From positions 32,428,392 through 32,492,391 of the forward strand of contig CM057142.1 of assembly GCA_029964075.1 (NCBI GenBank): 64,000 nucleotides of DNA. Reading direction: 5' to 3'. The position numbers were made by a program, and so were the translations under genes. The notes under the pieces were generated by a model that had not been told where the DNA came from, ran no database searches, and was given only the letters and a program-made list of their open reading frames with translations. Within the stretch, counting starts at the first letter, position 1. Every line of letters begins with the position of its first letter. Shown here piece after piece: positions 1 through 64,000 of this stretch. This DNA is from Patiria pectinifera (taxonomy: Eukaryota > Echinodermata > Asteroidea > Valvatida > Asterinidae).

Positions 1-516
1 GAACAGCCGAAGCACAATGTAGGCCTATCCGATGAAGTAGGCTATAGTTAATACTAAAACAAACAAATCAATCATTCTCCTGTCTTTCATGAAAGTGTTA
101 CATTATTTTATAAGGTAGACCTTCCCAACTATGCATAGGAAGACAACCAATATTCACAATTTAATTTTGTTCAATACACAATCACATTGCGACGAAACTC
201 ATCCGTTGTTTGAACATACCAGCAGAAAATCGGTTGACAAACCGGCGGGAAGAAGAATTAGGCCTATGTCAATGACAAGTACAGGTTGGTTTGTGGTAAT
301 GACCATGCGCGTGCGTGGTTTGACGGCATTGAATGATCAAATGGTGCGACGCCAATAAACACTTCGTGCTCGTTGTGCTGGTACTGCCAAATAGCTGGGG
401 CATTATGATATACGTTTCTCTGTATCCCGCCATAAAAAAAACGGATTCCTCTTATACTTATGTTTTATTTAGTTTACTCCTGTCATTAATTGCATTTGTA
501 TTGGAGACTAAGCAAG
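1..516. other. Upstream region of the GPCR gene, no gene seen
   Basis: Short open frames here overlap one another on both strands and none resembles a known protein. The stretch presumably holds the promoter and 5' leader of the GPCR that starts at 517, but I see no convincing TATA box or initiator. A TTG-started extension of the GPCR frame begins at 490. It is not used here because eukaryotic initiation fits the ATG at 517 better. Confidence 0.5.
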
Positions 517-1668
517 ATGGAACAGGACGTGCGGGTGAATATGACTAGTGAGTGTAGCAGCTTGCCATCGTGGAACCTGACTTCGCGGGAGGATGCGAGA
601 ATATACCTCCTTGACGATAGCACCAGCACGACAATGCTGACCGTTCTTTTCACCATCTTAGCCGTCGGTATCCCTGGCAATCTTGCCTTTCTCTTCGTAG
701 TGGCTCGTGTGCCGTACATGCGGACCACCACCAATGTCTACCTGGCTAGTCTGGCTGTGGCTGATCTCATGTTTTTGATCAGCAGCATAGTGCAGTACAG
801 CTTCTATCTTACGAAGCCCGTCCGCAGCCACCTACCCACTGCCTCCACCGTGGGTTGTGTGGGCGCCTTCTTCCCCCAGTACGTCACCTATTTCGCCTCT
901 ATCTCCATGGTGAGCCTGGTCGCCCACGAGCAATACAACGCCATCTGTAAGCCGTTCCTCAACCACGGACGGCAGAGCGGCAAGAGGATGAAGCAGAGTT
1001 TAAAGTTGGCGGTCGGTAGCTGGCTGGTGGCCGTTGGCCTGGCTGGTGTAGTTACGGTGCGATACGCGCATCTCTTCAGATTCTGCGCGATCTGGCCGGA
1101 TGAGGAACCTTACCACGACCTACCGGTCCAGTTGGGATACTGTGTGGCCGTCAGTCACTGGGGACTGATTGTCGGTCATGTCTTAGAATCCATCGTCCTC
1201 ATCGTCGCGATGATTACTAATGCAATCAAATACAGCCTGATCATCATCAATCTCAATACCAGAGTGAGACGCAAGCGTGAGCAGAACCCAGTCACGCGCT
1301 CGTCATCTATCCGCACCCAGCAAGCTCGTCGTATCCGTAACCAAGTAGCCCGTATGCTGATTATCAAAGGTGCTGTGTTCTTTCTCTGCCAGGCGCCCTT
1401 CATCGCCTTATCCCTAGGCTTCCTCGTGGAGAATCTAGCCGGGGTCCCGCATGACGTCACGTACCGGAAGTTGGTGCTTGCCCTCACCGTCAGTCACGTG
1501 TTTGTGCTTTTGAATTCGGCGGTCAATCCGATCATCTACAATGTGACGAGCAGCCATTACAGACAAGCCTTTGTGAAAGTCTTCTTCCGTTCAAGACACA
1601 GAGCTGAACGACTGAACAACATTGATGTTGAAGAACCCAAGAATTACGTAGCTGTAACAGCACAGTGA
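517..1668 (+). CDS. Class A (rhodopsin-like) G protein-coupled receptor, neuropeptide/TRH-receptor-like, intronless
   Basis: Predicted 383-aa seven-helix plasma-membrane receptor in one exon. The ATG at 517 has A at -3 and G at +4. The N-terminus has two N-glycosylation sequons (NMT near residue 8, NLT near 20). TM1 carries the GN motif (VGIPGNLAFLF), TM2 has LAVADL with the sodium-site Asp, TM3 follows a Cys (GCVGAFF) able to pair with the ECL2 Cys (RFCAIWP), TM4 has the Trp (GSWLVAVG), and TM7 ends in NSAVNPIIYN. The organisation resembles TRH/neuropeptide-type receptors, which form large intronless sets in echinoderms; that assignment is from memory. Oddities: the E/DRY Arg is Gln (HEQYNAIC), TM5 lacks the usual Pro, and the TM6 toggle Trp of CWxP is Gln (FLCQAPF). 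The basic third loop has Ser/Arg runs. Ligand and G-protein coupling cannot be read from the sequence. Confidence 0.93.
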   Translation: MEQDVRVNMTSECSSLPSWNLTSREDARIYLLDDSTSTTMLTVLFTILAVGIPGNLAFLFVVARVPYMRTTTNVYLASLAVADLMFLISSIVQYSFYLTKPVRSHLPTASTVGCVGAFFPQYVTYFASISMVSLVAHEQYNAICKPFLNHGRQSGKRMKQSLKLAVGSWLVAVGLAGVVTVRYAHLFRFCAIWPDEEPYHDLPVQLGYCVAVSHWGLIVGHVLESIVLIVAMITNAIKYSLIIINLNTRVRRKREQNPVTRSSSIRTQQARRIRNQVARMLIIKGAVFFLCQAPFIALSLGFLVENLAGVPHDVTYRKLVLALTVSHVFVLLNSAVNPIIYNVTSSHYRQAFVKVFFRSRHRAERLNNIDVEEPKNYVAVTAQ

Positions 1669-1990
1669 CCATGAACTCCAACATGAGTAACGAACCTTTG
1701 GGTGGGGAGGGTACGTGTCTTTAAGTCCAGGGTGTATGGTTGATGGTTGGATACCCCTCGTACATGTAAGTTCTAATTCTTTCCCTGTCCCCTTTCTCCC
1801 CGCTTATATCGGCTTGCCATTGATCCCCTCCCATTTATGTGCCACAGGCTTTTTGTTATTATACATATAATTCCATCAATCCAGATGTTTTATTCATTTA
1901 CTTACTTATTTATTTATTTATTCGAGGCCCAAATTTGTTTGTTTTATTTGTGGTTTGTACTCTTTGAAGGTTTGCATGGTTGAAAAAGAT
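1669..1990. other. 3' flank of the GPCR gene, low complexity
   Basis: After the TGA at 1666 the sequence becomes T-rich, with an ATTT(A) microsatellite near 1895-1922. No second gene is visible. The 3' UTR and poly(A) site of the GPCR probably lie here, but no clear AATAAA is placed well enough to call. Confidence 0.4.
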
Positions 1991-2387
1991 ACTAAGACAA
2001 GATAAGTTTGCGGTAGCACCATGTGAATAAATCTCTTTTGTGAGTATGTGTGGTTCTGAAGAGAGCCCATAGGCGTAGCCAGCGGGGGGTAAGGGGGGTA
2101 TTTTCCCCCCCCCCCCCCATATTTTGAAAAGACTGTCCTTTTCCATTCAAATGCCCTTTTTTCACCAGCGCTTACCCAATCTTTGTAAAGAGCGTCCTTT
2201 TTTTCTTAACAAGTGCCCCTTTTTTTCTTAACAAGTGCCCTTTTTCCCCAAAAAGTGCGACTTTTCCCGAAAAATTGCCCTGTAAAATAAATTATTGTGC
2301 CCTTTTTTGTTCCATCGGCTGTTACGGCTGCCTTTTTTGAATGCCGCGCATTCACATGGTGCTACCGCAAACTTATCTTGTCTTAGT
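1991..2387. mobile_element. TIR element (397 bp) with perfect 38-bp inverted repeats
   Basis: Bases 1991-2028 and 2350-2387 are exact reverse complements over 38 positions (ends ACTAAGACAAG...CTTGTCTTAGT). The interior holds a poly-G/poly-C segment beginning TAGGCGTAGCCAGC at about 2071, resembling the end of a second, nested element. No transposase frame and no clear target duplication. A non-autonomous DNA transposon (MITE) is the best reading. Confidence 0.8.
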
Positions 2388-2550
2388 TTGTACTCTTGTC
2401 AGTTTTTTCATATTGTTATGTCTATTGTACAATGTGTGTGTTTTTATGGTCTTAATGTGAGTTTTTTTTAATGTGAATGTGCAGAACGAGGAGAAAAGTT
2501 TCATGTTTTACATTATGAGAATAAATTGAATTGAATTGAATTGATTGTCA
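2388..2550 (+). mobile_element. LINE 3' end fragment with (TTGAA)n tail
   Basis: A T-rich 3' UTR-like stretch ends in AATAAATTGAATTGAATTG, a short tandem tail typical of CR1/L2-type non-LTR retrotransposons in marine invertebrates. No reverse-transcriptase coding sequence remains. Confidence 0.5.
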
Positions 2551-2863
2551 ACCACGAATCTCCTGTTGAAACGAATTTGCTGTGTGTAAGTAAGGGCTGT
2601 ATTTACTCATAGACCAAAATCTAGGCTATTATTGTTGCGGCAAACTGTCCTGCTAAGGAACATTAATTACGAATCAAATTATTGGATTTGATAGCATGAA
2701 AAGTTTACTTCCTACACAGTGGTGACAAGACTGCTCCCTGCTGTGAAGCATGTCTTCGTTGATCAGGGTTTTGAAGGGTTTGGGTAATAAAGATCATGGC
2801 TTCAACCGTGCGTCAGGATTAAGAGAAGTACAGTGCGAGTCAAAACGAAAGAGCACCGGATTA

Positions 2864-3189
2864 CAAGGGCGGATCCGGGGGGGGGGGGCCAAAGGGGGCC
2901 ATGGCCCCCCCCCCCCCCAAAAAAAAAAAAAAAAATTTTTTTTTTTTTTTTTTTTGTGACACACGGCAATAGGCAGGCACAACACCACCACCATTCAAAA
3001 AAAACATAAAACAAGTGGTCAAAATTGCCTCTCAGATCACAGATCAGAGCATCTAGAATCGCAAATTTTTTCGGGGCCCTTAAGCGGGCCCCGAACCCCA
3101 CGCCGTAATTTTGTTGGCCCACTTTTTTGGGGCAGCAATTTTTTTTTGGCCCCCCCCCCAAAAAAAATTGTGTTCTGGATCCGCCCTTG
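2864..3189. mobile_element. hAT-like MITE with exact 8-bp target duplication
   Basis: Ends are inverted repeats CAAGGGCGGATCC (2864-2876) and GGATCCGCCCTTG (3177-3189). The flanking octamer CCGGATTA is present on both sides (2856-2863 and 3190-3197) without mismatch, the 8-bp duplication expected of hAT transposition. The interior is poly-G, poly-C, poly-A and poly-T runs with no coding potential. Confidence 0.88.
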
Positions 3190-3197
3190 CCGGATTA

Positions 3198-4456
3198 AAG
3201 ATTGTTTTTCTTTTAAAAAAAAATCAAATATGATACACCAATGAAAAAAGCATGTTCTCCCACTCATCTGGGAAAAAAAAAATTACTGAAATGATCCGTG
3301 CCATCAGAATTATGCATGTTTTACGAAAAGAAACCATTTTTATAGCTGTTTCATGGAATGCCACTGGAAGCTACTGAGCTGAGTAAGAATTACAGATTAC
3401 ACACAGGCATTCAAATACAATGAGATTTTAATAATTAAAATCAAGACGCAAATGTTATTTTTATTGTCAGATTTTGCGTTTTGAATATGAGGCACAAGTC
3501 AACTCTTTTTCTGCTGAAATATTGATGGCGATGTTTGTATGTTTTCCATTGCCAGTACTTCTTCTTTTATCGGGGTGAGAAAACGTCCATGGATGTTTCA
3601 CTGCACTCAATGGGTATATTCATCGGCTCGTTGAATAGTGGTGGACAGCTTTTGTGATTTTTTTATTGAAATAGACTAACTTGGGAATAGAGTATGAACA
3701 TTACGTAAAATGTTCACAGTTAAAAGTACGTTCTTTATCCCTGTTTTTTTTATGAAATGGAGCGAGCCAAATATTTCAAAACATTTTTTTTCTTCAAATT
3801 CGGTCACTTTTCTTTTTGACTCACCCTGTATTGGGAATTTTCCTTTAGGCCTACTCCTCTCCAATATTATGGGCCCGAAAGGAATATAGTTGTTTTATGT
3901 GCCTCTTGATGTTGCAGTATGCCGCACAAGTCTATGTGTTCTATTTTAACATTGATTATGCATTGAATAGTTAAATGTACCCCTCCTCCCAAATAAATAC
4001 ATCACTATGCCCCCTCATATAGTAAGGAATTACAGAATTAAAGAGTTACCGCATGATACACCTGATTTATGGATGCATACTGGTGTTGTGGAAAACTTAT
4101 TTGGCTATGAGTTGTAAAGTATAGGCCTACGCCACTATAACTTGGGTTGTCCAACAACCGACAGCTCGCTTTTCTAGTTGGCTACCTGCTATATGGTACA
4201 TGTAGTACTATTTACCCAGTCAGAATTATATTGGCCTGTCAAGTGTTTAAACACTCGAGCGAAGTGTTTATGAGATTAGACATAAAGTATCAAAGTTCAC
4301 AGGATTACTCCTACTGTGCAATCTAGTTTGTAAGTTGATTATATAGGTACCCCGCAAATTGGACAGGGTCACTAAAGTTGCTTATGCTGAATGTGATCAC
4401 ATACCCAGCACGGGTCTATAGCATCACCGAAAGAAACCTGACAACTCTTTTCCGAT
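3198..4456. other. Intergenic, probably includes the peptidase promoter; nothing recognised
   Basis: No coding frame, RNA gene or clear repeat was recognised over this 1.26 kb. The promoter and 5' UTR of the peptidase gene starting at 4457 should be in its last part. No TATA box stands out. Confidence 0.4.
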
Positions 4457-4695
4457 ATGGAGATGGAAGGGTATTATGGTAAAAAGTCTAAATGGCCCAA
4501 GCCCATGTTCTGGGTGCTCACAGCCTTCTTGGCTGCGGTTGGCATCGGTCTCGGGGTGATTATCGGGCATTTTACGGCACCAAAAGGACCGGAGTGTGCC
4601 GTACCGACACCTGATTCAAACACGGGATCAACGCCCATGCCGGGCGTGAACGTCATCGACCCTATCAACGCCGCCAACATTGAGGAGAATCTAAA
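4457..4695 (+). CDS. Peptidase exon 1: cytoplasmic tail, signal-anchor, stalk
   Basis: ATG at 4457 (a second ATG lies two codons on). Encodes a lysine-rich tail, one hydrophobic segment ([16 protein letters not shown]) resembling the NAALADL1 anchor, and a Pro/Thr/Ser stalk ending [12 protein letters not shown]. Ends in phase 2 at AA|GTAGGT. The same frame reaches TAG directly after the junction, so splicing is required. Confidence 0.85.
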
Positions 4696-7600
4696 GTAGG
4701 TAAAAACAGTCTGCAGGGAAGTTAGGGGAGGGGAGGGGCGAAGAAATCCGAACAGAAGGGGGGGTGTTCGTTAAGCACAGCGCAATTGGCTTATTGAAGC
4801 TGTGCCATTCTCAGTAAATGTATATCTTTAGGCCTAAGTCTCTCGTTGCTCTATGCAACAGCAGTCTATTTTCAAAGTCGGTGATGGGGGGGGGGGGCTA
4901 TCTGAGAAAACCAGGGAGGAGATCCGGCTCCCCCGGTCTACCCAAACTTGGATACGTCAGTGGCTTTGTGGAGCAAATGTTCATTGTAAAACGATGATCA
5001 GGGGCCAGAATAAAGATGAAATTCAGACTGTGGCAGAAAGGTCAGAAAAGTGCCGACGAGTATATGAATTAGGTTATTTGTAAAATTAACAAGGCAAAAC
5101 GGAGGTTTGGTTACATAATACAGGCGTTCATGTACTTCAAGAGTGTTCGTCGGTGTCTACTTTGGTACTAATCACCACATCCCCTCGACACCCACTGAAA
5201 TCCCCCACGCCCGTGACTTTCTTATCCGTAGGTTGGTTGCTCCAAAGTCATCGAGCCAGTATGTTTATTCATGACACACAAAATCAAGAGTATTGTTATG
5301 AAGTCAACAACTTTGAACTTTAACCCTAAAGGGGCCGGGGGCGGAATCCGCCCCCCCCCCCCCTCAACATTTTCCGCGATAGCCTCTAAAAAAAAATTTT
5401 CGCTACCCGAGCTGTTATGACTTTTTAACCTCGAGCTTTGCGCATCTTTTGATACCAAAAACATAAAAATCGAACCACGGGTTGCCACGTAGCGAAAACT
5501 TTTCCGGCGCTACGCGCCGTGAAAACTGAATTTTCGCATTGCCATTCGTACATATGAATAATTAATTAGCCATAATTCCAAACACCTTTGACCTATAGTC
5601 ATGAAATTTCTTAGGTATGTTTAGGAAGAGTTACTCTATGCATGTGCTGAGTTTCAAAAATGTTCGTCACTCGATGGCCGAGATCTTGGGGGGGGGGGGC
5701 GGGGCGGAATCCCCCGGCTGAGAGATGGTCAAAATAACCCGGCCTCTTTAGGGTTAAAGCATTTTACCTTTAAAGCATTTTAAAGTACGAACGTCGTCGA
5801 GTTACCACAGTAGAGAAGTGGATAGCAAAATGAGCTATGGATACAGCCCGGATTCGAATCCATGCCGTCACTGCTCATTCTTTTGCATTTATCGTTGATA
5901 TAATTTTATTTTATGGGGAAAAAGAGAGCGAGAACCTAAGTGTCTTGCAACGATTCAAAGGTAAACTGAATTAGACATGCCATTTGAGCAACCCACCTTC
6001 GGACAAAAATCGCCTCCCGCCCGCACTCGCCAGAGCACTCATTCGAAATGTAGACCTGGATCTCCCTCTTGATTTCTGTCATTAAGAAATGTTCAGAGAG
6101 ACAATTTTGGTTAAGATCAGGGAGGGTGACTGTAAAAGGTGACCGCAGAATTTTCGCTTCCCCTTGCCTCCCGCCCGCCACGGAAGATGCAATTATTATA
6201 GTACGTATTTTTATTATTATGTTTATAATTGTGTTGGTGATTACCGACGCAGGTACTTCACTAAGGTCCCACACATCGCCGGATCTCCTGCCGAACGCTC
6301 CAACGCCGAGTACATACGGGACAAGTGGATAGAGCAAGGGCTTGACTCGGCCAAACTGGTTCCCTATGACGTCCTACTATCCTACCCCAATGCCACCATT
6401 CCTAACAAGGTAAAAGGATAATACATAAAGCGCCAGACATCAACCAGTGCGTTGGTTAACATAAACAATCCTTGGTTGAAATAACCAATAATGGACCGAT
6501 AGTGTGGCATTGGAGATGAGCACGTGTAAATTTGCCCACGTGCGCAGTGGGAGGGGCTTACTGGATCGGTCCATTGGTTAATAGGTCTCGTTCAAATGAC
6601 GTCATTTCCTAAAGACCATCCACGTGCATCGGCATTTTTGAGCGTCAACTTGCATATGCATAACGCGCATCGGCTGCGTCGTATTTCGAACACACTTCGA
6701 GCAATATGCAGTTGCACTTCTTCTACAGAAATGGCCGTCATTGAACGAGCCCTACATGTGTCCAACCAACCGATTGATTGGACACACGTAAAACAATTGT
6801 TGGTTATTTCAACCACTCATTGGTGATGTTAACCATGTAGGCCCTATACCACTGTTGTGTAGATATATCCCAACTGCGTAAATATTATCATTTATGACTT
6901 TGAACAAAGAGTTATGCCTGAAATAACAATGGCCCCGACGACCTGCCCAAGATGGCATCGGTAGTGTACACAAACCTACAACTAGACATGTCAAGAGATA
7001 TTTACATGCGGCGTAAATATGACACTGGTTGTGTAGATATATCCCAAATGTGTAAATATATATAATTTATGACTCTGAATAAAGAGGTATACCTGAGAAA
7101 ACAGTGGCCCCGACGACCTGAGCCCAAGTCTCCGTAGGTTTTGTACCTAAACCTAACGAGTCGTGTCAAGAAAAAGTTCAAGCCCAAACAACGACAAAAG
7201 AAGGGAACAGTGAGGGTCCTCGATAGGTTAGTGAAAGTAGACTGTGTATTTGGTAAACCAATCATCATGTCCTGGGCCAAACGATTTACCCTTTAGCCAT
7301 AGTATGGGGCTTACATGTAATTCAAATAATCTTGGCTTTCAGATCAAATATCACAAATGCATGTTTCATCCAATTCGAAATGCGTATAAGCACCAAGCCA
7401 GGCGACCCTATTTAACCCCGAGAATGAATTTAGATACATGTAAAGTGCTTTTACATCGACTGCCAAGTCAATGTCAAAAGTTAATTTCTCGTGGCGCATT
7501 CGGGAGAAATGTCAAGATTGAACGTCTTGGCATATTCTAGATTAGATTTAGATGTATTTATTTTCACACCAGTCGTGGCCCTGAGGCCAAATTAAAAGTG

Positions 7601-10600
7601 TAGTACATGAAATAAACAAAAAGTACAATTAACATTATAGTAAATAAAAATGCGAATATATTGAATAAAACAGTTGGTATAAAACATTTAAGACAAAAAC
7701 GATAAGAACGATACCGCGTTTATATATACATACACTGAAGTTCCGGTAGTAAAAAATAGTTAGAAGTACATTTCGATAAGTGGGAGATAACCTAATTATT
7801 TAGAATGTTGATAAAAAAAAGAGGTTTGAGCTTTTTTTTAACCTGTTAGTTCTTGCAGGTAACAGCGAAATTTTGTTGTTGGACCTGAGACATCTGCCAT
7901 GACTCTCTAACAGTATTGGGGGGGGGGGGGTGAGGGAGCTAGTGCTGGGATTGGTTTTGAGCACTTTAGCAAAATTACAGCAATGCTGCAACCTCCTATC
8001 AGATAGGGAATCCAAATTACAATGTTGCAAGTCATCTGTATAATTGTCAGACCTATCACCCAGTATGATCCTTCAAGCCCTATTTTGGATGGCCTCTAAC
8101 TGATTGATTGTTCCATGTAGTAATACCACGAACAATTTAGATTTCGTTTTTAAATTGCTATTTTAGCAATACGCTAGTCATTCACTCTTACGGAGAAAAC
8201 AGGCCTGCAGTTTTAGTTATAGAATATTTACTTTTCCAATTTCGAATCATTTGCGCCCGAGAATAATTCAGTTCCTGAAGATTGGACTGGTTTCCGCCTC
8301 ATTTTAGTATCGATAATGGAGATTTTGGGAACCAATGTACTTGTATGGTGGATTTGTTTGTGCGCAGTAGCTACCAAAATAAAAGTCTTTCGCCAGAGGG
8401 TTGTAGATTTCCCAAATAGAAAAAGCATTTTTTTTCCCTGTTGAAATAAATACTCAAGCCCAAACCTCGTAATGAAAAACAAAAATACAATTCGTTGAAG
8501 TGCACTGACACTAATCAAGTAAAACTCTCAAAGCTATCAAGTAAAGCTATCAAGTAAAACTCTATTCCAACGACACTGTTGATTTCATCAGGTGTCCATT
8601 CTTGAAGACGGCAATGAGATATTCCACTCGCGGCTTGAGGAGGCGGTGCTCAGACCCGGAGATTACCATCCTGATGTGGTGCCACCATTCAATGCATATT
8701 CCTATCAGGGAGAGCCAGAGGTATAACTTTTTAGCCAATCCACTTTTACTATGCACTTGAGCTCAAACCCCATCCCATCCCATCGATACAATCACATCTG
8801 TTGGTAAGATAGAATTTTTGCGTGGGGATGATGTAAATCAAATTAGGTTTTGCCCTTCACCGACGTATAAACGCTGTATACTCGGTGTGTTTACCTCCCG
8901 GGTGAAAGTTGGGGGGAAAAATCACCCGAGTGATATTTTTCCAACTTTCACTCGGGAGGTAACATTGTTTATACGTCGGTGAAGGGCAAAACCTGATTTG
9001 ATTCATATCTGTTGGCTTTTATGGCAATAAGCCTCTGTACTGATGATGTCACACTTTGTTTACGTGTGTGCTTTCCTATGTATGGTGCTCAGTGGACCGT
9101 GGGGCCTCCACTGGCTCCATAGGAAAGTAAACATGTAAACAAAAGTGTGACGTCATCAGTACAGAGGCTTATTAGGAGACATACATTGATTATTGTGATT
9201 CACATTTATATCACTTCATTTTTTTTAAACAAGTTTTTAAAACAGAGAGATAATAATGATGATAAATCTCGGTTTCGTTGGGTAGGCCCATGTGAATTTG
9301 TTTTTTTGTATTAGATGCACAACATCTCCTTTTCTTTGTTAGCATGTATATACGTACTCTCTAAATTCCAGAGAGTAAAAATTCACTCCATTCAAGTGAG
9401 AATTCACTCCCACAGTCGGAAACTAGGGACAAGACGTTTTAGAGTGAAATTTCTTCGATCGCAAAGATCGAGTTTTCACTCGAGCTTCGACTGAAGTGGT
9501 TAGTTTTTCAGACTATTTCAATCGAAAATGAGAGTGGTTTTCACTCTAAAACGTCCAGTCCATAATTTCACTCTTTGGAATTTAAAGAGTAAGAGTTTCG
9601 TGTATAATCTATACCATCTTCTTTTCTTATAAGGGCGACCTGGTGTATGCGAATTACGCTCGAGTTGAAGACTTCGAATACCTGGAGAAAACTCACAGCG
9701 ATATCAACCTGAATGGAACCATCATTATAGCACGCTATGGAAAGATATTCCGTGGGAATAAGGTGATGATTCATTAGGCCTAATAAAAGATTCATAGTCC
9801 AGTTAGAATACCTCTCAACAGAAAAACAAATCTCTCTTAATTGAGGCACGGTTTGCATTTTCAATTTTTCATTTTAAGATCCGTGAAATGAATTCTTCAC
9901 GGGCACATATTTTGTGCAAGTTAATCAACTTAAGTTTACCAAAACTATTTGACATCCCTTTTTGGTAGTTTTATTGAAAAGTGTACTTCTGAAACATTTA
10001 AAAGTGTTCTTGCTTTTCCATACAACTGAGGGCGTTGTTGCTGTGATGTCATTTCAGGAAGACACTGTTCAGTTTAAGGGTTTTCTGTCCAAGTTGTCGA
10101 AACCCAAAAATTAAATTTGCTTATTGAAAACGTCCGTGAAAACGTTTGCTCACTGGCTTATCGCCATGTACTGACACAACACCAATTCACCACAGAAAAG
10201 AAGATTTAGGACAAGAAAATATTCTAGATTCTGGCAACTTTTTGTGGTGAAATAGCTGTAACATTGAGGTTTTCTGCCTGAAATGACATCACACTTTTGC
10301 TCACGACATGAATAATGGAAATTAAAAAGGCACCAAAAACACCCCTGAAAATGGCAAAACAGAAATTGAAAGTAAGGTTAAATGGGATGCAAAGGTGCAT
10401 TGTCAAGGATTGCATAAAAAAGAATAACATTGCATGGGCCCTTTAACACATATGAAATACTTTGTGGATGAAATCTTCCTTTAAATGGATGGTAAGGAAA
10501 TAAAAGACTGTTATTATTATTATGTTACTGAAGTATTGCCCCCCAAAGTTGCTCTTCTCGTAATATTTTCAAGTTTCACAAGAAAAATGTTGTACATGTA

Positions 10601-13600
10601 CATTGTAGTTGATGTTTTTGAGTGATCGAGTCGAAAATTCTTACAACTTTAGACATCGAATAATTACTTCACAGATTTCGATCTGTACAAGAATCATTCA
10701 AATCACTCATGTACTTTTCAAGTTACGGAATTTTAAACACAAACACCGTTTCAATGTTCTGTCCACGGATCACCTAAAAAAAGGTATCGGGAGTGTTCTT
10801 TCAGCAACTGAACGAAAACAACTTCACCGATGCATCCCTAAATGAGAATTGTTTTCATTTTTCTGAAAGAACACTTGCTTTTGTTTTGATCCGTGGACAG
10901 ACATTTTAAACGGTGTTTGTGTTCAATTCCACAACTTGAAAAGTACATCGGTGATTTGAATGATTCTTGCACTAAAAGAAAGCTCATTTTCAATGACTGG
11001 GATTTCATATCCTAGATTTTGAAAGGGCTCCAGGCAAAACTTCATTCAACAATTGGTCCTGCCATTTGGGTTTCACTATTTTTTATTCGCACTGTTATAC
11101 ATGTAGTATACCCAAGACTCATAAATCAGTGCACCTCCATGCTGCGGCGTGATATCCACAGATAGAACTTAATTTCGTTCTAATTTGGTGCCTTGCTGAG
11201 CCGAACGAAAAGTTTATTCTGACTGATTGCATGTGGCCGACTCTTTGATATTTCTGTTCTAGTTACATTTTAAGATCGACATTGTTCAAGTCACATCTTA
11301 CTGTTGGGAATATCAGCAAACCACGCTGTACACACCGTAATTTTGTAATCCCACAGTTGCTGATATGACCACAAAACAGTCAAGTCAGATTTTACCCCAA
11401 AAAGTCAATTTTACACCCAGAAAATAGCTCTAGTAAGCAAGGTTCAAGTTTGATCGTTTTCTAGAACACGTCTTCTACTTCAGTCAATTTTTTTTTATAA
11501 GTGTATATTCCTCCCAAATCTCGGTTAGGTACTTGGGTAACTAGTCCTCTGAGGCTATAATCAATATATACCTTCCGCTCAACTTCGAAACCTTTTGCCA
11601 CCTCATTTGCTCTGAAATGATCCCCATAACCTGCCCCCTCACACCAACCTACAGGCACTGAATGCCCAGGCGGCAGGGGCCAAGGGCCTGATCCTGTACT
11701 CGGACCCGGCAGACTACGCCATCGATGACGGTGACATCAAGGTGTACCCAGACGGGTGGTGGCTGCCTGAGACCGGAGCGCAGAGAGGCAATACCTTCGT
11801 CAGTGACGCCAAGGGTGACCCGGTCACACCCGGATACCCTGCTAAACGTACGGACTGACATTTCATATACCTGTTCAAATTCATGCTTAATCAAATAAAC
11901 CACGAAGGGAAAACTGAGTAATTGAGTGGAGCGGGGTTTGAACCTGCGACCTCCTCATAACTGTACCGGATAGCTCAGTTGGTAGATCAGTTGATTAGAG
12001 CGCCGGTAGGGTTCAAGTCCCACTTTACTCACTTTCTTTGTTCACATTCATAACAAATTCAAAAATGTATTTGACTGCTCTTCTTCTCATGTATCCGAGT
12101 CGCAGACCATCACAAGTCAATCACAAGTCATCAAGTCTCGCGTCACAAGCTATTGCGCTTGGGTGAGACGAGGAGGGTTTATGTGTTTAGATTTGCTCAC
12201 CGGTTTTCATAGCAACCTTTAACATTAATTCTTGACCCCCTTTGCAGCCTTTGCCTTCCGTATAGACGATTACGATACGGCTCTACCAAAGATACCCGTC
12301 CACCCAATCGGCTACGGTGACGCACAGCTGTTACTCGGGTAAAAATACACATGCAAACAAATATCCTTTGTTGAGGACTAGGACAAACAATATTATCGCT
12401 TTGCCATAGCTTAATTAAAGTTACTCTCTCTGTGCTTTTGATAAAATTCGATTTTCCCTCCCCTCAATTTTCAGTTAGTATGCTTTTAATTTTAAAACAA
12501 ATATTTCTGTTTTATTGTGGGCATCTGCAACCCTCTGAATAGGCTTCTTGGTCGGATTGGTTCTGCGCATCAAGCCACAAAAGATCTGCCTGAATTATAG
12601 CAAACAGGAGAGCAACTTAAAAAGGATTTGACATTATAAAAAAAAACCTTAGTTCTCTGTGTCCCTTTCCGTTTCAAACTGATGCTTGTCCGTCCCGGGC
12701 CGAAAAAATCCAACTGAGGTAATGTCTTTTCTGATTCTCAATCCAGCAACATGACTGGCGAGGAGGTCATTGATGAGTGGAAGGGACATCTGCCTGTCAC
12801 CTACCGCCTTGGCCCAGGTTTTAACGACTCAAGCAGGTTAGTTTTGTGGTATCTAGTTGAATTTGAAGACATCTATTGCTCTTCTCTGTAGTATTTGAAG
12901 TTCTCCGTATTTTTGTGTTTTGGGGAGAGTGTGGAGAGTTCCACTAGTCGAGCTGGACGTGGAAACTCCGATATTATTATACTCATTAAGGCCGGTTCAC
13001 GTATGTGAAGCAAATTATTATGAAATGTGTTCAACTTTTGCAAATCCGCAGCGAAAAACGTGCCGTGATGGCACTTTTGAGCTCATAGGCATGAACCATC
13101 TTGCTTTAACTCATACAGTTGGTGTTACATTGGTTGGGTTTGTTTGGGAAAAGTTGAAGCCCACAAAAATTACGTAATAAAGGGTACTCACGAAATAATA
13201 GTTTAATTTTTTTTCGTACATCTCTACCAGGAACGTGAAAATGACAATCCATACCACCAGAGAGACAAGGACGACTTATGATGTCATTGGTTTCATTCGA
13301 GGTGAAATCGAACCAGGTAGCAAAAAATTACCACATTCCCTCCTTGCAATAAAACAAAAAGTAGTATTGCGTAGCACAAATCGCAATGCAAAACGCACCC
13401 CCCCCCAAAAAAAAAATTAAGAAATTAAATCTCTCGACGTAACTAGTAAATGAGAACGATCCGTCACTATTATAACTGCTAAATACTCAGAAAAACACAA
13501 TCTATAAATACCTTTTCTGAATGTTATTTTTTTTTCAAATGTTCTAAAATGTAATTGGCAGTTCTATTAGATCTCAACAAGTAAGGAGCCCTGTGATCAG

Positions 13601-16600
13601 TTTGATAATAAAGCATAGAATTCCCGATTGCAGTAAACAAACTTATCCTAAGAATCTGTGGTCGCAGAATAGCAGGCCCTATATGTGGATTGGAATTTTA
13701 TCAATTAATTTTGAAACAATTGTTCCAATTGAAGCCTACAATACAATCGGGGTGGGGGGAATGGCTTGTGATAGTTATACTTATCAAGCTCTCATATTTG
13801 TGATTATTTCGTAGCAAGAATATATTATAATTTGAAGCATAAGCTGAAAATGGCAGCTTGATATCGGATCTTAGCACTGGTGTTGTGGAAATTTGAAAGC
13901 GATTTAATGTCGCAAGCTGTTGGACATTTCTTGAATCCGTGATTGATTGCAGATCGGTATGTGGTGATTGGTAATCACCGGGATGCATGGGTCTATGGAG
14001 CCGTCGATCCAAGCAGCGGCACGGCAGCCTTTATGGAGGTATCGCGTGTGTTTGGAGAGCTCAGGAAATCAGGTGAGTGTATGATGATGACCATTTTCGG
14101 GGTGTGGCTTCATTCTCCACTGAGGCACGATGCGGCAATCCAAATTGTTGGTGACTGATTGGACCAGGGATTTGGATTGTTAATCACAAGCTTCAAGTCG
14201 TGAACCAAACGACCTGTTCGAATTGACTGTGGTAAGGCCCATAATCTAGGGGGGAGGTTTGGGGTTCGAACCCCCCCCCCCCCTTGCTGACGAGTTCTGC
14301 TCAGAAATCTATAATAAAAACAAAGCGGGGGAGGGGTTAAAAAGGAAAAAAAATCGCCACCAACAAATTCAAATTTAATGACCCCCATGGTATTGTGTTC
14401 ACAATTGGCCCTGAAGAAGTGCTCGAAAATTCAGTGTAAATGGCCAGGAAATGCCTCAGATTGCACCACAAAGTTTTCCTGGGCCCTCAAAATAGCGGTC
14501 CCGGACCCCACACCGTAAGGGATTCACGCTCCGCACTCGCATATCAAAAGAACAAGTTTGGGGTTTGACCCCCCCCCCTGGGATCAGGGAACGGCCCTGG
14601 TGGTAAAGGTGTTCCTTTGTCATTGACCATCTAACTTGTGTTTTAGCTTGTCGTTGGCTTGTGATTGGCTTGTGGTGGACTTCAATACATGTTTGCAAAT
14701 TGGGAAGTGGTTGTGCAGGCTATAAGGCCGGTTTCAGATTAAGTGGGGTCGAAGGCTATTTTTTTTTTATGGCATGGACATGTTTCAGAGCAGGTAATAA
14801 CATTAGGTATCAGTATTTATGGTGGACAAGTAGGCCTATACAATACGGTATCCTCCCATAAAAACAAAATGAAACAGTCTGCCTGGCTTCCTTATTTTTA
14901 TTTTATTACAGCACTAAAATACTATAGTCCGAACAGCTGTTTAACTGATAAAAGCCACCCTGTACGTATAAGACTGCAAAAAAATTAATAAAAAATGAAT
15001 AAAAAATAAAAATACTGTGTATGAGAGCTCCCAAAATTAAGTTATTGAAAGCATGCAGCACAAGAAAATAGACTAGTTCTGGCACATGTGTTGTGTTGGC
15101 TAAAGAGTGAGTAAAGTTGGCCTGAAGTAGTTTTGCATGTTTTTCTGCACTCACGGTCCAAATCTGCTGAAATACCTGATACTTCCACCCCGAATTAAGA
15201 TGAGGAAAAAAACAGATTCGAAACAGAACAAGAAAATATCATTTTACGTACATCAGACATTTGATTTTGTAACTTTTGTGTTAAAGGTTGGAAACCAAGA
15301 CGGACCATCGTATTTGGGAGCTGGGGAGCTGAAGAGTATGGTCTTCTAGGATCTACAGAGTTCGTGGAGGTAGGCAAATATTCAGAGAGCGACAATACGG
15401 AAAATGGCTATAGTTTACAACAAAAAAATCAATATTTAAGACTGTACTTACACTTCTGTTCAGACTTTTACTGTACTTAAGATATGAATTGCATTGGGTT
15501 TCAATGAAATCTTTGACTTGACCGACTTCACACTTATTAAGGCAGACTGTTAATTGGAGTAAGTCTTTATAATGTGAATTATTCAGTCCGTGATCAATTG
15601 ACAGAAAGTGCCTCCAGTACAGTAATTTTTAACTCCTGACAACTAAACTTTCGAGAGCTAATTTTTCTAATAGGTTAGTGAGGACATCCAGGAACTTCTG
15701 AAATCTCCTTATCTCATTCCCAGACCCATTTTCATAAAACTGAAAATGAGTCTGGAGTCCTGAATGTTAACATCTAGCAACCGATGAAAATGCACATAAA
15801 TCATGAGCAACCGCCCTAAATGCTGTCATATATTTAAAGGGAATATACATCATTTGCTTTTGCTGTAATTTTCAGAAATGGATGGAATTTGGGGGGGTAT
15901 ATAATATATAGCATATAGTTACTGACTTTTTTTTTTGAGGTTTTGTTGAAAAAAATAAAATAAAAACCAAAAAAAACAATTTCCTGTAGTCTGGTTCACT
16001 GACTCCATTTAAGAAGAACAAACAAGTTTAGATATTATATGTGGAATTGTTCAGGGAACCAGTCAGTGTGGCTTGTCGTTCATACATGTTTGTGTGTAAT
16101 CGATTAACAACAATGATGGTCAATCAAAAAGGGTGAAAAAAAAAAAAAAAGTTTTGAAGCCCAACGCTGATCATACGCGGAATACATACAAAAAATACTT
16201 TTCTTGAAAAAAATCAAAGTATACCAGCCATGATTTTTTTACATGCTTTTTTACTCACATTCACTCATTAACCACAAAGGTATTTCAAAGGTATTTCATT
16301 TTTTTTTTTTAGAAATGTTATATTTAATATATTAATTGTCATGTATTTTACCTGTGAAATATCTAATAAATAATAAATTTTTAAAAAAAGCTGAAAAGTA
16401 GAAAAATTACAAAGAAATGATGTAAAAGCTTTTGTTTGTTTTTTTCTACAGGAGTTTCAGAGAGTACTTGCCGCAAGGGCTGTGGCATACATCAATGTAG
16501 ACTCTGCTGTGACTGGTAACTATTCACTGAGTGTCAAATCAACGCCATTGCTCTACCAGGCAATCTATGCAGCCTCCAAGAAGGTCAGCAATTCCACAGT

Positions 16601-19600
16601 TTTTCTTTTTGTTCCATTATTCATTGGGAAAAGAGTAAGGAAGTGGCAGGCCCAGTGGCGGATCTAACCTTCAGGAAGCAGGGAGAGGGGGATGGGGGCG
16701 GGGAAATGACAGGGGATGACAGGGGGGTTGCAGGAGTGTGTAGGCGTGCCTGCGGGCGGCGGGGCATGCCCTCCAGAAAAATTTGAAATTTGATGCTTTC
16801 TTCTTTATTTCTAAGGCAATTTGAGAATCAATTCAGGAACTTTACCATCCAATTTATTATATTTGCCCCAGTTTACAAGTAAAACATTTGCTGCTGTTGG
16901 GGGGGGGGGGATTGAGGGGGAGTTTAACACCCCCCCCCAACCCCCTCTAGATCCGCCACTGGCAGGACATGTAGGAGGCGTGGCCTACTTCTAAAACATG
17001 CTTATTAAAGAACAAATGACCTTCTTCCCAATAAGAATTGTTTTTAAAAATTAAACGAAATTAGACAACGTATAATCTATCAATCCTAGCGGAATCTTTG
17101 TCGAAGGCAAACATGACAAATACAAACAGATAAGAAAGGGGCATAGAACTATGCATGGGTGGAAGGAAAAACAAAGGGACGGTGAAGGAACAAACAAAAG
17201 AAGAGGACAGCATAGGAGGAGGGTTAGACATTTAAAAAAAAAAAAAGTATGAGGTTTGTGTGATTTTCTTGGAGGGTCGTGTTTTATCGTTGTTGTAGTG
17301 CCTTGGGGAGCCAAGTGATTACAGAAGTTACAGTTTGAGGGGAATTGTGAATTATTGGTCAAAGATATCTGAATTTGTAACGAGTCACCCAATTGGTCAT
17401 TCCGAAAAGTAGGCGGTAGTTTACAGCCATTTGTGACTCAGTTTAGACATGCAATTTAACAGAGACACAAAACTTAAATTTAAGATTGGTGCAAAATTTT
17501 ATCTTGTATTTATTTCATGTGTTGGTCAGGTGCCTGATCCAGAAGACCTATCAACATCGTTGTATGATACATGGCGAGATCGTTTACCTGCAGATGCTAA
17601 CGATCCCAATACACTGCCAAGGTAATGAGAAAAAAAGTGTTCAGTGTTGAAAACATTCCTCCAAAACACTTTATCCCCTCCTTAAAGGAAAATCAGAAAT
17701 GTTCTTAAAGAGCAAATGAAGGGCGAGCTTTTTCTTTACAATATTTGGCTCATAATAAGGGAATAAATGTGTGCTTGGGAGGTGTTAAACACTATGTTTA
17801 AGACTGGTTGGAGTCTGGAATGCTGATAATTACCCAATCATTTCAGACTCCAACCAGTCTTAAACATAGTGTTTAATACCGACCAAGCACATATGAATTA
17901 CCATTCATAACTACCTTTTCGGACCAAAAAACAAATCATTTTGGTTCAAAAATTAAAGACGAGTCAAAAACTAGACGTTACGAATCATTTTGTTCACCAA
18001 TTTTACTTCATGTTTTATGAAACCCCTCCGACTATAATATGGAATGTACCTCTACAACTCCTTACCTTGTAAGGAGATTGGTGCGAGCGTTGCGCGTACT
18101 GTGCAAAATGCAGCTGGTCCGGTGTAGTCTGATTTTGGACTACGAGACACTGATTTACTGTATTGCGCATGCCTACGTGAGGATTGTGAACGTTCAACCA
18201 AAAAAAAAACGGTAAAAGGCACTGGATCTCATGGGAGTCCAAATTTCATGTCACACTGGAAAAGTTTTTAAGACCAGCCGGCCCATGGGCGTCGCCAGGA
18301 TTTTTTCTAGAGGGGGCAAAACATATTTTTCCCAAAAAAATCTTGTATTTCTCAACAAATTCTCGATGTATCAGTTTTAGAGGGGGCAGGGACATTTTGC
18401 CCCCCCCCCCCAACTCATTAGATTTACACCACTATGACTTCGCGCCTTTTTTTTTTTTTTTTCCTTCCTTTTTTTTTTTTTGGGGGGGGGCTTTCGGGGC
18501 TTTTCCGGGGGCCCATGAGCCGGCCATGTCTTTTAAGACCGGCCACGTGACGGGCTCTCGACCAGTAGGAATGGCTAAACTGTCTTAGGTATTTATGAAT
18601 GTCATATTACACTTTGACATCGTTGACCATTGTACGATTTTTATTTGACAGAGTCAGTAATCTTGGTGCGGGGAGCGATTTTGCCCCATTCATGTATCGT
18701 ATCGGAGTATCATCAGTTGATCTCTATTACACATATGATCCTGTAAGTCGAACCAATCACCATGCAAATTGCAATCAGCATAACGTTTAGAAAGTCTGAT
18801 TTTTTTGGTTGCATTTCATCATTTTTTCCCCCCTGCAGAGTCAGTAATCTTGGTGCGGGGAGCGATTTTGCCCCATTCATGTATCGTATTGGAGTATCGG
18901 CAGTTGATCTCCGTTACAGATATGATCCTGTAAGTCGAAACCAATCACCAAACAAGTTGCAATCAACCTAACATTTAGAAAGTCAATTTTGTTTGTATTT
19001 CATCATTTTTTCCCCTCTCGCAGAATCAAGAATATGGGTTCGGGGAGCGATTTTGCTCCCTTCATGTACAGAATTGGGGTGCCAGCTATGAGTATGACTT
19101 TTTGTTGTAAATACCACGTAAGTTCAACTTTTGGACGCATGTATATGTTGCTGTGTCCCTCCGTATTGGCCAATTACCCTTGACAATATCCAGCATACCA
19201 ATCCACCAGCACTCCAGCCTGCAGCTAACACCCCTGCCTGGGACTGAATTGCATGTGCATGTCTAACTAGTCTCCGTCCTGGGACAGTAGTTTTTGTTTT
19301 CTCCATCCATCCACAGAGAGTGTGTGCATAAATGGCTTGAATTGCTCAAGCGCAGTTAACACAATAATGTGTGAAATCTCTTTGTTTGAGGCAATTGTTA
19401 CAATTTCAAAACTGTGAATTTTTACTTCGCCAATTTCAAAAATTGTGATCAAATCAGCCACAAGTCAATCGAAAGTCTGTCACAAGTCAAGCACAAGTCA
19501 CAAGTAACACGAGACAATGACTAGTAACAATGACTAAGGATTGTTTTGGTAGAAATTATTTGAAGTTGGTATTGCATGCTTTGTTAAAAATTTCGATTGC

Positions 19601-22600
19601 TTTTTCCGAACGATATTTTAACGAACATCATGTCCTGTAACAAATAACTTTGCTAGTTCATTTTTGCAGGCCTTTATACAGTTTTAAAATTTGGTTTTAA
19701 ATGGCGCTGTCTAGTTCAGAAATTGTGCACACTATTCAGATCGAATTAGTGTTTCGCTCTTAATTCAAATGTTGAAATTAATTAATTCGTGCTTACTTAA
19801 TTGTCATGGGCCGATTTTTTTTTCGTGCGATCTCATTTTGATCATGCATGGAAAGCTCATAACTAAATGTAATGCTAGAAAATTCTCAATTCAATTTGAA
19901 AATCTATTTTTCAACGTGCCACAACTGACCAAAAAGCATGTATACATCCCCTTTAAATAGCTAACCACTTAACTGAACCGGGAATGGATGCACAAATGAA
20001 TTTTGAGTGACTCTTGATGACTTGTGAAGGCTTACATCTAAGACATTTTGTCTCAAAAACACTGGAGATTTCAGACAAAACATTTTTGGGGTTTACTCTT
20101 TACAGCAAAGTTTAACATATTTTCTTGTCTTGTTACTAACAGTCTCTGGGAATATCCAGCTATCCCGTTTACCACTCGGTCTACGAGACCTTCTACTACA
20201 TGAAGACGTTCTTGGACTACGATTTCCTCCGTCACCAGGCCGTGGCCAGACTCTGGGCAGAGGTGGCCCGAGACCTGGCCGAGTCCGTCATACTTCCCTT
20301 CGACTGCACCGACTACGTGACCAAGATCACAGGGTCCATGGATACGGTGAGGACTGCATACGAGGCACAGATGGCTGCGCAGGGAATCACTTTTGGTGAG
20401 GGGGAAATTTACTGGTAATAATCATCCTATCGCAGAGTGCTAAGTGGTGTGGAAGTTAAGTCCATCACAAACCCATCACAAGTCTGGTCACAAGGGGGGG
20501 GGGGGGGAGTGTCAAACTGGGGGGGGTGTTAAGGAAATAATTTACGGGGGAAAATGCCCCCATGCCCCACCGTAGCACCACCACTGTTAAGGGTTGGGGT
20601 AAGTATTAAGGAATATGAGCAGTCTCCCAAAAAAGAGACAAAACATCGTCCTAGAAAATTAACATGGTGCAAATAAGATTAATTACCGTGACTTCTCCTA
20701 GTGCATAATTTTTAGTCGATGAACACCTAATAATCATGAACCTCATTTTAGTATCCTAAAATCTTGTACAAGGTTTCAAGAAAGATCCGAATCTTACGAA
20801 CACTTCCTTCCTCCATGATGTTATGTAATAATTGTATGATTTCTGTCACAGATTACATCTACTCTGCTCTGGCCAACTTTTCAGCAGCTGCCACTGAATT
20901 TGAGAAAGTCATCTCACAGACCGACATGAAAGAGTAAGACATTAACAGATAAAACTTATTATATGACTGACATACAGATCCTTGTCGTTTGATTGGTGGA
21001 ACTCACATCACATGACATTTATTATTGCTCCCATTCACGCCCGTGCCCAAAAAGTCCCATTCGCCCATGGGGAAATGGAATTACTATTCAACAGTTAGGA
21101 TCATCCTTGTTCCATGACGCGGTATTTGTGTGCAAATTGCTGGTGTGCGCGTTCAGCGTTGCGCATAGCGCGTAATCTGGACTTTTCCAGTTCACCCGGC
21201 TTCGCCTCTTGAACTGGAAGAGTCCAGAATTTACAGAGCGATAATCCTTCCATTCCACGCTAAGCCACTCAATATTTGTATACTAATTAACTTGCAAGCT
21301 TGCAGCATGCATGTGGAGAAAATTACTGAATTGAAAGCATTTTCAATAAGCCATTATTCTACAAAGTGGCCACAGAGTATTGTGGGAAGGAAAAAATTGG
21401 CACATTATATTGCCCACTACGTCTTCTTAAATTGCTTCATTGGTTTTTGTGCAAAGTAAGTGGATTTACAACAAGGTCTAGTATGACCCCTGATGTGTAT
21501 TTTTTGTGCTGATCATTTTCTAGTTTGATGGCTGTGCGTCGAGTCAACGATCAATTGATGCAACTTGAACGAGCTTTCATTGATCCTCTTGGACTACCAG
21601 ATCGCAAATTTCTTAGGTGAGATCTAACAAAATATTAATCCAAATATCTTAATGGGCCTAATGCACGAGTTGGCCACTTTGAGTCGAGCTCCCTGACAGT
21701 ATTTCATTAATTGCTAACTGTAGAATGGGATGGCGCCAGACTATTTATTCAGGAATTATGCAGCCTTATTTTACTGTCTTTTTTTTTTTAAATCTGGCTT
21801 TAAACATTAGGCAATGTTTAATTACAAATCTTAAATTATTCATTAAGGCAGACTGGAATTAATTAGTAATTAACTTGCTTTCATTTTTCTTTGCAAGTTT
21901 CAAAAATTAATATTTTACCTCACTTTCAATTCAATATGGCCGACTCGTGCATAAGGCCCATACTCCAAGAACCAACATAAAGTTCTGCACATTTTCAAAG
22001 TCCAAAGAATCTGTCATTGGTTTTATATCACACATTGAAAGATTTGTGAGGGTTCAGGAATTATAGAAATTCCCGACTGTGTGTGGGGGTGTGTTCACGA
22101 GGCCTGGTGGCAAAGCTGTTTGCTCCACGAAACGGGCAAGACAAAGCATCGTTTACGACATAAGAAAGTAGGAGTGTGTACATGATCCTTATTCAAACCT
22201 TGCATCTTACAACATTCTGCTATTGCTAAAAATAACACTTGGTTTAAAAATTCAATTTCAGACAGCTTGGAGACATCAACTTAAAAAATAAAAGGTTAAA
22301 TTTTCAGGTGTGAAACTGTTTTGGTATAATCCCAAGTTTCCGATTTAAGTGGGATAAAGTAGGTGTATTTCTGTTTAGTTTAAAAATCAGTAATTTAAAA
22401 ACTCTTTTGAGTTTGACAAGAATCAGCCACGAATCTCAGATTCCAGAGATGGTACTTTTTTTTCTTTCTTCATTTACAATTATTGTTTCCATTTACAGAC
22501 ACATAGTGTTTGCACCAAGCAGTAAGAACTACTACGCTGCAGATGCCTTCCCGGGCATCGTTGACGCCATGTATCGAATCGACGAAGCACTAGACCAAGA

Positions 22601-22700
22601 TGAGCGCTGGGATATTGTCAAGCAACAAATGGCAGTCACAACACATGCCATCCAATCAGCAGTCAGCACACTACAGGATGTGCTGGCATTCGATGGTTAA
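4457..22700 (+). CDS. FOLH1/NAALADL1-like: Glutamate carboxypeptidase II / NAALADase-like M28 metallopeptidase, 17 exons (whole gene)
   Basis: Spliced product 753 aa, close to human GCPII (750). Type II membrane ectopeptidase with two zinc ions that removes residues from small peptides outside the cell. Layout: cytoplasmic tail 1-16, signal-anchor about 17-40 (ending [10 protein letters not shown]), protease-associated domain split by the peptidase domain, C-terminal helical dimer domain. Zinc ligands are present: H380 (GNHRDAW), D390 (GAVDPSSG), E428 with catalytic base E427 ([11 protein letters not shown]), D456 (INVDSAV), H555 (YPVYHSV). The S1' Arg (NYARVED) is kept, but the positions of human N257 and K699 read W (GWWLPE) and Y (NYYAAD), as in NAALADL1-like members, so strict C-terminal glutamate preference is doubtful. 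All 16 junctions keep frame. Exon 13 has three alternative copies. Specific orthology (FOLH1, NAALAD2 or NAALADL1) is unresolved. Confidence 0.93.
5324..5753. mobile_element. piggyBac-like MITE, 430 bp, TTAA-flanked
   Basis: Ends CCCTAAAGGGGCCGGG and CCCGGCCTCTTTAGGG are near-perfect inverted repeats, and both flanks are TTAA (5320-5323, 5754-5757). TTAA followed by CCC is the piggyBac insertion hallmark. Interior has poly-C and poly-G runs and no coding frame. In peptidase intron 1. Confidence 0.88.
5800..5880 (+). mobile_element. tRNA-derived SINE head fragment
   Basis: GTGGATAGC...GAGCTATGGAT followed by a B-box-like GGATTCGAATCC. The same segment recurs reversed at 39535-39605, so this is an interspersed repeat rather than a tRNA gene. 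Confidence 0.5.
6253..6409 (+). CDS. Peptidase exon 2
   Basis: Acceptor CGACGCAG|GTACTTC, donor AACAAG|GTAAAA, phase 2 to 0. Encodes [12 protein letters not shown]...[19 protein letters not shown], matching the N-terminal peptidase segment of GCPII (YDVLLSYPN is diagnostic). Confidence 0.93.
6442..6836. mobile_element. Inverted-repeat MITE, about 0.4 kb
   Basis: The left end (GGTTAACATAAAC...GGTTGAAATAACCAA) is matched inversely at the right end (TTGGTTATTTCAACC...GTTAACCATG). The interior segment near 6590-6715 (CCACGTGCATCGGCATTTT) recurs reversed at 31860-32035. In peptidase intron 2. Confidence 0.7.
6845..7160. repeat. Tandem duplication, about 175-bp unit, two copies
   Basis: The segment GTTGTGTAGATATATCCCAA...GGCCCCGACGACCTG occurs at about 6853-6945 and again at 7029-7120, diverged by substitutions and small indels. 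Each copy contains TTTATGACT followed by an AT-rich block. In peptidase intron 2. Confidence 0.65.
7525..7700 (-). mobile_element. Possible LINE 3' end, reversed
   Basis: TTTATTTTCACACCAGTCGTGGCC is the kind of 3' end seen on L2/CR1-type elements read on the - strand. No coding part is present. Low confidence. Confidence 0.3.
8592..8720 (+). CDS. Peptidase exon 3
   Basis: Acceptor TTTCATCAG|GTGTCC, donor CCAGAG|GTATAA; 43 codons, phase 0. Encodes [14 protein letters not shown] and [15 protein letters not shown], matching the GCPII segment that leads into the protease-associated domain. Confidence 0.93.
8835..9004. mobile_element. Palindromic MITE, 170 bp
   Basis: Two arms of about 75 bp pair almost fully: AAATCAAATTAGGTTTTGCC ... 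GGCAAAACCTGATTTGATT, with CTCCCGGGTGAAAGTT opposite AACTTTCACTCGGGAG near the centre. In peptidase intron 3. Confidence 0.75.
9026..9173. mobile_element. Palindromic MITE, 148 bp
   Basis: AATAAGCCTCTGTACTGATG at the left is matched inversely by CATCAGTACAGAGGCTTATT at the right; the inner arms TTCCTATG/CATAGGAA also pair. Only 21 bp separates it from the preceding palindrome. Confidence 0.75.
9355..9591. mobile_element. Inverted-repeat MITE rich in CACTC motifs
   Basis: Ends TACTCTCTAAATTCCA and TGGAATTTAAAGAGTA are inverted; inner arms GACGTTTTAGAGTGAAA and TTTTCACTCTAAAACGTC also pair. The right end is about 42 bp before peptidase exon 4. Confidence 0.65.
9634..9762 (+). CDS. Peptidase exon 4: start of protease-associated domain
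   Basis: Acceptor TCTTATAAG|GGCGAC, donor AATAAG|GTGATG; 43 codons, phase 0. [18 protein letters not shown] contains the Arg equivalent to GCPII R210, which grips the substrate carboxylate. Ends with [12 protein letters not shown]. Confidence 0.94.
10688..10969. mobile_element. Long hairpin MITE, arms about 85 bp
   Basis: Left arm CAAGAATCATTCAAATCAC...CTGTCCACGGATCA pairs with right arm TGATCCGTGGACAG...GTGATTTGAATGATTCTTG. Inner GTGTTCTTTCAG/CTGAAAGAACAC also pair. In peptidase intron 4. Confidence 0.75.
11655..11847 (+). CDS. Peptidase exon 5: protease-associated domain
   Basis: Acceptor CCTACAG|GCACTG, donor TAAAC|GTACGG, phase 0 to 1. Contains [15 protein letters not shown] and [16 protein letters not shown]. 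The Asn of human GCPII (N257, S1' pocket) is Trp here. GC-rich relative to its introns. Confidence 0.94.
11915..12035. mobile_element. Head-to-head pair of tRNA-SINE fragments
   Basis: The + strand half has TAGCTCAGTTGGTAGA (A-box-like) and GGTTCAAGTCC (B-box-like). The half just upstream carries a reversed B box (GGTTTGAACC). An intact tRNA cloverleaf is not formed, so this is a SINE remnant. Confidence 0.5.
12248..12338 (+). CDS. Peptidase exon 6
   Basis: Acceptor CCTTTGCAG|CCTTTG, donor CTCGG|GTAAAA, phase 1 to 2. Encodes [20 protein letters not shown] and [19 protein letters not shown] is a family signature. Confidence 0.93.
12747..12836 (+). CDS. Peptidase exon 7
   Basis: Acceptor AATCCAG|CAACATG, donor AAGCAG|GTTAGT, phase 2 to 2. 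Encodes [20 protein letters not shown] and [15 protein letters not shown] matches the GCPII family; NMT and NDS are potential glycosylation sites. Confidence 0.92.
12990..13085. mobile_element. Left-end fragment of a TTAA-GGCCGGTT piggyBac-like MITE
   Basis: TTAAGGCCGGTTCAC at 12986 matches the start of the complete copy at 54337-54542 and of another fragment at 47747. No right end is visible. Confidence 0.5.
13231..13316 (+). CDS. Peptidase exon 8
   Basis: Acceptor TCTACCAG|GAACGTG, donor CCAG|GTAGCA, phase 2 to 1. Encodes [20 protein letters not shown] and IRGEIEP, the strand leading into the zinc-binding core. Confidence 0.92.
13953..14072 (+). CDS. Peptidase exon 9: first zinc ligands
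   Basis: Acceptor GATTGCAG|ATCGGT, donor ATCAG|GTGAGT, phase 1 to 1. [20 protein letters not shown] carries His380 and bridging Asp390, equivalent to GCPII H377 and D387. Confidence 0.95.
14160..14620. mobile_element. Degenerate poly-G/poly-C MITE region
   Basis: Contains GGTTCGAACCCCCCCC and a later CCCCCCCTGGGATCAGGG...GGCCCTGG, resembling the end of a CAGGGCCGTTCC-type hAT-like element. Ends are not both definable. In peptidase intron 9. Confidence 0.35.
15287..15369 (+). CDS. Peptidase exon 10: catalytic Glu
   Basis: Acceptor TGTTAAAG|GTTGGA, donor GTGGAG|GTAGGC, phase 1 to 0. [20 protein letters not shown] contains Glu427 (general base) and Glu428 (zinc ligand). WGAEE matches NAALADL1 rather than the WDAEE of GCPII. 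Confidence 0.95.
15838..16160. mobile_element. Left part of a TTAA-AGGGAATATAC MITE
   Basis: TTAA then AGGGAATATACATCATTTGC and TTTTGCTGTAATTTTCAGAA match the 520-bp copies at 33950 and 41661, including the internal GTCTGGTTC(C) block. The right half is replaced by A/T-rich sequence. In peptidase intron 10. Confidence 0.6.
16452..16583 (+). CDS. Peptidase exon 11: third zinc ligand
   Basis: Acceptor TTTCTACAG|GAGTTT, donor AAGAAG|GTCAGC (non-consensus +3 C); 44 codons. [16 protein letters not shown] carries Asp456, equivalent to GCPII D453. Confidence 0.94.
16653..16961. mobile_element. hAT-like MITE, CAGTGGCGGATCTA ends
   Basis: Left end CAGTGGCGGATCTA, right end TAGATCCGCCACTG. Flanks GGCAGGCC (left) and GGCAGGAC (right, if its first G is shared with the terminal G) agree at 7 of 8 bases. 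In peptidase intron 11, 70 bp after the exon. Confidence 0.7.
17530..17621 (+). CDS. Peptidase exon 12
   Basis: Acceptor TTGGTCAG|GTGCCT, donor CCAAG|GTAATG, phase 0 to 2. Encodes [20 protein letters not shown]. Ends with AG, which needs an A from exon 13 to give Arg. Confidence 0.92.
17769..17893. mobile_element. Palindromic MITE, 125 bp
   Basis: GTGCTTGG...ACTATGTTTAAGACTGGTT pairs with AACCAGTCTTAAACATAGT...CCAAGCAC around a short AT centre. It lies in the intron upstream of alternative exons 13A-C, where a stable hairpin could affect splicing; that effect is speculation. Confidence 0.75.
18287..18514. mobile_element. GGGCGTCGC-type MITE
   Basis: Begins GGGCGTCGCCAGGATTTTTT and shares the AGAGGGGGCA...TTTACACCACT body with copies at 49079 and 60857. 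Right end GGGGCCCAT is degenerate. Sits 138 bp upstream of exon 13A. Confidence 0.6.
18652..18742 (+). CDS. Peptidase alternative exon 13A (S1-pocket cassette)
   Basis: 91 bp, acceptor TTTGACAG|AGTCAG, donor GATCCT|GTAAGT, phase 2 to 0. Encodes residues 514-544, with [15 protein letters not shown] then [11 protein letters not shown]. The second part aligns with the human GCPII segment holding Arg534 and Arg536 of the S1 arginine patch, reading Asp and Tyr here. It resembles NAALADL1 (GAGSDYAPF, SSMDIAYTYD). Followed by a 96-bp intron and copy 13B. Confidence 0.92.
18839..18929 (+). CDS. Peptidase alternative exon 13B (S1-pocket cassette)
   Basis: 91 bp, acceptor CCCTGCAG|AGTCAG, donor GATCCT|GTAAGT. 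The first 51 bases equal 13A; six differences follow, two silent and four giving Ser535Ala, Tyr539Arg and Thr541Arg ([11 protein letters not shown]). The Arg at 539 falls where GCPII has Arg536. Read directly after 13A it starts Ser-Gln-stop, so 13A and 13B cannot both be included. Confidence 0.9.
19024..19117 (+). CDS. Peptidase alternative exon 13C (divergent S1-pocket cassette)
   Basis: 94 bp, acceptor TCTCGCAG|AATCAA, donor TACCAC|GTAAGT, same phases as 13A/13B. Keeps [17 protein letters not shown] but ends [12 protein letters not shown], one codon longer and with two cysteines. Its upstream intron is homologous to the 13A-13B intron. If spliced after 13A or 13B it reads into TAA at 19108-19110. 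It could be a decayed copy, but the frame, both splice sites and the family motif are intact. Confidence 0.8.
20143..20395 (+). CDS. Peptidase exon 14: last zinc ligand, dimer domain start
   Basis: Acceptor ACTAACAG|TCTCTG, donor TTTTG|GTGAGG, phase 0 to 1. [16 protein letters not shown] carries zinc ligand His555; then [11 protein letters not shown] and [15 protein letters not shown]. If all three exon-13 copies are skipped, the frame shifts and reaches TGA within about 20 codons. Confidence 0.95.
20852..20933 (+). CDS. Peptidase exon 15
   Basis: Acceptor TGTCACAG|ATTACA, donor AAAGA|GTAAGA, phase 1 to 2. Encodes [20 protein letters not shown], the helical C-terminal domain. Confidence 0.92.
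20961..21285. mobile_element. Copy of the CTGGACTTTTCCAG hairpin repeat family
   Basis: Contains TCTGGACTTTTCCAGTTCA followed by its inverse, flanked by GACATACAGATCCTTGTC and AAGCCACTCAATATTTG. The same arrangement, reversed, occurs twice in the PLC-beta intron at 37490-38545. In peptidase intron 15. Confidence 0.6.
21524..21616 (+). CDS. Peptidase exon 16
   Basis: Acceptor TTTTCTAG|TTTGAT, donor CTTAG|GTGAGA, phase 2 to 2. [20 protein letters not shown] is nearly invariant in the family. Confidence 0.95.
21652..21961. mobile_element. TIR MITE, 310 bp (ATGGGCCT ends)
   Basis: ATGGGCCTAATGCACGAGTT at the left and its inverse AACT/GACTCGTGCATAAGGCCCAT at the right, with one or two mismatches. 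AT-rich centre. In peptidase intron 16. Confidence 0.75.
22499..22700 (+). CDS. Peptidase exon 17: C-terminus and stop
   Basis: Acceptor ATTTACAG|ACACAT. Encodes [20 protein letters not shown] then a helical tail ending [10 protein letters not shown] and TAA. GCPII has NKY here; this protein has NYY, so the S1' Lys (K699) is replaced by Tyr while the following Tyr is kept. The end GATG|GTTAAT could act as a weak donor (see the candidate exon at 25442). Confidence 0.94.
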
Positions 22701-24426
22701 TCATATTGAGGAGCTGATTGGTCCAAAGAAAAAATATGGCTTGTATAACCCCGAGCTCTCCAAAATCGTACCATAATTTCAATGAGGGCGCTGTTCAAAT
22801 CAGACAATTTTTTTACACTACATTACAGAATAGTGTTCAAATACCCCCTAGCCATGGTGGCTCGGTCCGTATTTTGTGCACAGGAATACATTATAAACAG
22901 TAATATTTTTGGGGGGGGGGAGGGTGTTTGCATTATTTTTAAGGATTTTCTATGAAATTCTTTTTTTTGGAGAGAACTGGGGTTTTTTTTACCCTCAACC
23001 CCCTCCCCCTGATCTGGGCCTGAACAGGTCTCATTTGCAAAACATTTATTTTACAACAGTATATCATTGCATGATTCTTTCCCAATCGTTTAAAAAAAGT
23101 CACAGACAATCAAGAGCAAAAAAAACAAAACAATCATGACACTGCACGCACTAACGGTTCAGTTGGTCAAAATGTGCACTTTATTTTAATAGACTTTACC
23201 CAATAGTACTCCCCACACGCCTCGTCACGTGTGTTTGGTGTTAACACTCATTATAATCAGCTGATGACTCTCAAAAAAGCACAAATACATCCAAAGAGGG
23301 CAGTGCACTCGCTATACAGTACTTTATCTGCCGAGAAATATTCACAATCTATACAAACAGACCTAACCGACTGCAGGGTAGGAATTTACTATCTCAGTGG
23401 CATCCCGCCATCCCAAATTTAACATTTTTAGGGATGTCTATTTCTGACTGACATAACTATTAAAACCTTTTATCAGCTCTGTTTAAGACTTTTAATCATT
23501 TTTTTTTTTTATATTCCTTTTTTTTTTAAATTTGAGTAGACGGAAGAAACTAAATGCTATTGCTTCAGAAGTTTTTGTTTTACATTTTTTTTTCTAAAAT
23601 GCAAAATGAAAATTTGGAGGGAAGAGCAACCATTAAATCTACGTCTAATTGCAAGAAATGCTTTGAAATAATTTGAAACTGCAATTGTAAATAAGCTTGA
23701 ATACCTTCAGGCAAAAAACCAAGACGAAAAGAGGATTGACGTCAACGTGACAGCAAAGATTCAAATATTAAATTTCAATAATGTGTTTGCTTGCTTGACT
23801 CAGGATTTAGGTAGCGATCAAACGGTTGTTAAAACTTTCACAATTCAACAGAAACCATAATTTATAACTCTTTCCAATTTCCAAAAGCCAGATTTGCAAC
23901 CCTCACAATTAAAGAAAAAAAACTTACAATTGGGAAACATCACAGAGTACTGCTTGCATTTGAACGCCATTAAGGAAGCACAGAAAAACTTAACACAAGG
24001 GGTATGATGGTTAATTACTCTGACAAAACAAAACGTGAAATTGTACTTTCACATTACAAAGTTTCCAGATTGCAATATAAAAGATCACATTTGAAAAAGA
24101 CAAGCAGCTATGGTCTCTCCATAAAGAGATGACCAAAAAAAGTCAAAACTATCCTCGGTATTTCCATCCGCATCTTTCATTTTGTCTTCTCAATGCCTAA
24201 AAATGATATCAATATCAGAGTTGTCAGTGAAGGAAACAAGCAATATATGCTACCATTTGCGTTTTTTGGCAACCAAATTATTGGTGTTGAAAAATGTCGT
24301 GTTTTTTTTTAAACTAAACTTCCTTTTCTTCTTTGTCAATGACAGTTCATGTAGGCTACACTTTAACTCCACTTCTGGATTGCGGTATATGGATTTGCTA
24401 GCTGAAGTAGAGCAACACCTAAGGGT
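22701..24426. other. Downstream of peptidase gene; no certain gene
   Basis: AT-rich intergenic or 3' UTR sequence with poly-G/poly-C debris at 22905-23020. Frames of 60-97 codons here look random. Convergent with the PLC-beta gene. Confidence 0.4.
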
Positions 24427-24860
24427 GCAGACCAGTAAATAGGCCCGAAATTGCCTACGCCGGCCAAATCACAATTTGCATGCCCTCAAATTATTAGAGC
24501 ATTTTGATGGCCGTGAGCAATGTAAAAAAGAAGGGTGGAAGCCGTGCAGAGGACAACGAGCTCGTATTTCTGTGAAATTTGGATGAAATTAGGCCCTATA
24601 TGGAGCGTAGGCATCCTTTTTTTCAAATTGGCGATGGGCTTCAGGAATACTTGTAGGGGTGATCATCTTTGGATGGAATTTTCTCCCATTGTCATTGGTT
24701 AACCCCCCCCCCCCCCCCCGGCCGAAAATTAAATATAATGAAATAAGCTTTAATTTGATGTGTGTCTCAAACACCTTGGAGAGTTGTGAGTATTTTGAAT
24801 AGTTTTAGGAAGTGCGCGTAATTATCACTGAGGTCTATGGTAGTCTATTTACTGGTCTGC
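24427..24860. mobile_element. GCAGACCAGTAAAT MITE, copy 1
   Basis: Inverted ends GCAGACCAGTAAATAG and CTATTTACTGGTCTGC. A second copy in the opposite orientation is at 51509-51960. A roughly 45-bp segment (GATTGCGGTA...GCTAGCTGAAGTA) occurs on both sides of this copy. Confidence 0.75.
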
Positions 24861-25441
24861 AAACCTGAAAATACCCTTTGATTGCGGTACCGGCATGAAT
24901 TGGCTAGCTGAAGTACCAACACCTAACAATACCCTTTGATTGTTGCCAACATTCTTACATGTCATGCAGTAAAATAAAAGACAAATTTTTGTAACATTAC
25001 GTATTCTGTTATGCACGAGACTAAGGTATGTTTCTGCAAACTAGTTATGAGGGAATTTTTCAATAGAAAACGTACAAATGCAAAGCATTTTATGTAACTT
25101 AACATTAATCAGTATTATTCACTGTATTTTATATAACTAAAACATTGTTCTATTCGAACTACATTCAAGTAAGCCTAAAAAAATTGACAATCAATTTTCA
25201 TTAAAATTAAAACCCTGTAAATTAACCTCCCAAATAAATGCAATTGTCTTCATTTAAATTAATTTTGTAGTACGTTGAAAAAAAAAGAGCAAAATTTCTC
25301 GAAATTTGCATACACAAATCCTGAAATGAACGCAAACTTCAGAAAGGGACTGCTATAACCACATACAAACTAATTTTATCTTAATTTAATGAAAGACACA
25401 TCACCAAACAGTTTTGATGACTTCATATTTAACATTCACAG

Positions 25442-25554
25442 GTAAATCAGTCAATGGCGACAAGAAGAAAGAAGCGTTCACTCGCCAAGCATTGCTAGGA
25501 ACCCTCCAGGATCCTCCGAAATCCACCATAGTATACAATCAAGTCTTTTTGTAA
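25442..25554 (+). CDS. Candidate terminal coding exon, 36 codons, unassigned
   Basis: A good acceptor (AACATTCACAG) is followed by a phase-1 reading frame: SVNGDKKKEAFTRQALLG, then TLQDPPKSTIVYNQVFL and TAA. Composition and codon choice look more coding-like than the surrounding AT-rich DNA. It could be an alternative last exon of the peptidase: exon 17 has an in-phase potential donor GATG|GTTAAT, giving a tail longer by about 36 residues. That donor is weak and the canonical family ends at exon 17. It could also belong to another transcript. I do not recognise the peptide. Confidence 0.35.
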
Positions 25555-28500
25555 AATAAGAGTGACTTAGCTCTCTGCTTTCCTCAATTCTTTAAAATTC
25601 TTGGTGGATTTTGAAGCATCAGGGAGGGTAGGGTCTATGCCTAGGCATAATTTGAAAAACAAAGTGCCACACAAAATAGCTTTTTGGTCAGACCTATTTG
25701 ATATAAACAATTATAATTCAACAGATGTTGTCAGTGGTATTGTACCGATCTGCCATTGCTTCTGTGCCACATTCTAATAGTGATCTTAACCTGTATAATG
25801 ACAGGCATGCAACTTTTCCTCGGATCAGCTGATTTCTTCTTTCTTTTTACTTCCCATGTGTGCCATTGAAAATAGCAAAAACACTGTACAAAGTCTTGGA
25901 AAGATTTGAATTTCCTCTTGTTTATGACTTCCCAGTTGCATGCCTGATAATGACCGGAACAGTTTGAACTCAAAATAGAGAGGCCTACCAAAAACAGCTA
26001 GTATTTACCTCCTGTTTTTGGAACACATGAAATACAAGGTTTTTAATTTGATTTTACATTATAGGAATACAGCTTTTCAAAATAGATTACCAGATCGAGT
26101 CTTTTGATTTGTCTCAAATTTCAGTATTTGAAAAAAAAAATTACATCAAACTTTATTTTCCAGGAAAATATTCCAGGATTATATCATCGTACACTTAAAA
26201 TGCTGCAACGAAGAAATATAGACACTGGCACAAACAAAAAGACAGGAATAATTGAAAAAGGTAGTTGTGGCAATGGTGGCCTTGAGGTATGTTGTTATAA
26301 AGGTGGGTAACTAGGGGCGTGGCACAATGGGTGTGGCACATACGTAGTAGCAGGAATACATGTTAGGTGGGGTACAAGTAGGGGCGTGGCAATATCAAGA
26401 GGGCGTGGCATCTGCAGGAGTGAGATATGGACACAGTCACACTGTTAGGTGTGGCATTTGAAGGGGTGTGGCCATAGCACACAGAATGGGATTGGTAAAG
26501 GTAGCTTGTGGCAGCATCACACTCTCGGATCGGCCCTAGGTAGGGGGATGAACTGGTAATTAACCACGGCACAGGGAGCAAATAAAATTAGGAGGGGCGC
26601 GGCACCAGCATATCAAAGACAAAGCAAAAGGGGTGTGGCAATAATGCAATGGAGGTATGGCATCACATTAATTTGAGTAAGAAAATGAGGCATTGTCTTC
26701 CGGATATGACCAACAACAAAACTGCACTCTGCCAACTAAATTAGGACTCAAACCCTAACCCATTCGTAACCCCCAAATTACACGACCATTAACAATTCTT
26801 AAAACATAAAAAATAAACTTTACATAATGTATAACATTTCTTCAGCATTCCATGCAAAAAAAAAATAACCAACTAGGTATTTCATAAATTGGCGTCCATC
26901 CTAAACAATAAATTAAATTTGTTTAGCTATTTTGAACAATAATACAACCACCTGTATATACAGAGAGAAGAATATCTTTCATAATAAAAGTTATAATTTT
27001 TTTTTCGTTTAAGGACGAATCAGGAAAAAAACACCGATGAGAATTTGTACATTCTAGCTTGGATATTGCAGACAGTTTTGCGTTCTTCTCACCTAATTAT
27101 AAAACTCTACACCACACATCCTAAATATAAAGTTCTATCATTCATTATTTTTTTTTTAAGTTTAAATTTCACATTTGATATTATTATTTATACTGACATG
27201 ACTTAATATAATGAATTACTTTGACTTATACCCAAATTCCCTCTTAAATCTAACTTAAAAATGCAACACTGTACCCCCGACTACTAAATAAAAAAGTATG
27301 AAACTAGTACGAAACTAGGTCTTCTTTTATCTTTTTCAGGGCTTAACACTCTCCAAAATACCAAAAATATTACAAAATAATATCGGTAATAAATAAAATT
27401 CTACTAAACGGAACCGTAGTGAGCCCTGTATGCAAAACGAACTATGAACAGTATGTACAAGCATGACAAGTAACCATGAATACGGCCAATGACTTCACTA
27501 TGAACACTTTGTCAATAGTGCCTGTTCAAACTCTATCATGCATTGGGTATGCATTTTTTTTCCTTTCGCAAAAACACGTGAGGCGACTTAAATGGCTCTT
27601 TTACATAAAGAAAAATGAAGAGGGAAACAGAGGCGAGTTCAATTATTCCCCACGATACTTTGACGACAAAACTCCTTTGGTAGTGACTTTTAGCTAAGAT
27701 TTGGAGAGAAAAAAATACACCCCAACATTATTTACAATGCATAAGTCTACCGGTATCAAACAAAAACCAATAATGCATTCGGATTTCAAATAAACAGTGA
27801 ACACATTTGCTATCAAAAAAAAAATTCTTTAAATTTCCTGGGGGGGGGGGGGGTTCGGAAGATGGGGCGATACAATGCACCATGTATACAGAATTTCTTT
27901 GAAAAAAGATCCTACGAATGTATCTTTATCATAAACAAATATATGTACACTGCATCAAAAATGATTCATTATATATAACCTTTTAAAACGTCGGATTATC
28001 CCTATGTACCTATGAAACACAGAATACACACAGTACGTAACGTTTGGTTTACTGGGATTTCAAATACCTAGACATGTTAGCGTTCTTGTCTTGTCTATTT
28101 ACACATATTTTGTTTGTTTATTAATTTTTTTAAATTTTTTTTTGAGTCAAGGTTATGGTCTCTGTTAACTGTATCTCATTACTTGACTGTACATATTTAC
28201 AACGTGTGTTTTTGTCAGTCCGAATTCAACTTCCGTGATGATATTTTGAGGAAATGTACATTTTTCTACTTTCCAAAAATGCAAATTTTCTCAGCAAAGG
28301 ACTCCTTCATGGATCTCTCCCAATGAACAAAGTAAGCGGAAATATACAACACTCTAGTTAAATTCTTCAGAATTAAAACGTGAAATTTTTAAAAACAGTA
28401 CTGGACATAAAATTTGGTTTATTTTATTCAAATACTTAATCTAGAATCTTTTTTTTTTCTTGAAAAAAATTAGCACACAATGATATGAATAAAAAATTCT

Positions 28501-29538
28501 CAAGGTATTTGAATACAATTACTAACGAATACAATTCCTCTTTAAATTTTGCTTTGAATTACAATTCCAAAAACGAGAAGACACAAAAAAACACCAACAA
28601 ATTGACTGATGAAAATCCAGTTCAATATTTGAGGCGGTCTTTGAATCAAGGGAGTACAAGAATACTAGAGTTTGGGATTTTCCTGATTTTTTTTCCCCAA
28701 AACAAATTTGGCAAGAAATATAGTATAGAAAGTGGAGCTGTGCATTCGATAAAAGATTCTACATAAATGATGAAAATGATGACGATTCAATAAATAATTT
28801 TCAATATTAATTCACTTTTGCAGCACACATCAGAAAAATACTACTGCGTAGAAGTTTGGAGAAATTCAACCACTGGCTTTTTTCTTTGGATCCATACAGA
28901 TATCTCTAAAAGCTGAATTTCTAATAATCATTCAACCCAACAAAAAAAATTGAACTCCATTTTTCCATATTATAAAACTCTTATAAAACTCCAATTTCAT
29001 ATCCGTCATGCACAGAACAAGTGATGGCTCTTTCCCATTTTTTTAACAGAAAAATCATTAATTATATTTCCTAAAAACATTTTTGCCCGAGTATATATAA
29101 CTTACTGAACAACAACTGATGTTAGTGAATGAAGGTTTCTTTTAATTCTTCTTCAATGGAGGTAACAAAATAATTGTAGTCATTGTAATTCTCACTGAAA
29201 AAAAAAACCCCACAAGCAGACGAAATCATGAATTCTGACTAAGTTTCGACTGAATTAAATTTTATTGAAGGACAAACTACCATGTTGAATGTGTATCAGT
29301 AATCATCATTTCTTATTTAATAAACACCAAGTCATTTCGACAAATAAGTTTTTTATTGGCGAGTACAAATGAACTGCAGTTGACGCCCATATTTCAGTTT
29401 CCAATCCGTCTGGTTCCCTTCTTGATTCGTTGTCACTGCGTGTGTTAGAGGGTGAGGGTGACAGACTGGCGGGGTGAGTCTCGGCGTAGCGTCTTTGGAT
29501 GTTTCAGTGTCGTAAGGTCTCAACAAATTGGTCAGGTC
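25555..29538. other. AT-rich stretch, probable PLC-beta 3' UTR and flank
   Basis: Apart from the GGGCGTGGC cluster, about 4 kb of AT-rich sequence lies directly downstream of the PLC-beta stop (29539, - strand). No coding frame is convincing. Candidate poly(A) signals (TTTATT on +) are too frequent to choose between. Confidence 0.4.
26305..26665. repeat. Cluster of GGGGCGTGGC-like motifs
   Basis: GGGCGTGGC/GGGTGTGGC variants recur about nine times in 350 bp (e.g. near 26313, 26391, 26401, 26462, 26596, 26629), spaced 10-135 bp. It may be a degenerate minisatellite; the motif also resembles KLF/Sp GC-boxes. Confidence 0.5.
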
Positions 29539-29610
29539 TCATACCACAGCCTCGACTTTGCTGTTGGAGTTATTGGTCTCTGTCAACTTGGCCTTGTGCG
29601 CTTCAATCAT
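29539..29610 (-). CDS. PLCB4: PLC-beta last exon and stop
   Basis: Acceptor [40 protein letters not shown], then TGA at 29541-29539. GTG|GTATGAG just before the stop could be a donor for an alternative tail. The terminal AVV might act as a hydrophobic PDZ ligand; that is speculation. Confidence 0.85.
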   Translation of the reverse strand: MIEAHKAKLTETNNSNSKVEAVV

Positions 29611-32600
29611 CTGTTGAATGACATCGAATCAAAGCTCGTTGAAAGCAACCATTCAAACAAACTTTTGCATTCCCCGTGCTATTTTTGCGTTTCATCCCGA
29701 AAATAAAGAGATGCCTTTTCTAAATTGCTATTTTTCTAGCAATACAAAAGCTATTCCCTTTTGAATGAGACATCGACCGACACATTCGGCCCATGTTTAG
29801 GAATTGATTTGTTACTTTACAAGTGCAAATTATTGCCATTCGCAGGGGTAGGCTGGTTCCCGCCCCACAATCAGTATCGATAATGTACGGACCGGGAACC
29901 AGTCTGCTCACAAAGTGGATCTGTTAATGCCGAAAACAAAAACCCTTTTTTTCAGAGGGCAGCAGGCATCCAAAGAAGGAAAAAAGAGGGGTTTATGTTG
30001 GAATAACACATACAAGTTGAAAATTTATTAATAGAAGAAAAAACAAATTGTTGAAGAGCATGAGGAATGCAGCTTTAACGCTTCATATATGGGGGAGGGC
30101 AATAATGCAAATCAAATTTTTGGACAAGCAAAGAACTGTATAGAATCTTGAAAAGACAAATCCACAGGGTTTGTGGGCACGTGTTTAGTGGTAGAGCACA
30201 GGATTCATGATCATGAGGTTGTGGGTTCGAGCCCCGCCGTGGCCATGCGTGTTGTGCCCTTGAGTAAGGCGCTTCACCTCAATTACTCCTCTCAACCCAG
30301 GTGTTAAATGGGTACCGGCATTATTCAATGCTGGGAAGGTAACAGACTCGCTGTGGCGATCCCCCCACAGCAGCATATGAGTCTGGCCCAATCGCTAATG
30401 AAAGAGAGATGGGCACTCCGTGCCTGTGAACACAGGTTCATCCCCGTTTTACAGGGTTTTGACGTGATTTTTATAAACACTGTATACTCAGTGTTGTCCG
30501 TCGGCTTGCATGAAAACAATTCACAAGCTTACTCTGATGGGACTCGAACCCAGGACCTGCTTTCTATAGCAGACGTCTTACCACTCGACCACCGAGCTCA
30601 ATCTGGGAAACCTTTCACATTGTGAAAAAAAAACAAGCGAATACCCTTTGTCCCTCATTGGTAACATACCTCTTCATTGGCCCTGATAAGTAAATCCATC
30701 TGCTTCTTGTGCTCGGCCGTCAACTCATCGTTTTCTTTGGACTGTCTCACTTGTAACTGAAACAAAAATCAGACACCAGAGACTGTTTCAGAGACAAAGA
30801 GAAAACAGGGAGTGCATAGCAGAACCAGAAGGATCAATTTAAGAGTTTGTGACATTATTGCCTACCCCTGTAATACTGGGGGACGACTGCATTAAGGCCT
30901 GCATCAGAATTATACACTCGTAGATGTCAGATGTAACAGGGACAGGAAAAAAAGCTGACCCCAAATTTATAGAACTAGTGCAGTGCCCGTTCAAAACGTG
31001 CCTGTTTGGAACGGGCAAATTGCTTGGACTGCGCGGCGCGGTCTGTATATACACATTTGTATGGTCTTGGCCTCTAGTATTGCTGATTTTTTTGCAGCTT
31101 TTTTGAAAACAGCCTATCCAAACAACTTAAAACTTGACACTGCACATTCTGGGGTGCTGAGCAATACACCAGCCGATTGTCAACTTCATACAGCGCCCGG
31201 TTCTGGAGATAATCAAAGTACAGACAGACACACTGACTCACAGAGATTCCTGGAATTAAAGTTAGATGGCCCATATGTTTAGCCAATACATAGACTTGTA
31301 ATGTGCCTGTCAGCGACGTTGTTTTAATAACTTTTGATTAAAACAATTTCAACTGGTAGTCAAATACAACCAATACAGACAATAACCAAGGATAAGTTTC
31401 AGAAAAGTAGCTTTGAACCGTCTGTGTGTCTCTATATTTGTTGTTGTAAACTCGATTCACAAGTGGCGCAAGTGTGTGGATTGAAATTTAGAAATGGGGA
31501 AAATGTTAACTGACAAGTTAGTTAATTAATTACTTGACAAGTTAATGGCAAGAAAATGCATTTCTAAACTTACTCTCTTCCTTTCTTCCATAAATTTCTT
31601 AAGACTGTTGCTCTGCAATTCTCGAATTCTCCTGCAATGAAACGCATCAAAATGTTTGAAGTAATAAGTTTCCAATTCCAGACATTTCTTTTGAAACTGA
31701 GAAATTTCAGTCATTTGGGAGGTTCGCAAGTGAAAAGCTTTGATGATGGACAAAAAAATCTGGACTTGAAATAGTGGTGTGCATTTAGGGGTCCCGGGTA
31801 CCCCATAGGGATCACTCAATAACGGCCATCTCTGTAGGAGACCTGCAACTGCGTATTTTACGCAATCAAGCACGCATTACGCAGTGTTGTAAATGTTCCA
31901 AACACATGCGCTTGTTGCTCAAATGTGTTCGAAATACGACATAGCTGATGCGCGTTATGCAAGTTGATGCTCAAAATGCCGATGCACGTGGATGGTCTGT
32001 AGGAAATGACGTCATTTGAACGAGACCTATTGAAGTAAAACATAAAAGAAACCCCGCCCCAAAATTCAAATCACAAAAGTTGTCTGAAGGGCTTTATAGC
32101 TTTACGGTGTAAAGTGCAACTTTCGCGAGCGACGTCTGTCGCACGTTAAAATGCACATAAACATGAAATCTGTTTTGGTTTTCCATGTAGCCTGGTTTTC
32201 ATTTTGAAAATTCCCACAAATGGCATTCAAATCCTTTCTTTCACATTGTCTGAGAAGTTATTAAGTAATTTGTAAAGTTGGTTACATCCGATCCGATCCC
32301 ATAATCTGGAACCGGTTCCTGACATCAGCGGTCGGGTACTCGGGTACCCGGTTCCGATGCACAGCCCTTGGTTGAAACCATGTGCGATGATGAACCACAC
32401 AAAATCCTTCCTTCAAAAACAGTGAGCAATCTTTTTACAAAAGTTCCATGTAGCAAAACTGTGTGGTACTCTGCGAAATTTTGAAAATCAAAAAGAAGTT
32501 CAATTGCCTAGCATTATTCCAATACAATCCGAGAGAAATCACTCACTTTCAAAGTCATGCCCTTAAACTAAAAATAACCAATCAAATAAACCCCACATGT

Positions 32601-35600
32601 TAACAGCTTACTAAATGTAAACCAAAATTTCCAAGATTAAAAAAAAAAAATTATTCCTGGCGTCCTGGCAAAATGAGACAGAACTGGGCAGAGGTTGAAA
32701 TGAGGGTTTTGCGGGTATTAGGAAAGAGAATATAATTCTCCTTACAACGCTGTGTGTTGCACTTCAATCGGACATTCCGTTGACAAGTTATGGCCGTTCA
32801 CATTTATCGAGATGTCAAAAAAGTAGCATACTGAGAAAAAGGCCTTTAAGGTTTTGAGATTTGTAGTCGTGGAAATAAAAGATGCCAATTGTTTTTTCCA
32901 TATCAAAGATTACAAATATCAATAAATATGAAGAGCTGGAAAAAAATCCCTCACATTTTTCTCCACTATGGAGTACCGAAGTGAATACGTCACGAGCACA
33001 AAATGTGTGTAAAATACATTAGCGGGTGATTCAGCCCAAGAACCAACACGCGCTCGTACTCCATTAGTTTGCACTACACTTTTTGGTTCTAAATGATGTC
33101 ACACTTCTGTACTCTATGGCATGTGCCCAGTTCCGTCTCATTTTGCCTGATATATTAAAGGCACGATTTTGTTGACTGTCTGCATGGTTGGGCTTCCTTT
33201 CCTACCTGTCTTTCTCAGCTTTATTCTTGATACTCTTGTCATGACTAACCAACTTCTTGGATTCCATGGACATCTTGCACTGGTTTGCCTCTAGGTCCTT
33301 CATTTCCCTGTTGGAATAACAGCAATAAACTTCTTATTCCTGTATAGGATCACTTGCATTTATCCCAAACGTAACCTACTGAATTATTATCAAAAAGCTT
33401 ACTTAGATTAATGATCGTACTGGTACTAAACACCCCGTGAAATTATTTCATCTGGCTTGCTGTCATTAAGAAGAAATAAAAAAATGTTGGTGATTTGCAA
33501 CGATCAGTCAATTGACTGAATTTTGGAATAAAGAGTGTTAATTGATGAAACCGTGCTTCTGGGTTTTTGATCCAGGGTTGGAAAAACTTGACACAATTTG
33601 AAATCTCTGATCTCAGGTAAGTGAAAACTGTTTCTGTCTTTAACATAACCAGAGCCTTTGAAGTCCATCTTTGGCAACTTTTAGCATTTCTGCTCCTATC
33701 GCTTGATGGCTGTTGCAGCCATCAAGCGAAAAAAAAAATACAAAAATTATTGTTTAATTTAAAAAAAAAATAATACTTCAACTTTATAAAAAAAATTAAA
33801 AAATGAAACTTTTGGTGACTGTTGCAGTCACCAAAAGTTTCATTTTTAAATTTTTTTTATAAAGTTGAAGTATTATTTTTTTTTAAATTAAACAATAATT
33901 TTTTTTTTTTTTTTTAAATTCATGTATGGATAACTACTGACAGATTTAAAGGGAATATACAACATTTGCAAACATCGAAAAAACAAAATACCAAATTTTT
34001 ACGAAATACCTTACTAGGATGTTGGTAAATTACGGTCTTAAGCATCTTGTAAAATTATGGCACCTGGTGTGAAGTCATTTTCAAGAAAAGTGGTATTTTA
34101 TTGTAAATTTCCAACGGTGGTCAGCCGACCACCGTTGGAAAAACCTAACTATTTTTCAACTACTGCTCCAAATTTACCATTTTTTCAGTCCAAATTTTGT
34201 TTGCTATTGGTTACATGTTCATGAACGGGTGCAGGCCAGCTAGACTGGTTCCCTTACCTTACAGTTTTCCGGCATCTATGAATTGATCCATATCATCTTT
34301 GGTGGAGTCAGGGAACCAGACTTGAACATTTTAGTTTTTCTTGGTTTTTCCAGCATTTTTGAACACAAAACTTCAAACATGTCAGTGTAACAATATTTGA
34401 TCTATTATACTAACCCCTCATATCGTTCATTACTGAAATTACAGCAAAAGCCAATGATGTACATTCCCTTTAAAATGGACAAATGTTTTCCTGCAGGCTT
34501 TCATTTTTGGGGGGATAGTTTTTATTCTATGGAGTATTCTTTCTGTCTATGGCTAAGATGCCCGAGTCTCATCTCACCTTGCATGTTTGGCCTCCAGTGT
34601 CTTGCGTTGGTCAATCTGTTTCTGCGTCATCAGCTTCCTCAGGACATCGCATTGTTGATAGACGTGGGTCTCCTTCAGCGCGTTTATCTCCGCTGTCTGG
34701 CGAGCCGTGACTTTACACCATTCCTTGCCTTGCTCCGACACCACGCCCTTAACCTGAGTGGGATTAGAAATCACAAATTATTATGAACGATCCCACTCAA
34801 AAGTCATGCAGTTATGAACACTAAACTCCAGAAATAATGAATATGACGTGGCCTAGTAGTCGTCATCTTGCATGAAGGGATTCTTCTAACTTATCAAATA
34901 CTTAATCTCACATTAAAGTGCTCTTCAAAGAATTCAAATTTCTACTAATAACTATTTAACTTGTATGTTTTATTCCAACCGAAAAACATTTCCCCCCCCC
35001 CTTTTTTTGGGGCAATAAATAAATGTTACTTACCCTTATCTTGTGAACCTTGACGATAGAATGGACCTTGTTCTCTGTCTCAATCTTGAGATCGCTGCAG
35101 TTGCTCTCTCTACGGAACATAAAAAAGGCAGCAAGTGTCATTAACCCTTTCATTACCACGTTGTTTATTGACTTGGCTCTCCCCAGGACCAAATTGTTTG
35201 CTCAGTCATGCGGAAATCACTAGAGCGTGAACAAAATGACCACAAGTCCAAAACTCACTTTTTTCAACCCAGATTTTCACTGCCAAGGAGTGATTTAAAT
35301 CATAGGTGTTGTGTGTAAAGTTTGTTCCTCGAACCTTACTCTTTTATGTGATGTAAAAATGAAGTCCATATGTATAAATATACCACAGTTATGCCTGTTT
35401 GTTCATCTGGTTCCATTTATGGAACTGCAAGCCATTTCACCACATGACCGAATGGCACTCCATACCTCAATTTGTGAGTGGATACTTCTAAAGCACTTTT
35501 CTCATTTTTTGTAATGGCAACACTACAAATAAACTACACCATTAGAACGATCCGAAAACACTCTTTCAGCTGGTATATGGTTGATGTATGGGCGGCCAAA

Positions 35601-38600
35601 CATATCAATATGCCGCCTTTCTGAAAAGTAGTGAATATATCTGTGTTGAGGGTGTTCTGTGTGTGGTTTCCTGGTCGACTAAAGTCGCCCACGGGAACCA
35701 GCAGGGGGGTTCTTCTTGTCGACAAAAGTCGCCCATGGTAAGGAAAGGGTTAAGAAGACGATTTAACATCCAGAACCAGACAACCCAGAGGAACAAGATT
35801 GGCTATAACATTACCATTGCCGCCTCAGTGCACAAGTACCCCCTCAACGGCTAAAAGGGGGACTTGGTAGCAACCACTAGGAGGCACCCGTGAACGCATA
35901 TTATATTACTGGGTTCGAGTCCAGCCTGGATCACGGTGCATGTGCTCTTGGGCAAGGCACTTTGTCGCGCATTGCTTCTCCCCGCCCAGGAGTTAATGGG
36001 TACCTGTGCGGGCAGAGATGGTTATTATGATTGATTTCAGCTGCTTTGCGCCAAAATAGCAGCATCGAGATGCCTAGCTAGACAACCCAGCAAAGAGACA
36101 GCTACGCTCACCCCTTTTTCTTGATGGCTTTCTCCAGTGATTTCTCTTCGGTGAGTTTCTCCTTGTCGTGGGACACCGCCATCTTGTCCACGGCGGTGTC
36201 ATGTGTCCTCTTCACCGATGTGCACTCCTGCAGGACGCAACATTGGCATTATTTTACTCAAGTCGTCATCAACGCGATATTGAATAAGAGTTTTCATTAC
36301 ATTAACTTTTTTTATGATGAAATTTGTGGCAAGATGGTTGGACGTGATGTATGCATTGTCCATAGCCAGTCAGTCAATGGACACAACTTGGACACGTGGC
36401 ACAAGACGCACAAACGCCAAAGTAGCAAAAACCTTTCCCTTCCGTGTCAATGTCAAATTCCCTGAGTTTTCCCTGATATTTTGGTGGTTTCCCAAATTCT
36501 CTGAGTTTTCCCCTAAACTGGTGAAACGGAAACCTCATTTTCAAGGTTTCCCCTGATTTCTAGAGTGGCTAGGAACCCTGTATGGCACTTTTCATTTCAG
36601 CTTTTCAGTGTAAATCAGCCCCTCACCCAGAGGTGTAATGACTCGAGTCAATGCCTCGACTCGAGTCCGACTCGAGTCACAATTTTTGGGTGACTCGACT
36701 CGAGTCTCTAAGGGCAAATGACTTGACTCGACTCGAGCCCCTCATCAGAATGACTCGACTCGACTCGACGGAGGCTAATAAGACTCGAGTCCCAAAAACA
36801 AAAGCAAAACTTTGCGAAAAATATTTGCAATGACTTACGCCGGTGCCGGTTTTTGTTCACGTCACGTTAGAATGTTCGCAAATAATGTATGCATATACAT
36901 ACGTGGTTTGATCAGTGTCCCCATTAGTTGAATGACGATCAGCTGGCACCCCCTTTTTATTTTCATTAGAAGTCAAATGTGGTGTCACCACATGTTTTAG
37001 CCCGAATGTAAAATTAAAAAAGCCAAAAAATGACTTTCTCTCTTGTGTTTATTTATTGTATAGTGTTCAAATACTTGTGCCTCAAATTGACTCGAGTTAA
37101 ATACTTGACTCAACTCGACTCGACTCGACTCGACCACACACTGTGACTCGACTCGACTTGACTCAACCTTCTTGACCTTATGACTCGACTTGAATCACTT
37201 CTTTAAAATGACTCGACTCGACTCAAGTCACAAAAATCAGTGACTGGTTACAACTCTGCCCTGACCTTGGAATGTTTCCTCTGTAAGCTCTCGATCTCCC
37301 TGCTCTGCTTCTTCAGGATCTTCTGGTAAACCTTGTCCTTCTGCAGCGTGTCCGTGGACAGGATCAGCATCACGGCTACGAGAGAAAATGCACAGATCAA
37401 AGACAGCTGAAAAGACTTCCCTAAAACATTTGACACAAAAACATAGTGACATTTAGACCCAAGGTTCAAAAGACAGAAAGAAACAGCATACAAATATTGA
37501 GTGGCTCAAAGTGGAATGGGAGGAATATTATCGCGAGGTAAAATCTGGACTTTTCCATTTAACGAGGCAAAGCTGAGTGAACTGGAAAAGTCCAGATTTT
37601 ACCGAGCGATAATATTACTCCCATTTCACAATTTAAAGCCACTCATTATTTGTTTTATATAACTGACATATAGATTCTTGTCATTTGATATATTTGAACT
37701 TTTTTTCAATACAAAACTGGAGGAAAATGTATTTCTCTCTTCCAAACCACCCCTTCACGAAAATGTTTGAACCCAACGCTGTAGCGCAGGCTGGCTCTTT
37801 GGAACAATACGCGCTACGCGCAATGCTGAACGCACACACCAGCATGCATTTTGCACACAAATACCGCGTCATGATCCTAACTGTTGAATAGTATTTCCCA
37901 TTCCCCATGGGCGGATAGTACTTTTTGAGCCGAGGCATGAATGGCAGCAATAACGAATGCCACGTGAAGTGAGTTCCACCAATCAAATGACAAGGATCTG
38001 TATGTCGGTTATATAATATACAAATATTGAGTGGCTCAAAGTGGAATGGGAGAAATATTATTCCAAGGTATAATCTGGACTTTTTTTATTTCGTAAGGCA
38101 AAGCCGAGTGAAATGAAAAAGTCCAGATTTTACCGAGCGATAACATTCCTCCCATTTCACAATTTAAAGCCACTTAATATTTTTTTATATAACTAACATA
38201 GATCCTTGTCATTTGATTTGCAGTTACAATGAACCTCTATTTCAATACAAAATTGGTGGGAAATGTATTTCTCTCTTCCAGACCACCCCTTCACGATATA
38301 TTTCAACCCAACTCTGTAGCTACTGGCTCTTGGGAACAATACGCGCAACGCTCAACGCGCACACCAGCATGCATTTGCACACAAATACCGCGCCATGGAA
38401 CAAGGATGATCCCAACTGTTGAATAGTAAATCCCATTCACCATGGGCGAATGGGACTTTTTGAGCCCCGGCGTGAATGGGAGCAATGATGAATGTCACTT
38501 TCCACCAATCAAATGACAAGGATCCGTATGTCAGTTATATAAAACAGACATCTCTTACAGTTGGTAGTTGGTGCAAAGCTGTTCATGGAGTTGGTGGGCT

Positions 38601-41600
38601 GTTTTTGAGCCCCAGCATGAATGGGAGCAATAATGAATGTCACGTGATGTGAGTTCCACCAATCAAATGACAAGGATCCGTATGTCAGTTATATAAAACA
38701 GACCGTTGCGTCTCTTACAGTTGGTAGTTGGTGCAAAGCTGTTCATGGAGTTGGTGGGCTGTTTTTGAGCCCCAGCATGAATGGGAGCAATAATGAATGT
38801 CACGTGATGTGAGTTCCACCAATCAAATGACAAGGATCCGTATGTCAGTTATATAAAACAGACCGTTGCGTCTCTTACAGTTGGTAGTTGGTGCAAAGCT
38901 GTTCACTGATTGGGTGGGCGTGGTGGGGGACTTCGCTCCTTGCTTCAGGGTGGATTTGCTGTTTTTCTTTCCTCCTAATGGTACTTCACTGATGTCATTC
39001 TGATAAGGAGAAAAAAACAAAGGTGAAATAATTTTTATAGTTTCCTCAAAAATAGCCTCATTCCTGGGCCGTGTCTGAATCTCTTAACTTGATGGCATTT
39101 TGTGACCACTTGTGAGATATCAAGTGGGAGGCACACACTGCATGCACGCACTGGTCTGCCAACAATTGGCAAAAAGTAGGCAGAATAATTGTATTCAATA
39201 TGCATAAACTTGCAGTTTCTTCCTGGGTAGCTCCAGTATCAAAACTCCAGCTTTCGAGTCACAGTGTTTTATTATACTTTTGTCAATCCTGGACAGCTTG
39301 GATTGGATAGTTTTTGTTAAGTTTTTTTTTACTTTTGTGGATTGCTTCTTGTACTTTGTAATTTGGCCGAATAAATAATAATAATAATAATAATAGTACC
39401 ACTTATGATTAATTTATGTTTTTCCTTTGAATCACTTCAAGACACTTAGATTCTCGTTCTCTTTTCCCCTTAAATTAAAATTATCTCAACGATAAACTCA
39501 GAGAAGAAAAATAGCCGATGAAAATAAGCAGCGACAACGTGGATTCAAACCAGGGATATTTGCATCCATAGCTCATCTCGCTATCCACCATGCCACTCCG
39601 TGGTCGCTTGATGACAACCGTTCTTAAAAATGCTTTAATGTAACGGGTTGACTAAATAACAGCAATGCTTTTGATATCATTGTTCTGTTTTCATGAATAA
39701 ACATACTGACCCGTTGACGAACGAATAAGTTATCATTAGTGGTACCACTGGAGTTGTGATACTGGCCCCACGATCTTCCTGAGCATCTGGTACTGTCGGC
39801 AAAGCAGGTATGAGTCCCTACCAGTGGTCTCCCCAACCATGGGCTCCGTGCACAAGTACCCCCTCAACGGTAAGAAAGGGAGAGTTGGGGGAGACCACTG
39901 GGAGAGACATTCAAATGCACTGTCGACAACGCCTGACGCTCATGCGAAAATGCTTTAGCTTTGTGCACATTCAGCATAAAATTTGTTGTGCTTGTTTCGC
40001 ACACGCGTTGTGTCCCGTCCATGGGGCTTCCAACAGTGGTGAAAAGCGCCCTCTCTTGTTCGAGCAAGGAACCCATTTCATTGGCAATCCTTTCAGAGGT
40101 ATGAATATAATTGATCCATTCAATTAAACATTTGACCCACAAACATTTCTGCAAGTATTGCTTTTAAAGGAATACAAAAGCAAAAACAAACCAAAGAACA
40201 CACACCCATATAGAAATTAGACTGAAAAATAAAAATCTGACCCACTTTAATCTATAAAACGGTTGGAAAAAAAAGGACCTATAAGCAATGACTATTTCAC
40301 ATTTTTTGACTGTCCATGACTACTAAAGAGATTGAAACAAAATTCGCACTAAAACGAGTCTAACCTAAAGCACCATGCTTTACTTTATCAGACATGCAAC
40401 AGGGAAGTCACCCCAAAAAAGAGGAAAGTCCAATTTTAACAAGACTTTCTGCAGTGCTGTTTTCAATTATTAATAAGTGAGAAAAAAAAGAGGAAATAAG
40501 CTGATCTGAGGAAAAATTGCTTGCCTGTTTTCTCAGCATCCCTATATGATGGAAACTAAGAAATGCTCAAGACATGCAACTGATGAATCAAAACACTGGG
40601 CAATCTTTAAATATTGCTTAAAATAATACCAACCTCTTCAATGCCCATGGACTGCATCTGTTTGGCTCTCTTCTCAGCTTGGGATAAGTACTCCAGCGGT
40701 TTGGACAATGCATCCACAAAATCTAGAGAACGTAAAGACATGCTCGTCAGGTATCACTTGGGGTAATGATATCACTGCATTCTATCCACTGTGGGATCAG
40801 TGTGAAACTTTAACTTTTCCTGTTTCAGAAATACGCATCCAATAAACTTGCATGACTTTTCCAGGTTTTTTTGATAATAATAATAATAATAACGGAGTGT
40901 TATATAGCGCATGTATCTACCAACAATTAGGTACTCAAGGCGCTGGAAATTATGTCTATTATTAAAGAAAGGTAGTATATGAGAAATATGAGACAAATTA
41001 TGTAGCACCTTATAAGGGTGTACAAGGTGCTACGGCGCATATTGCAACCACTGCCAGAAACAACGGGGCAAACCCCTTCTCTTAGCGATAAGTGTTACTG
41101 GGTTCTACGGGACCTACGGCTTTACGTCCCATCCGAAGGACGAAGCAATAATGGTAAAGTGCCTTGCTTAAGAGCACAAGCACCATGTTCCCACGGTCAG
41201 GATTCGAACTCATGTACCACGGCACACAAATCGAAGACTGTAACCATTGGACCACAGCACCCCATACGGGCTGCAGGAACACTGCTATTGTTCCAATGTT
41301 GCGATTTTGTGCAAAAGGAAAACAATGGCACGATTTTTCTTTTTTTTCTGGGGTCACTAGACAAGACTCACCTCCCAAGCCATCCGGTACGTAGGTCTTG
41401 AGCTGAATGCAGCAGAAGACTGTGGGTAGAGACAGCGGGAAGTTGCCTTCTGTCCGTAGTGATATGTGTCGATAGCCGGCTTGCAAGCCATCCAGAGGTA
41501 ATATCCTCTGACCAATCAGCTTGCCGTTCTCCTCATACACGGCAATTCTCAGAACGGCCAGATCCGGTAATACGACCTAAACAAGACAAGAGACAACGTT

Positions 41601-44600
41601 GCTAGAATCTTAAGATGACCAAACTGTATGTTGAGCGAGAGAAATTGACCCAAACTTTAAAGGGAATGTACAACATTTGCTTTTGCTGCAATTTTCAGAA
41701 ATAAGTATATTTGGAGGATTAGTATGTTATGGCAAATTTTGTTAAAACGACTTGTTTCACATTTTGGGCTTGAAGATGCTGGAAACACCAAGAAAACCAA
41801 TCATATTCTTGTAGTCTGGTTCCCTGACCCCACTTAAGATGAAACGAAGCAGTTTATAGTACTTTGGGGAATTGTGAGGTCAGAGAATCAGTCAAGCAGG
41901 CTTGTACCCCTTCATAGGCGTGTAATCAATTGCAAAGAAAATGCGGAATAAGTCATTATTAAAAAGAAGGAGCCGTTTTTGAAAAAAAAAACCAGTTTTC
42001 TCCAACGCTGGTCAGCCAACCAGCTTTAGAAAAATACAATTTTTCTTTAAAATGTCAGCACACCAGGAGCCACAATTTTACAGGATGCTTTAGACTGTCA
42101 TTCCCTAACAATCCAGTAAGGTATTTTGTGATAATTTGATCGTTTCGTTTTGTGATGTTTGCAAATGTTATATCTTCCCTTTAAGGCTCTGGTTACCGTA
42201 TGTGAATAATCTCGGCTGACTACAGCAGCAAACTCTACCACTAAGAGACAGTGTTGATCATTGGTACATCTTATAACCCAGGATTTTTGGCTTACAGGAT
42301 TCAAGCAGAATTTCTGGACAGCCTGAGCCTGATTTCATGGCCCTGCTGACCACAGAATTCCATGCTTACAATCATCGTTCTGTGCTAACAGCGCTAGCAG
42401 ACAAATTCTGTGCTTAACCATGTAAGCACAGAATCCTTAGTCACGGGATGTACATGTACGCTGCGCATAAGCTGAAATTCCTCGCTTACCCAAGAAATAC
42501 GCTTACTGTAAGGCCCCCCAAAAAATATAGTCAGTCTCTGGTCAGCGCGTGTCGATTTTGATTGTCACGTCTATTTGCGCTAGCTACAACAGCGCCCTCT
42601 ATTGAAATACATTGGCGAAGGGCAAAATCCCGAACTGAATTTGCATCACCCCTAAGCAAATTCGAATTTTATGAAAGGTTACAACTGCCAAATAGTCTAC
42701 CAATACTGACAAAACAAGAATAGCACGACAAACTACCAACATGAAACTCACCTTTCTGAAGACAAAGTCTTCAGCGTTATAGACTGGATTGAGTCCGTTG
42801 TTGGGTACCGTCTTGGTCCTATGCTCTCTCCTGATGGTATCCGTTGGCAACCCGTACATGTCAACCTCAATGTAAGTACCCACTTTCTTGTCTGATAAAA
42901 ACTGACCCGAGATGACCTGTAAGAACAGCAAATAGTCTTAATTGATTGGTTTATAAAAGTTTCGGTTTTATATTTCCTGAGTTTGAGAAAGGAGACATCA
43001 CTGGATAAGCATTTGGATTATGATTCCTACATGTGACAAATTCTAAACTTGTACGATTTATAATACACGTGGGAGAACATTGGATTCACGCTCTGGTGTT
43101 TCAGAGACAGCAGCATGTGGGTTGGAGCCCGGGTCTGGACACTTGTGCCCTTAAGCAAGGCACTTAACCAATACTGCTTCGTCTTTCGGATGGGACGTAA
43201 AGCCGTAGGTCCCGTGTGTTGTGTAATGCAATGCACGTAACAGAACCCAGTAACACTATTTACTAAGAGAAGGGGTTTGCCCTGATGTTTCTGGCCTCCT
43301 GTTAAAACTCCCCTGCGGAGTCCTTAGGAGAAGAACCAACCAAGTAACCAAGTTTTGTGTTACATTTTGCAGTGTTGTGTCCGGGTCCATCACAAGTCCT
43401 TTCACAAATCCTTTCACAATTCCAGTCACAAGTAACAGGATGAACAATATATGACATAGGAATGTTTTTGTAACAGTTGAATAGCTAGTGACTTGACTTG
43501 AGACTGAAAGACTTGTGATGGACATGTGATGGAGTTGTGATGGACTTGTGATGGACTTGTGATGAACATGTGATTGACTTGTGATGGACATGCGATGGAC
43601 TTGTGATGCAGTTGTGATGGACATGTGATGGACTTGTGATGGACTTGTGATGGACTTGTGATGGACTTGTGATGGGCTTGTGACGGACTTGTGATGGACA
43701 TGTGATTGACTTGTGATGGACATGCGATGGACTTGTGATGGAGTTGTGATGGACATGTGATGGACTTGTGATGGACATGCGATGGACTTGTGATGCAGTT
43801 GTGATGGACATGTGATGGACTTGTGATGGACTTGTGATGGACTTGTGATGGACTTGTGATGGGCTTGTGACGGACTTGTGATGGACATGTGATTGACTTG
43901 TGATGGACATGCGATGGACTTGTGATGGAGTTGTGATGGACATGTGATGGACTTGTGATGGACTTGTGATGGGCTTGTGATGGACTTGTGATGGACTTGT
44001 GATTGACTTGTGATGGACATGCGATGGACTTGTGATGGAGTTGTGATGGACATGTGATGGACTTGTGATGGACTTGCGATGGACATGCGATGGACTTGTG
44101 ATGGACATGTGATTGACTTGTGATGAACATGTGATGGACTTGTGATGGACTTGTGATGGACATGTGATGGACATGTGATTGACTTGTGATGGACATGCGA
44201 TGGACTTGTGATGGAGTTGTGATGGACATGTGATGGACTTGTGATGGACTTGTGATGGGCTTGTGATGGGCTTGTGATGGACTTGTGATGGACTTGTGAT
44301 TGACTTGTGATGGACATGCGATGGACTTGTGATGGAGTTGTGATGGGCATGTGATGGACTTGTGATGGACATGCGATGGACTTGTGATTGACTTGTGATG
44401 GACTTGCGATGGACATGCGATGGACTTGTGATGGACATGTGATTGACTTGTGATGAACATGTGATGGACTTGTGATGGACTTGTGATGGACATGTGATGG
44501 ACTTGTGATGGACATGTGATGGACTTGTGATGGACTTGTGATGGACTTGTGATGGACACGAGATGGACTTGTGATGGACATGTGATGGACTTGTGATGGA

Positions 44601-47600
44601 CTTGTGATGGACATGTGATGGACTTGTGATGGACTTGTGATGGACTTGTGATGGACTTGTGATGGACACGAGATGGACTTGTGATGAACATGCGATGGAC
44701 TTGCGATGGACTTGCAGGGACTCAAATGCAACACTGACATTTTGTACTCTTGAAGGTACCGTTGTGCATGGGCTGCATAATGTTTGGTGGGCACATGAAA
44801 TAGCAAAGCTAATAGCAAGTTGGTAGGAAGCAGCTTACCCTGACGGAGCAAGTAGCAGCAATGACTCCATCTACTGGGGATTCTGAGAAGGGATCAAAGG
44901 ACTTGTCTGGTCGTCTCATGAAGTCTGGCTTCAATAGATAGCTGCAACATATCACACAAATGTATGAGTATCATCGATTCCTATCCCACAAAAGTGATGC
45001 GCGCGACGAAAACATTGTTGGTACCCGGCATTTTTTTTGTATATCACTGTGATTGGAAAACGCCGATAACTGAAATGACAGACTTGATTTCCAGGCTGAA
45101 TGCTACGTGTGCTTGGCACACAACACGCCCGCATGCGGTGCAGCACGCGAGGCGCCGTTGTATACTGTGTGCAAGTACGTTGGCCGCCTGTATCGCATGC
45201 AGGCTCGGCAACAACAAAGACTTGTTTTTAAGACTACTTCAACGAACAACGTTGTGCCGTGCGTGCGCAATCCTTACAACATGTAGGCCTACGTTACTCG
45301 AGAGCACTAATGAGCAGAGATGAAACTGGCCTTGGCAACAAAAATCTGAAATTGGACCTTGGTTAGGAGCCACAGCGTCGCGCAGCGCAGTGCAGCACAG
45401 CACATCAATGTCATAGGGCAGTATTGAACCTTTTCTCCAGCCGGAAAGCATCTGATCAGTGTTGGTCTGGGTGTTTTACCCTTGTGCACATTTTACGTGC
45501 CATTTTCATTGACTTTTCTTGGAAATAATAATTAAAAAAAACATTTTGTAGAAAAATCCTTAAGAAATCATTTTTGTGGGATGGTTAAAAAATCTGAAAT
45601 TTCATTGGAAAAGTTTTAAAAATCTGATTTCAGATTAAAATCTGAAAAGTTTCATCTCTGTAATGAGGTAAAAATCAACAAGAAAAAAAGAAGAATTTTG
45701 TGAGATTTTTTCTAAAACCGGAAATCCGGCTAAAACCGGAAAAGTGGCATCTCTGAGTGACTCAGTCAGTCACTCATTCATTCAGTCAGTCAGTGACTCA
45801 GTCAGTCAGAGAAAAAGTAGGCCAGTCCATCATGTCCAGCCCAAAAAAACCTAACTCACCCACAGGAGCCGTTGTACTCAAATTTTCCCTGATTAAGCTG
45901 CATGCCGATATCTGGCATTTGAAAATTCAAAGCAACCATCTGACAGCCAGCATTCCAGAAGATCTGAGGCATGTAATTGCTGGAGTCATAGCGGCCTCCT
46001 TTGGGGTAGATACGACTCATCTGACGCTTGTTGTAACTGGAGGAATCGGTGGTTAGGGAGAACTTACAGACAGCCAAATTGTGGAAGCACACAAAATACA
46101 AACAAATCAGAGATAAGAGATACTTGGATGACGGCACAGGAGTACACATCTTGAGCCTACAGCTTGAGTAGCTCTAAGCATTGTGTACCGGCAATACCTG
46201 TATAAAACAATAATTCCTGTACACAGAAAGAGCAATCTCAACATTAGGGTTTTTTGTTATCATCACCATCAATCGGATTTTACACCATGTAATAATCCCT
46301 ATTGGAGATACCCCAGTTCCCACATGGGATCACAATTCCCTAAATTTGGACTATGTGAGTGTCCTGAAGGTGACACAAAAAATAGTCCAAATTGTTGGGA
46401 AGAACCCTAATTTCATGTTGTTTACTTTAATTTGTATCTTCTAAGACTACTGCATGACTAAAGTCAAATTAATAACCAGCCAGCCAGCCAGCCAACCAAC
46501 CAGCCAGCTAACCGGTTTGCAGGGGAGCAAGCCAGCTACACAGTTTGCAAGCCAGCCAGCCAGCTAACCTGAGTTTGCAAGTCAGCCAGCCAGCTAACTA
46601 ATTTGCAAGCGAGCCAGCCAGCTAACTTGTTTGAAAGCCAGTCAGCCTGGGAACCAGTTTGCAGGGGAGCCAGCCAGCTAACTTGTTCGCAAGCCAGCCA
46701 GCCAGGTAACCAGTTTGGAAGCCAGCCATCCAGCCAACCACCCAGCCAAAAAGCCAGTCAACAAGCTATATGCATCCAACATTACCAGCCAATCAGTGGA
46801 ACAGCCAAGGCCATCCAAATTTCCACCATTATTACATGACACTTTGTTTTCGTTCTCGGCAAAAAGATATATTTCCAAACAAGTCTTTCAAAAACACACG
46901 CAAGATCTCATTGAAAACAAACTTCTACAAAAACTAATCTCATTCCACAAAAAGGATACTTGACGAATTCTATGCAGCTAGTCTTGATGTAGCCCAGGCC
47001 GACAGCCTCATTGAAGGAGGACATATTGAAATGAAAATTCCGTTCTGAAATGGAAGTTGAAGGACAAAAATTCAATCAGTAAATTTTCAGTCACAGTGCT
47101 ACCACTGCAGAGCACGGAAAAGATCAATTCCCAAAGGTCATGCATTGCAAATTCCCATAAAGTCATGCACTGCACAACTTTCCCAGAGAGACCTGCATAC
47201 CACTCTTAGGCCAGAAAAAAAAAAGGTAGGTTCCGGTTTCTGGTCTGCGCGCACGTCGCCCTAGCCATGCGCGTCGGCAAACTTACAAAGTTGTTTTTTT
47301 TTCAATGTAACATGATGTCTCAAAACCGCCAAACTCACTGGTTTGACTGGAATCCTGCTGCTGCACAATTTTAACATGTTCTTAGATGGGGTTACGATCG
47401 AGTATAAGCTTTATGTGGCCTCTCTGGGCTCCCATACATTTTGCACTAAATTTAGTCGGGCACCATTTGCAGTCATCAAGCGAAATTTGAAGAAGAAAAA
47501 AGTAAAAAAATAAATAAAAAGCTGCGTCACTGCACCACTTTTGGGGCAAGCTCCATACCAGAAACCGGAGACTTTTTTGGGGGGCCTTAGGTATGGCACA

Positions 47601-50600
47601 ATCTTTCATGTAATATCAACAGCAGTGTATGTTCTGTACTTTCTATGGGCTTGTAAGGGACAGGTTTTCGGCCTGGCATTCCAAACCAAATTTTTCCGAA
47701 GATAAGAATGAAGTACATGAAGCCTGTGATGTTTTGTAACAATTAAGGCCGGTTCACACTCGATGCGAAAGCGTGCGCGAATATGTGACGTCAGGGTAAG
47801 TTTCGCGCTGCAAATTTGCAAAAGTTGAACACATTTCAAGTCAGGTGAATTTCGCAGTGAATGCTTTGTGACGTCAAATTCGCATCGCATTCACATTCGC
47901 ATAAAGATAGCCTTTAGAAGCGACTACGTCGAAAGATCAAGGGTTATCACTGTCACGAATGATGCTGGAGCCAACAGAAAATGTATACATAACGTTTGCC
48001 TGTCTAAACCAAAATCTATCTGAGTCGACCTGAGTCACTGCCTATAACACTGCCTATTAAATTCATAATGCCGGAATGCAAAAATTATATTAACAAAATA
48101 CCTTCAGCGACATCAAATCCTTGGAACTTGACCGGCTGTGCATAGTTGACAAGAGCAGACAAGAAGGGATGAATGTTGGTGGTAGCTCCCGTGTAGCGAT
48201 AGTTGGCCACCATAAAGGCTTCTTCGTCTTGCGATAACTGTTCAACACCCTGCAGGACAGATATGACGAAATGTTAAGCTGCATGGCGTGACTGCACTTG
48301 CGGCACAGTTTATTGCGTAGGTTGCAGAACATTTCACATTGTGCAACATTTCAGTTATGACACATTTCACGGGAGTTTGGCCATGTGCAAGTCTGCAACT
48401 TACGCTTTAAATTATGGCATAACTTTTGCAATCGTTTTGGCTGGCTTATCATGATCGTCATGGAGCCTGTTGTTGCCCATCTTATCAAGGTTGATTCAAG
48501 ACGCTCACAGCTTTGTGTTTGAAGATAACGAAGAGTAATTTTACCCGTGACAAAATTTTGTAAGAGTTGCCGCATGATTCAGAAGAAAGTCGGACAGAAC
48601 TATTTTCATGATGGTGGACGGAGGTGATTCAACGACTGTTTGTGGCCAAACAGAAATCACACACAAAAAAAGTTGTAAGTGCTATACGTGTAATGGTACC
48701 ATTAAGGAGACACGTCATCGTAATTTCTTCGCACGATGGGAGACATCGGTCATTAGGGAGACATTTTCACGTCTCCCTTATGTCACAGCCCCCTTTAGAG
48801 GCAAAATTTTGCAGTCGCAATTAGATTATATTTGTTGCTCGTGGTCTAATTATATAGTAAACATACCGAAAAAGGACAAGGGAATATTGGGTTAGGGCAC
48901 ATTTCAGTTTGAAAAATTGTATGCCCAAGTCTATGGGGATGTCTCCCAAATGTCCAATCCAGGGTCATATTTATTATCCTTGTACATGATGTCTAATTGA
49001 AACGTTGCACAGGCATACCAAGTTCGTGAAATAGCACTCTGCTAAACTTTACCTCCAATTAATATGGGCCATCAGCATGGGCGTCGCCAGGATTTTTTCT
49101 AGAGGGGGGCAAATTTGTTTTGGGCCAAAAAATGCTTGTATTTCTCAACACATTCTCGATTTATCAGTTTTAGAGGGGGGCAGGGACATTTTGCCCCCAG
49201 GCGTATTAAATTTACACCACTTTGTGCGCGCCTGACTGTTCGAAAGTTTGTCTGACATACGGGGTAAGCGCGCGTACGGCGCAGAGCAAAATTGACGTCA
49301 TTAGTGCGGAGTGCTATTGATCGTAAGTATATTGCGCAGCTGTGTGAGTCACATAAGTCCCAAGCATGGCCTAGGTTACGCATGGTTTCATGAAAATCGG
49401 CTACTTGAATTACAAACTTTACCTCCAATTAATATGGGCCATCAGGACCCAGTCAATTCAAATGCAGCGGAGCGCTGCTACAACGAACAACACTATACCA
49501 AGCATTGTGCTACAGTGAACAATCCCTTAGGCTCCCAAATTTGTATGTACAATTAAAGAGGTTGTGGAATGCTCGCACACTTTTCCGTCATTTTTCGGGT
49601 ATATGTAGCCTAAGGTGTGATGAAATAAAAGCTGTAATTGTGTCTGCATAAAAATAGTACAAAAATTACTTTTTGGAAGCTGTTTCAGGTGTGTTCGACC
49701 GAACGTGCAACGCAAGCAAAAAAAAGATCGTTGGCAGCAACTAAAAAACAGTACTGCGTGTTTATATAAACGAAGTGCTGTTTATACTATTACGCTCCGG
49801 AATGTGTTTTTTAAGCGTCACGATTTACTATGTTTGTAAGCTGGTTGAACGTTTGCACAAATTGACCTGAAACGAAACAGGACCTTTGAAACAGCTCATT
49901 TCATACACAACCACAAAATTTATTTTTATTCACCAACACATTTTATACATCATACCCAAACCAATGACGTCTCAGCATTCCACCACCTCTTTAAATGGAA
50001 CATTTGCAACCCAAAAAATGCTAGAACAAATGAGTACTACACACAATAATCTTTTGTGAAACCTGTTGTGTTTGTAATTACTCATATTAAGGGAACAAAA
50101 TAAAAGATACTGTAAATGTTTGACATGCAAACACAGAACAAGTAACGGGCATGTTTCATGGCAGTTTCAATTCTCTCTGCAAAATTCTATTAAATAACTG
50201 TTTGATTGTATTAACCCTACCAGAACTCAACCCATCAAACGCCAACGGCTTGTTTTGTTGGAATCTGTCAGGATGGGTACAGTACCCCAAACAAACAGTC
50301 TTTTACATTGGGTTGACACACCTCCAGAATCAAAGTCAGAAATATGTGTGCGCAGTTTCCCATATGGTGTTGGAATTTGCCAGGATGGGTATGGTTCCTA
50401 GTAAATCATGCTAGGGAGTTAGGGTTAACAGACAGGTGTACATGCAAGTATGAGTCTTTTAAAAGCAGCTTTCCAAAGTCAAAATCCCAATTAGTTTTTA
50501 GCACAATTAGCTGAAGCATGGGAACACTTTAAAAAAAAAAATCTGAAATTGCCCACACAACTGATTATGAACAGCCCAACTCATGTTTGGACTGATAGCC

Positions 50601-53500
50601 CGTATTAAAACAAACCAACTTTTACAAACCAACATCAAGGGCAAACTTTATGACACTGCTACTAAGCAAACAAATATTTGCTCAGCATTAAAATGAGAAC
50701 CAACCTGGGCCCAATTTCATGGAATCCGTACCGCCGAATTTTGTGCTAACGGCCCGCAATTTTGTGCTAACCGAGCTACCACAAAAATTCTGCGCTAACC
50801 TTGTAAGCCCAGAATCCTTAGTTACAGGAAGTACGCATGCGCACAAGCCAAAATTCCTTGCTAACCCGTGAAATACGCTAACCGTTAGCGCGGAATTTTC
50901 CGCTATAGTTAGCGGCGATTTCTCGCTAACCGTTACGGGTTCCATGAAATTGGGCCCTGGTAATCTGTTTTCCTAATCGGAACATTTTTTTGCTTACCAA
51001 AGTTCTGTGTTTAGACCAATGACGGCACAGAGTGTTTTGGGCCCCAGTATACAATGGCCAAAGCAATGTGCCATCTATTGTGCAAATGCTTCATTGTTTA
51101 TAGGGGCCAATTGGTATGACATCAAAGCACCATGTGACCATCCGGCTTTCCCGTGATTGGCCACCATTGCAGTAGGCAAGCGTTTGGTTAGCAACCATGT
51201 CGTGCGTTGTAAACAAGAAACTAAAGCTTATTTATTTTCATGTAAAATATCTGTGAATTCTATATCAAATTAATAATGAGGGCAAGGACGAAAGTCTTGT
51301 TCCCAGTGTTAACAGAAGGAACACACTTAACTGAAAAAAAAATCTGTACTTAACCTTTGGGACACTGCAACAGTGACGACTGTTGTATAAAATCCCAGGC
51401 CATGTACTTACATGTACCCTGACCGTGAGACTACTACTAAACTTAACGCACACATTCACTGCAACACATTTAAAGCTTTACATTGTAAACAATGGCCCCC
51501 ACACGGTTGCAGACCAGTAAATAAACTGCCATAGACCCGAATGATAAATGCCCCCACTTCAAAAATTCAGGAAAAACACTCACAACTGTCCAAGGTATTC
51601 GAGACACACATCAAATTAAAGCTAATTTCATCATCTTTCATTTTCACTTCAATTTTCAGTGGGTTAACTGATGAATTTTAGGAGAAATTTCCATCCAAAG
51701 ATGATCACCCCTTAAAATGGTCCTGAAGCCCATCGCCATTTTGAAAAACGAGGCCTACACTCCATTGCAAAATAGATCGCTTTTAGGGCTCCAATTTCAT
51801 CCAAATTACACAACTACAAGCTCACAGTCCTGTGCACAGCTTCTTCCCATATTTTTTACAAACCCTCAAGTTCATGGCCCACAATATGCTCTAATAATGA
51901 AGAATACGCAAATCGTGATTTGGCCGGCGTAGGCGATTTTGGACTGATTTACTGGCCTGCAACCACACACAGATATTGAACATACTGCCCTCAATGGCTC
52001 ATGCATGGACTTGCATGTAAATGTGACCAAAACAGAAAGAAAACTTTCATAGACTTTCAACTGAAGTCGACAAATGTAAATGAACAAAACTTTCAGACTT
52101 AGAATGCTGCGCATGCCTTTTGATCGACTTGGGAGACAAGCCGCTGGCCACAGCTATTATGTACCACCCTGGGGCCAATTTCACGGCGCTGCTAAGCACA
52201 AAAATTTGCTTAGCATAGAAAAAGTCTGGCTTATAAAAAGCAGGTTACCAGCCAAAACTCCATGTGATGTATATTGCTCGTGATTAGTATTCAGCTGTTG
52301 TTGGCTATAGCATGAAAATTACGTGGAGTTTTGGCTGGTAAACTGCTTTTATAAGCCTGGCTTTTTTTGTGCTTAGCAGTGTTGTGAAATTGGGCCCTGA
52401 TAATGTTGTGTATACTTGCCTGTAAGGTTTCACCAGCTAGGGCTTCGGCCTTGGCCTTGGCCTCAGCTCTTGCATCCAGAAGCTGCACTCGGGACAGGTT
52501 CTGGGTTAGTTAGAGGGAGACGGTACCGTGGGAAACGTGATACAAGACAACACGAAAGGACGTGGAAAACGGACCGTGAATTGGAGGACAAAAGGGTTGG
52601 CAAAGAAGGAAAGATGTATATATGTTAGTCACAGAGAATCAAACGATAAGATTGTCAAAATAACAAAAGGAGGAGGAATGACAGAAAGGGGGTATAAGCA
52701 CAAGCAAGACTTGTAAGACAGGGGTCGTGATGACAAGATATTTTTGAGGAAGTTTGCCGAGGAAGTTGGAGTTACAGATAAAAGAGAAAGAGAACAGCAC
52801 AGCAGCACACGTTAACAAATGCTACATGAAGAAATAGGATAATAAGTGGTATATCAAACAAGTATTGGCAATCCCATCCAAATTCACTTGAAAAACACTC
52901 GGGTAGAGGGAACAGATTTCTATGACATAAAGTTCACGACTAGAAGTACTTGAAACGCTCATTAAAAAAATGATATGAAAGTCTGGTTAAACAAAACTTC
53001 ATTTCACAAACGAGACCATAAAGAATTGAAGGGCAATCAATGGACAAAATTGGAGGATTCAGGACTGTTAGGGTTAAACAGTACCCCTTTAAAGCAACAG
53101 GATGATGCAGTGATGCAGTCAGAATCATCAATGGTCAAGTTGAACTGGACACCGGCAATCCTCTATACGTAGGGTTTAGACAATCTTAAAGCTAAAAGAG
53201 TGGGGATTTTTGTGTGTTTAACCTTCGTCTAGCCGAGCTAACCCCTCCAGATAACGCTCACCTTTTTGTTACTATTCTTCATACTGAGTGACGGTTTCAG
53301 CTTGACGGGTTCGGCAGTTTCCGGCGTTCCCACGGGCGTTTCCTTCTCCGCTGGCGGTGCCGGTGTCGGCGGCTTCGTGACAGTGTCCACCGGGGCCTTG
53401 GCTGCTTCCCCAGCCACGTTTTCCAAGTCCCCCGTTGAGCCGATCTTGTTGGTACCCGGCAGAACCTTGAGCTCTGGGTGTGCGTCCACAGGCTGCTGAC
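29539..53500 (-). CDS. PLCB4: Phospholipase C-beta (PLCB4/norpA type), 3' 18 exons; 5' part outside window
   Basis: Gq effector that hydrolyses PIP2 to IP3 and diacylglycerol at the inner plasma membrane. The window holds the X-Y linker, complete Y domain, C2 and C-terminal coiled coil (735 full codons); PH, EF hands and X domain with the catalytic histidines must lie beyond 64000. Y domain: [20 protein letters not shown], then [11 protein letters not shown] (Ser of the PIP2 site) and [11 protein letters not shown] (Arg and Tyr of the PIP2 site). C2: [15 protein letters not shown] to [20 protein letters not shown]. The segment after C2 ([20 protein letters not shown]) matches the PLCB4 Galpha-q-binding helices. 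The coiled coil runs over nine exons to EAVV. Phases agree across all 17 junctions. Assignment to PLCB4 rests on remembered residues such as [12 protein letters not shown]. The linker is Pro/Ala/Thr-rich and not acidic as in human PLCB4. Confidence 0.95.
30172..30330 (+). mobile_element. tRNA-derived SINE
   Basis: A box-like GTTTAGTGGTAGAGCACAGG, B box GGTTCGAGCCC, then TTGTGCCCTTGAGTAAGGCG and GGTGTTAAATGGGTACCGGC, a body common in marine deuterostome SINEs. In a PLC-beta intron. Confidence 0.7.
30528..30612 (-). mobile_element. tRNA-like SINE head, reversed
   Basis: On the - strand GGTGGTCGAGTGGTAAGACG and GGTTCGAGTCCCATCAGA form A and B boxes. The 3' side runs into non-tRNA sequence, so a SINE rather than a tRNA gene is favoured. 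Confidence 0.5.
30670..30756 (-). CDS. PLCB4: PLC-beta exon: coiled coil
   Basis: Acceptor TTTGTTTCAG|TTACAA, donor GAAGAG|GTATGT; 29 codons. [29 protein letters not shown] follows the MKQSKEMDQL pattern of PLCB4. Confidence 0.92.
31574..31631 (-). CDS. PLCB4: PLC-beta exon: coiled coil (58 bp)
   Basis: Acceptor TTCATTGCAG|GAGAAT, donor AAGAGA|GTAAGT, phase 2 to 0. [19 protein letters not shown] matches RVRELNSSNTKKFLEERKR of PLCB4. Confidence 0.95.
31771..32371. mobile_element. Nested element with GTGCAT/ATGCAC ends
   Basis: Left GGTGTGCAT...CCCGGGTACCCC and right GGGTACCCGGTTCCGATGCAC resemble inverted ends; the right end recurs at 61503-61590. The interior 31860-32035 is a reversed copy of the inner part of the MITE at 6442. 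Confidence 0.45.
33206..33307 (-). CDS. PLCB4: PLC-beta exon: coiled coil
   Basis: Acceptor TTCCAACAG|GGAAAT, donor GACAG|GTAGGA, phase 2 to 2. [33 protein letters not shown] matches KISMENSKAISQDKSIKNK. Confidence 0.95.
33704..33915. repeat. Two adjacent palindromes with the same TGTTGCA loop
   Basis: CGCTTGATGGC-TGTTGCA-GCCATCAAGCG at 33705-33731 is followed by a near-perfect palindrome whose arms exceed 80 bp, centred on AACTTTTGGTGACTGTTGCA (about 33822). The arms are AT-rich and would form a long hairpin. In a PLC-beta intron. Confidence 0.8.
33950..34469. mobile_element. piggyBac-like MITE, 520 bp, TTAA-flanked, copy 1
   Basis: TTAA on both sides (33946-33949, 34470-34473); ends AGGGAATATACAACATTTGC and GATGTACATTCCCT. 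A central palindrome CCAACGGTGGTC/GACCACCGTTGG and inverted GTCTGGTTCCC/GGGAACCAGAC blocks. Same length as the copy at 41661. Confidence 0.85.
34578..34753 (-). CDS. PLCB4: PLC-beta exon: coiled coil
   Basis: Acceptor TCCCACTCAG|GTTAAG, donor TGCAAG|GTGAGA, phase 0 to 2. [20 protein letters not shown] and [20 protein letters not shown] match the EWSEM...SQQCELLKKLL segment of PLCB4. Confidence 0.95.
35034..35109 (-). CDS. PLCB4: PLC-beta exon: coiled coil
   Basis: Acceptor GTTCCGTAG|AGAGAG, donor ATAAGG|GTAAGT, phase 2 to 0. [20 protein letters not shown] matches the GGSNCLEMKKETEIKIQTL region of PLCB4. A TTAA element begins 35 bp upstream of the acceptor. Confidence 0.93.
35145..35749. mobile_element. 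piggyBac-like element, 605 bp, TTAA-flanked
   Basis: TTAA at 35141-35144 and 35750-35753; ends CCCTTTCATTACCA and TGGTAAGGAAAGGG. The interior has TCGACTAAAGTCGCCCA and TCGACAAAAGTCGCCCA repeats. Its near end is 35 bp from the acceptor of the PLC-beta exon at 35034-35109. Confidence 0.8.
35885..36060 (+). mobile_element. tRNA-SINE fragment
   Basis: GGGTTCGAGTCCAGCC (B box) followed by GTGCTCTTGGGCAAGGCACT and GAGTTAATGGGTACCTGTG, the same type of body as the SINE at 30172. Confidence 0.6.
36112..36227 (-). CDS. PLCB4: PLC-beta exon: coiled coil
   Basis: Acceptor GCGTCCTGCAG|GAGTGC, donor AAAGGG|GTGAGC, phase 0 to 2. [28 protein letters not shown] matches VDKIVAQYDKEKSTHEK of PLCB4. Confidence 0.93.
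36628..37258. mobile_element. hAT-like element, ACTCGAGT-rich, at a splice donor
   Basis: Ends CAGAGGTGTAATGACTC and its inverse-like CTGGTTACAACTCTG. Flanking octamers CCCTCACC (36620-36627) and CCCTGACC (37259-37266) match at 7 of 8. The interior is dominated by degenerate GACTCGACT/ACTCGAGT repeats. The right octamer covers the last base of a PLC-beta exon and the first seven intron bases. Confidence 0.75.
37266..37375 (-). CDS. PLCB4: PLC-beta exon: start of distal coiled coil
   Basis: Acceptor TTCTCTCGTAG|CCGTGA, donor TCCAAG|GTCAGG, phase 1 to 0. [32 protein letters not shown] aligns with LKQMKAYLKHLKKQQKE of PLCB4. The donor lies within a hAT target-site duplication. Confidence 0.9.
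37490..38545. mobile_element. Two tandem copies of the CTGGACTTTTCCAG hairpin repeat
   Basis: Each copy (about 37490-38015 and 38022-38545) starts CAAATATTGAGTGGCTCAAA, holds an inverted pair around CTGGACTTTT...AAAAGTCCAG, and ends in CAATCAAATGACAAGGATC. A reversed single copy lies in the peptidase gene at 20961-21285. Confidence 0.7.
38551..38878 (-). repeat. 160-bp tandem duplication carrying an exon end and its splice donor
   Basis: TCTCTTACAGTTGGTAGTTG starts at 38551, 38711 and 38871, exactly 160 bp apart. The third copy is the true 3' end and donor of the PLC-beta exon at 38879-38999; the other two are partial exon copies in the intron with identical donors. Confidence 0.85.
38879..38999 (-). 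CDS. PLCB4: PLC-beta exon: C-terminal linker; its 3' end is duplicated in the intron
   Basis: Acceptor CCTTATCAG|AATGAC, donor CAACT|GTAAGA, phase 0 to 1. [45 protein letters not shown] matches PLCB4; the rest is Ser/Thr/Lys-rich. The last 30 or so bases plus the donor recur 160 and 320 bp further into the intron. Confidence 0.9.
39275..39400 (+). mobile_element. LINE 3' tail with (AATAAT)n
   Basis: T-rich 3' UTR-like sequence ends GGCCGAATAAATAATAATAA with a continuing trinucleotide tail, as in CR1/L2-like elements. No coding part. Confidence 0.5.
39480..39612 (-). mobile_element. tRNA-derived SINE fragment
   Basis: On the - strand TGGTGGATAGCGAGATGAGC and GGTTTGAATCC; same family as 5800-5880. 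Confidence 0.5.
39821..39901. repeat. Short hairpin element with a recurring inner 23-mer
   Basis: CCAGTGGTCTCCCCAAC pairs with GTTGGGGGAGACCACTGG. The inner GTGCACAAGTACCCCCTCAA recurs at 35828-35851 and, degraded, near 58084-58105, suggesting a small interspersed family. Confidence 0.55.
40634..40722 (-). CDS. PLCB4: PLC-beta exon: proximal C-terminal helices (Galpha-q binding)
   Basis: Acceptor TTCTCTAG|ATTTTG, donor GAAGAG|GTTGGT, phase 1 to 0. [29 protein letters not shown] aligns with the helix-turn-helix that binds active Galpha-q in PLC-beta structures. Confidence 0.95.
40872..41272 (-). mobile_element. tRNA-derived SINE with Nin-like core, full length about 400 bp
   Basis: On the - strand: tRNA head with GGATTCGAAC B box reversed near 41205, then CTTCGTCCTTCGGATGGGAC and GTAAAGCCGTAGGTCCCG, AGAGAAGGGGTTTGCCCCGT, ending in (TTA)n. 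From memory, the GGATGGGACGTAAA core resembles the conserved Nin domain of metazoan SINEs. Related copies at 43065 and 55395. Confidence 0.75.
41372..41576 (-). CDS. PLCB4: PLC-beta exon: C2 domain part 2
   Basis: Acceptor TTGTTTAG|GTCGTA, donor GGGAG|GTGAGT, phase 0 to 1. [38 protein letters not shown] and [15 protein letters not shown]. Nearly identical to vertebrate PLCB4 in the [18 protein letters not shown] stretch. Confidence 0.97.
41661..42180. mobile_element. piggyBac-like MITE, 520 bp, TTAA-flanked, copy 2
   Basis: TTAA at 41657-41660 and 42181-42184; ends AGGGAATGTACAACATTTGC and GCAAATGTTATATCTTCCCT. Internal hairpin CCAACGCTGGTCAGCCAACC. Same 520-bp length as copy 1. Confidence 0.85.
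42316..42525. mobile_element. Degraded copy of the GGGCCCAATTTCATG MITE family
   Basis: CTGATTTCATGGCCCTGCTG...CTTACCCAAGAAATACGCTTAC is a diverged relative of 50707-50957. Confidence 0.5.
42752..42916 (-). CDS. PLCB4: PLC-beta exon: C2 domain part 1
   Basis: 55 codons, phase 0. [36 protein letters not shown] and [16 protein letters not shown]. Donor AGAAAG|GTGAGT. Confidence 0.97.
43065..43325 (+). mobile_element. tRNA-derived SINE with Nin-like core
   Basis: GGGTTGGAGCCCGGG (B box), CACTTGTGCCCTTAAGCAAG, CTTTCGGATGGGACGTAAAG, GTAGGTCCCGTGTGTTGTG, then AGAGAAGGGGTTTGCCC. Opposite orientation to the other two copies. Confidence 0.75.
43510..44716. repeat. 11-bp minisatellite (TGTGATGGACT), about 110 units
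   Basis: Roughly 1.2 kb of TTGTGATGGAC units with variants (ATGTGATGGAC, ATGCGATGGAC, GTGATGGGCTT). Higher-order repeats are visible: a 187-bp (17-unit) block repeats at 43605/43792 and a 110-bp (10-unit) block at 44551/44661. The - strand has no stop in any frame, giving false proteins of 394-531 aa with an 11-residue repeat. Lies in the PLC-beta intron between the end of Y and C2. Confidence 0.9.
44839..44941 (-). CDS. PLCB4: PLC-beta exon: end of Y domain
   Basis: Acceptor ATGTTGCAG|CTATCT, donor GTCAGG|GTAAGC, phase 2 to 0. [20 protein letters not shown] and [13 protein letters not shown] match PLCB4. The 3' flank intron holds the 11-bp minisatellite. Confidence 0.96.
45750..45815. repeat. 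(CAGT)n microsatellite
   Basis: GACTCAGTCAGTCACTCATT and similar tetranucleotide runs of about 65 bp, ending 45 bp before a PLC-beta exon. Confidence 0.7.
45860..46036 (-). CDS. PLCB4: PLC-beta exon: Y domain core
   Basis: Acceptor TTCCTCCAG|TTACAA, donor TGTGG|GTGAGT, phase 2 to 2. [32 protein letters not shown] and [13 protein letters not shown]. Arg and Tyr of SRIY contact PIP2 phosphates in characterised PLCs. Confidence 0.97.
46480..46770. repeat. CAGCCAGCCAGCTAAC minisatellite
   Basis: Seven or so irregular units of about 30-45 bp combining (CAGC)n, TAAC and GTTTGCAAG. Confidence 0.75.
46960..47044 (-). CDS. PLCB4: PLC-beta exon: Y domain, Ser of PIP2 site
   Basis: Acceptor CCATTTCAG|AACGGA, donor GTCAA|GTATCC, phase 1 to 2. 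[20 protein letters not shown] includes the Ser equivalent to PLC-delta1 S522. Confidence 0.95.
47747..47895. mobile_element. Left-end fragment of TTAA-GGCCGGTT MITE
   Basis: TTAA at 47743 then GGCCGGTTCACACTCGATGC; the right end lacks TTAA. Related to the complete copy at 54337. Confidence 0.55.
48102..48249 (-). CDS. PLCB4: PLC-beta exon: Y domain start
   Basis: Acceptor TGTCCTGCAG|GGTGTT, donor GCTGAAG|GTATTT, phase 0 to 1. [20 protein letters not shown] and [13 protein letters not shown] match the PLCB4 Y-domain opening. Confidence 0.96.
49044..49445. repeat. Exact 32-bp direct repeats flanking a GGGCGTCGC-type insertion
   Basis: Bases 49044-49075 and 49414-49445 are identical (start AAACTTTACCTCC, end GGGCCATCAG). 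Between them lie 338 bp starting with the GGGCGTCGCCAGG element at 49079. Confidence 0.8.
50215..50424. mobile_element. piggyBac-like MITE, 210 bp, TTAA-flanked
   Basis: TTAA at 50211-50214 and 50425-50428; ends CCCTACC and (G)TTAGGG. Two GTTGGAAT(CTG/TTG)..CAGGATGGGTA blocks inside. Confidence 0.65.
50707..50957. mobile_element. GGGCCCAATTTCATG MITE, 251 bp
   Basis: Ends GGGCCCAATTTCATGGA and TCCATGAAATTGGGCCC are perfect inverted repeats. GCTAACCG-type repeats inside. Confidence 0.85.
51509..51960. mobile_element. GCAGACCAGTAAAT MITE, copy 2
   Basis: Ends GCAGACCAGTAAATAA and TGATTTACTGGCCTGC; the body is the reverse of the copy at 24427-24860 (shares GCCGGCGTAGGCGATTT and TTCCATCCAAAGATGATCA). 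Confidence 0.75.
52171..52397. mobile_element. GGGCCAATTTCA MITE, 227 bp
   Basis: Inverted ends GGGGCCAATTTCAC and GTGAAATTGGGCCC with inner GCTTATAAAAAGCAGGTTACC / GGTAAACTGCTTTTATAAGC. Its end is 22 bp from the GC donor of the PLC-beta exon at 52420. Confidence 0.75.
52420..52500 (-). CDS. PLCB4: PLC-beta exon: charged linker helix; GC-AG donor
   Basis: 27 codons, phase 0 both ends: [20 protein letters not shown] then LAGETLQ. Acceptor CTAACCCAG|AACCTG. The donor is CAG|GCAAGT, a textbook GC-type 5' splice site; no GT donor keeps frame nearby. Predicted helical, Ala/Lys/Glu-rich. A MITE ends 22 bp from the donor. Confidence 0.78.
53262..53500 (-). CDS. PLCB4: PLC-beta exon: X-Y linker (Pro/Thr/Ala-rich)
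   Basis: First exon seen. Acceptor CCTTTTTCCAG|GTCAGC, donor AACAAAAAG|GTGAGC, phase 1 to 0; 79 codons. Encodes [30 protein letters not shown] and [11 protein letters not shown]: low-complexity linker with no PLC consensus. Confidence rests on phase, splice sites and position. In mammalian PLCs this linker is autoinhibitory. Confidence 0.82.
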
Positions 53501-54336
53501 CTGGAAAAAGGGGGTAAAGAAGGGCGCCACCATGAGTCCATGCGCGGCAGTCACAGTGCGCACCGGCAGAAATCGTGATATAGCACCCGCCAACTTGGAC
53601 CAAATGCTTGAACCGCGTGGGCTTGATATAGACTACTCTCGCGTCACACATTTGCTCTAGAAACTCAACATTTCTAAAAAAAAAAAATGTGTTTTGTTTT
53701 GTTTTTGGACTCGACATGCATGACATGAGCGACATGCATGACATGAGCAACATGCAGACAGAGGATGGTACACAGTCACAAATGAATGCAGGAGGTCATG
53801 AATGCTACCAATGTCGCCATGTGGAAATCCTACAAAATGGCACCGTTTTATAATTTTGAGACTAACCCCCTAAATTCACAATGTTGCTCATCCGGAAAGT
53901 GTTTTAATACTCCCAAAAAACTCCACTTCGATATTTGAATTTCCCACAGCAAAATAAGAAACTGTCTACGCATGAGAACAAAATCTCAATCAGTTTCTTC
54001 ACATGGACTTAGTTTTTGCTGTGTAACATTAAAAAAAAAAGTCTTCCGAAAGCCAGTGTGCATGATTAAAAAGAATCCATCGGGATTGGCTGGCATTTCT
54101 GCTAATTATCTTCAGGCTGCATTCAAGTTACATTGGCTGTGACAGACAGTAGCCCACGCATCTATGGCAAGCGGATTTGGCTGCTACCATAGGCGCATGC
54201 ATAATTGCCGGCCGTAGCCACTTCATTTAGATGCAGCCTTATCACAGCATAAATACAGAAATGACTTCCATGTCAATTCCACAATTCCATCTTTCCTAGG
54301 CCATACAGCTACGGAAAGATTTCAAACACTCTTTAA
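53501..54336. other. PLC-beta intron, no exon found
   Basis: Only a short ACATGCATGACATGAGC repeat near 53714-53753 stands out. No X-domain coding sequence on the - strand. Confidence 0.4.
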
Positions 54337-54542
54337 GGCCGGTTTATACTTGGTGCAAAAAAACCCAACAAATGCGATCGCAAATGTGTAACATCACAGC
54401 ATGTATTTGCAAAAGTGGAATGCATCTTGACTTGCGAATTTCGCAGTGACGGTTTAGTGACGGTTTAATGATGTCAAAATCACTTCGCATTCGGGTTCGC
54501 ATATATGAAACCGAAAATTCGGGTTCGAAATATGAACCGGCC
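54337..54542. mobile_element. piggyBac-like MITE, 206 bp, TTAA-flanked
   Basis: TTAA at 54333-54336 and 54543-54546; ends GGCCGGTTTATACT and ATATGAACCGGCC. Related fragments at 12990 and 47747. Confidence 0.8.
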
Positions 54543-55394
54543 TTAAGGTGCTACATGTGTGTACTCATCTACAGACTAATTAATGTTCTCTCACACAGCA
54601 GTGATTATCATGTAACAAAGTGAGTGCTGTTGACGAATGAGTGCAACTATGTGTCTGCGTATTCTCTCTATGTGATCGTAGTGATTGTAAATACAGCAAT
54701 AGCAGTGTGTATAGGCTACAGAATGATTCAAGCCAAGCCATCGGTGACAGGCAAAGAGGTGATCATGAACTACAGTGCAAAAAAAAAAATGGGGGAAAAA
54801 AAGAAGAAAATAAAATAACATAAATATTTGTCTCTCCTGATGAAGTGAAGTTAGGTTTCTGCAGTGTGATGGCCTAGGAGTCTACATGTCTACAACTTAC
54901 AAGTCAAGCTCAGGTTTGCAAAAGGATCTTGTACTGGACACCCCCTTCTTGGATGAAGGGGGTTATAAAAGCAGCTTTTCTCAACCCAAGAACTGCAATG
55001 GGAGCATTGCTTGAGATTAAGTAAGTCCTGTTTTATCTCGTTGAAGGAAACACAACAGACGCACTGCTTGAAGACCAAACAATTAATCTTGATGAAACTT
55101 TGCGATCTCTTTATTTAAGTCAGTACATTCTGGGTAGCAAACTCAGAAAAAAATGGAAATCATGGCAGCTACGCAAGTAAAACCGGAAAGTGATGGATTG
55201 GCAATAGCCGAAGAATCGATTTAAGCCTTTAGCCACTGTAGCGCCCGAAACCTCCCAAGCACTCCATGGTATTATTCAATCATCAGTGAATAAACACAAT
55301 GTAATACAATGTAATACAGGCCTGTGCTAATGTTTCTGTTAGCTTCTGTACAAACGCTTGGTGTGGCTATCGCGTACAGCCTCATACTGTATGT

Positions 55395-55650
55395 ATGAGG
55401 ATAACTGCCAGAAACACCGGGGCGAACCCCTTCTCTTAGCAATAAGTGTTTGCTGGGTTCTTTTACGTGCGTTATACAACACACGGGACCTACAGCTTTA
55501 CGTCCCATCCAAAGGAAGAAGCAATAATGGTTGAGTGCCTTGCTCAAGGGCACAAGTGTCCGGGCCCGGGCTTGAACCCACGCCACTGTTGCCTCTGAAA
55601 CACCAGAGCATGAGTCCAGTGTTCTTAACCGCTAGGCCATCTCACCCCAC
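55395..55650 (-). mobile_element. tRNA-derived SINE with Nin-like core
   Basis: On the - strand GGCCTAGCGGTTAAGAAC (A box), GGTTCAAGCCCGGG (B box), CTTGAGCAAGGCACTCAACC, TTTGGATGGGACGTAAAGC. Third copy of the family at 40872 and 43065. Confidence 0.75.
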
Positions 55651-58600
55651 TAATTGGTTAGAGTACCGTGTGTCTAGTAGATGCGGTTTCAGCGACTGGG
55701 CAAGAGGATTGGGGATTCTAGGATAAGGGAGCAGCTAGAGCTGGGCCCTTATATGAGAGGATGCTTCTCTGAAAACTCAGACTGCAAAAGTTGACAGCAT
55801 GCGGCTGTTTGCACTGATGGTATCACATGGGAAAAATCACATGATCATTCTTGGAGTGCATTCAGGAGTGCATTAGAATTATAAAAAATAGATGTCAGAT
55901 GCAACAGGGACAGGGGAAAAAAGTGGACCTCAAATTTATAGAATGACCCATATTAAATTGACAACATTAAGTAAACTTGGTCACTAAGAATCTGGCAATT
56001 ATGTGATCAACCAAGCAGACTTGAAGGGGGTTGTCTCAAAATATGATCCATTGGACGACCTATGATCTAAGGATGGAACACATTGAAATCTGGATATTTT
56101 ACCTCATGAATGATGTAAAACAGCAGAGAGGGGGGTGGGGCAAAAAAAATGCAATATTTGACTTCATTAAGGGATGCCTACCAGATACACATGTATTGTA
56201 GTAATCCAGACATATTATTCAGACATTTGAAAAGGTGGTCATTATCAACATGAATAATTTGCACTCACTGTAAATAAGAAAAGTGAAAGTGGTATTGATT
56301 TACAAAACACCACGTTGTATAAAATATAATAGAATAAAATGTGATTTAAGCGTACTTGACATGTTGAATAACTATGGGATTTACATAGACTGTTGGGTGC
56401 CCAGCAGAAGGGCATATGAGCGTTTGTCGCAAAACTCACTTTCCAGAAAATTACATTTAAAGGTTTCAATGTTCCCCTATGCGTATTATGAATCCATTAT
56501 TCTCCCACGTGTAATATATATCCTACTAATTTAAAATTTGTCACATATGTGAAACGTAATTTTTGGAAAAGCGTGTTCATTTTCCGACGGAAATTTTTTA
56601 ATTTCATTAAAATAGAGGCAATTTTTCTGCATATGCCCTTTTGCTGGGAACATTTTGGTGACTACGCGTTCGCGCGTAAGCGCATGCCCTTCTGTGAGGC
56701 ACACGACAAGATATTCTAATGAACAGGCAATCCTCAATAATGTGATTACACTAGCAATGGATGAGGAAGTCGATGCTTCAAGTCAATGAAAAATGCTCAA
56801 TGCGAATGTAAGTCGAAGTGGTTTGGATGCACATACCAAGATAAAAAAAAAATTAAATTTGAAAAAAAACCAGAACCAACACGAACATGACATAAGTTGG
56901 AAAGGTTCATCCACGTTGCAAGTTCACTCATATTCATATTCCAAAAAAAGTAGTCTTCAGATAAATGATAAGATATAAAATGAACTGATACAAAGGCAGT
57001 CATATATGTCATGGTTCATCGCCGAATGCTTTGAAATGTCGTGTGACTTGTGCAAGAAGATTCCTCTTCTGTAAAGGTGGATCATTTGCTCTTGATGCTT
57101 TTTTCTGTTTAAAGCAACAAAATTGTGCACAATCCTACATGTAAGTTGGGTACATAAGTAAACCTGTTGAAGTTTTAGCACAGTGGCTACTGTACATTTT
57201 GAGAAAACAGAGAAAACATGCACAATCTTTTGAGTCTCGTTATTGGATTACATTGTTAAAAGTAGAGTATATCATTTGCCATTTGTGTATTTTTGTGTGT
57301 GTTTGAAGCAACAAAAGTGCTCAAAATCTAAAGAAGGGTGCTCAACAACTAACCTGATGAAGTTTTAGCTCAGTGAATGCTGTATCTTCCGAGAAAACAA
57401 AATTCTGGGATATCTATTTCAATTTAAAAGTTGCGGAGCGATGTTTTGAATTGCACCCGAAATCAGCCTCCGGGAAATGTTCTCCATCAGCCGATTGCAA
57501 ATACGCGATGTTACACACTGAATTGACAAATTATAGCAACCGCACGCGTCCGCCCATCACGTCAACGCTTGTGCGCACCCACACACAGCTTCACTAATGG
57601 TAATTTTATTGGTTTTTTTTTTGTCAGAAAGAATAATTTCACAGGGAGTCTAGTGCCATTACTACTTTACACCAAGTATGCGTTTTAACAATAATTTCGT
57701 CAGTTACTTTTTGGATGGCTGCAAATAATATTCTCTACCTTTAGCACACACAAAAGCACCTTATTTTTTATTTTATTTTGGAAACCATTGCTGGTGGAAT
57801 AATTTCATAGTTTATGGGGCCAGCCATATCTTCACTTTGAGCAAGGATTTTTTGCATTAAATTGGTAGGTATACCTTTCAGGTAACTACCAAGGTTTTTA
57901 CGTGCCTTTGAAACTTGATCCTCCTTGCATTGTTCATTTGGCTATAAAACATCCAGTTTATATGATTAATGCAGAGCTGAATTTTATTTCTTCTGATTTC
58001 GACACTGTTCTTCAGTCAGTCCAAAGGATTAACCTTGATTGGTATGTGGACAGACAAATGGAGCTTGGAAGATTGATTTTCTCCGTGCACAATAGTACCC
58101 CCCTCACTTGGACTCGGACTCAGATGCATTGTCACAGTACCCATGGTGTTCACACAAAGAAGATACCCATTCGTGCACATCAGAATAAATTTAATCACGC
58201 ATACATTGAACTCACAAAGCATCATCTACAGGGAGTCCTAAAAAAAAAATGGTGAATGTAAACCCCTCCATTTTGATAATTTACAACCAAAACTTTCTGC
58301 GGATGTTTACACCACCTTCAAGGTAATAGATTTAGCTTGAGAGTACTGTTTGTTTCATTGAGATTGCTTTTGTAAATCCAAAGATATGTTTGAAAAACGG
58401 CAAAGCCAAGAAACCCATTTTGTGCCACTTTCTGTGAAGCAGTTAAAATCAGTGTAGTCCTAGTCTAAAACCAAATCACTTTACTGATAGTGATTTTTAC
58501 ATTTTTAAGCATGAACGCTTTCATTGAAGTTTTAAAGAAGTGAACCTGTCTGTACTATTACATTGTTTCAACATAAGAACAAAACCCTATATTGTCGTGT

Positions 58601-60855
58601 GAATGGAATGTTTGTCTTGCACCCATAGGGGTAATCTTATAAAAAGAGCAATACCGGCATTGCCTGGTCTTTGAAGCACTCGCTTCCTAAAAGTGGCACA
58701 GAAAGTTTTTTGGGATTTGGGGTTATTCAAACATATCTCTGGATTTATAAAAGCAATCTTAATTAAACAAACGGTATTCTCAAGCTAAATCTGTAACCTT
58801 GAAAATCGTTAACATTTGCAGTAAATTCCAGTTGTAAGTTGGTGAAAATGGCGGGGTTTACATGCACCATTATTTTCAGGATACCCTGAACTACTGCCCA
58901 CAGCGAAAATATTGGAATATATTGATCCTTTTGCAGGGAAAGGTTAAGCCCACCACCACTGTCAACTGGCAAGACAGTCTTGGGTGAAGAAGTTGTTGTA
59001 TATTGGATATGCAATGACCTCCAGCAAGGGGGTGCTATTACAACGAATCCCATCACCCTCGAACTGCTATCACAACGTCTTGGGAATCTTGTAAAATTTT
59101 CCCTTGAAAAATGGGAAACTAGTACGCATGTGTTACTTCTGCAGGCAAATATGGTCCATTTTTCAGTCGCATGCATACTACATAAATGTACGACAAAAAA
59201 AGCTGCCATACAGTTGCACAAAAGTCTGCAAAGATCTTTTATGCTACCACACTGGCTAACGTTTCGGAAGTTGGTTCGGACCTAATACAAAAGGTGTTGG
59301 AGTGTGAGCTGAATACAATTGCCAAAAACAGGTGCGCGCACATGACACGACCGCTGCAAGACTTCCAAGACATTGTGATAGCAGTTTGTGGGTGATGGCG
59401 ATTTGTTGCGATTGCGCCCTCTTGCGGCAGGTGACCGCGTATCCAATAACGTATTGACCCAACACTACTGGCAAGATGAAATGCAAGTGCAGTAGAAAAT
59501 CTACACTACAATCAATCAATGAAATAGAAAAAGGCCAAATGATTACTCGATGGATTGCCAAGTGATGGACATGGGCAGATATGCTGGGATATGTAAATAG
59601 GATTTGTGCCATGAATATGACCGATCACAGAAATGATCTTCCAAATGTCCCAGTACAACATGCATGAGTTTCAACTCATGACATGCGCATTGGGCAGATG
59701 ATATGTTGTATGTTGCCCGCATGTGAAATTAGTGGTGCTTTAAGGCCAAATCTGAAATGTTCCACAACCAACCCTGACTTTTTGTTATCTGATCTTCATT
59801 GTATCCTTACCCTCGAAACATTCGCAATGCCAATAAATCTTAAGGTTCAACAGTTACAAACATCTTCTCACTGCAAAGATCTCAAGGATTTGGATGAAGC
59901 ATGAGTTGTGTAGCCAGGTTTTGTGCCAGTTAGGGAGACACAAAAGGGAGCTTGTCTGCAAGGTTTGTTTTTTTCTGTAATGAAATTTTTTTAACAGAGG
60001 GGGTGGTTCTAACACCACTGTGATATCCTGGAGTTCTCACCCCCTGAAATAAAGGATGCCCCCCCCCCTCCCCAATGGAAAGTCTACAGTCAAACTGCGT
60101 TTTGCGATAGCTTGAAGACAATGGTTCGTTAAGCGTCATGTGTTAATCATCACTCATGAATGATAAGAAGGAAAAAAGACTGAGAGAGATTTTTGAGAAA
60201 TGGGAAGGAGTGATATTGATTAGGGAGGGCGACCCAGCACCAATAAATTTATGGTTGAATCAAGTCCTAGAAAAAAAAATGGAAAAGAAATGAAATGGTG
60301 GCAGGAAAAAAAATCGAAACACCCGAAAAAAAAATTTGAACTTGCCCACCTGTCTTTTCTTTGTCTTCTGCGGTCTCTGGAAAAATTATGTACAAAAAAA
60401 AATTGGGTCAAATTATGGGAATTTTGGAAATATTGTTTTGAAAAGGGAATACAATATATATGAATCAAATGAAAGTAAACAGGAGTCTTAAATTGGAAAT
60501 GATGAATATGTGATATATGAAATGCATTTACATTTTTTTCTGTATTTGAAAATACATTCAAATATGTGTGCTTAAACTGGCAAATGGAGACATGTTTTAT
60601 GGATAGCTAGTGTTTTCTCAAGCAGACTGGTAAAAAAATCTAAATCGGTTGCAAAAACAAAAAAAGTTACAACTTGAAACGTTTCTAAAGTTGTCCAGAA
60701 ATGCAAAACACATGCATCTCCTTCTTCCAAAATGACAAAAAATGCGACAAACTCCATGCCAAGAATTCCACAATTCATCTATTTTACTTGAAGTATATGA
60801 AGGTTCTTGTTGTCCAGTGCACTACAAGTCTGTCACAAGTAAATCACGAGTTACA
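55651..60855. other. Upstream PLC-beta intron, 5.2 kb, nothing certain
   Basis: AT-rich sequence with scattered poly-A and poly-T. Frames of 60-150 codons (e.g. 58763-59221 reversed) show no recognisable domain. No PLC X-domain or EF-hand motif was found by eye on the - strand, although a short exon could be missed. Confidence 0.4.
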
Positions 60856-60856
60856 T

Positions 60857-61134
60857 GGGCGTCGCCAGGATTTTTTCTAGAGGGGGGCAAAATTTTTTTT
60901 TGCCAAACAATGGTTGTATTTCTCAACACATTCTCGATTTTTTTCAGTTTTAGAGGGGGGCAGGGACATTTGGGCCCCCCCCCCAACTCATTAAATTTAC
61001 ACCACTTTGTCTTCGCGCCTCTTTTTCTTTTCTTTTTTTTCTTTTCTTTTTCTTCCTTTTTTTTTGTTTTTTGTGTGGCTTTTCCAGGGGGGGGGGCAAG
61101 TGCCCCCCTTGCCCCCCCCCCCCTCGCGACGCCC
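60857..61134. mobile_element. GGGCGTCGC MITE, 278 bp, complete copy
   Basis: Ends GGGCGTCGC and GCGACGCCC are inverted, with AT on both sides. Body GATTTTTTCTAGAGGGGGGC, poly-C, TTTACACCACTT, (TTTTC)n and poly-C. Inserted inside an element carrying the GTCACAAGT / GTGATGGACTT unit. Confidence 0.75.
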
Positions 61135-61135
61135 A

Positions 61136-61944
61136 TGACAAGTTAATTTGTAAGTCCATCCTAAGTAACAGGTAATGAAAAATAACAAAGAAATGCCTTT
61201 GCCACAGACAATTCATTTTTAATGGACTAGTGATGGACTTGTGATGGACTTGTGGGGACCATGAAGGACTCGACTACAACAATGGTTTACAGGTATCACT
61301 GATTCATAAATTCCGAAAGGCAATAACAGTGAGAATGATAGGTGAGTATTAAAAGTAGGTCAGAGATGGCCAATGATGATGTATGGAAATAATCCTATGA
61401 AATGAGGAAAATAAGCAAATAACGTTCACCACAAGTTTCTGGCTCTTATAAAGTAAGCATGTTAAAACAGGCTCTCAAAAACTCTGACTGCTCGATAATA
61501 CGAGGGCTGTGCATCGGAGCCGGGTACCCCAGTACCCGGCCGTTGATGTCAGGAACCAGTTCCAGACTATGGGATCGGGTTGTAACACAAGCTGGTATCA
61601 CAACGCTTTACGCAAGAAAATAATTAAGGTGTATAATACACATCGGTGAATGGCAATAATAACAAGTTATGAGGCTAATTAAGTCTGGAAAAGATGTGTT
61701 TTAAGCAATGTTTTAAAGTCAGTAAGGGAAATGGCATGACGGATTTCATAAGGAAGATTATTCCAGTGGTTTGGAGCAGCTGCAGAAAAACCTTTTGTGG
61801 AGTTTTGGGTTGTAATTAGTGAGAATTCTGGGTTTGCAAAACATGAAAGTTTTGTTGCCCTTAAGCCAGCATGTTATCACAAGGCAGCTTGATTTGCATC
61901 ACTGCTGCTTTTCCCAGATAAGTCCATAAGTCACCAGAAACTAT
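61136..61944. other. Repeat remnants
   Basis: 61222-61255 has two to three units of the GTGATGGACTT minisatellite. 61500-61580 has GGGCTGTGCATCGGAGCCGG, the end of the element at 31771-32371. No gene seen. Confidence 0.45.
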
Positions 61945-62128
61945 GCCCAGCACGATATGTGACAGAGGGGTAACCCCCCCCCCCCCTAACTCCCTATACC
62001 CTATACACACCCTAGATTATTGTTACCTAACACATCCCCCTAGATATCTCAAAGAATTCCTGAGATTCTGGTAACAAAATGGCCAACACAAAAGAGGGGG
62101 GGGGGAGTGGTTCTGTCACATATCGTGC
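61945..62128. mobile_element. Inverted-repeat MITE with CACGATATGTGACAGA ends
   Basis: AGCACGATATGTGACAGAGG at the left and GTTCTGTCACATATCGTGCT at the right are inverted; poly-C and poly-G runs lie inside. Confidence 0.7.
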
Positions 62129-64000
62129 TACATATGCCAAAAACTGTCAGTAAATCACTTTTTGTTTAAACGTGAAAAGTTAGTATTCATCAAACACCAT
62201 AAACACCAACAAAGAAGCGTTATTTGTGCGCAAAAACTGTGAATAACAGCAAAGCTTAGCCCCTGTGATGTTCAAAATTTATAAAGCTTTGCATTTTCAG
62301 CCTTTTTTCAGCACCCTCGCTTCAGGACACTAATAACTTCTTGCTTGTAACATTTCAAGCTAATTGAACAGATATTGCATCTGCGTGGCAAGAGGACACA
62401 GGCCTGTTGGGTAAAACACTCAACGTTTCAATCAGTATACCGTGATCATCTTCAAGGAATGCAATAAGGAGTCCAGGAAACTTGCCTTTCCAGATACTCA
62501 TTTGCTTAAAATGGTAACTGTTAGAGACACTGACCTCCTATACCACCACAATGCCACAGTGCATTGTATTTTAATCCATCTGATTATGACAATCAATGAA
62601 CTCCGTAGCCAGATTTTGTCTTTCACACTTTCTAAAGTCTTCTACGGTATCTGAAGATGATCACAAGATACAGATCGAAATGTCGAGTGTTTAACACTCA
62701 AAAGCGTTGTGTGTCTGCAAACTTATCACAATGTCAGGGTTTTTTATCCAGAATAATTTTGAATATCGAGTGTCCCTGTGCCATATTTTGGTTTGGGACT
62801 GCGCTCACAGACCATCTACAATGTATGTATGGGAAAACGCTTGCATTAATTTGAGGGTTAAAAAAATGAACAAATAAAGCCAGGTCCAACATCAGCACAT
62901 TACACGGGGTTGGTAATCTCAAAATGGTCCTTACTAAACCAAAAAGATTTAGAAGATGTGTGCGTTACTTAAAACAATTACAACTTCAGAAGGCGTAAAT
63001 GGGAAAGAATCTTATTTAGCTGAATACCCAACAAGTGAATGTCACTCATTGAGTATGTATTTGCACAAAGGAGCACAAAGGTCAAAGCTGACCAATTTAC
63101 GCATAAGCAAATAAATATCCTCACTGATTATTCTCGCTCATGAATATGTATGACTATGAGTTTTAAATGGCAATATGAGTGAATTCCTCAGCCAATCAGC
63201 AAATTCCTTTCATCTGATGGCTTCTCATACATGTGTTGAGGCTGACATATTAAGGGGTGATCAAATCCAAATCAAAAGGGTAAAATCATTATTGGGTATT
63301 CATCATGAATATTCATCAACCGATAATTCCAAGGGTTCTAATTGACCATGGGTGCGCATATACATGTAACCTTGTTTTGAAGAAGAAAAAAAGCAAACAA
63401 AAAATAACACTTGAAAACAAAATCTAAAATGAAATACCATCTTAAATTACAATGCTTAAAAATGTAGAAAAGCAGTGCTGCCCCTAAAAATATCCTTGTT
63501 CCCAAAAATGAAACTTTTTCACCATGGATAAAACAAAATAGTAAAATGCAAATAAAACCTGCTTTATCGCCCAAACCCAAAAAGCAACGAATAAAAAGCA
63601 AACAAACAAAATCATAAGGTTTTACCTTCGGATGGTGTTTCCTCTGAGTTTTCTACACATGCAAGTAATAAAAGATTCCCAAATGAGTTTTAGGCAGAAA
63701 TCTTACTTCTAATTTTTAAGGTTTTCCCTCAACTTTTGGATGAAAAAAGAGGTGCAGAAAAACAAACTAAAGTAATGTGACTCTGAGGGTTAGGGTGTGA
63801 ATATTAGGTGACTTCCACCCAGAACTGTGCATGAAAAACTAGTGCAGTCAATTATATAACAGAATAAAAGTGTGACGACTTGAGTTTGTCCAATTACAGT
63901 CACTATGTGGACATGTGAACAAAAGATGTCCAAATAATGCAAGTTGTGCTGACTTTATGTGGACTAAGCCTTGTCCACATAACGTTTCGCCCTCTCTGGA
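62129..64000. other. No gene recognised; one inverted-repeat fragment
   Basis: 62415-62695 contains AACACTCAACGTTTC...GTGATCATCTTCAAGG and its approximate inverse TGAAGATGATCAC...GAAATGTCGAGTGTT, a common invertebrate repeat pattern. The rest is AT-rich without convincing coding sequence. Confidence 0.4.

Follow-up and report, generated by a model that had tools for sequence, protein, structure and literature searches.

Mutually exclusive exons that switch the substrate of an enzyme have been described for coq-2, in which exons 6a and 6e, found in C. elegans, helminths, molluscs and annelids, are supported by RNA-seq and by exon removal; the report calls such cases rare and names CYP4F3 (PMC7434440). 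In OGDH, the distance from the donor to the branch points of the intron between exons 4a and 4b is 25–41 nt in human and 46 nt in sunfish, short of a steric limit of about 50 nt (PMC7969005). In neurons of C. elegans, the choice of unc-32 exon 7a depends on a UGCAUG/RBFOX site that lies in the intron following exon 7b (PMC3585155). A survey of human clusters of mutually exclusive exons states that 60% hold exons not divisible by three and that 9% may use steric interference; its criterion for a cluster is junction reads that connect each copy to both flanking exons and bridge the others (PMC5740500).

We report here on a locus in a 64-kb window, the whole stretch of sea star (Patiria pectinifera) DNA that was analysed, which probably holds three mutually exclusive exons, clustered in tandem, in the gene of a membrane zinc peptidase (GCPII/NAALAD2 family, M28B). 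Like coq-2 as described, it has homologous, putatively exclusive exons of a length other than a multiple of three (in coq-2 equal, 134 nt) that would remodel the core of an enzyme. In contrast, coq-2 encodes a prenyltransferase and has two copies in several phyla, whereas the sea-star gene encodes a zinc peptidase, has three copies and is known from genome sequence. The described OGDH switch affects calcium sensitivity, not substrate. The described unc-32 gene resembles the locus in having a three-copy cluster (4a–4c) and a UGCAUG site after the last copy (7b of the 7a/7b pair), but it encodes a V-ATPase subunit, its control was shown experimentally and its site favours the upstream copy 7a. 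The principle is known from coq-2 and CYP4F3; the array, its three copies and its location in the pocket of a GCPII-family enzyme appear to be the new part. An earlier note, made from the sequence alone, had known of no such exon set in this family, and we likewise found no report of one among the open-access papers listed in our searches.

The peptidase gene and its three copies of exon 13

The rebuilt gene model (Table 1) keeps an intact reading frame over 17 exons, and its predicted product has 753 aa with copy A or B and 754 aa with copy C. With copy B the product is identical at 743 of 753 positions, with 10 differences, to P0001, annotated as "N-acetylated-alpha-linked acidic dipeptidase 2-like isoform X2 [Patiria miniata]", which carries copy B exactly and served as a proxy for isoform B. 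P0001 has the Pfam domains PA, Peptidase_M28 and TFR_dimer, and its model matches human GCPIII and GCPII structures with a TM of 0.85 and 47–48% identity over about 690 columns. Residues H380, D390, E427, E428, D456 and H555, which we take from GCPII to be the zinc ligands and the catalytic Glu, are identical in 35/35 aligned relatives (our choice out of 120 listed) and also occur in the model built from the window. From these domains on P0001, and from the key residues in both P0001 and the window model, the protein can be assigned to M28B. The orthologue of Asterias amurensis, P0002, carries no isoform label and has a B-like exon-13 segment.

Table 1. Positions of the peptidase gene, its exon 13 array and RBFOX-type motifs within the window
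Feature	Position	Strand	Remark
M28B peptidase gene (NAALAD2-like)	4457..22700	+	spliced model, 17 coding exons
Peptidase exons 1-6	4457-4695, 6253-6409, 8592-8720, 9634-9762, 11655-11847, 12248-12338	+	
Peptidase exons 7-12	12747-12836, 13231-13316, 13953-14072, 15287-15369, 16452-16583, 17530-17621	+	
Peptidase exons 14-17	20143-20395, 20852-20933, 21524-21616, 22499-22700	+	follow 13A, 13B or 13C
Constant exon 12	17530..17621	+	donor to every exon-13 copy; leaves 2 codon bases, AG
Exon 13A	18652..18742	+	91 nt
Intron A-B	18743..18838	+	96 nt
Exon 13B	18839..18929	+	91 nt; copy found in P. miniata isoform X2
Intron B-C	18930..19023	+	94 nt
Exon 13C	19024..19117	+	94 nt; pocket one residue longer
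GCATG (RBFOX-type core)	19137..19141	+	starts 20 nt after exon 13C
Tandem TGCATGTGCATG	19250..19261	+	two RBFOX-type hexamers; 133 nt after exon 13C
Constant exon 14	20143..20395	+	acceptor for every exon-13 copy; holds His555 zinc ligand

The earlier note had described three copies of exon 13 within 466 bp, with splice sites and equal phases, of which the frame allows exactly one, and this description is borne out. Each copy is directly preceded by AG and directly followed by GTAAGT; two codon bases enter from exon 12 and all copies exit in frame. On a human-type matrix the acceptor/donor scores are 3.3/2.9 for A, 8.8/2.9 for B and 8.8/3.9 for C, and the acceptor of A is the weakest of the three. 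All lie inside the range of the gene's other exons scored against the same matrix (acceptors −0.7 to 11.4 for exons 2–12 and 14–16, donors −0.5 to 8.5). The frame reads through when A, B or C is used singly, while all five other combinations (none, A+B, B+C, A+C and A+B+C) run into early stops. As the exon length cannot be divided by three, a transcript yields protein only when it holds a single copy; the others would be lost to nonsense-mediated decay (NMD). The locus shows what is expected of a mutually exclusive exon cluster, namely neighbouring homologous exons of similar length and the same phase, each with its own splice sites, whose joint inclusion or skipping leaves no usable product. 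Among annotated proteins, P0001 supports the use of copy B only. A fourth copy was not found by tblastn in the window. Introns of such short length are peculiar to the array: the 14 constant introns measure 394–2182 nt, and the two on its flanks 1030 and 1025 nt.

Several other features were observed in the window. An open frame of 392 codons at 490–1668 (+) encodes a rhodopsin-family GPCR (7tm_1, E 1.8e-26), whose best solved match is the thyrotropin-releasing hormone receptor (E 1.6e-15). It ends about 2.8 kb upstream of the peptidase start, so that a neuropeptide-type receptor adjoins a membrane peptidase. Intron 12 contains at 17759–17902 a large hairpin with 64-nt arms, 88% complementary, and a 16-nt loop, 750 nt upstream of A, possibly a foldback transposon or an editing substrate. 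On the minus strand, 42602–42937 encodes a C2 domain (E 3.2e-5); the ORFs at 41082–41576 (−) and 53238–53795 (−) have no Pfam match and look like pieces of the same gene, which by its resemblance is perhaps a phospholipase C beta. A 1.2-kb minisatellite of about 11-nt units (GACTTGTGATG) at 43510–44714 is open in all three minus-strand frames over 431–545 codons, a pitfall for gene finders.

The exchanged segment of the substrate pocket

By alignment to chain 9hlw, in human numbering, exon 13 corresponds to residues 511–541 of human GCPII, from Arg511 to Trp541. As described in PMC9976286, the S1 pocket of GCPII includes Asn519, Arg534 and Arg536, the S1' pocket includes Gly518, and the arene-binding site includes Arg511 and Trp541. 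These six positions all fall inside exon 13, which by this alignment appears to encode much of S1 and of the arene-binding pocket. In the P0001 model the constant half of the segment is predicted to form a loop and a helix (525–531), and the variable half a strand (534–541). All three copies retain the five exon-13 positions at which 34 or all 35 of the chosen relatives agree. Residues 534 and 536 are Asp/Tyr in A, Asp/Arg in B and Ser/Thr in C, the pairs that the earlier note had given; A also has Thr538, and C has a Cys-Cys pair and lacks the family-typical Asp534 and Tyr537.

The earlier note had also seen one half kept and the pocket part varied, and the counts agree with it. Between B and C, 10 of 11 codons in 21–31 change the residue, in a gap-free comparison despite the one extra codon of C, vs 4 of the 20 earlier ones (Fisher p 0.0004); A and B differ at three residues, each of them encoded in the final 11 codons (p 0.037). 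These tests are small and partly post hoc. Each copy would thus keep the catalytic scaffold, a Gly-X-Gly-Ser-Asp loop with the helix, and supply a different pocket strand.

Human GCPII (FOLH1) and GCPIII (NAALAD2) share with the sea-star protein the fold, the domains, the zinc ligands and the segment encoded by exon 13, but the sea-star enzyme differs from GCPII in its three pocket cassettes and in several specificity residues. The position of Arg463 is Ser and lies in constant exon 11. Among 123 relatives (the best 120 protein matches, rich in birds, plus three from a search with the C pocket), position 534 is Asp in 64, Arg in 55 (mostly vertebrates by name) and Ser in 2; in the chosen alignment it is Asp in 31/35. 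Position 536 is R in 88, S in 12, T in 8, L in 5, W in 4 and others in 6 of the 123, and Tyr in none. The S1 arginine patch R463/R534/R536 is absent in every isoform, and only B keeps Arg536. Three of the four S1' residues R210, N257, K699 and Y700 are kept in a by-eye alignment count, with Tyr for K699. With the patch incomplete and Lys699 replaced, no isoform should behave like a classical NAALADase, and GCPII-type specificity for NAAG is not expected.

The "NAALADase-like peptidase" of the earlier note holds for the intact M28B enzyme with its zinc ligands and catalytic Glu but probably not for GCPII-type specificity. Its view of the arginine patch as the varying feature has to be given up, because 463 is a constant Ser and Asp534 is the commonest residue among the relatives. 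The real variable is position 536 with its neighbours. Judged from the alignment, B is nearest to the invertebrate relatives, A has an aromatic residue at 536 and C alters nearly the whole strand. The position of the segment suggests that substrate choice changes between the copies, and the family variation there strengthens this suggestion. A swap of copies would most likely alter the accepted P1-side residues, and three enzymes that differ in substrate taste could plausibly come from one gene. A database search with the C pocket region (21 matches/22 candidates) found no C-like cassette in other proteins; the best match was P0001 with 74% identity.

Origin and retention of the copies

Exons A and B are identical at 85/91 positions, B and C at 64/88 aligned positions with 9 gap columns, and C and A likewise at 64/88, while introns A-B and B-C agree at 81/92. 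This resemblance is not due to chance. An ancestral 91-nt phase 2-to-0 exon, encoding one side of the substrate cavity, would have been duplicated inside the gene. On the simplest path an older duplication gave C, and A and B arose later, when a 187-nt unit of exon plus intron was duplicated in tandem. The zero differences between A and B in their first 50 nt would have a probability of 0.0017 at the intron divergence if all sites were free; gene conversion was considered for this identical start and set aside, since amino-acid constraint suffices (11 silent sites, 0.25).

The rest of the genome provides a comparison. A search of the assembly with P0001 gave at least 49 exon matches at other family loci, at least seven in number: one on contig C14 at 22.34 Mb and two each on C17, C16 and C6. 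Stretches from six of these seven loci, one of them on C16, were compared. Five paralogues (C14, two on C17, two on C6) have a single exon 13 between exons 12 and 14; in the C16 stretch no exon 13 was found (one weak match, E 0.19). In the three paralogues in which it was measured (L023, L024, L025), exon 13 spans 91 nt between AG and GT. This suggests that the asymmetric length, and hence the frame lock, was inherited, so that a duplicate could survive only as an exclusive alternative. Within 100 kb on either side of the gene, tblastn (E 0.01) detected no tandem gene paralogues. The C17 pair (about 475–496 kb and 720–740 kb) lies about 245 kb apart with DNA-identical exons 13, and the C6 pair (about 1.573 and 1.587 Mb) lies on opposite strands; both represent recent whole-gene duplication in the family, beside the exon duplication here.

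Relatives from the same species were considered as possible pairs of alternative exons. Of the 11 pairs compared, 8 were from the same species (Anneissia, Lytechinus variegatus, Diadema, Glandiceps, Saccoglossus), and in none of these were the differences confined to the exon-13 segment; these proteins thus look like paralogues.

It could be argued that the gene uses only B and makes one enzyme, A being a recent, nearly neutral duplicate and C a relic in decay or a decoy exon. This would agree with the match of the annotated isoform to B, with the Arg at 536 that brings B closest to the family, with the acceptor of A, the weakest of the three, and with the atypical residues of C. We nevertheless consider it improbable. 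C is free of stops, has good splice sites and has changed in length by exactly 3 nt. Moreover, B and C differ in codons 8–20 by seven nucleotide changes in six codons, all of them silent, which occurred at a frequency of 1e-5 in 200,000 trials of a simulation without selection; the codon limits were picked after viewing the alignment, and the changes may sit on the branch of B or of C. With 7/7 core changes silent, C looks maintained as coding sequence. Similarly, the frame, splice sites and fixed residues are all retained in A, whose residue changes are confined to the pocket half. Finally, the label "isoform X2" implies at least one further annotated isoform, perhaps one that does not differ at exon 13.

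All three copies might instead be used with functionally equivalent pockets, the choice among them tuning expression through NMD of mis-joined products. The design is indeed prone to NMD, as every wrong combination leads to an early stop, and position 536 varies among the 123 relatives. This reading also seems quite unlikely, because the residue differences cluster in the half that lines the pocket, being neither spread nor silent, and because C replaces the commonest 534 residue with a Ser seen in 2 of the 123 relatives and adds two cysteines.

The assembly artefact that the earlier note had named as a danger, with alleles of one exon placed in tandem, is very improbable: the high heterozygosity of sea stars and the similarity of A to B would suit it, but the introns differ at 11/92 aligned sites with indels and exon C at 24/88, which is much for alleles, and the 466-bp array DNA occurs at one place of the 613.5-Mb, 1020-contig assembly, on a 54.9-Mb contig, where no second copy was found. 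A 60-residue peptide around C likewise gave 9 matches in the whole assembly at E up to 10, of which three were the copies themselves, one was exon 14 of the gene and the other five, at three paralogues, were insignificant (E 0.26 to 2).

Control of the exon choice and its possible meaning

On the preferred reading, three mutually exclusive copies, the frame and NMD alone are enough to purge wrong products. The very short introns, whose branch point would lie too near the upstream donor, perhaps help to exclude joint use. Intron B-C has a CTAAC with its adenine 42 nt from the 5' splice site, its best-scoring match, with a rival TTCAT at 73 nt; intron A-B has an ATAAC at 41 nt, which scores below CTGAT (57 nt) and equal to TTCAT (76 nt). 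Both are possible distant branch points and would lie under the limit of about 50 nt at which those of OGDH forbid joining. The gene would share with OGDH, as described, exclusive copies and a short distance from donor to branch point, but the OGDH branch points were mapped, whereas those of the sea star are predicted and have rivals at 57–76 nt. A simple steric model with the match nearest the acceptor was rejected: with TTCAT at 73–76 nt the spacing would still allow joining, and exclusivity would depend on the distant sites only. Even these would not block joining of A to C.

A second lead is the RBFOX-type cluster after C (Table 1). Neither A nor B has a GCATG inside 200 nt, and the gene's remaining exons have at most one GCATG per 200-nt flank; among 200-nt windows of the 64 kb, 0.86% contain at least two TGCATG and 0.25% at least three GCATG. 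When the number of flanks examined is allowed for, a role of this UGCAUG cluster in guiding exon choice is suggestive only. As the unc-32 site favours the upstream copy, sites after C could favour either C itself or one of the upstream copies A and B. Both leads, branch points and RBFOX-type motifs, were noticed post hoc.

Docking/selector RNA pairing of the Dscam type, in which a single site would pair with an element next to every copy, was addressed by sliding three elements (the 60 nt before A, intron A-B and intron B-C) along introns 12 and 13C-14 and computing duplex energies, with shuffles of each element (20, then 60). Intron B-C paired with 19978–20037 at a duplex energy of −34.6, and 2/60 shuffles were as strong, this being one of six tests; in the other five pairings 11, 51, 34, 46 and 41 of 60 shuffles were as strong. 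Intron A-B paired weakly at 19978–20037 (51/60), and the upstream side of A pairs at a different site from that of intron B-C (one species). After six tests such pairing is not convincing. The RNA fold of the whole array has a z of −1.1, with 1/20 shuffles as good.

These leads can be combined with the pocket differences into one scheme, which we put forward tentatively and regard as rather doubtful in its entirety. The gene would make three peptidases of differing P1 preference. B, with Arg536, would be near the ancestral taste; A, with Tyr536/Thr538, would have an aromatic pocket wall absent from the 123 relatives; and C, with Ser534/Thr536 and Cys-Cys, would be a distinct enzyme. Tissue choice between C and A/B would be set by RBFOX proteins through the UGCAUG cluster that follows C, and distant branch points would forbid the joining of A to B and of B to C.

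Splice-switched active sites of enzymes are described as rare (PMC7434440), and here the swapped exon aligns with the well-studied pocket of a drug target, PSMA/GCPII. The cluster would offer three natural pockets on the same scaffold, with which the residues that set P1 preference could be tested directly. Exon duplication would also be seen alongside whole-gene duplication within one family and genome.
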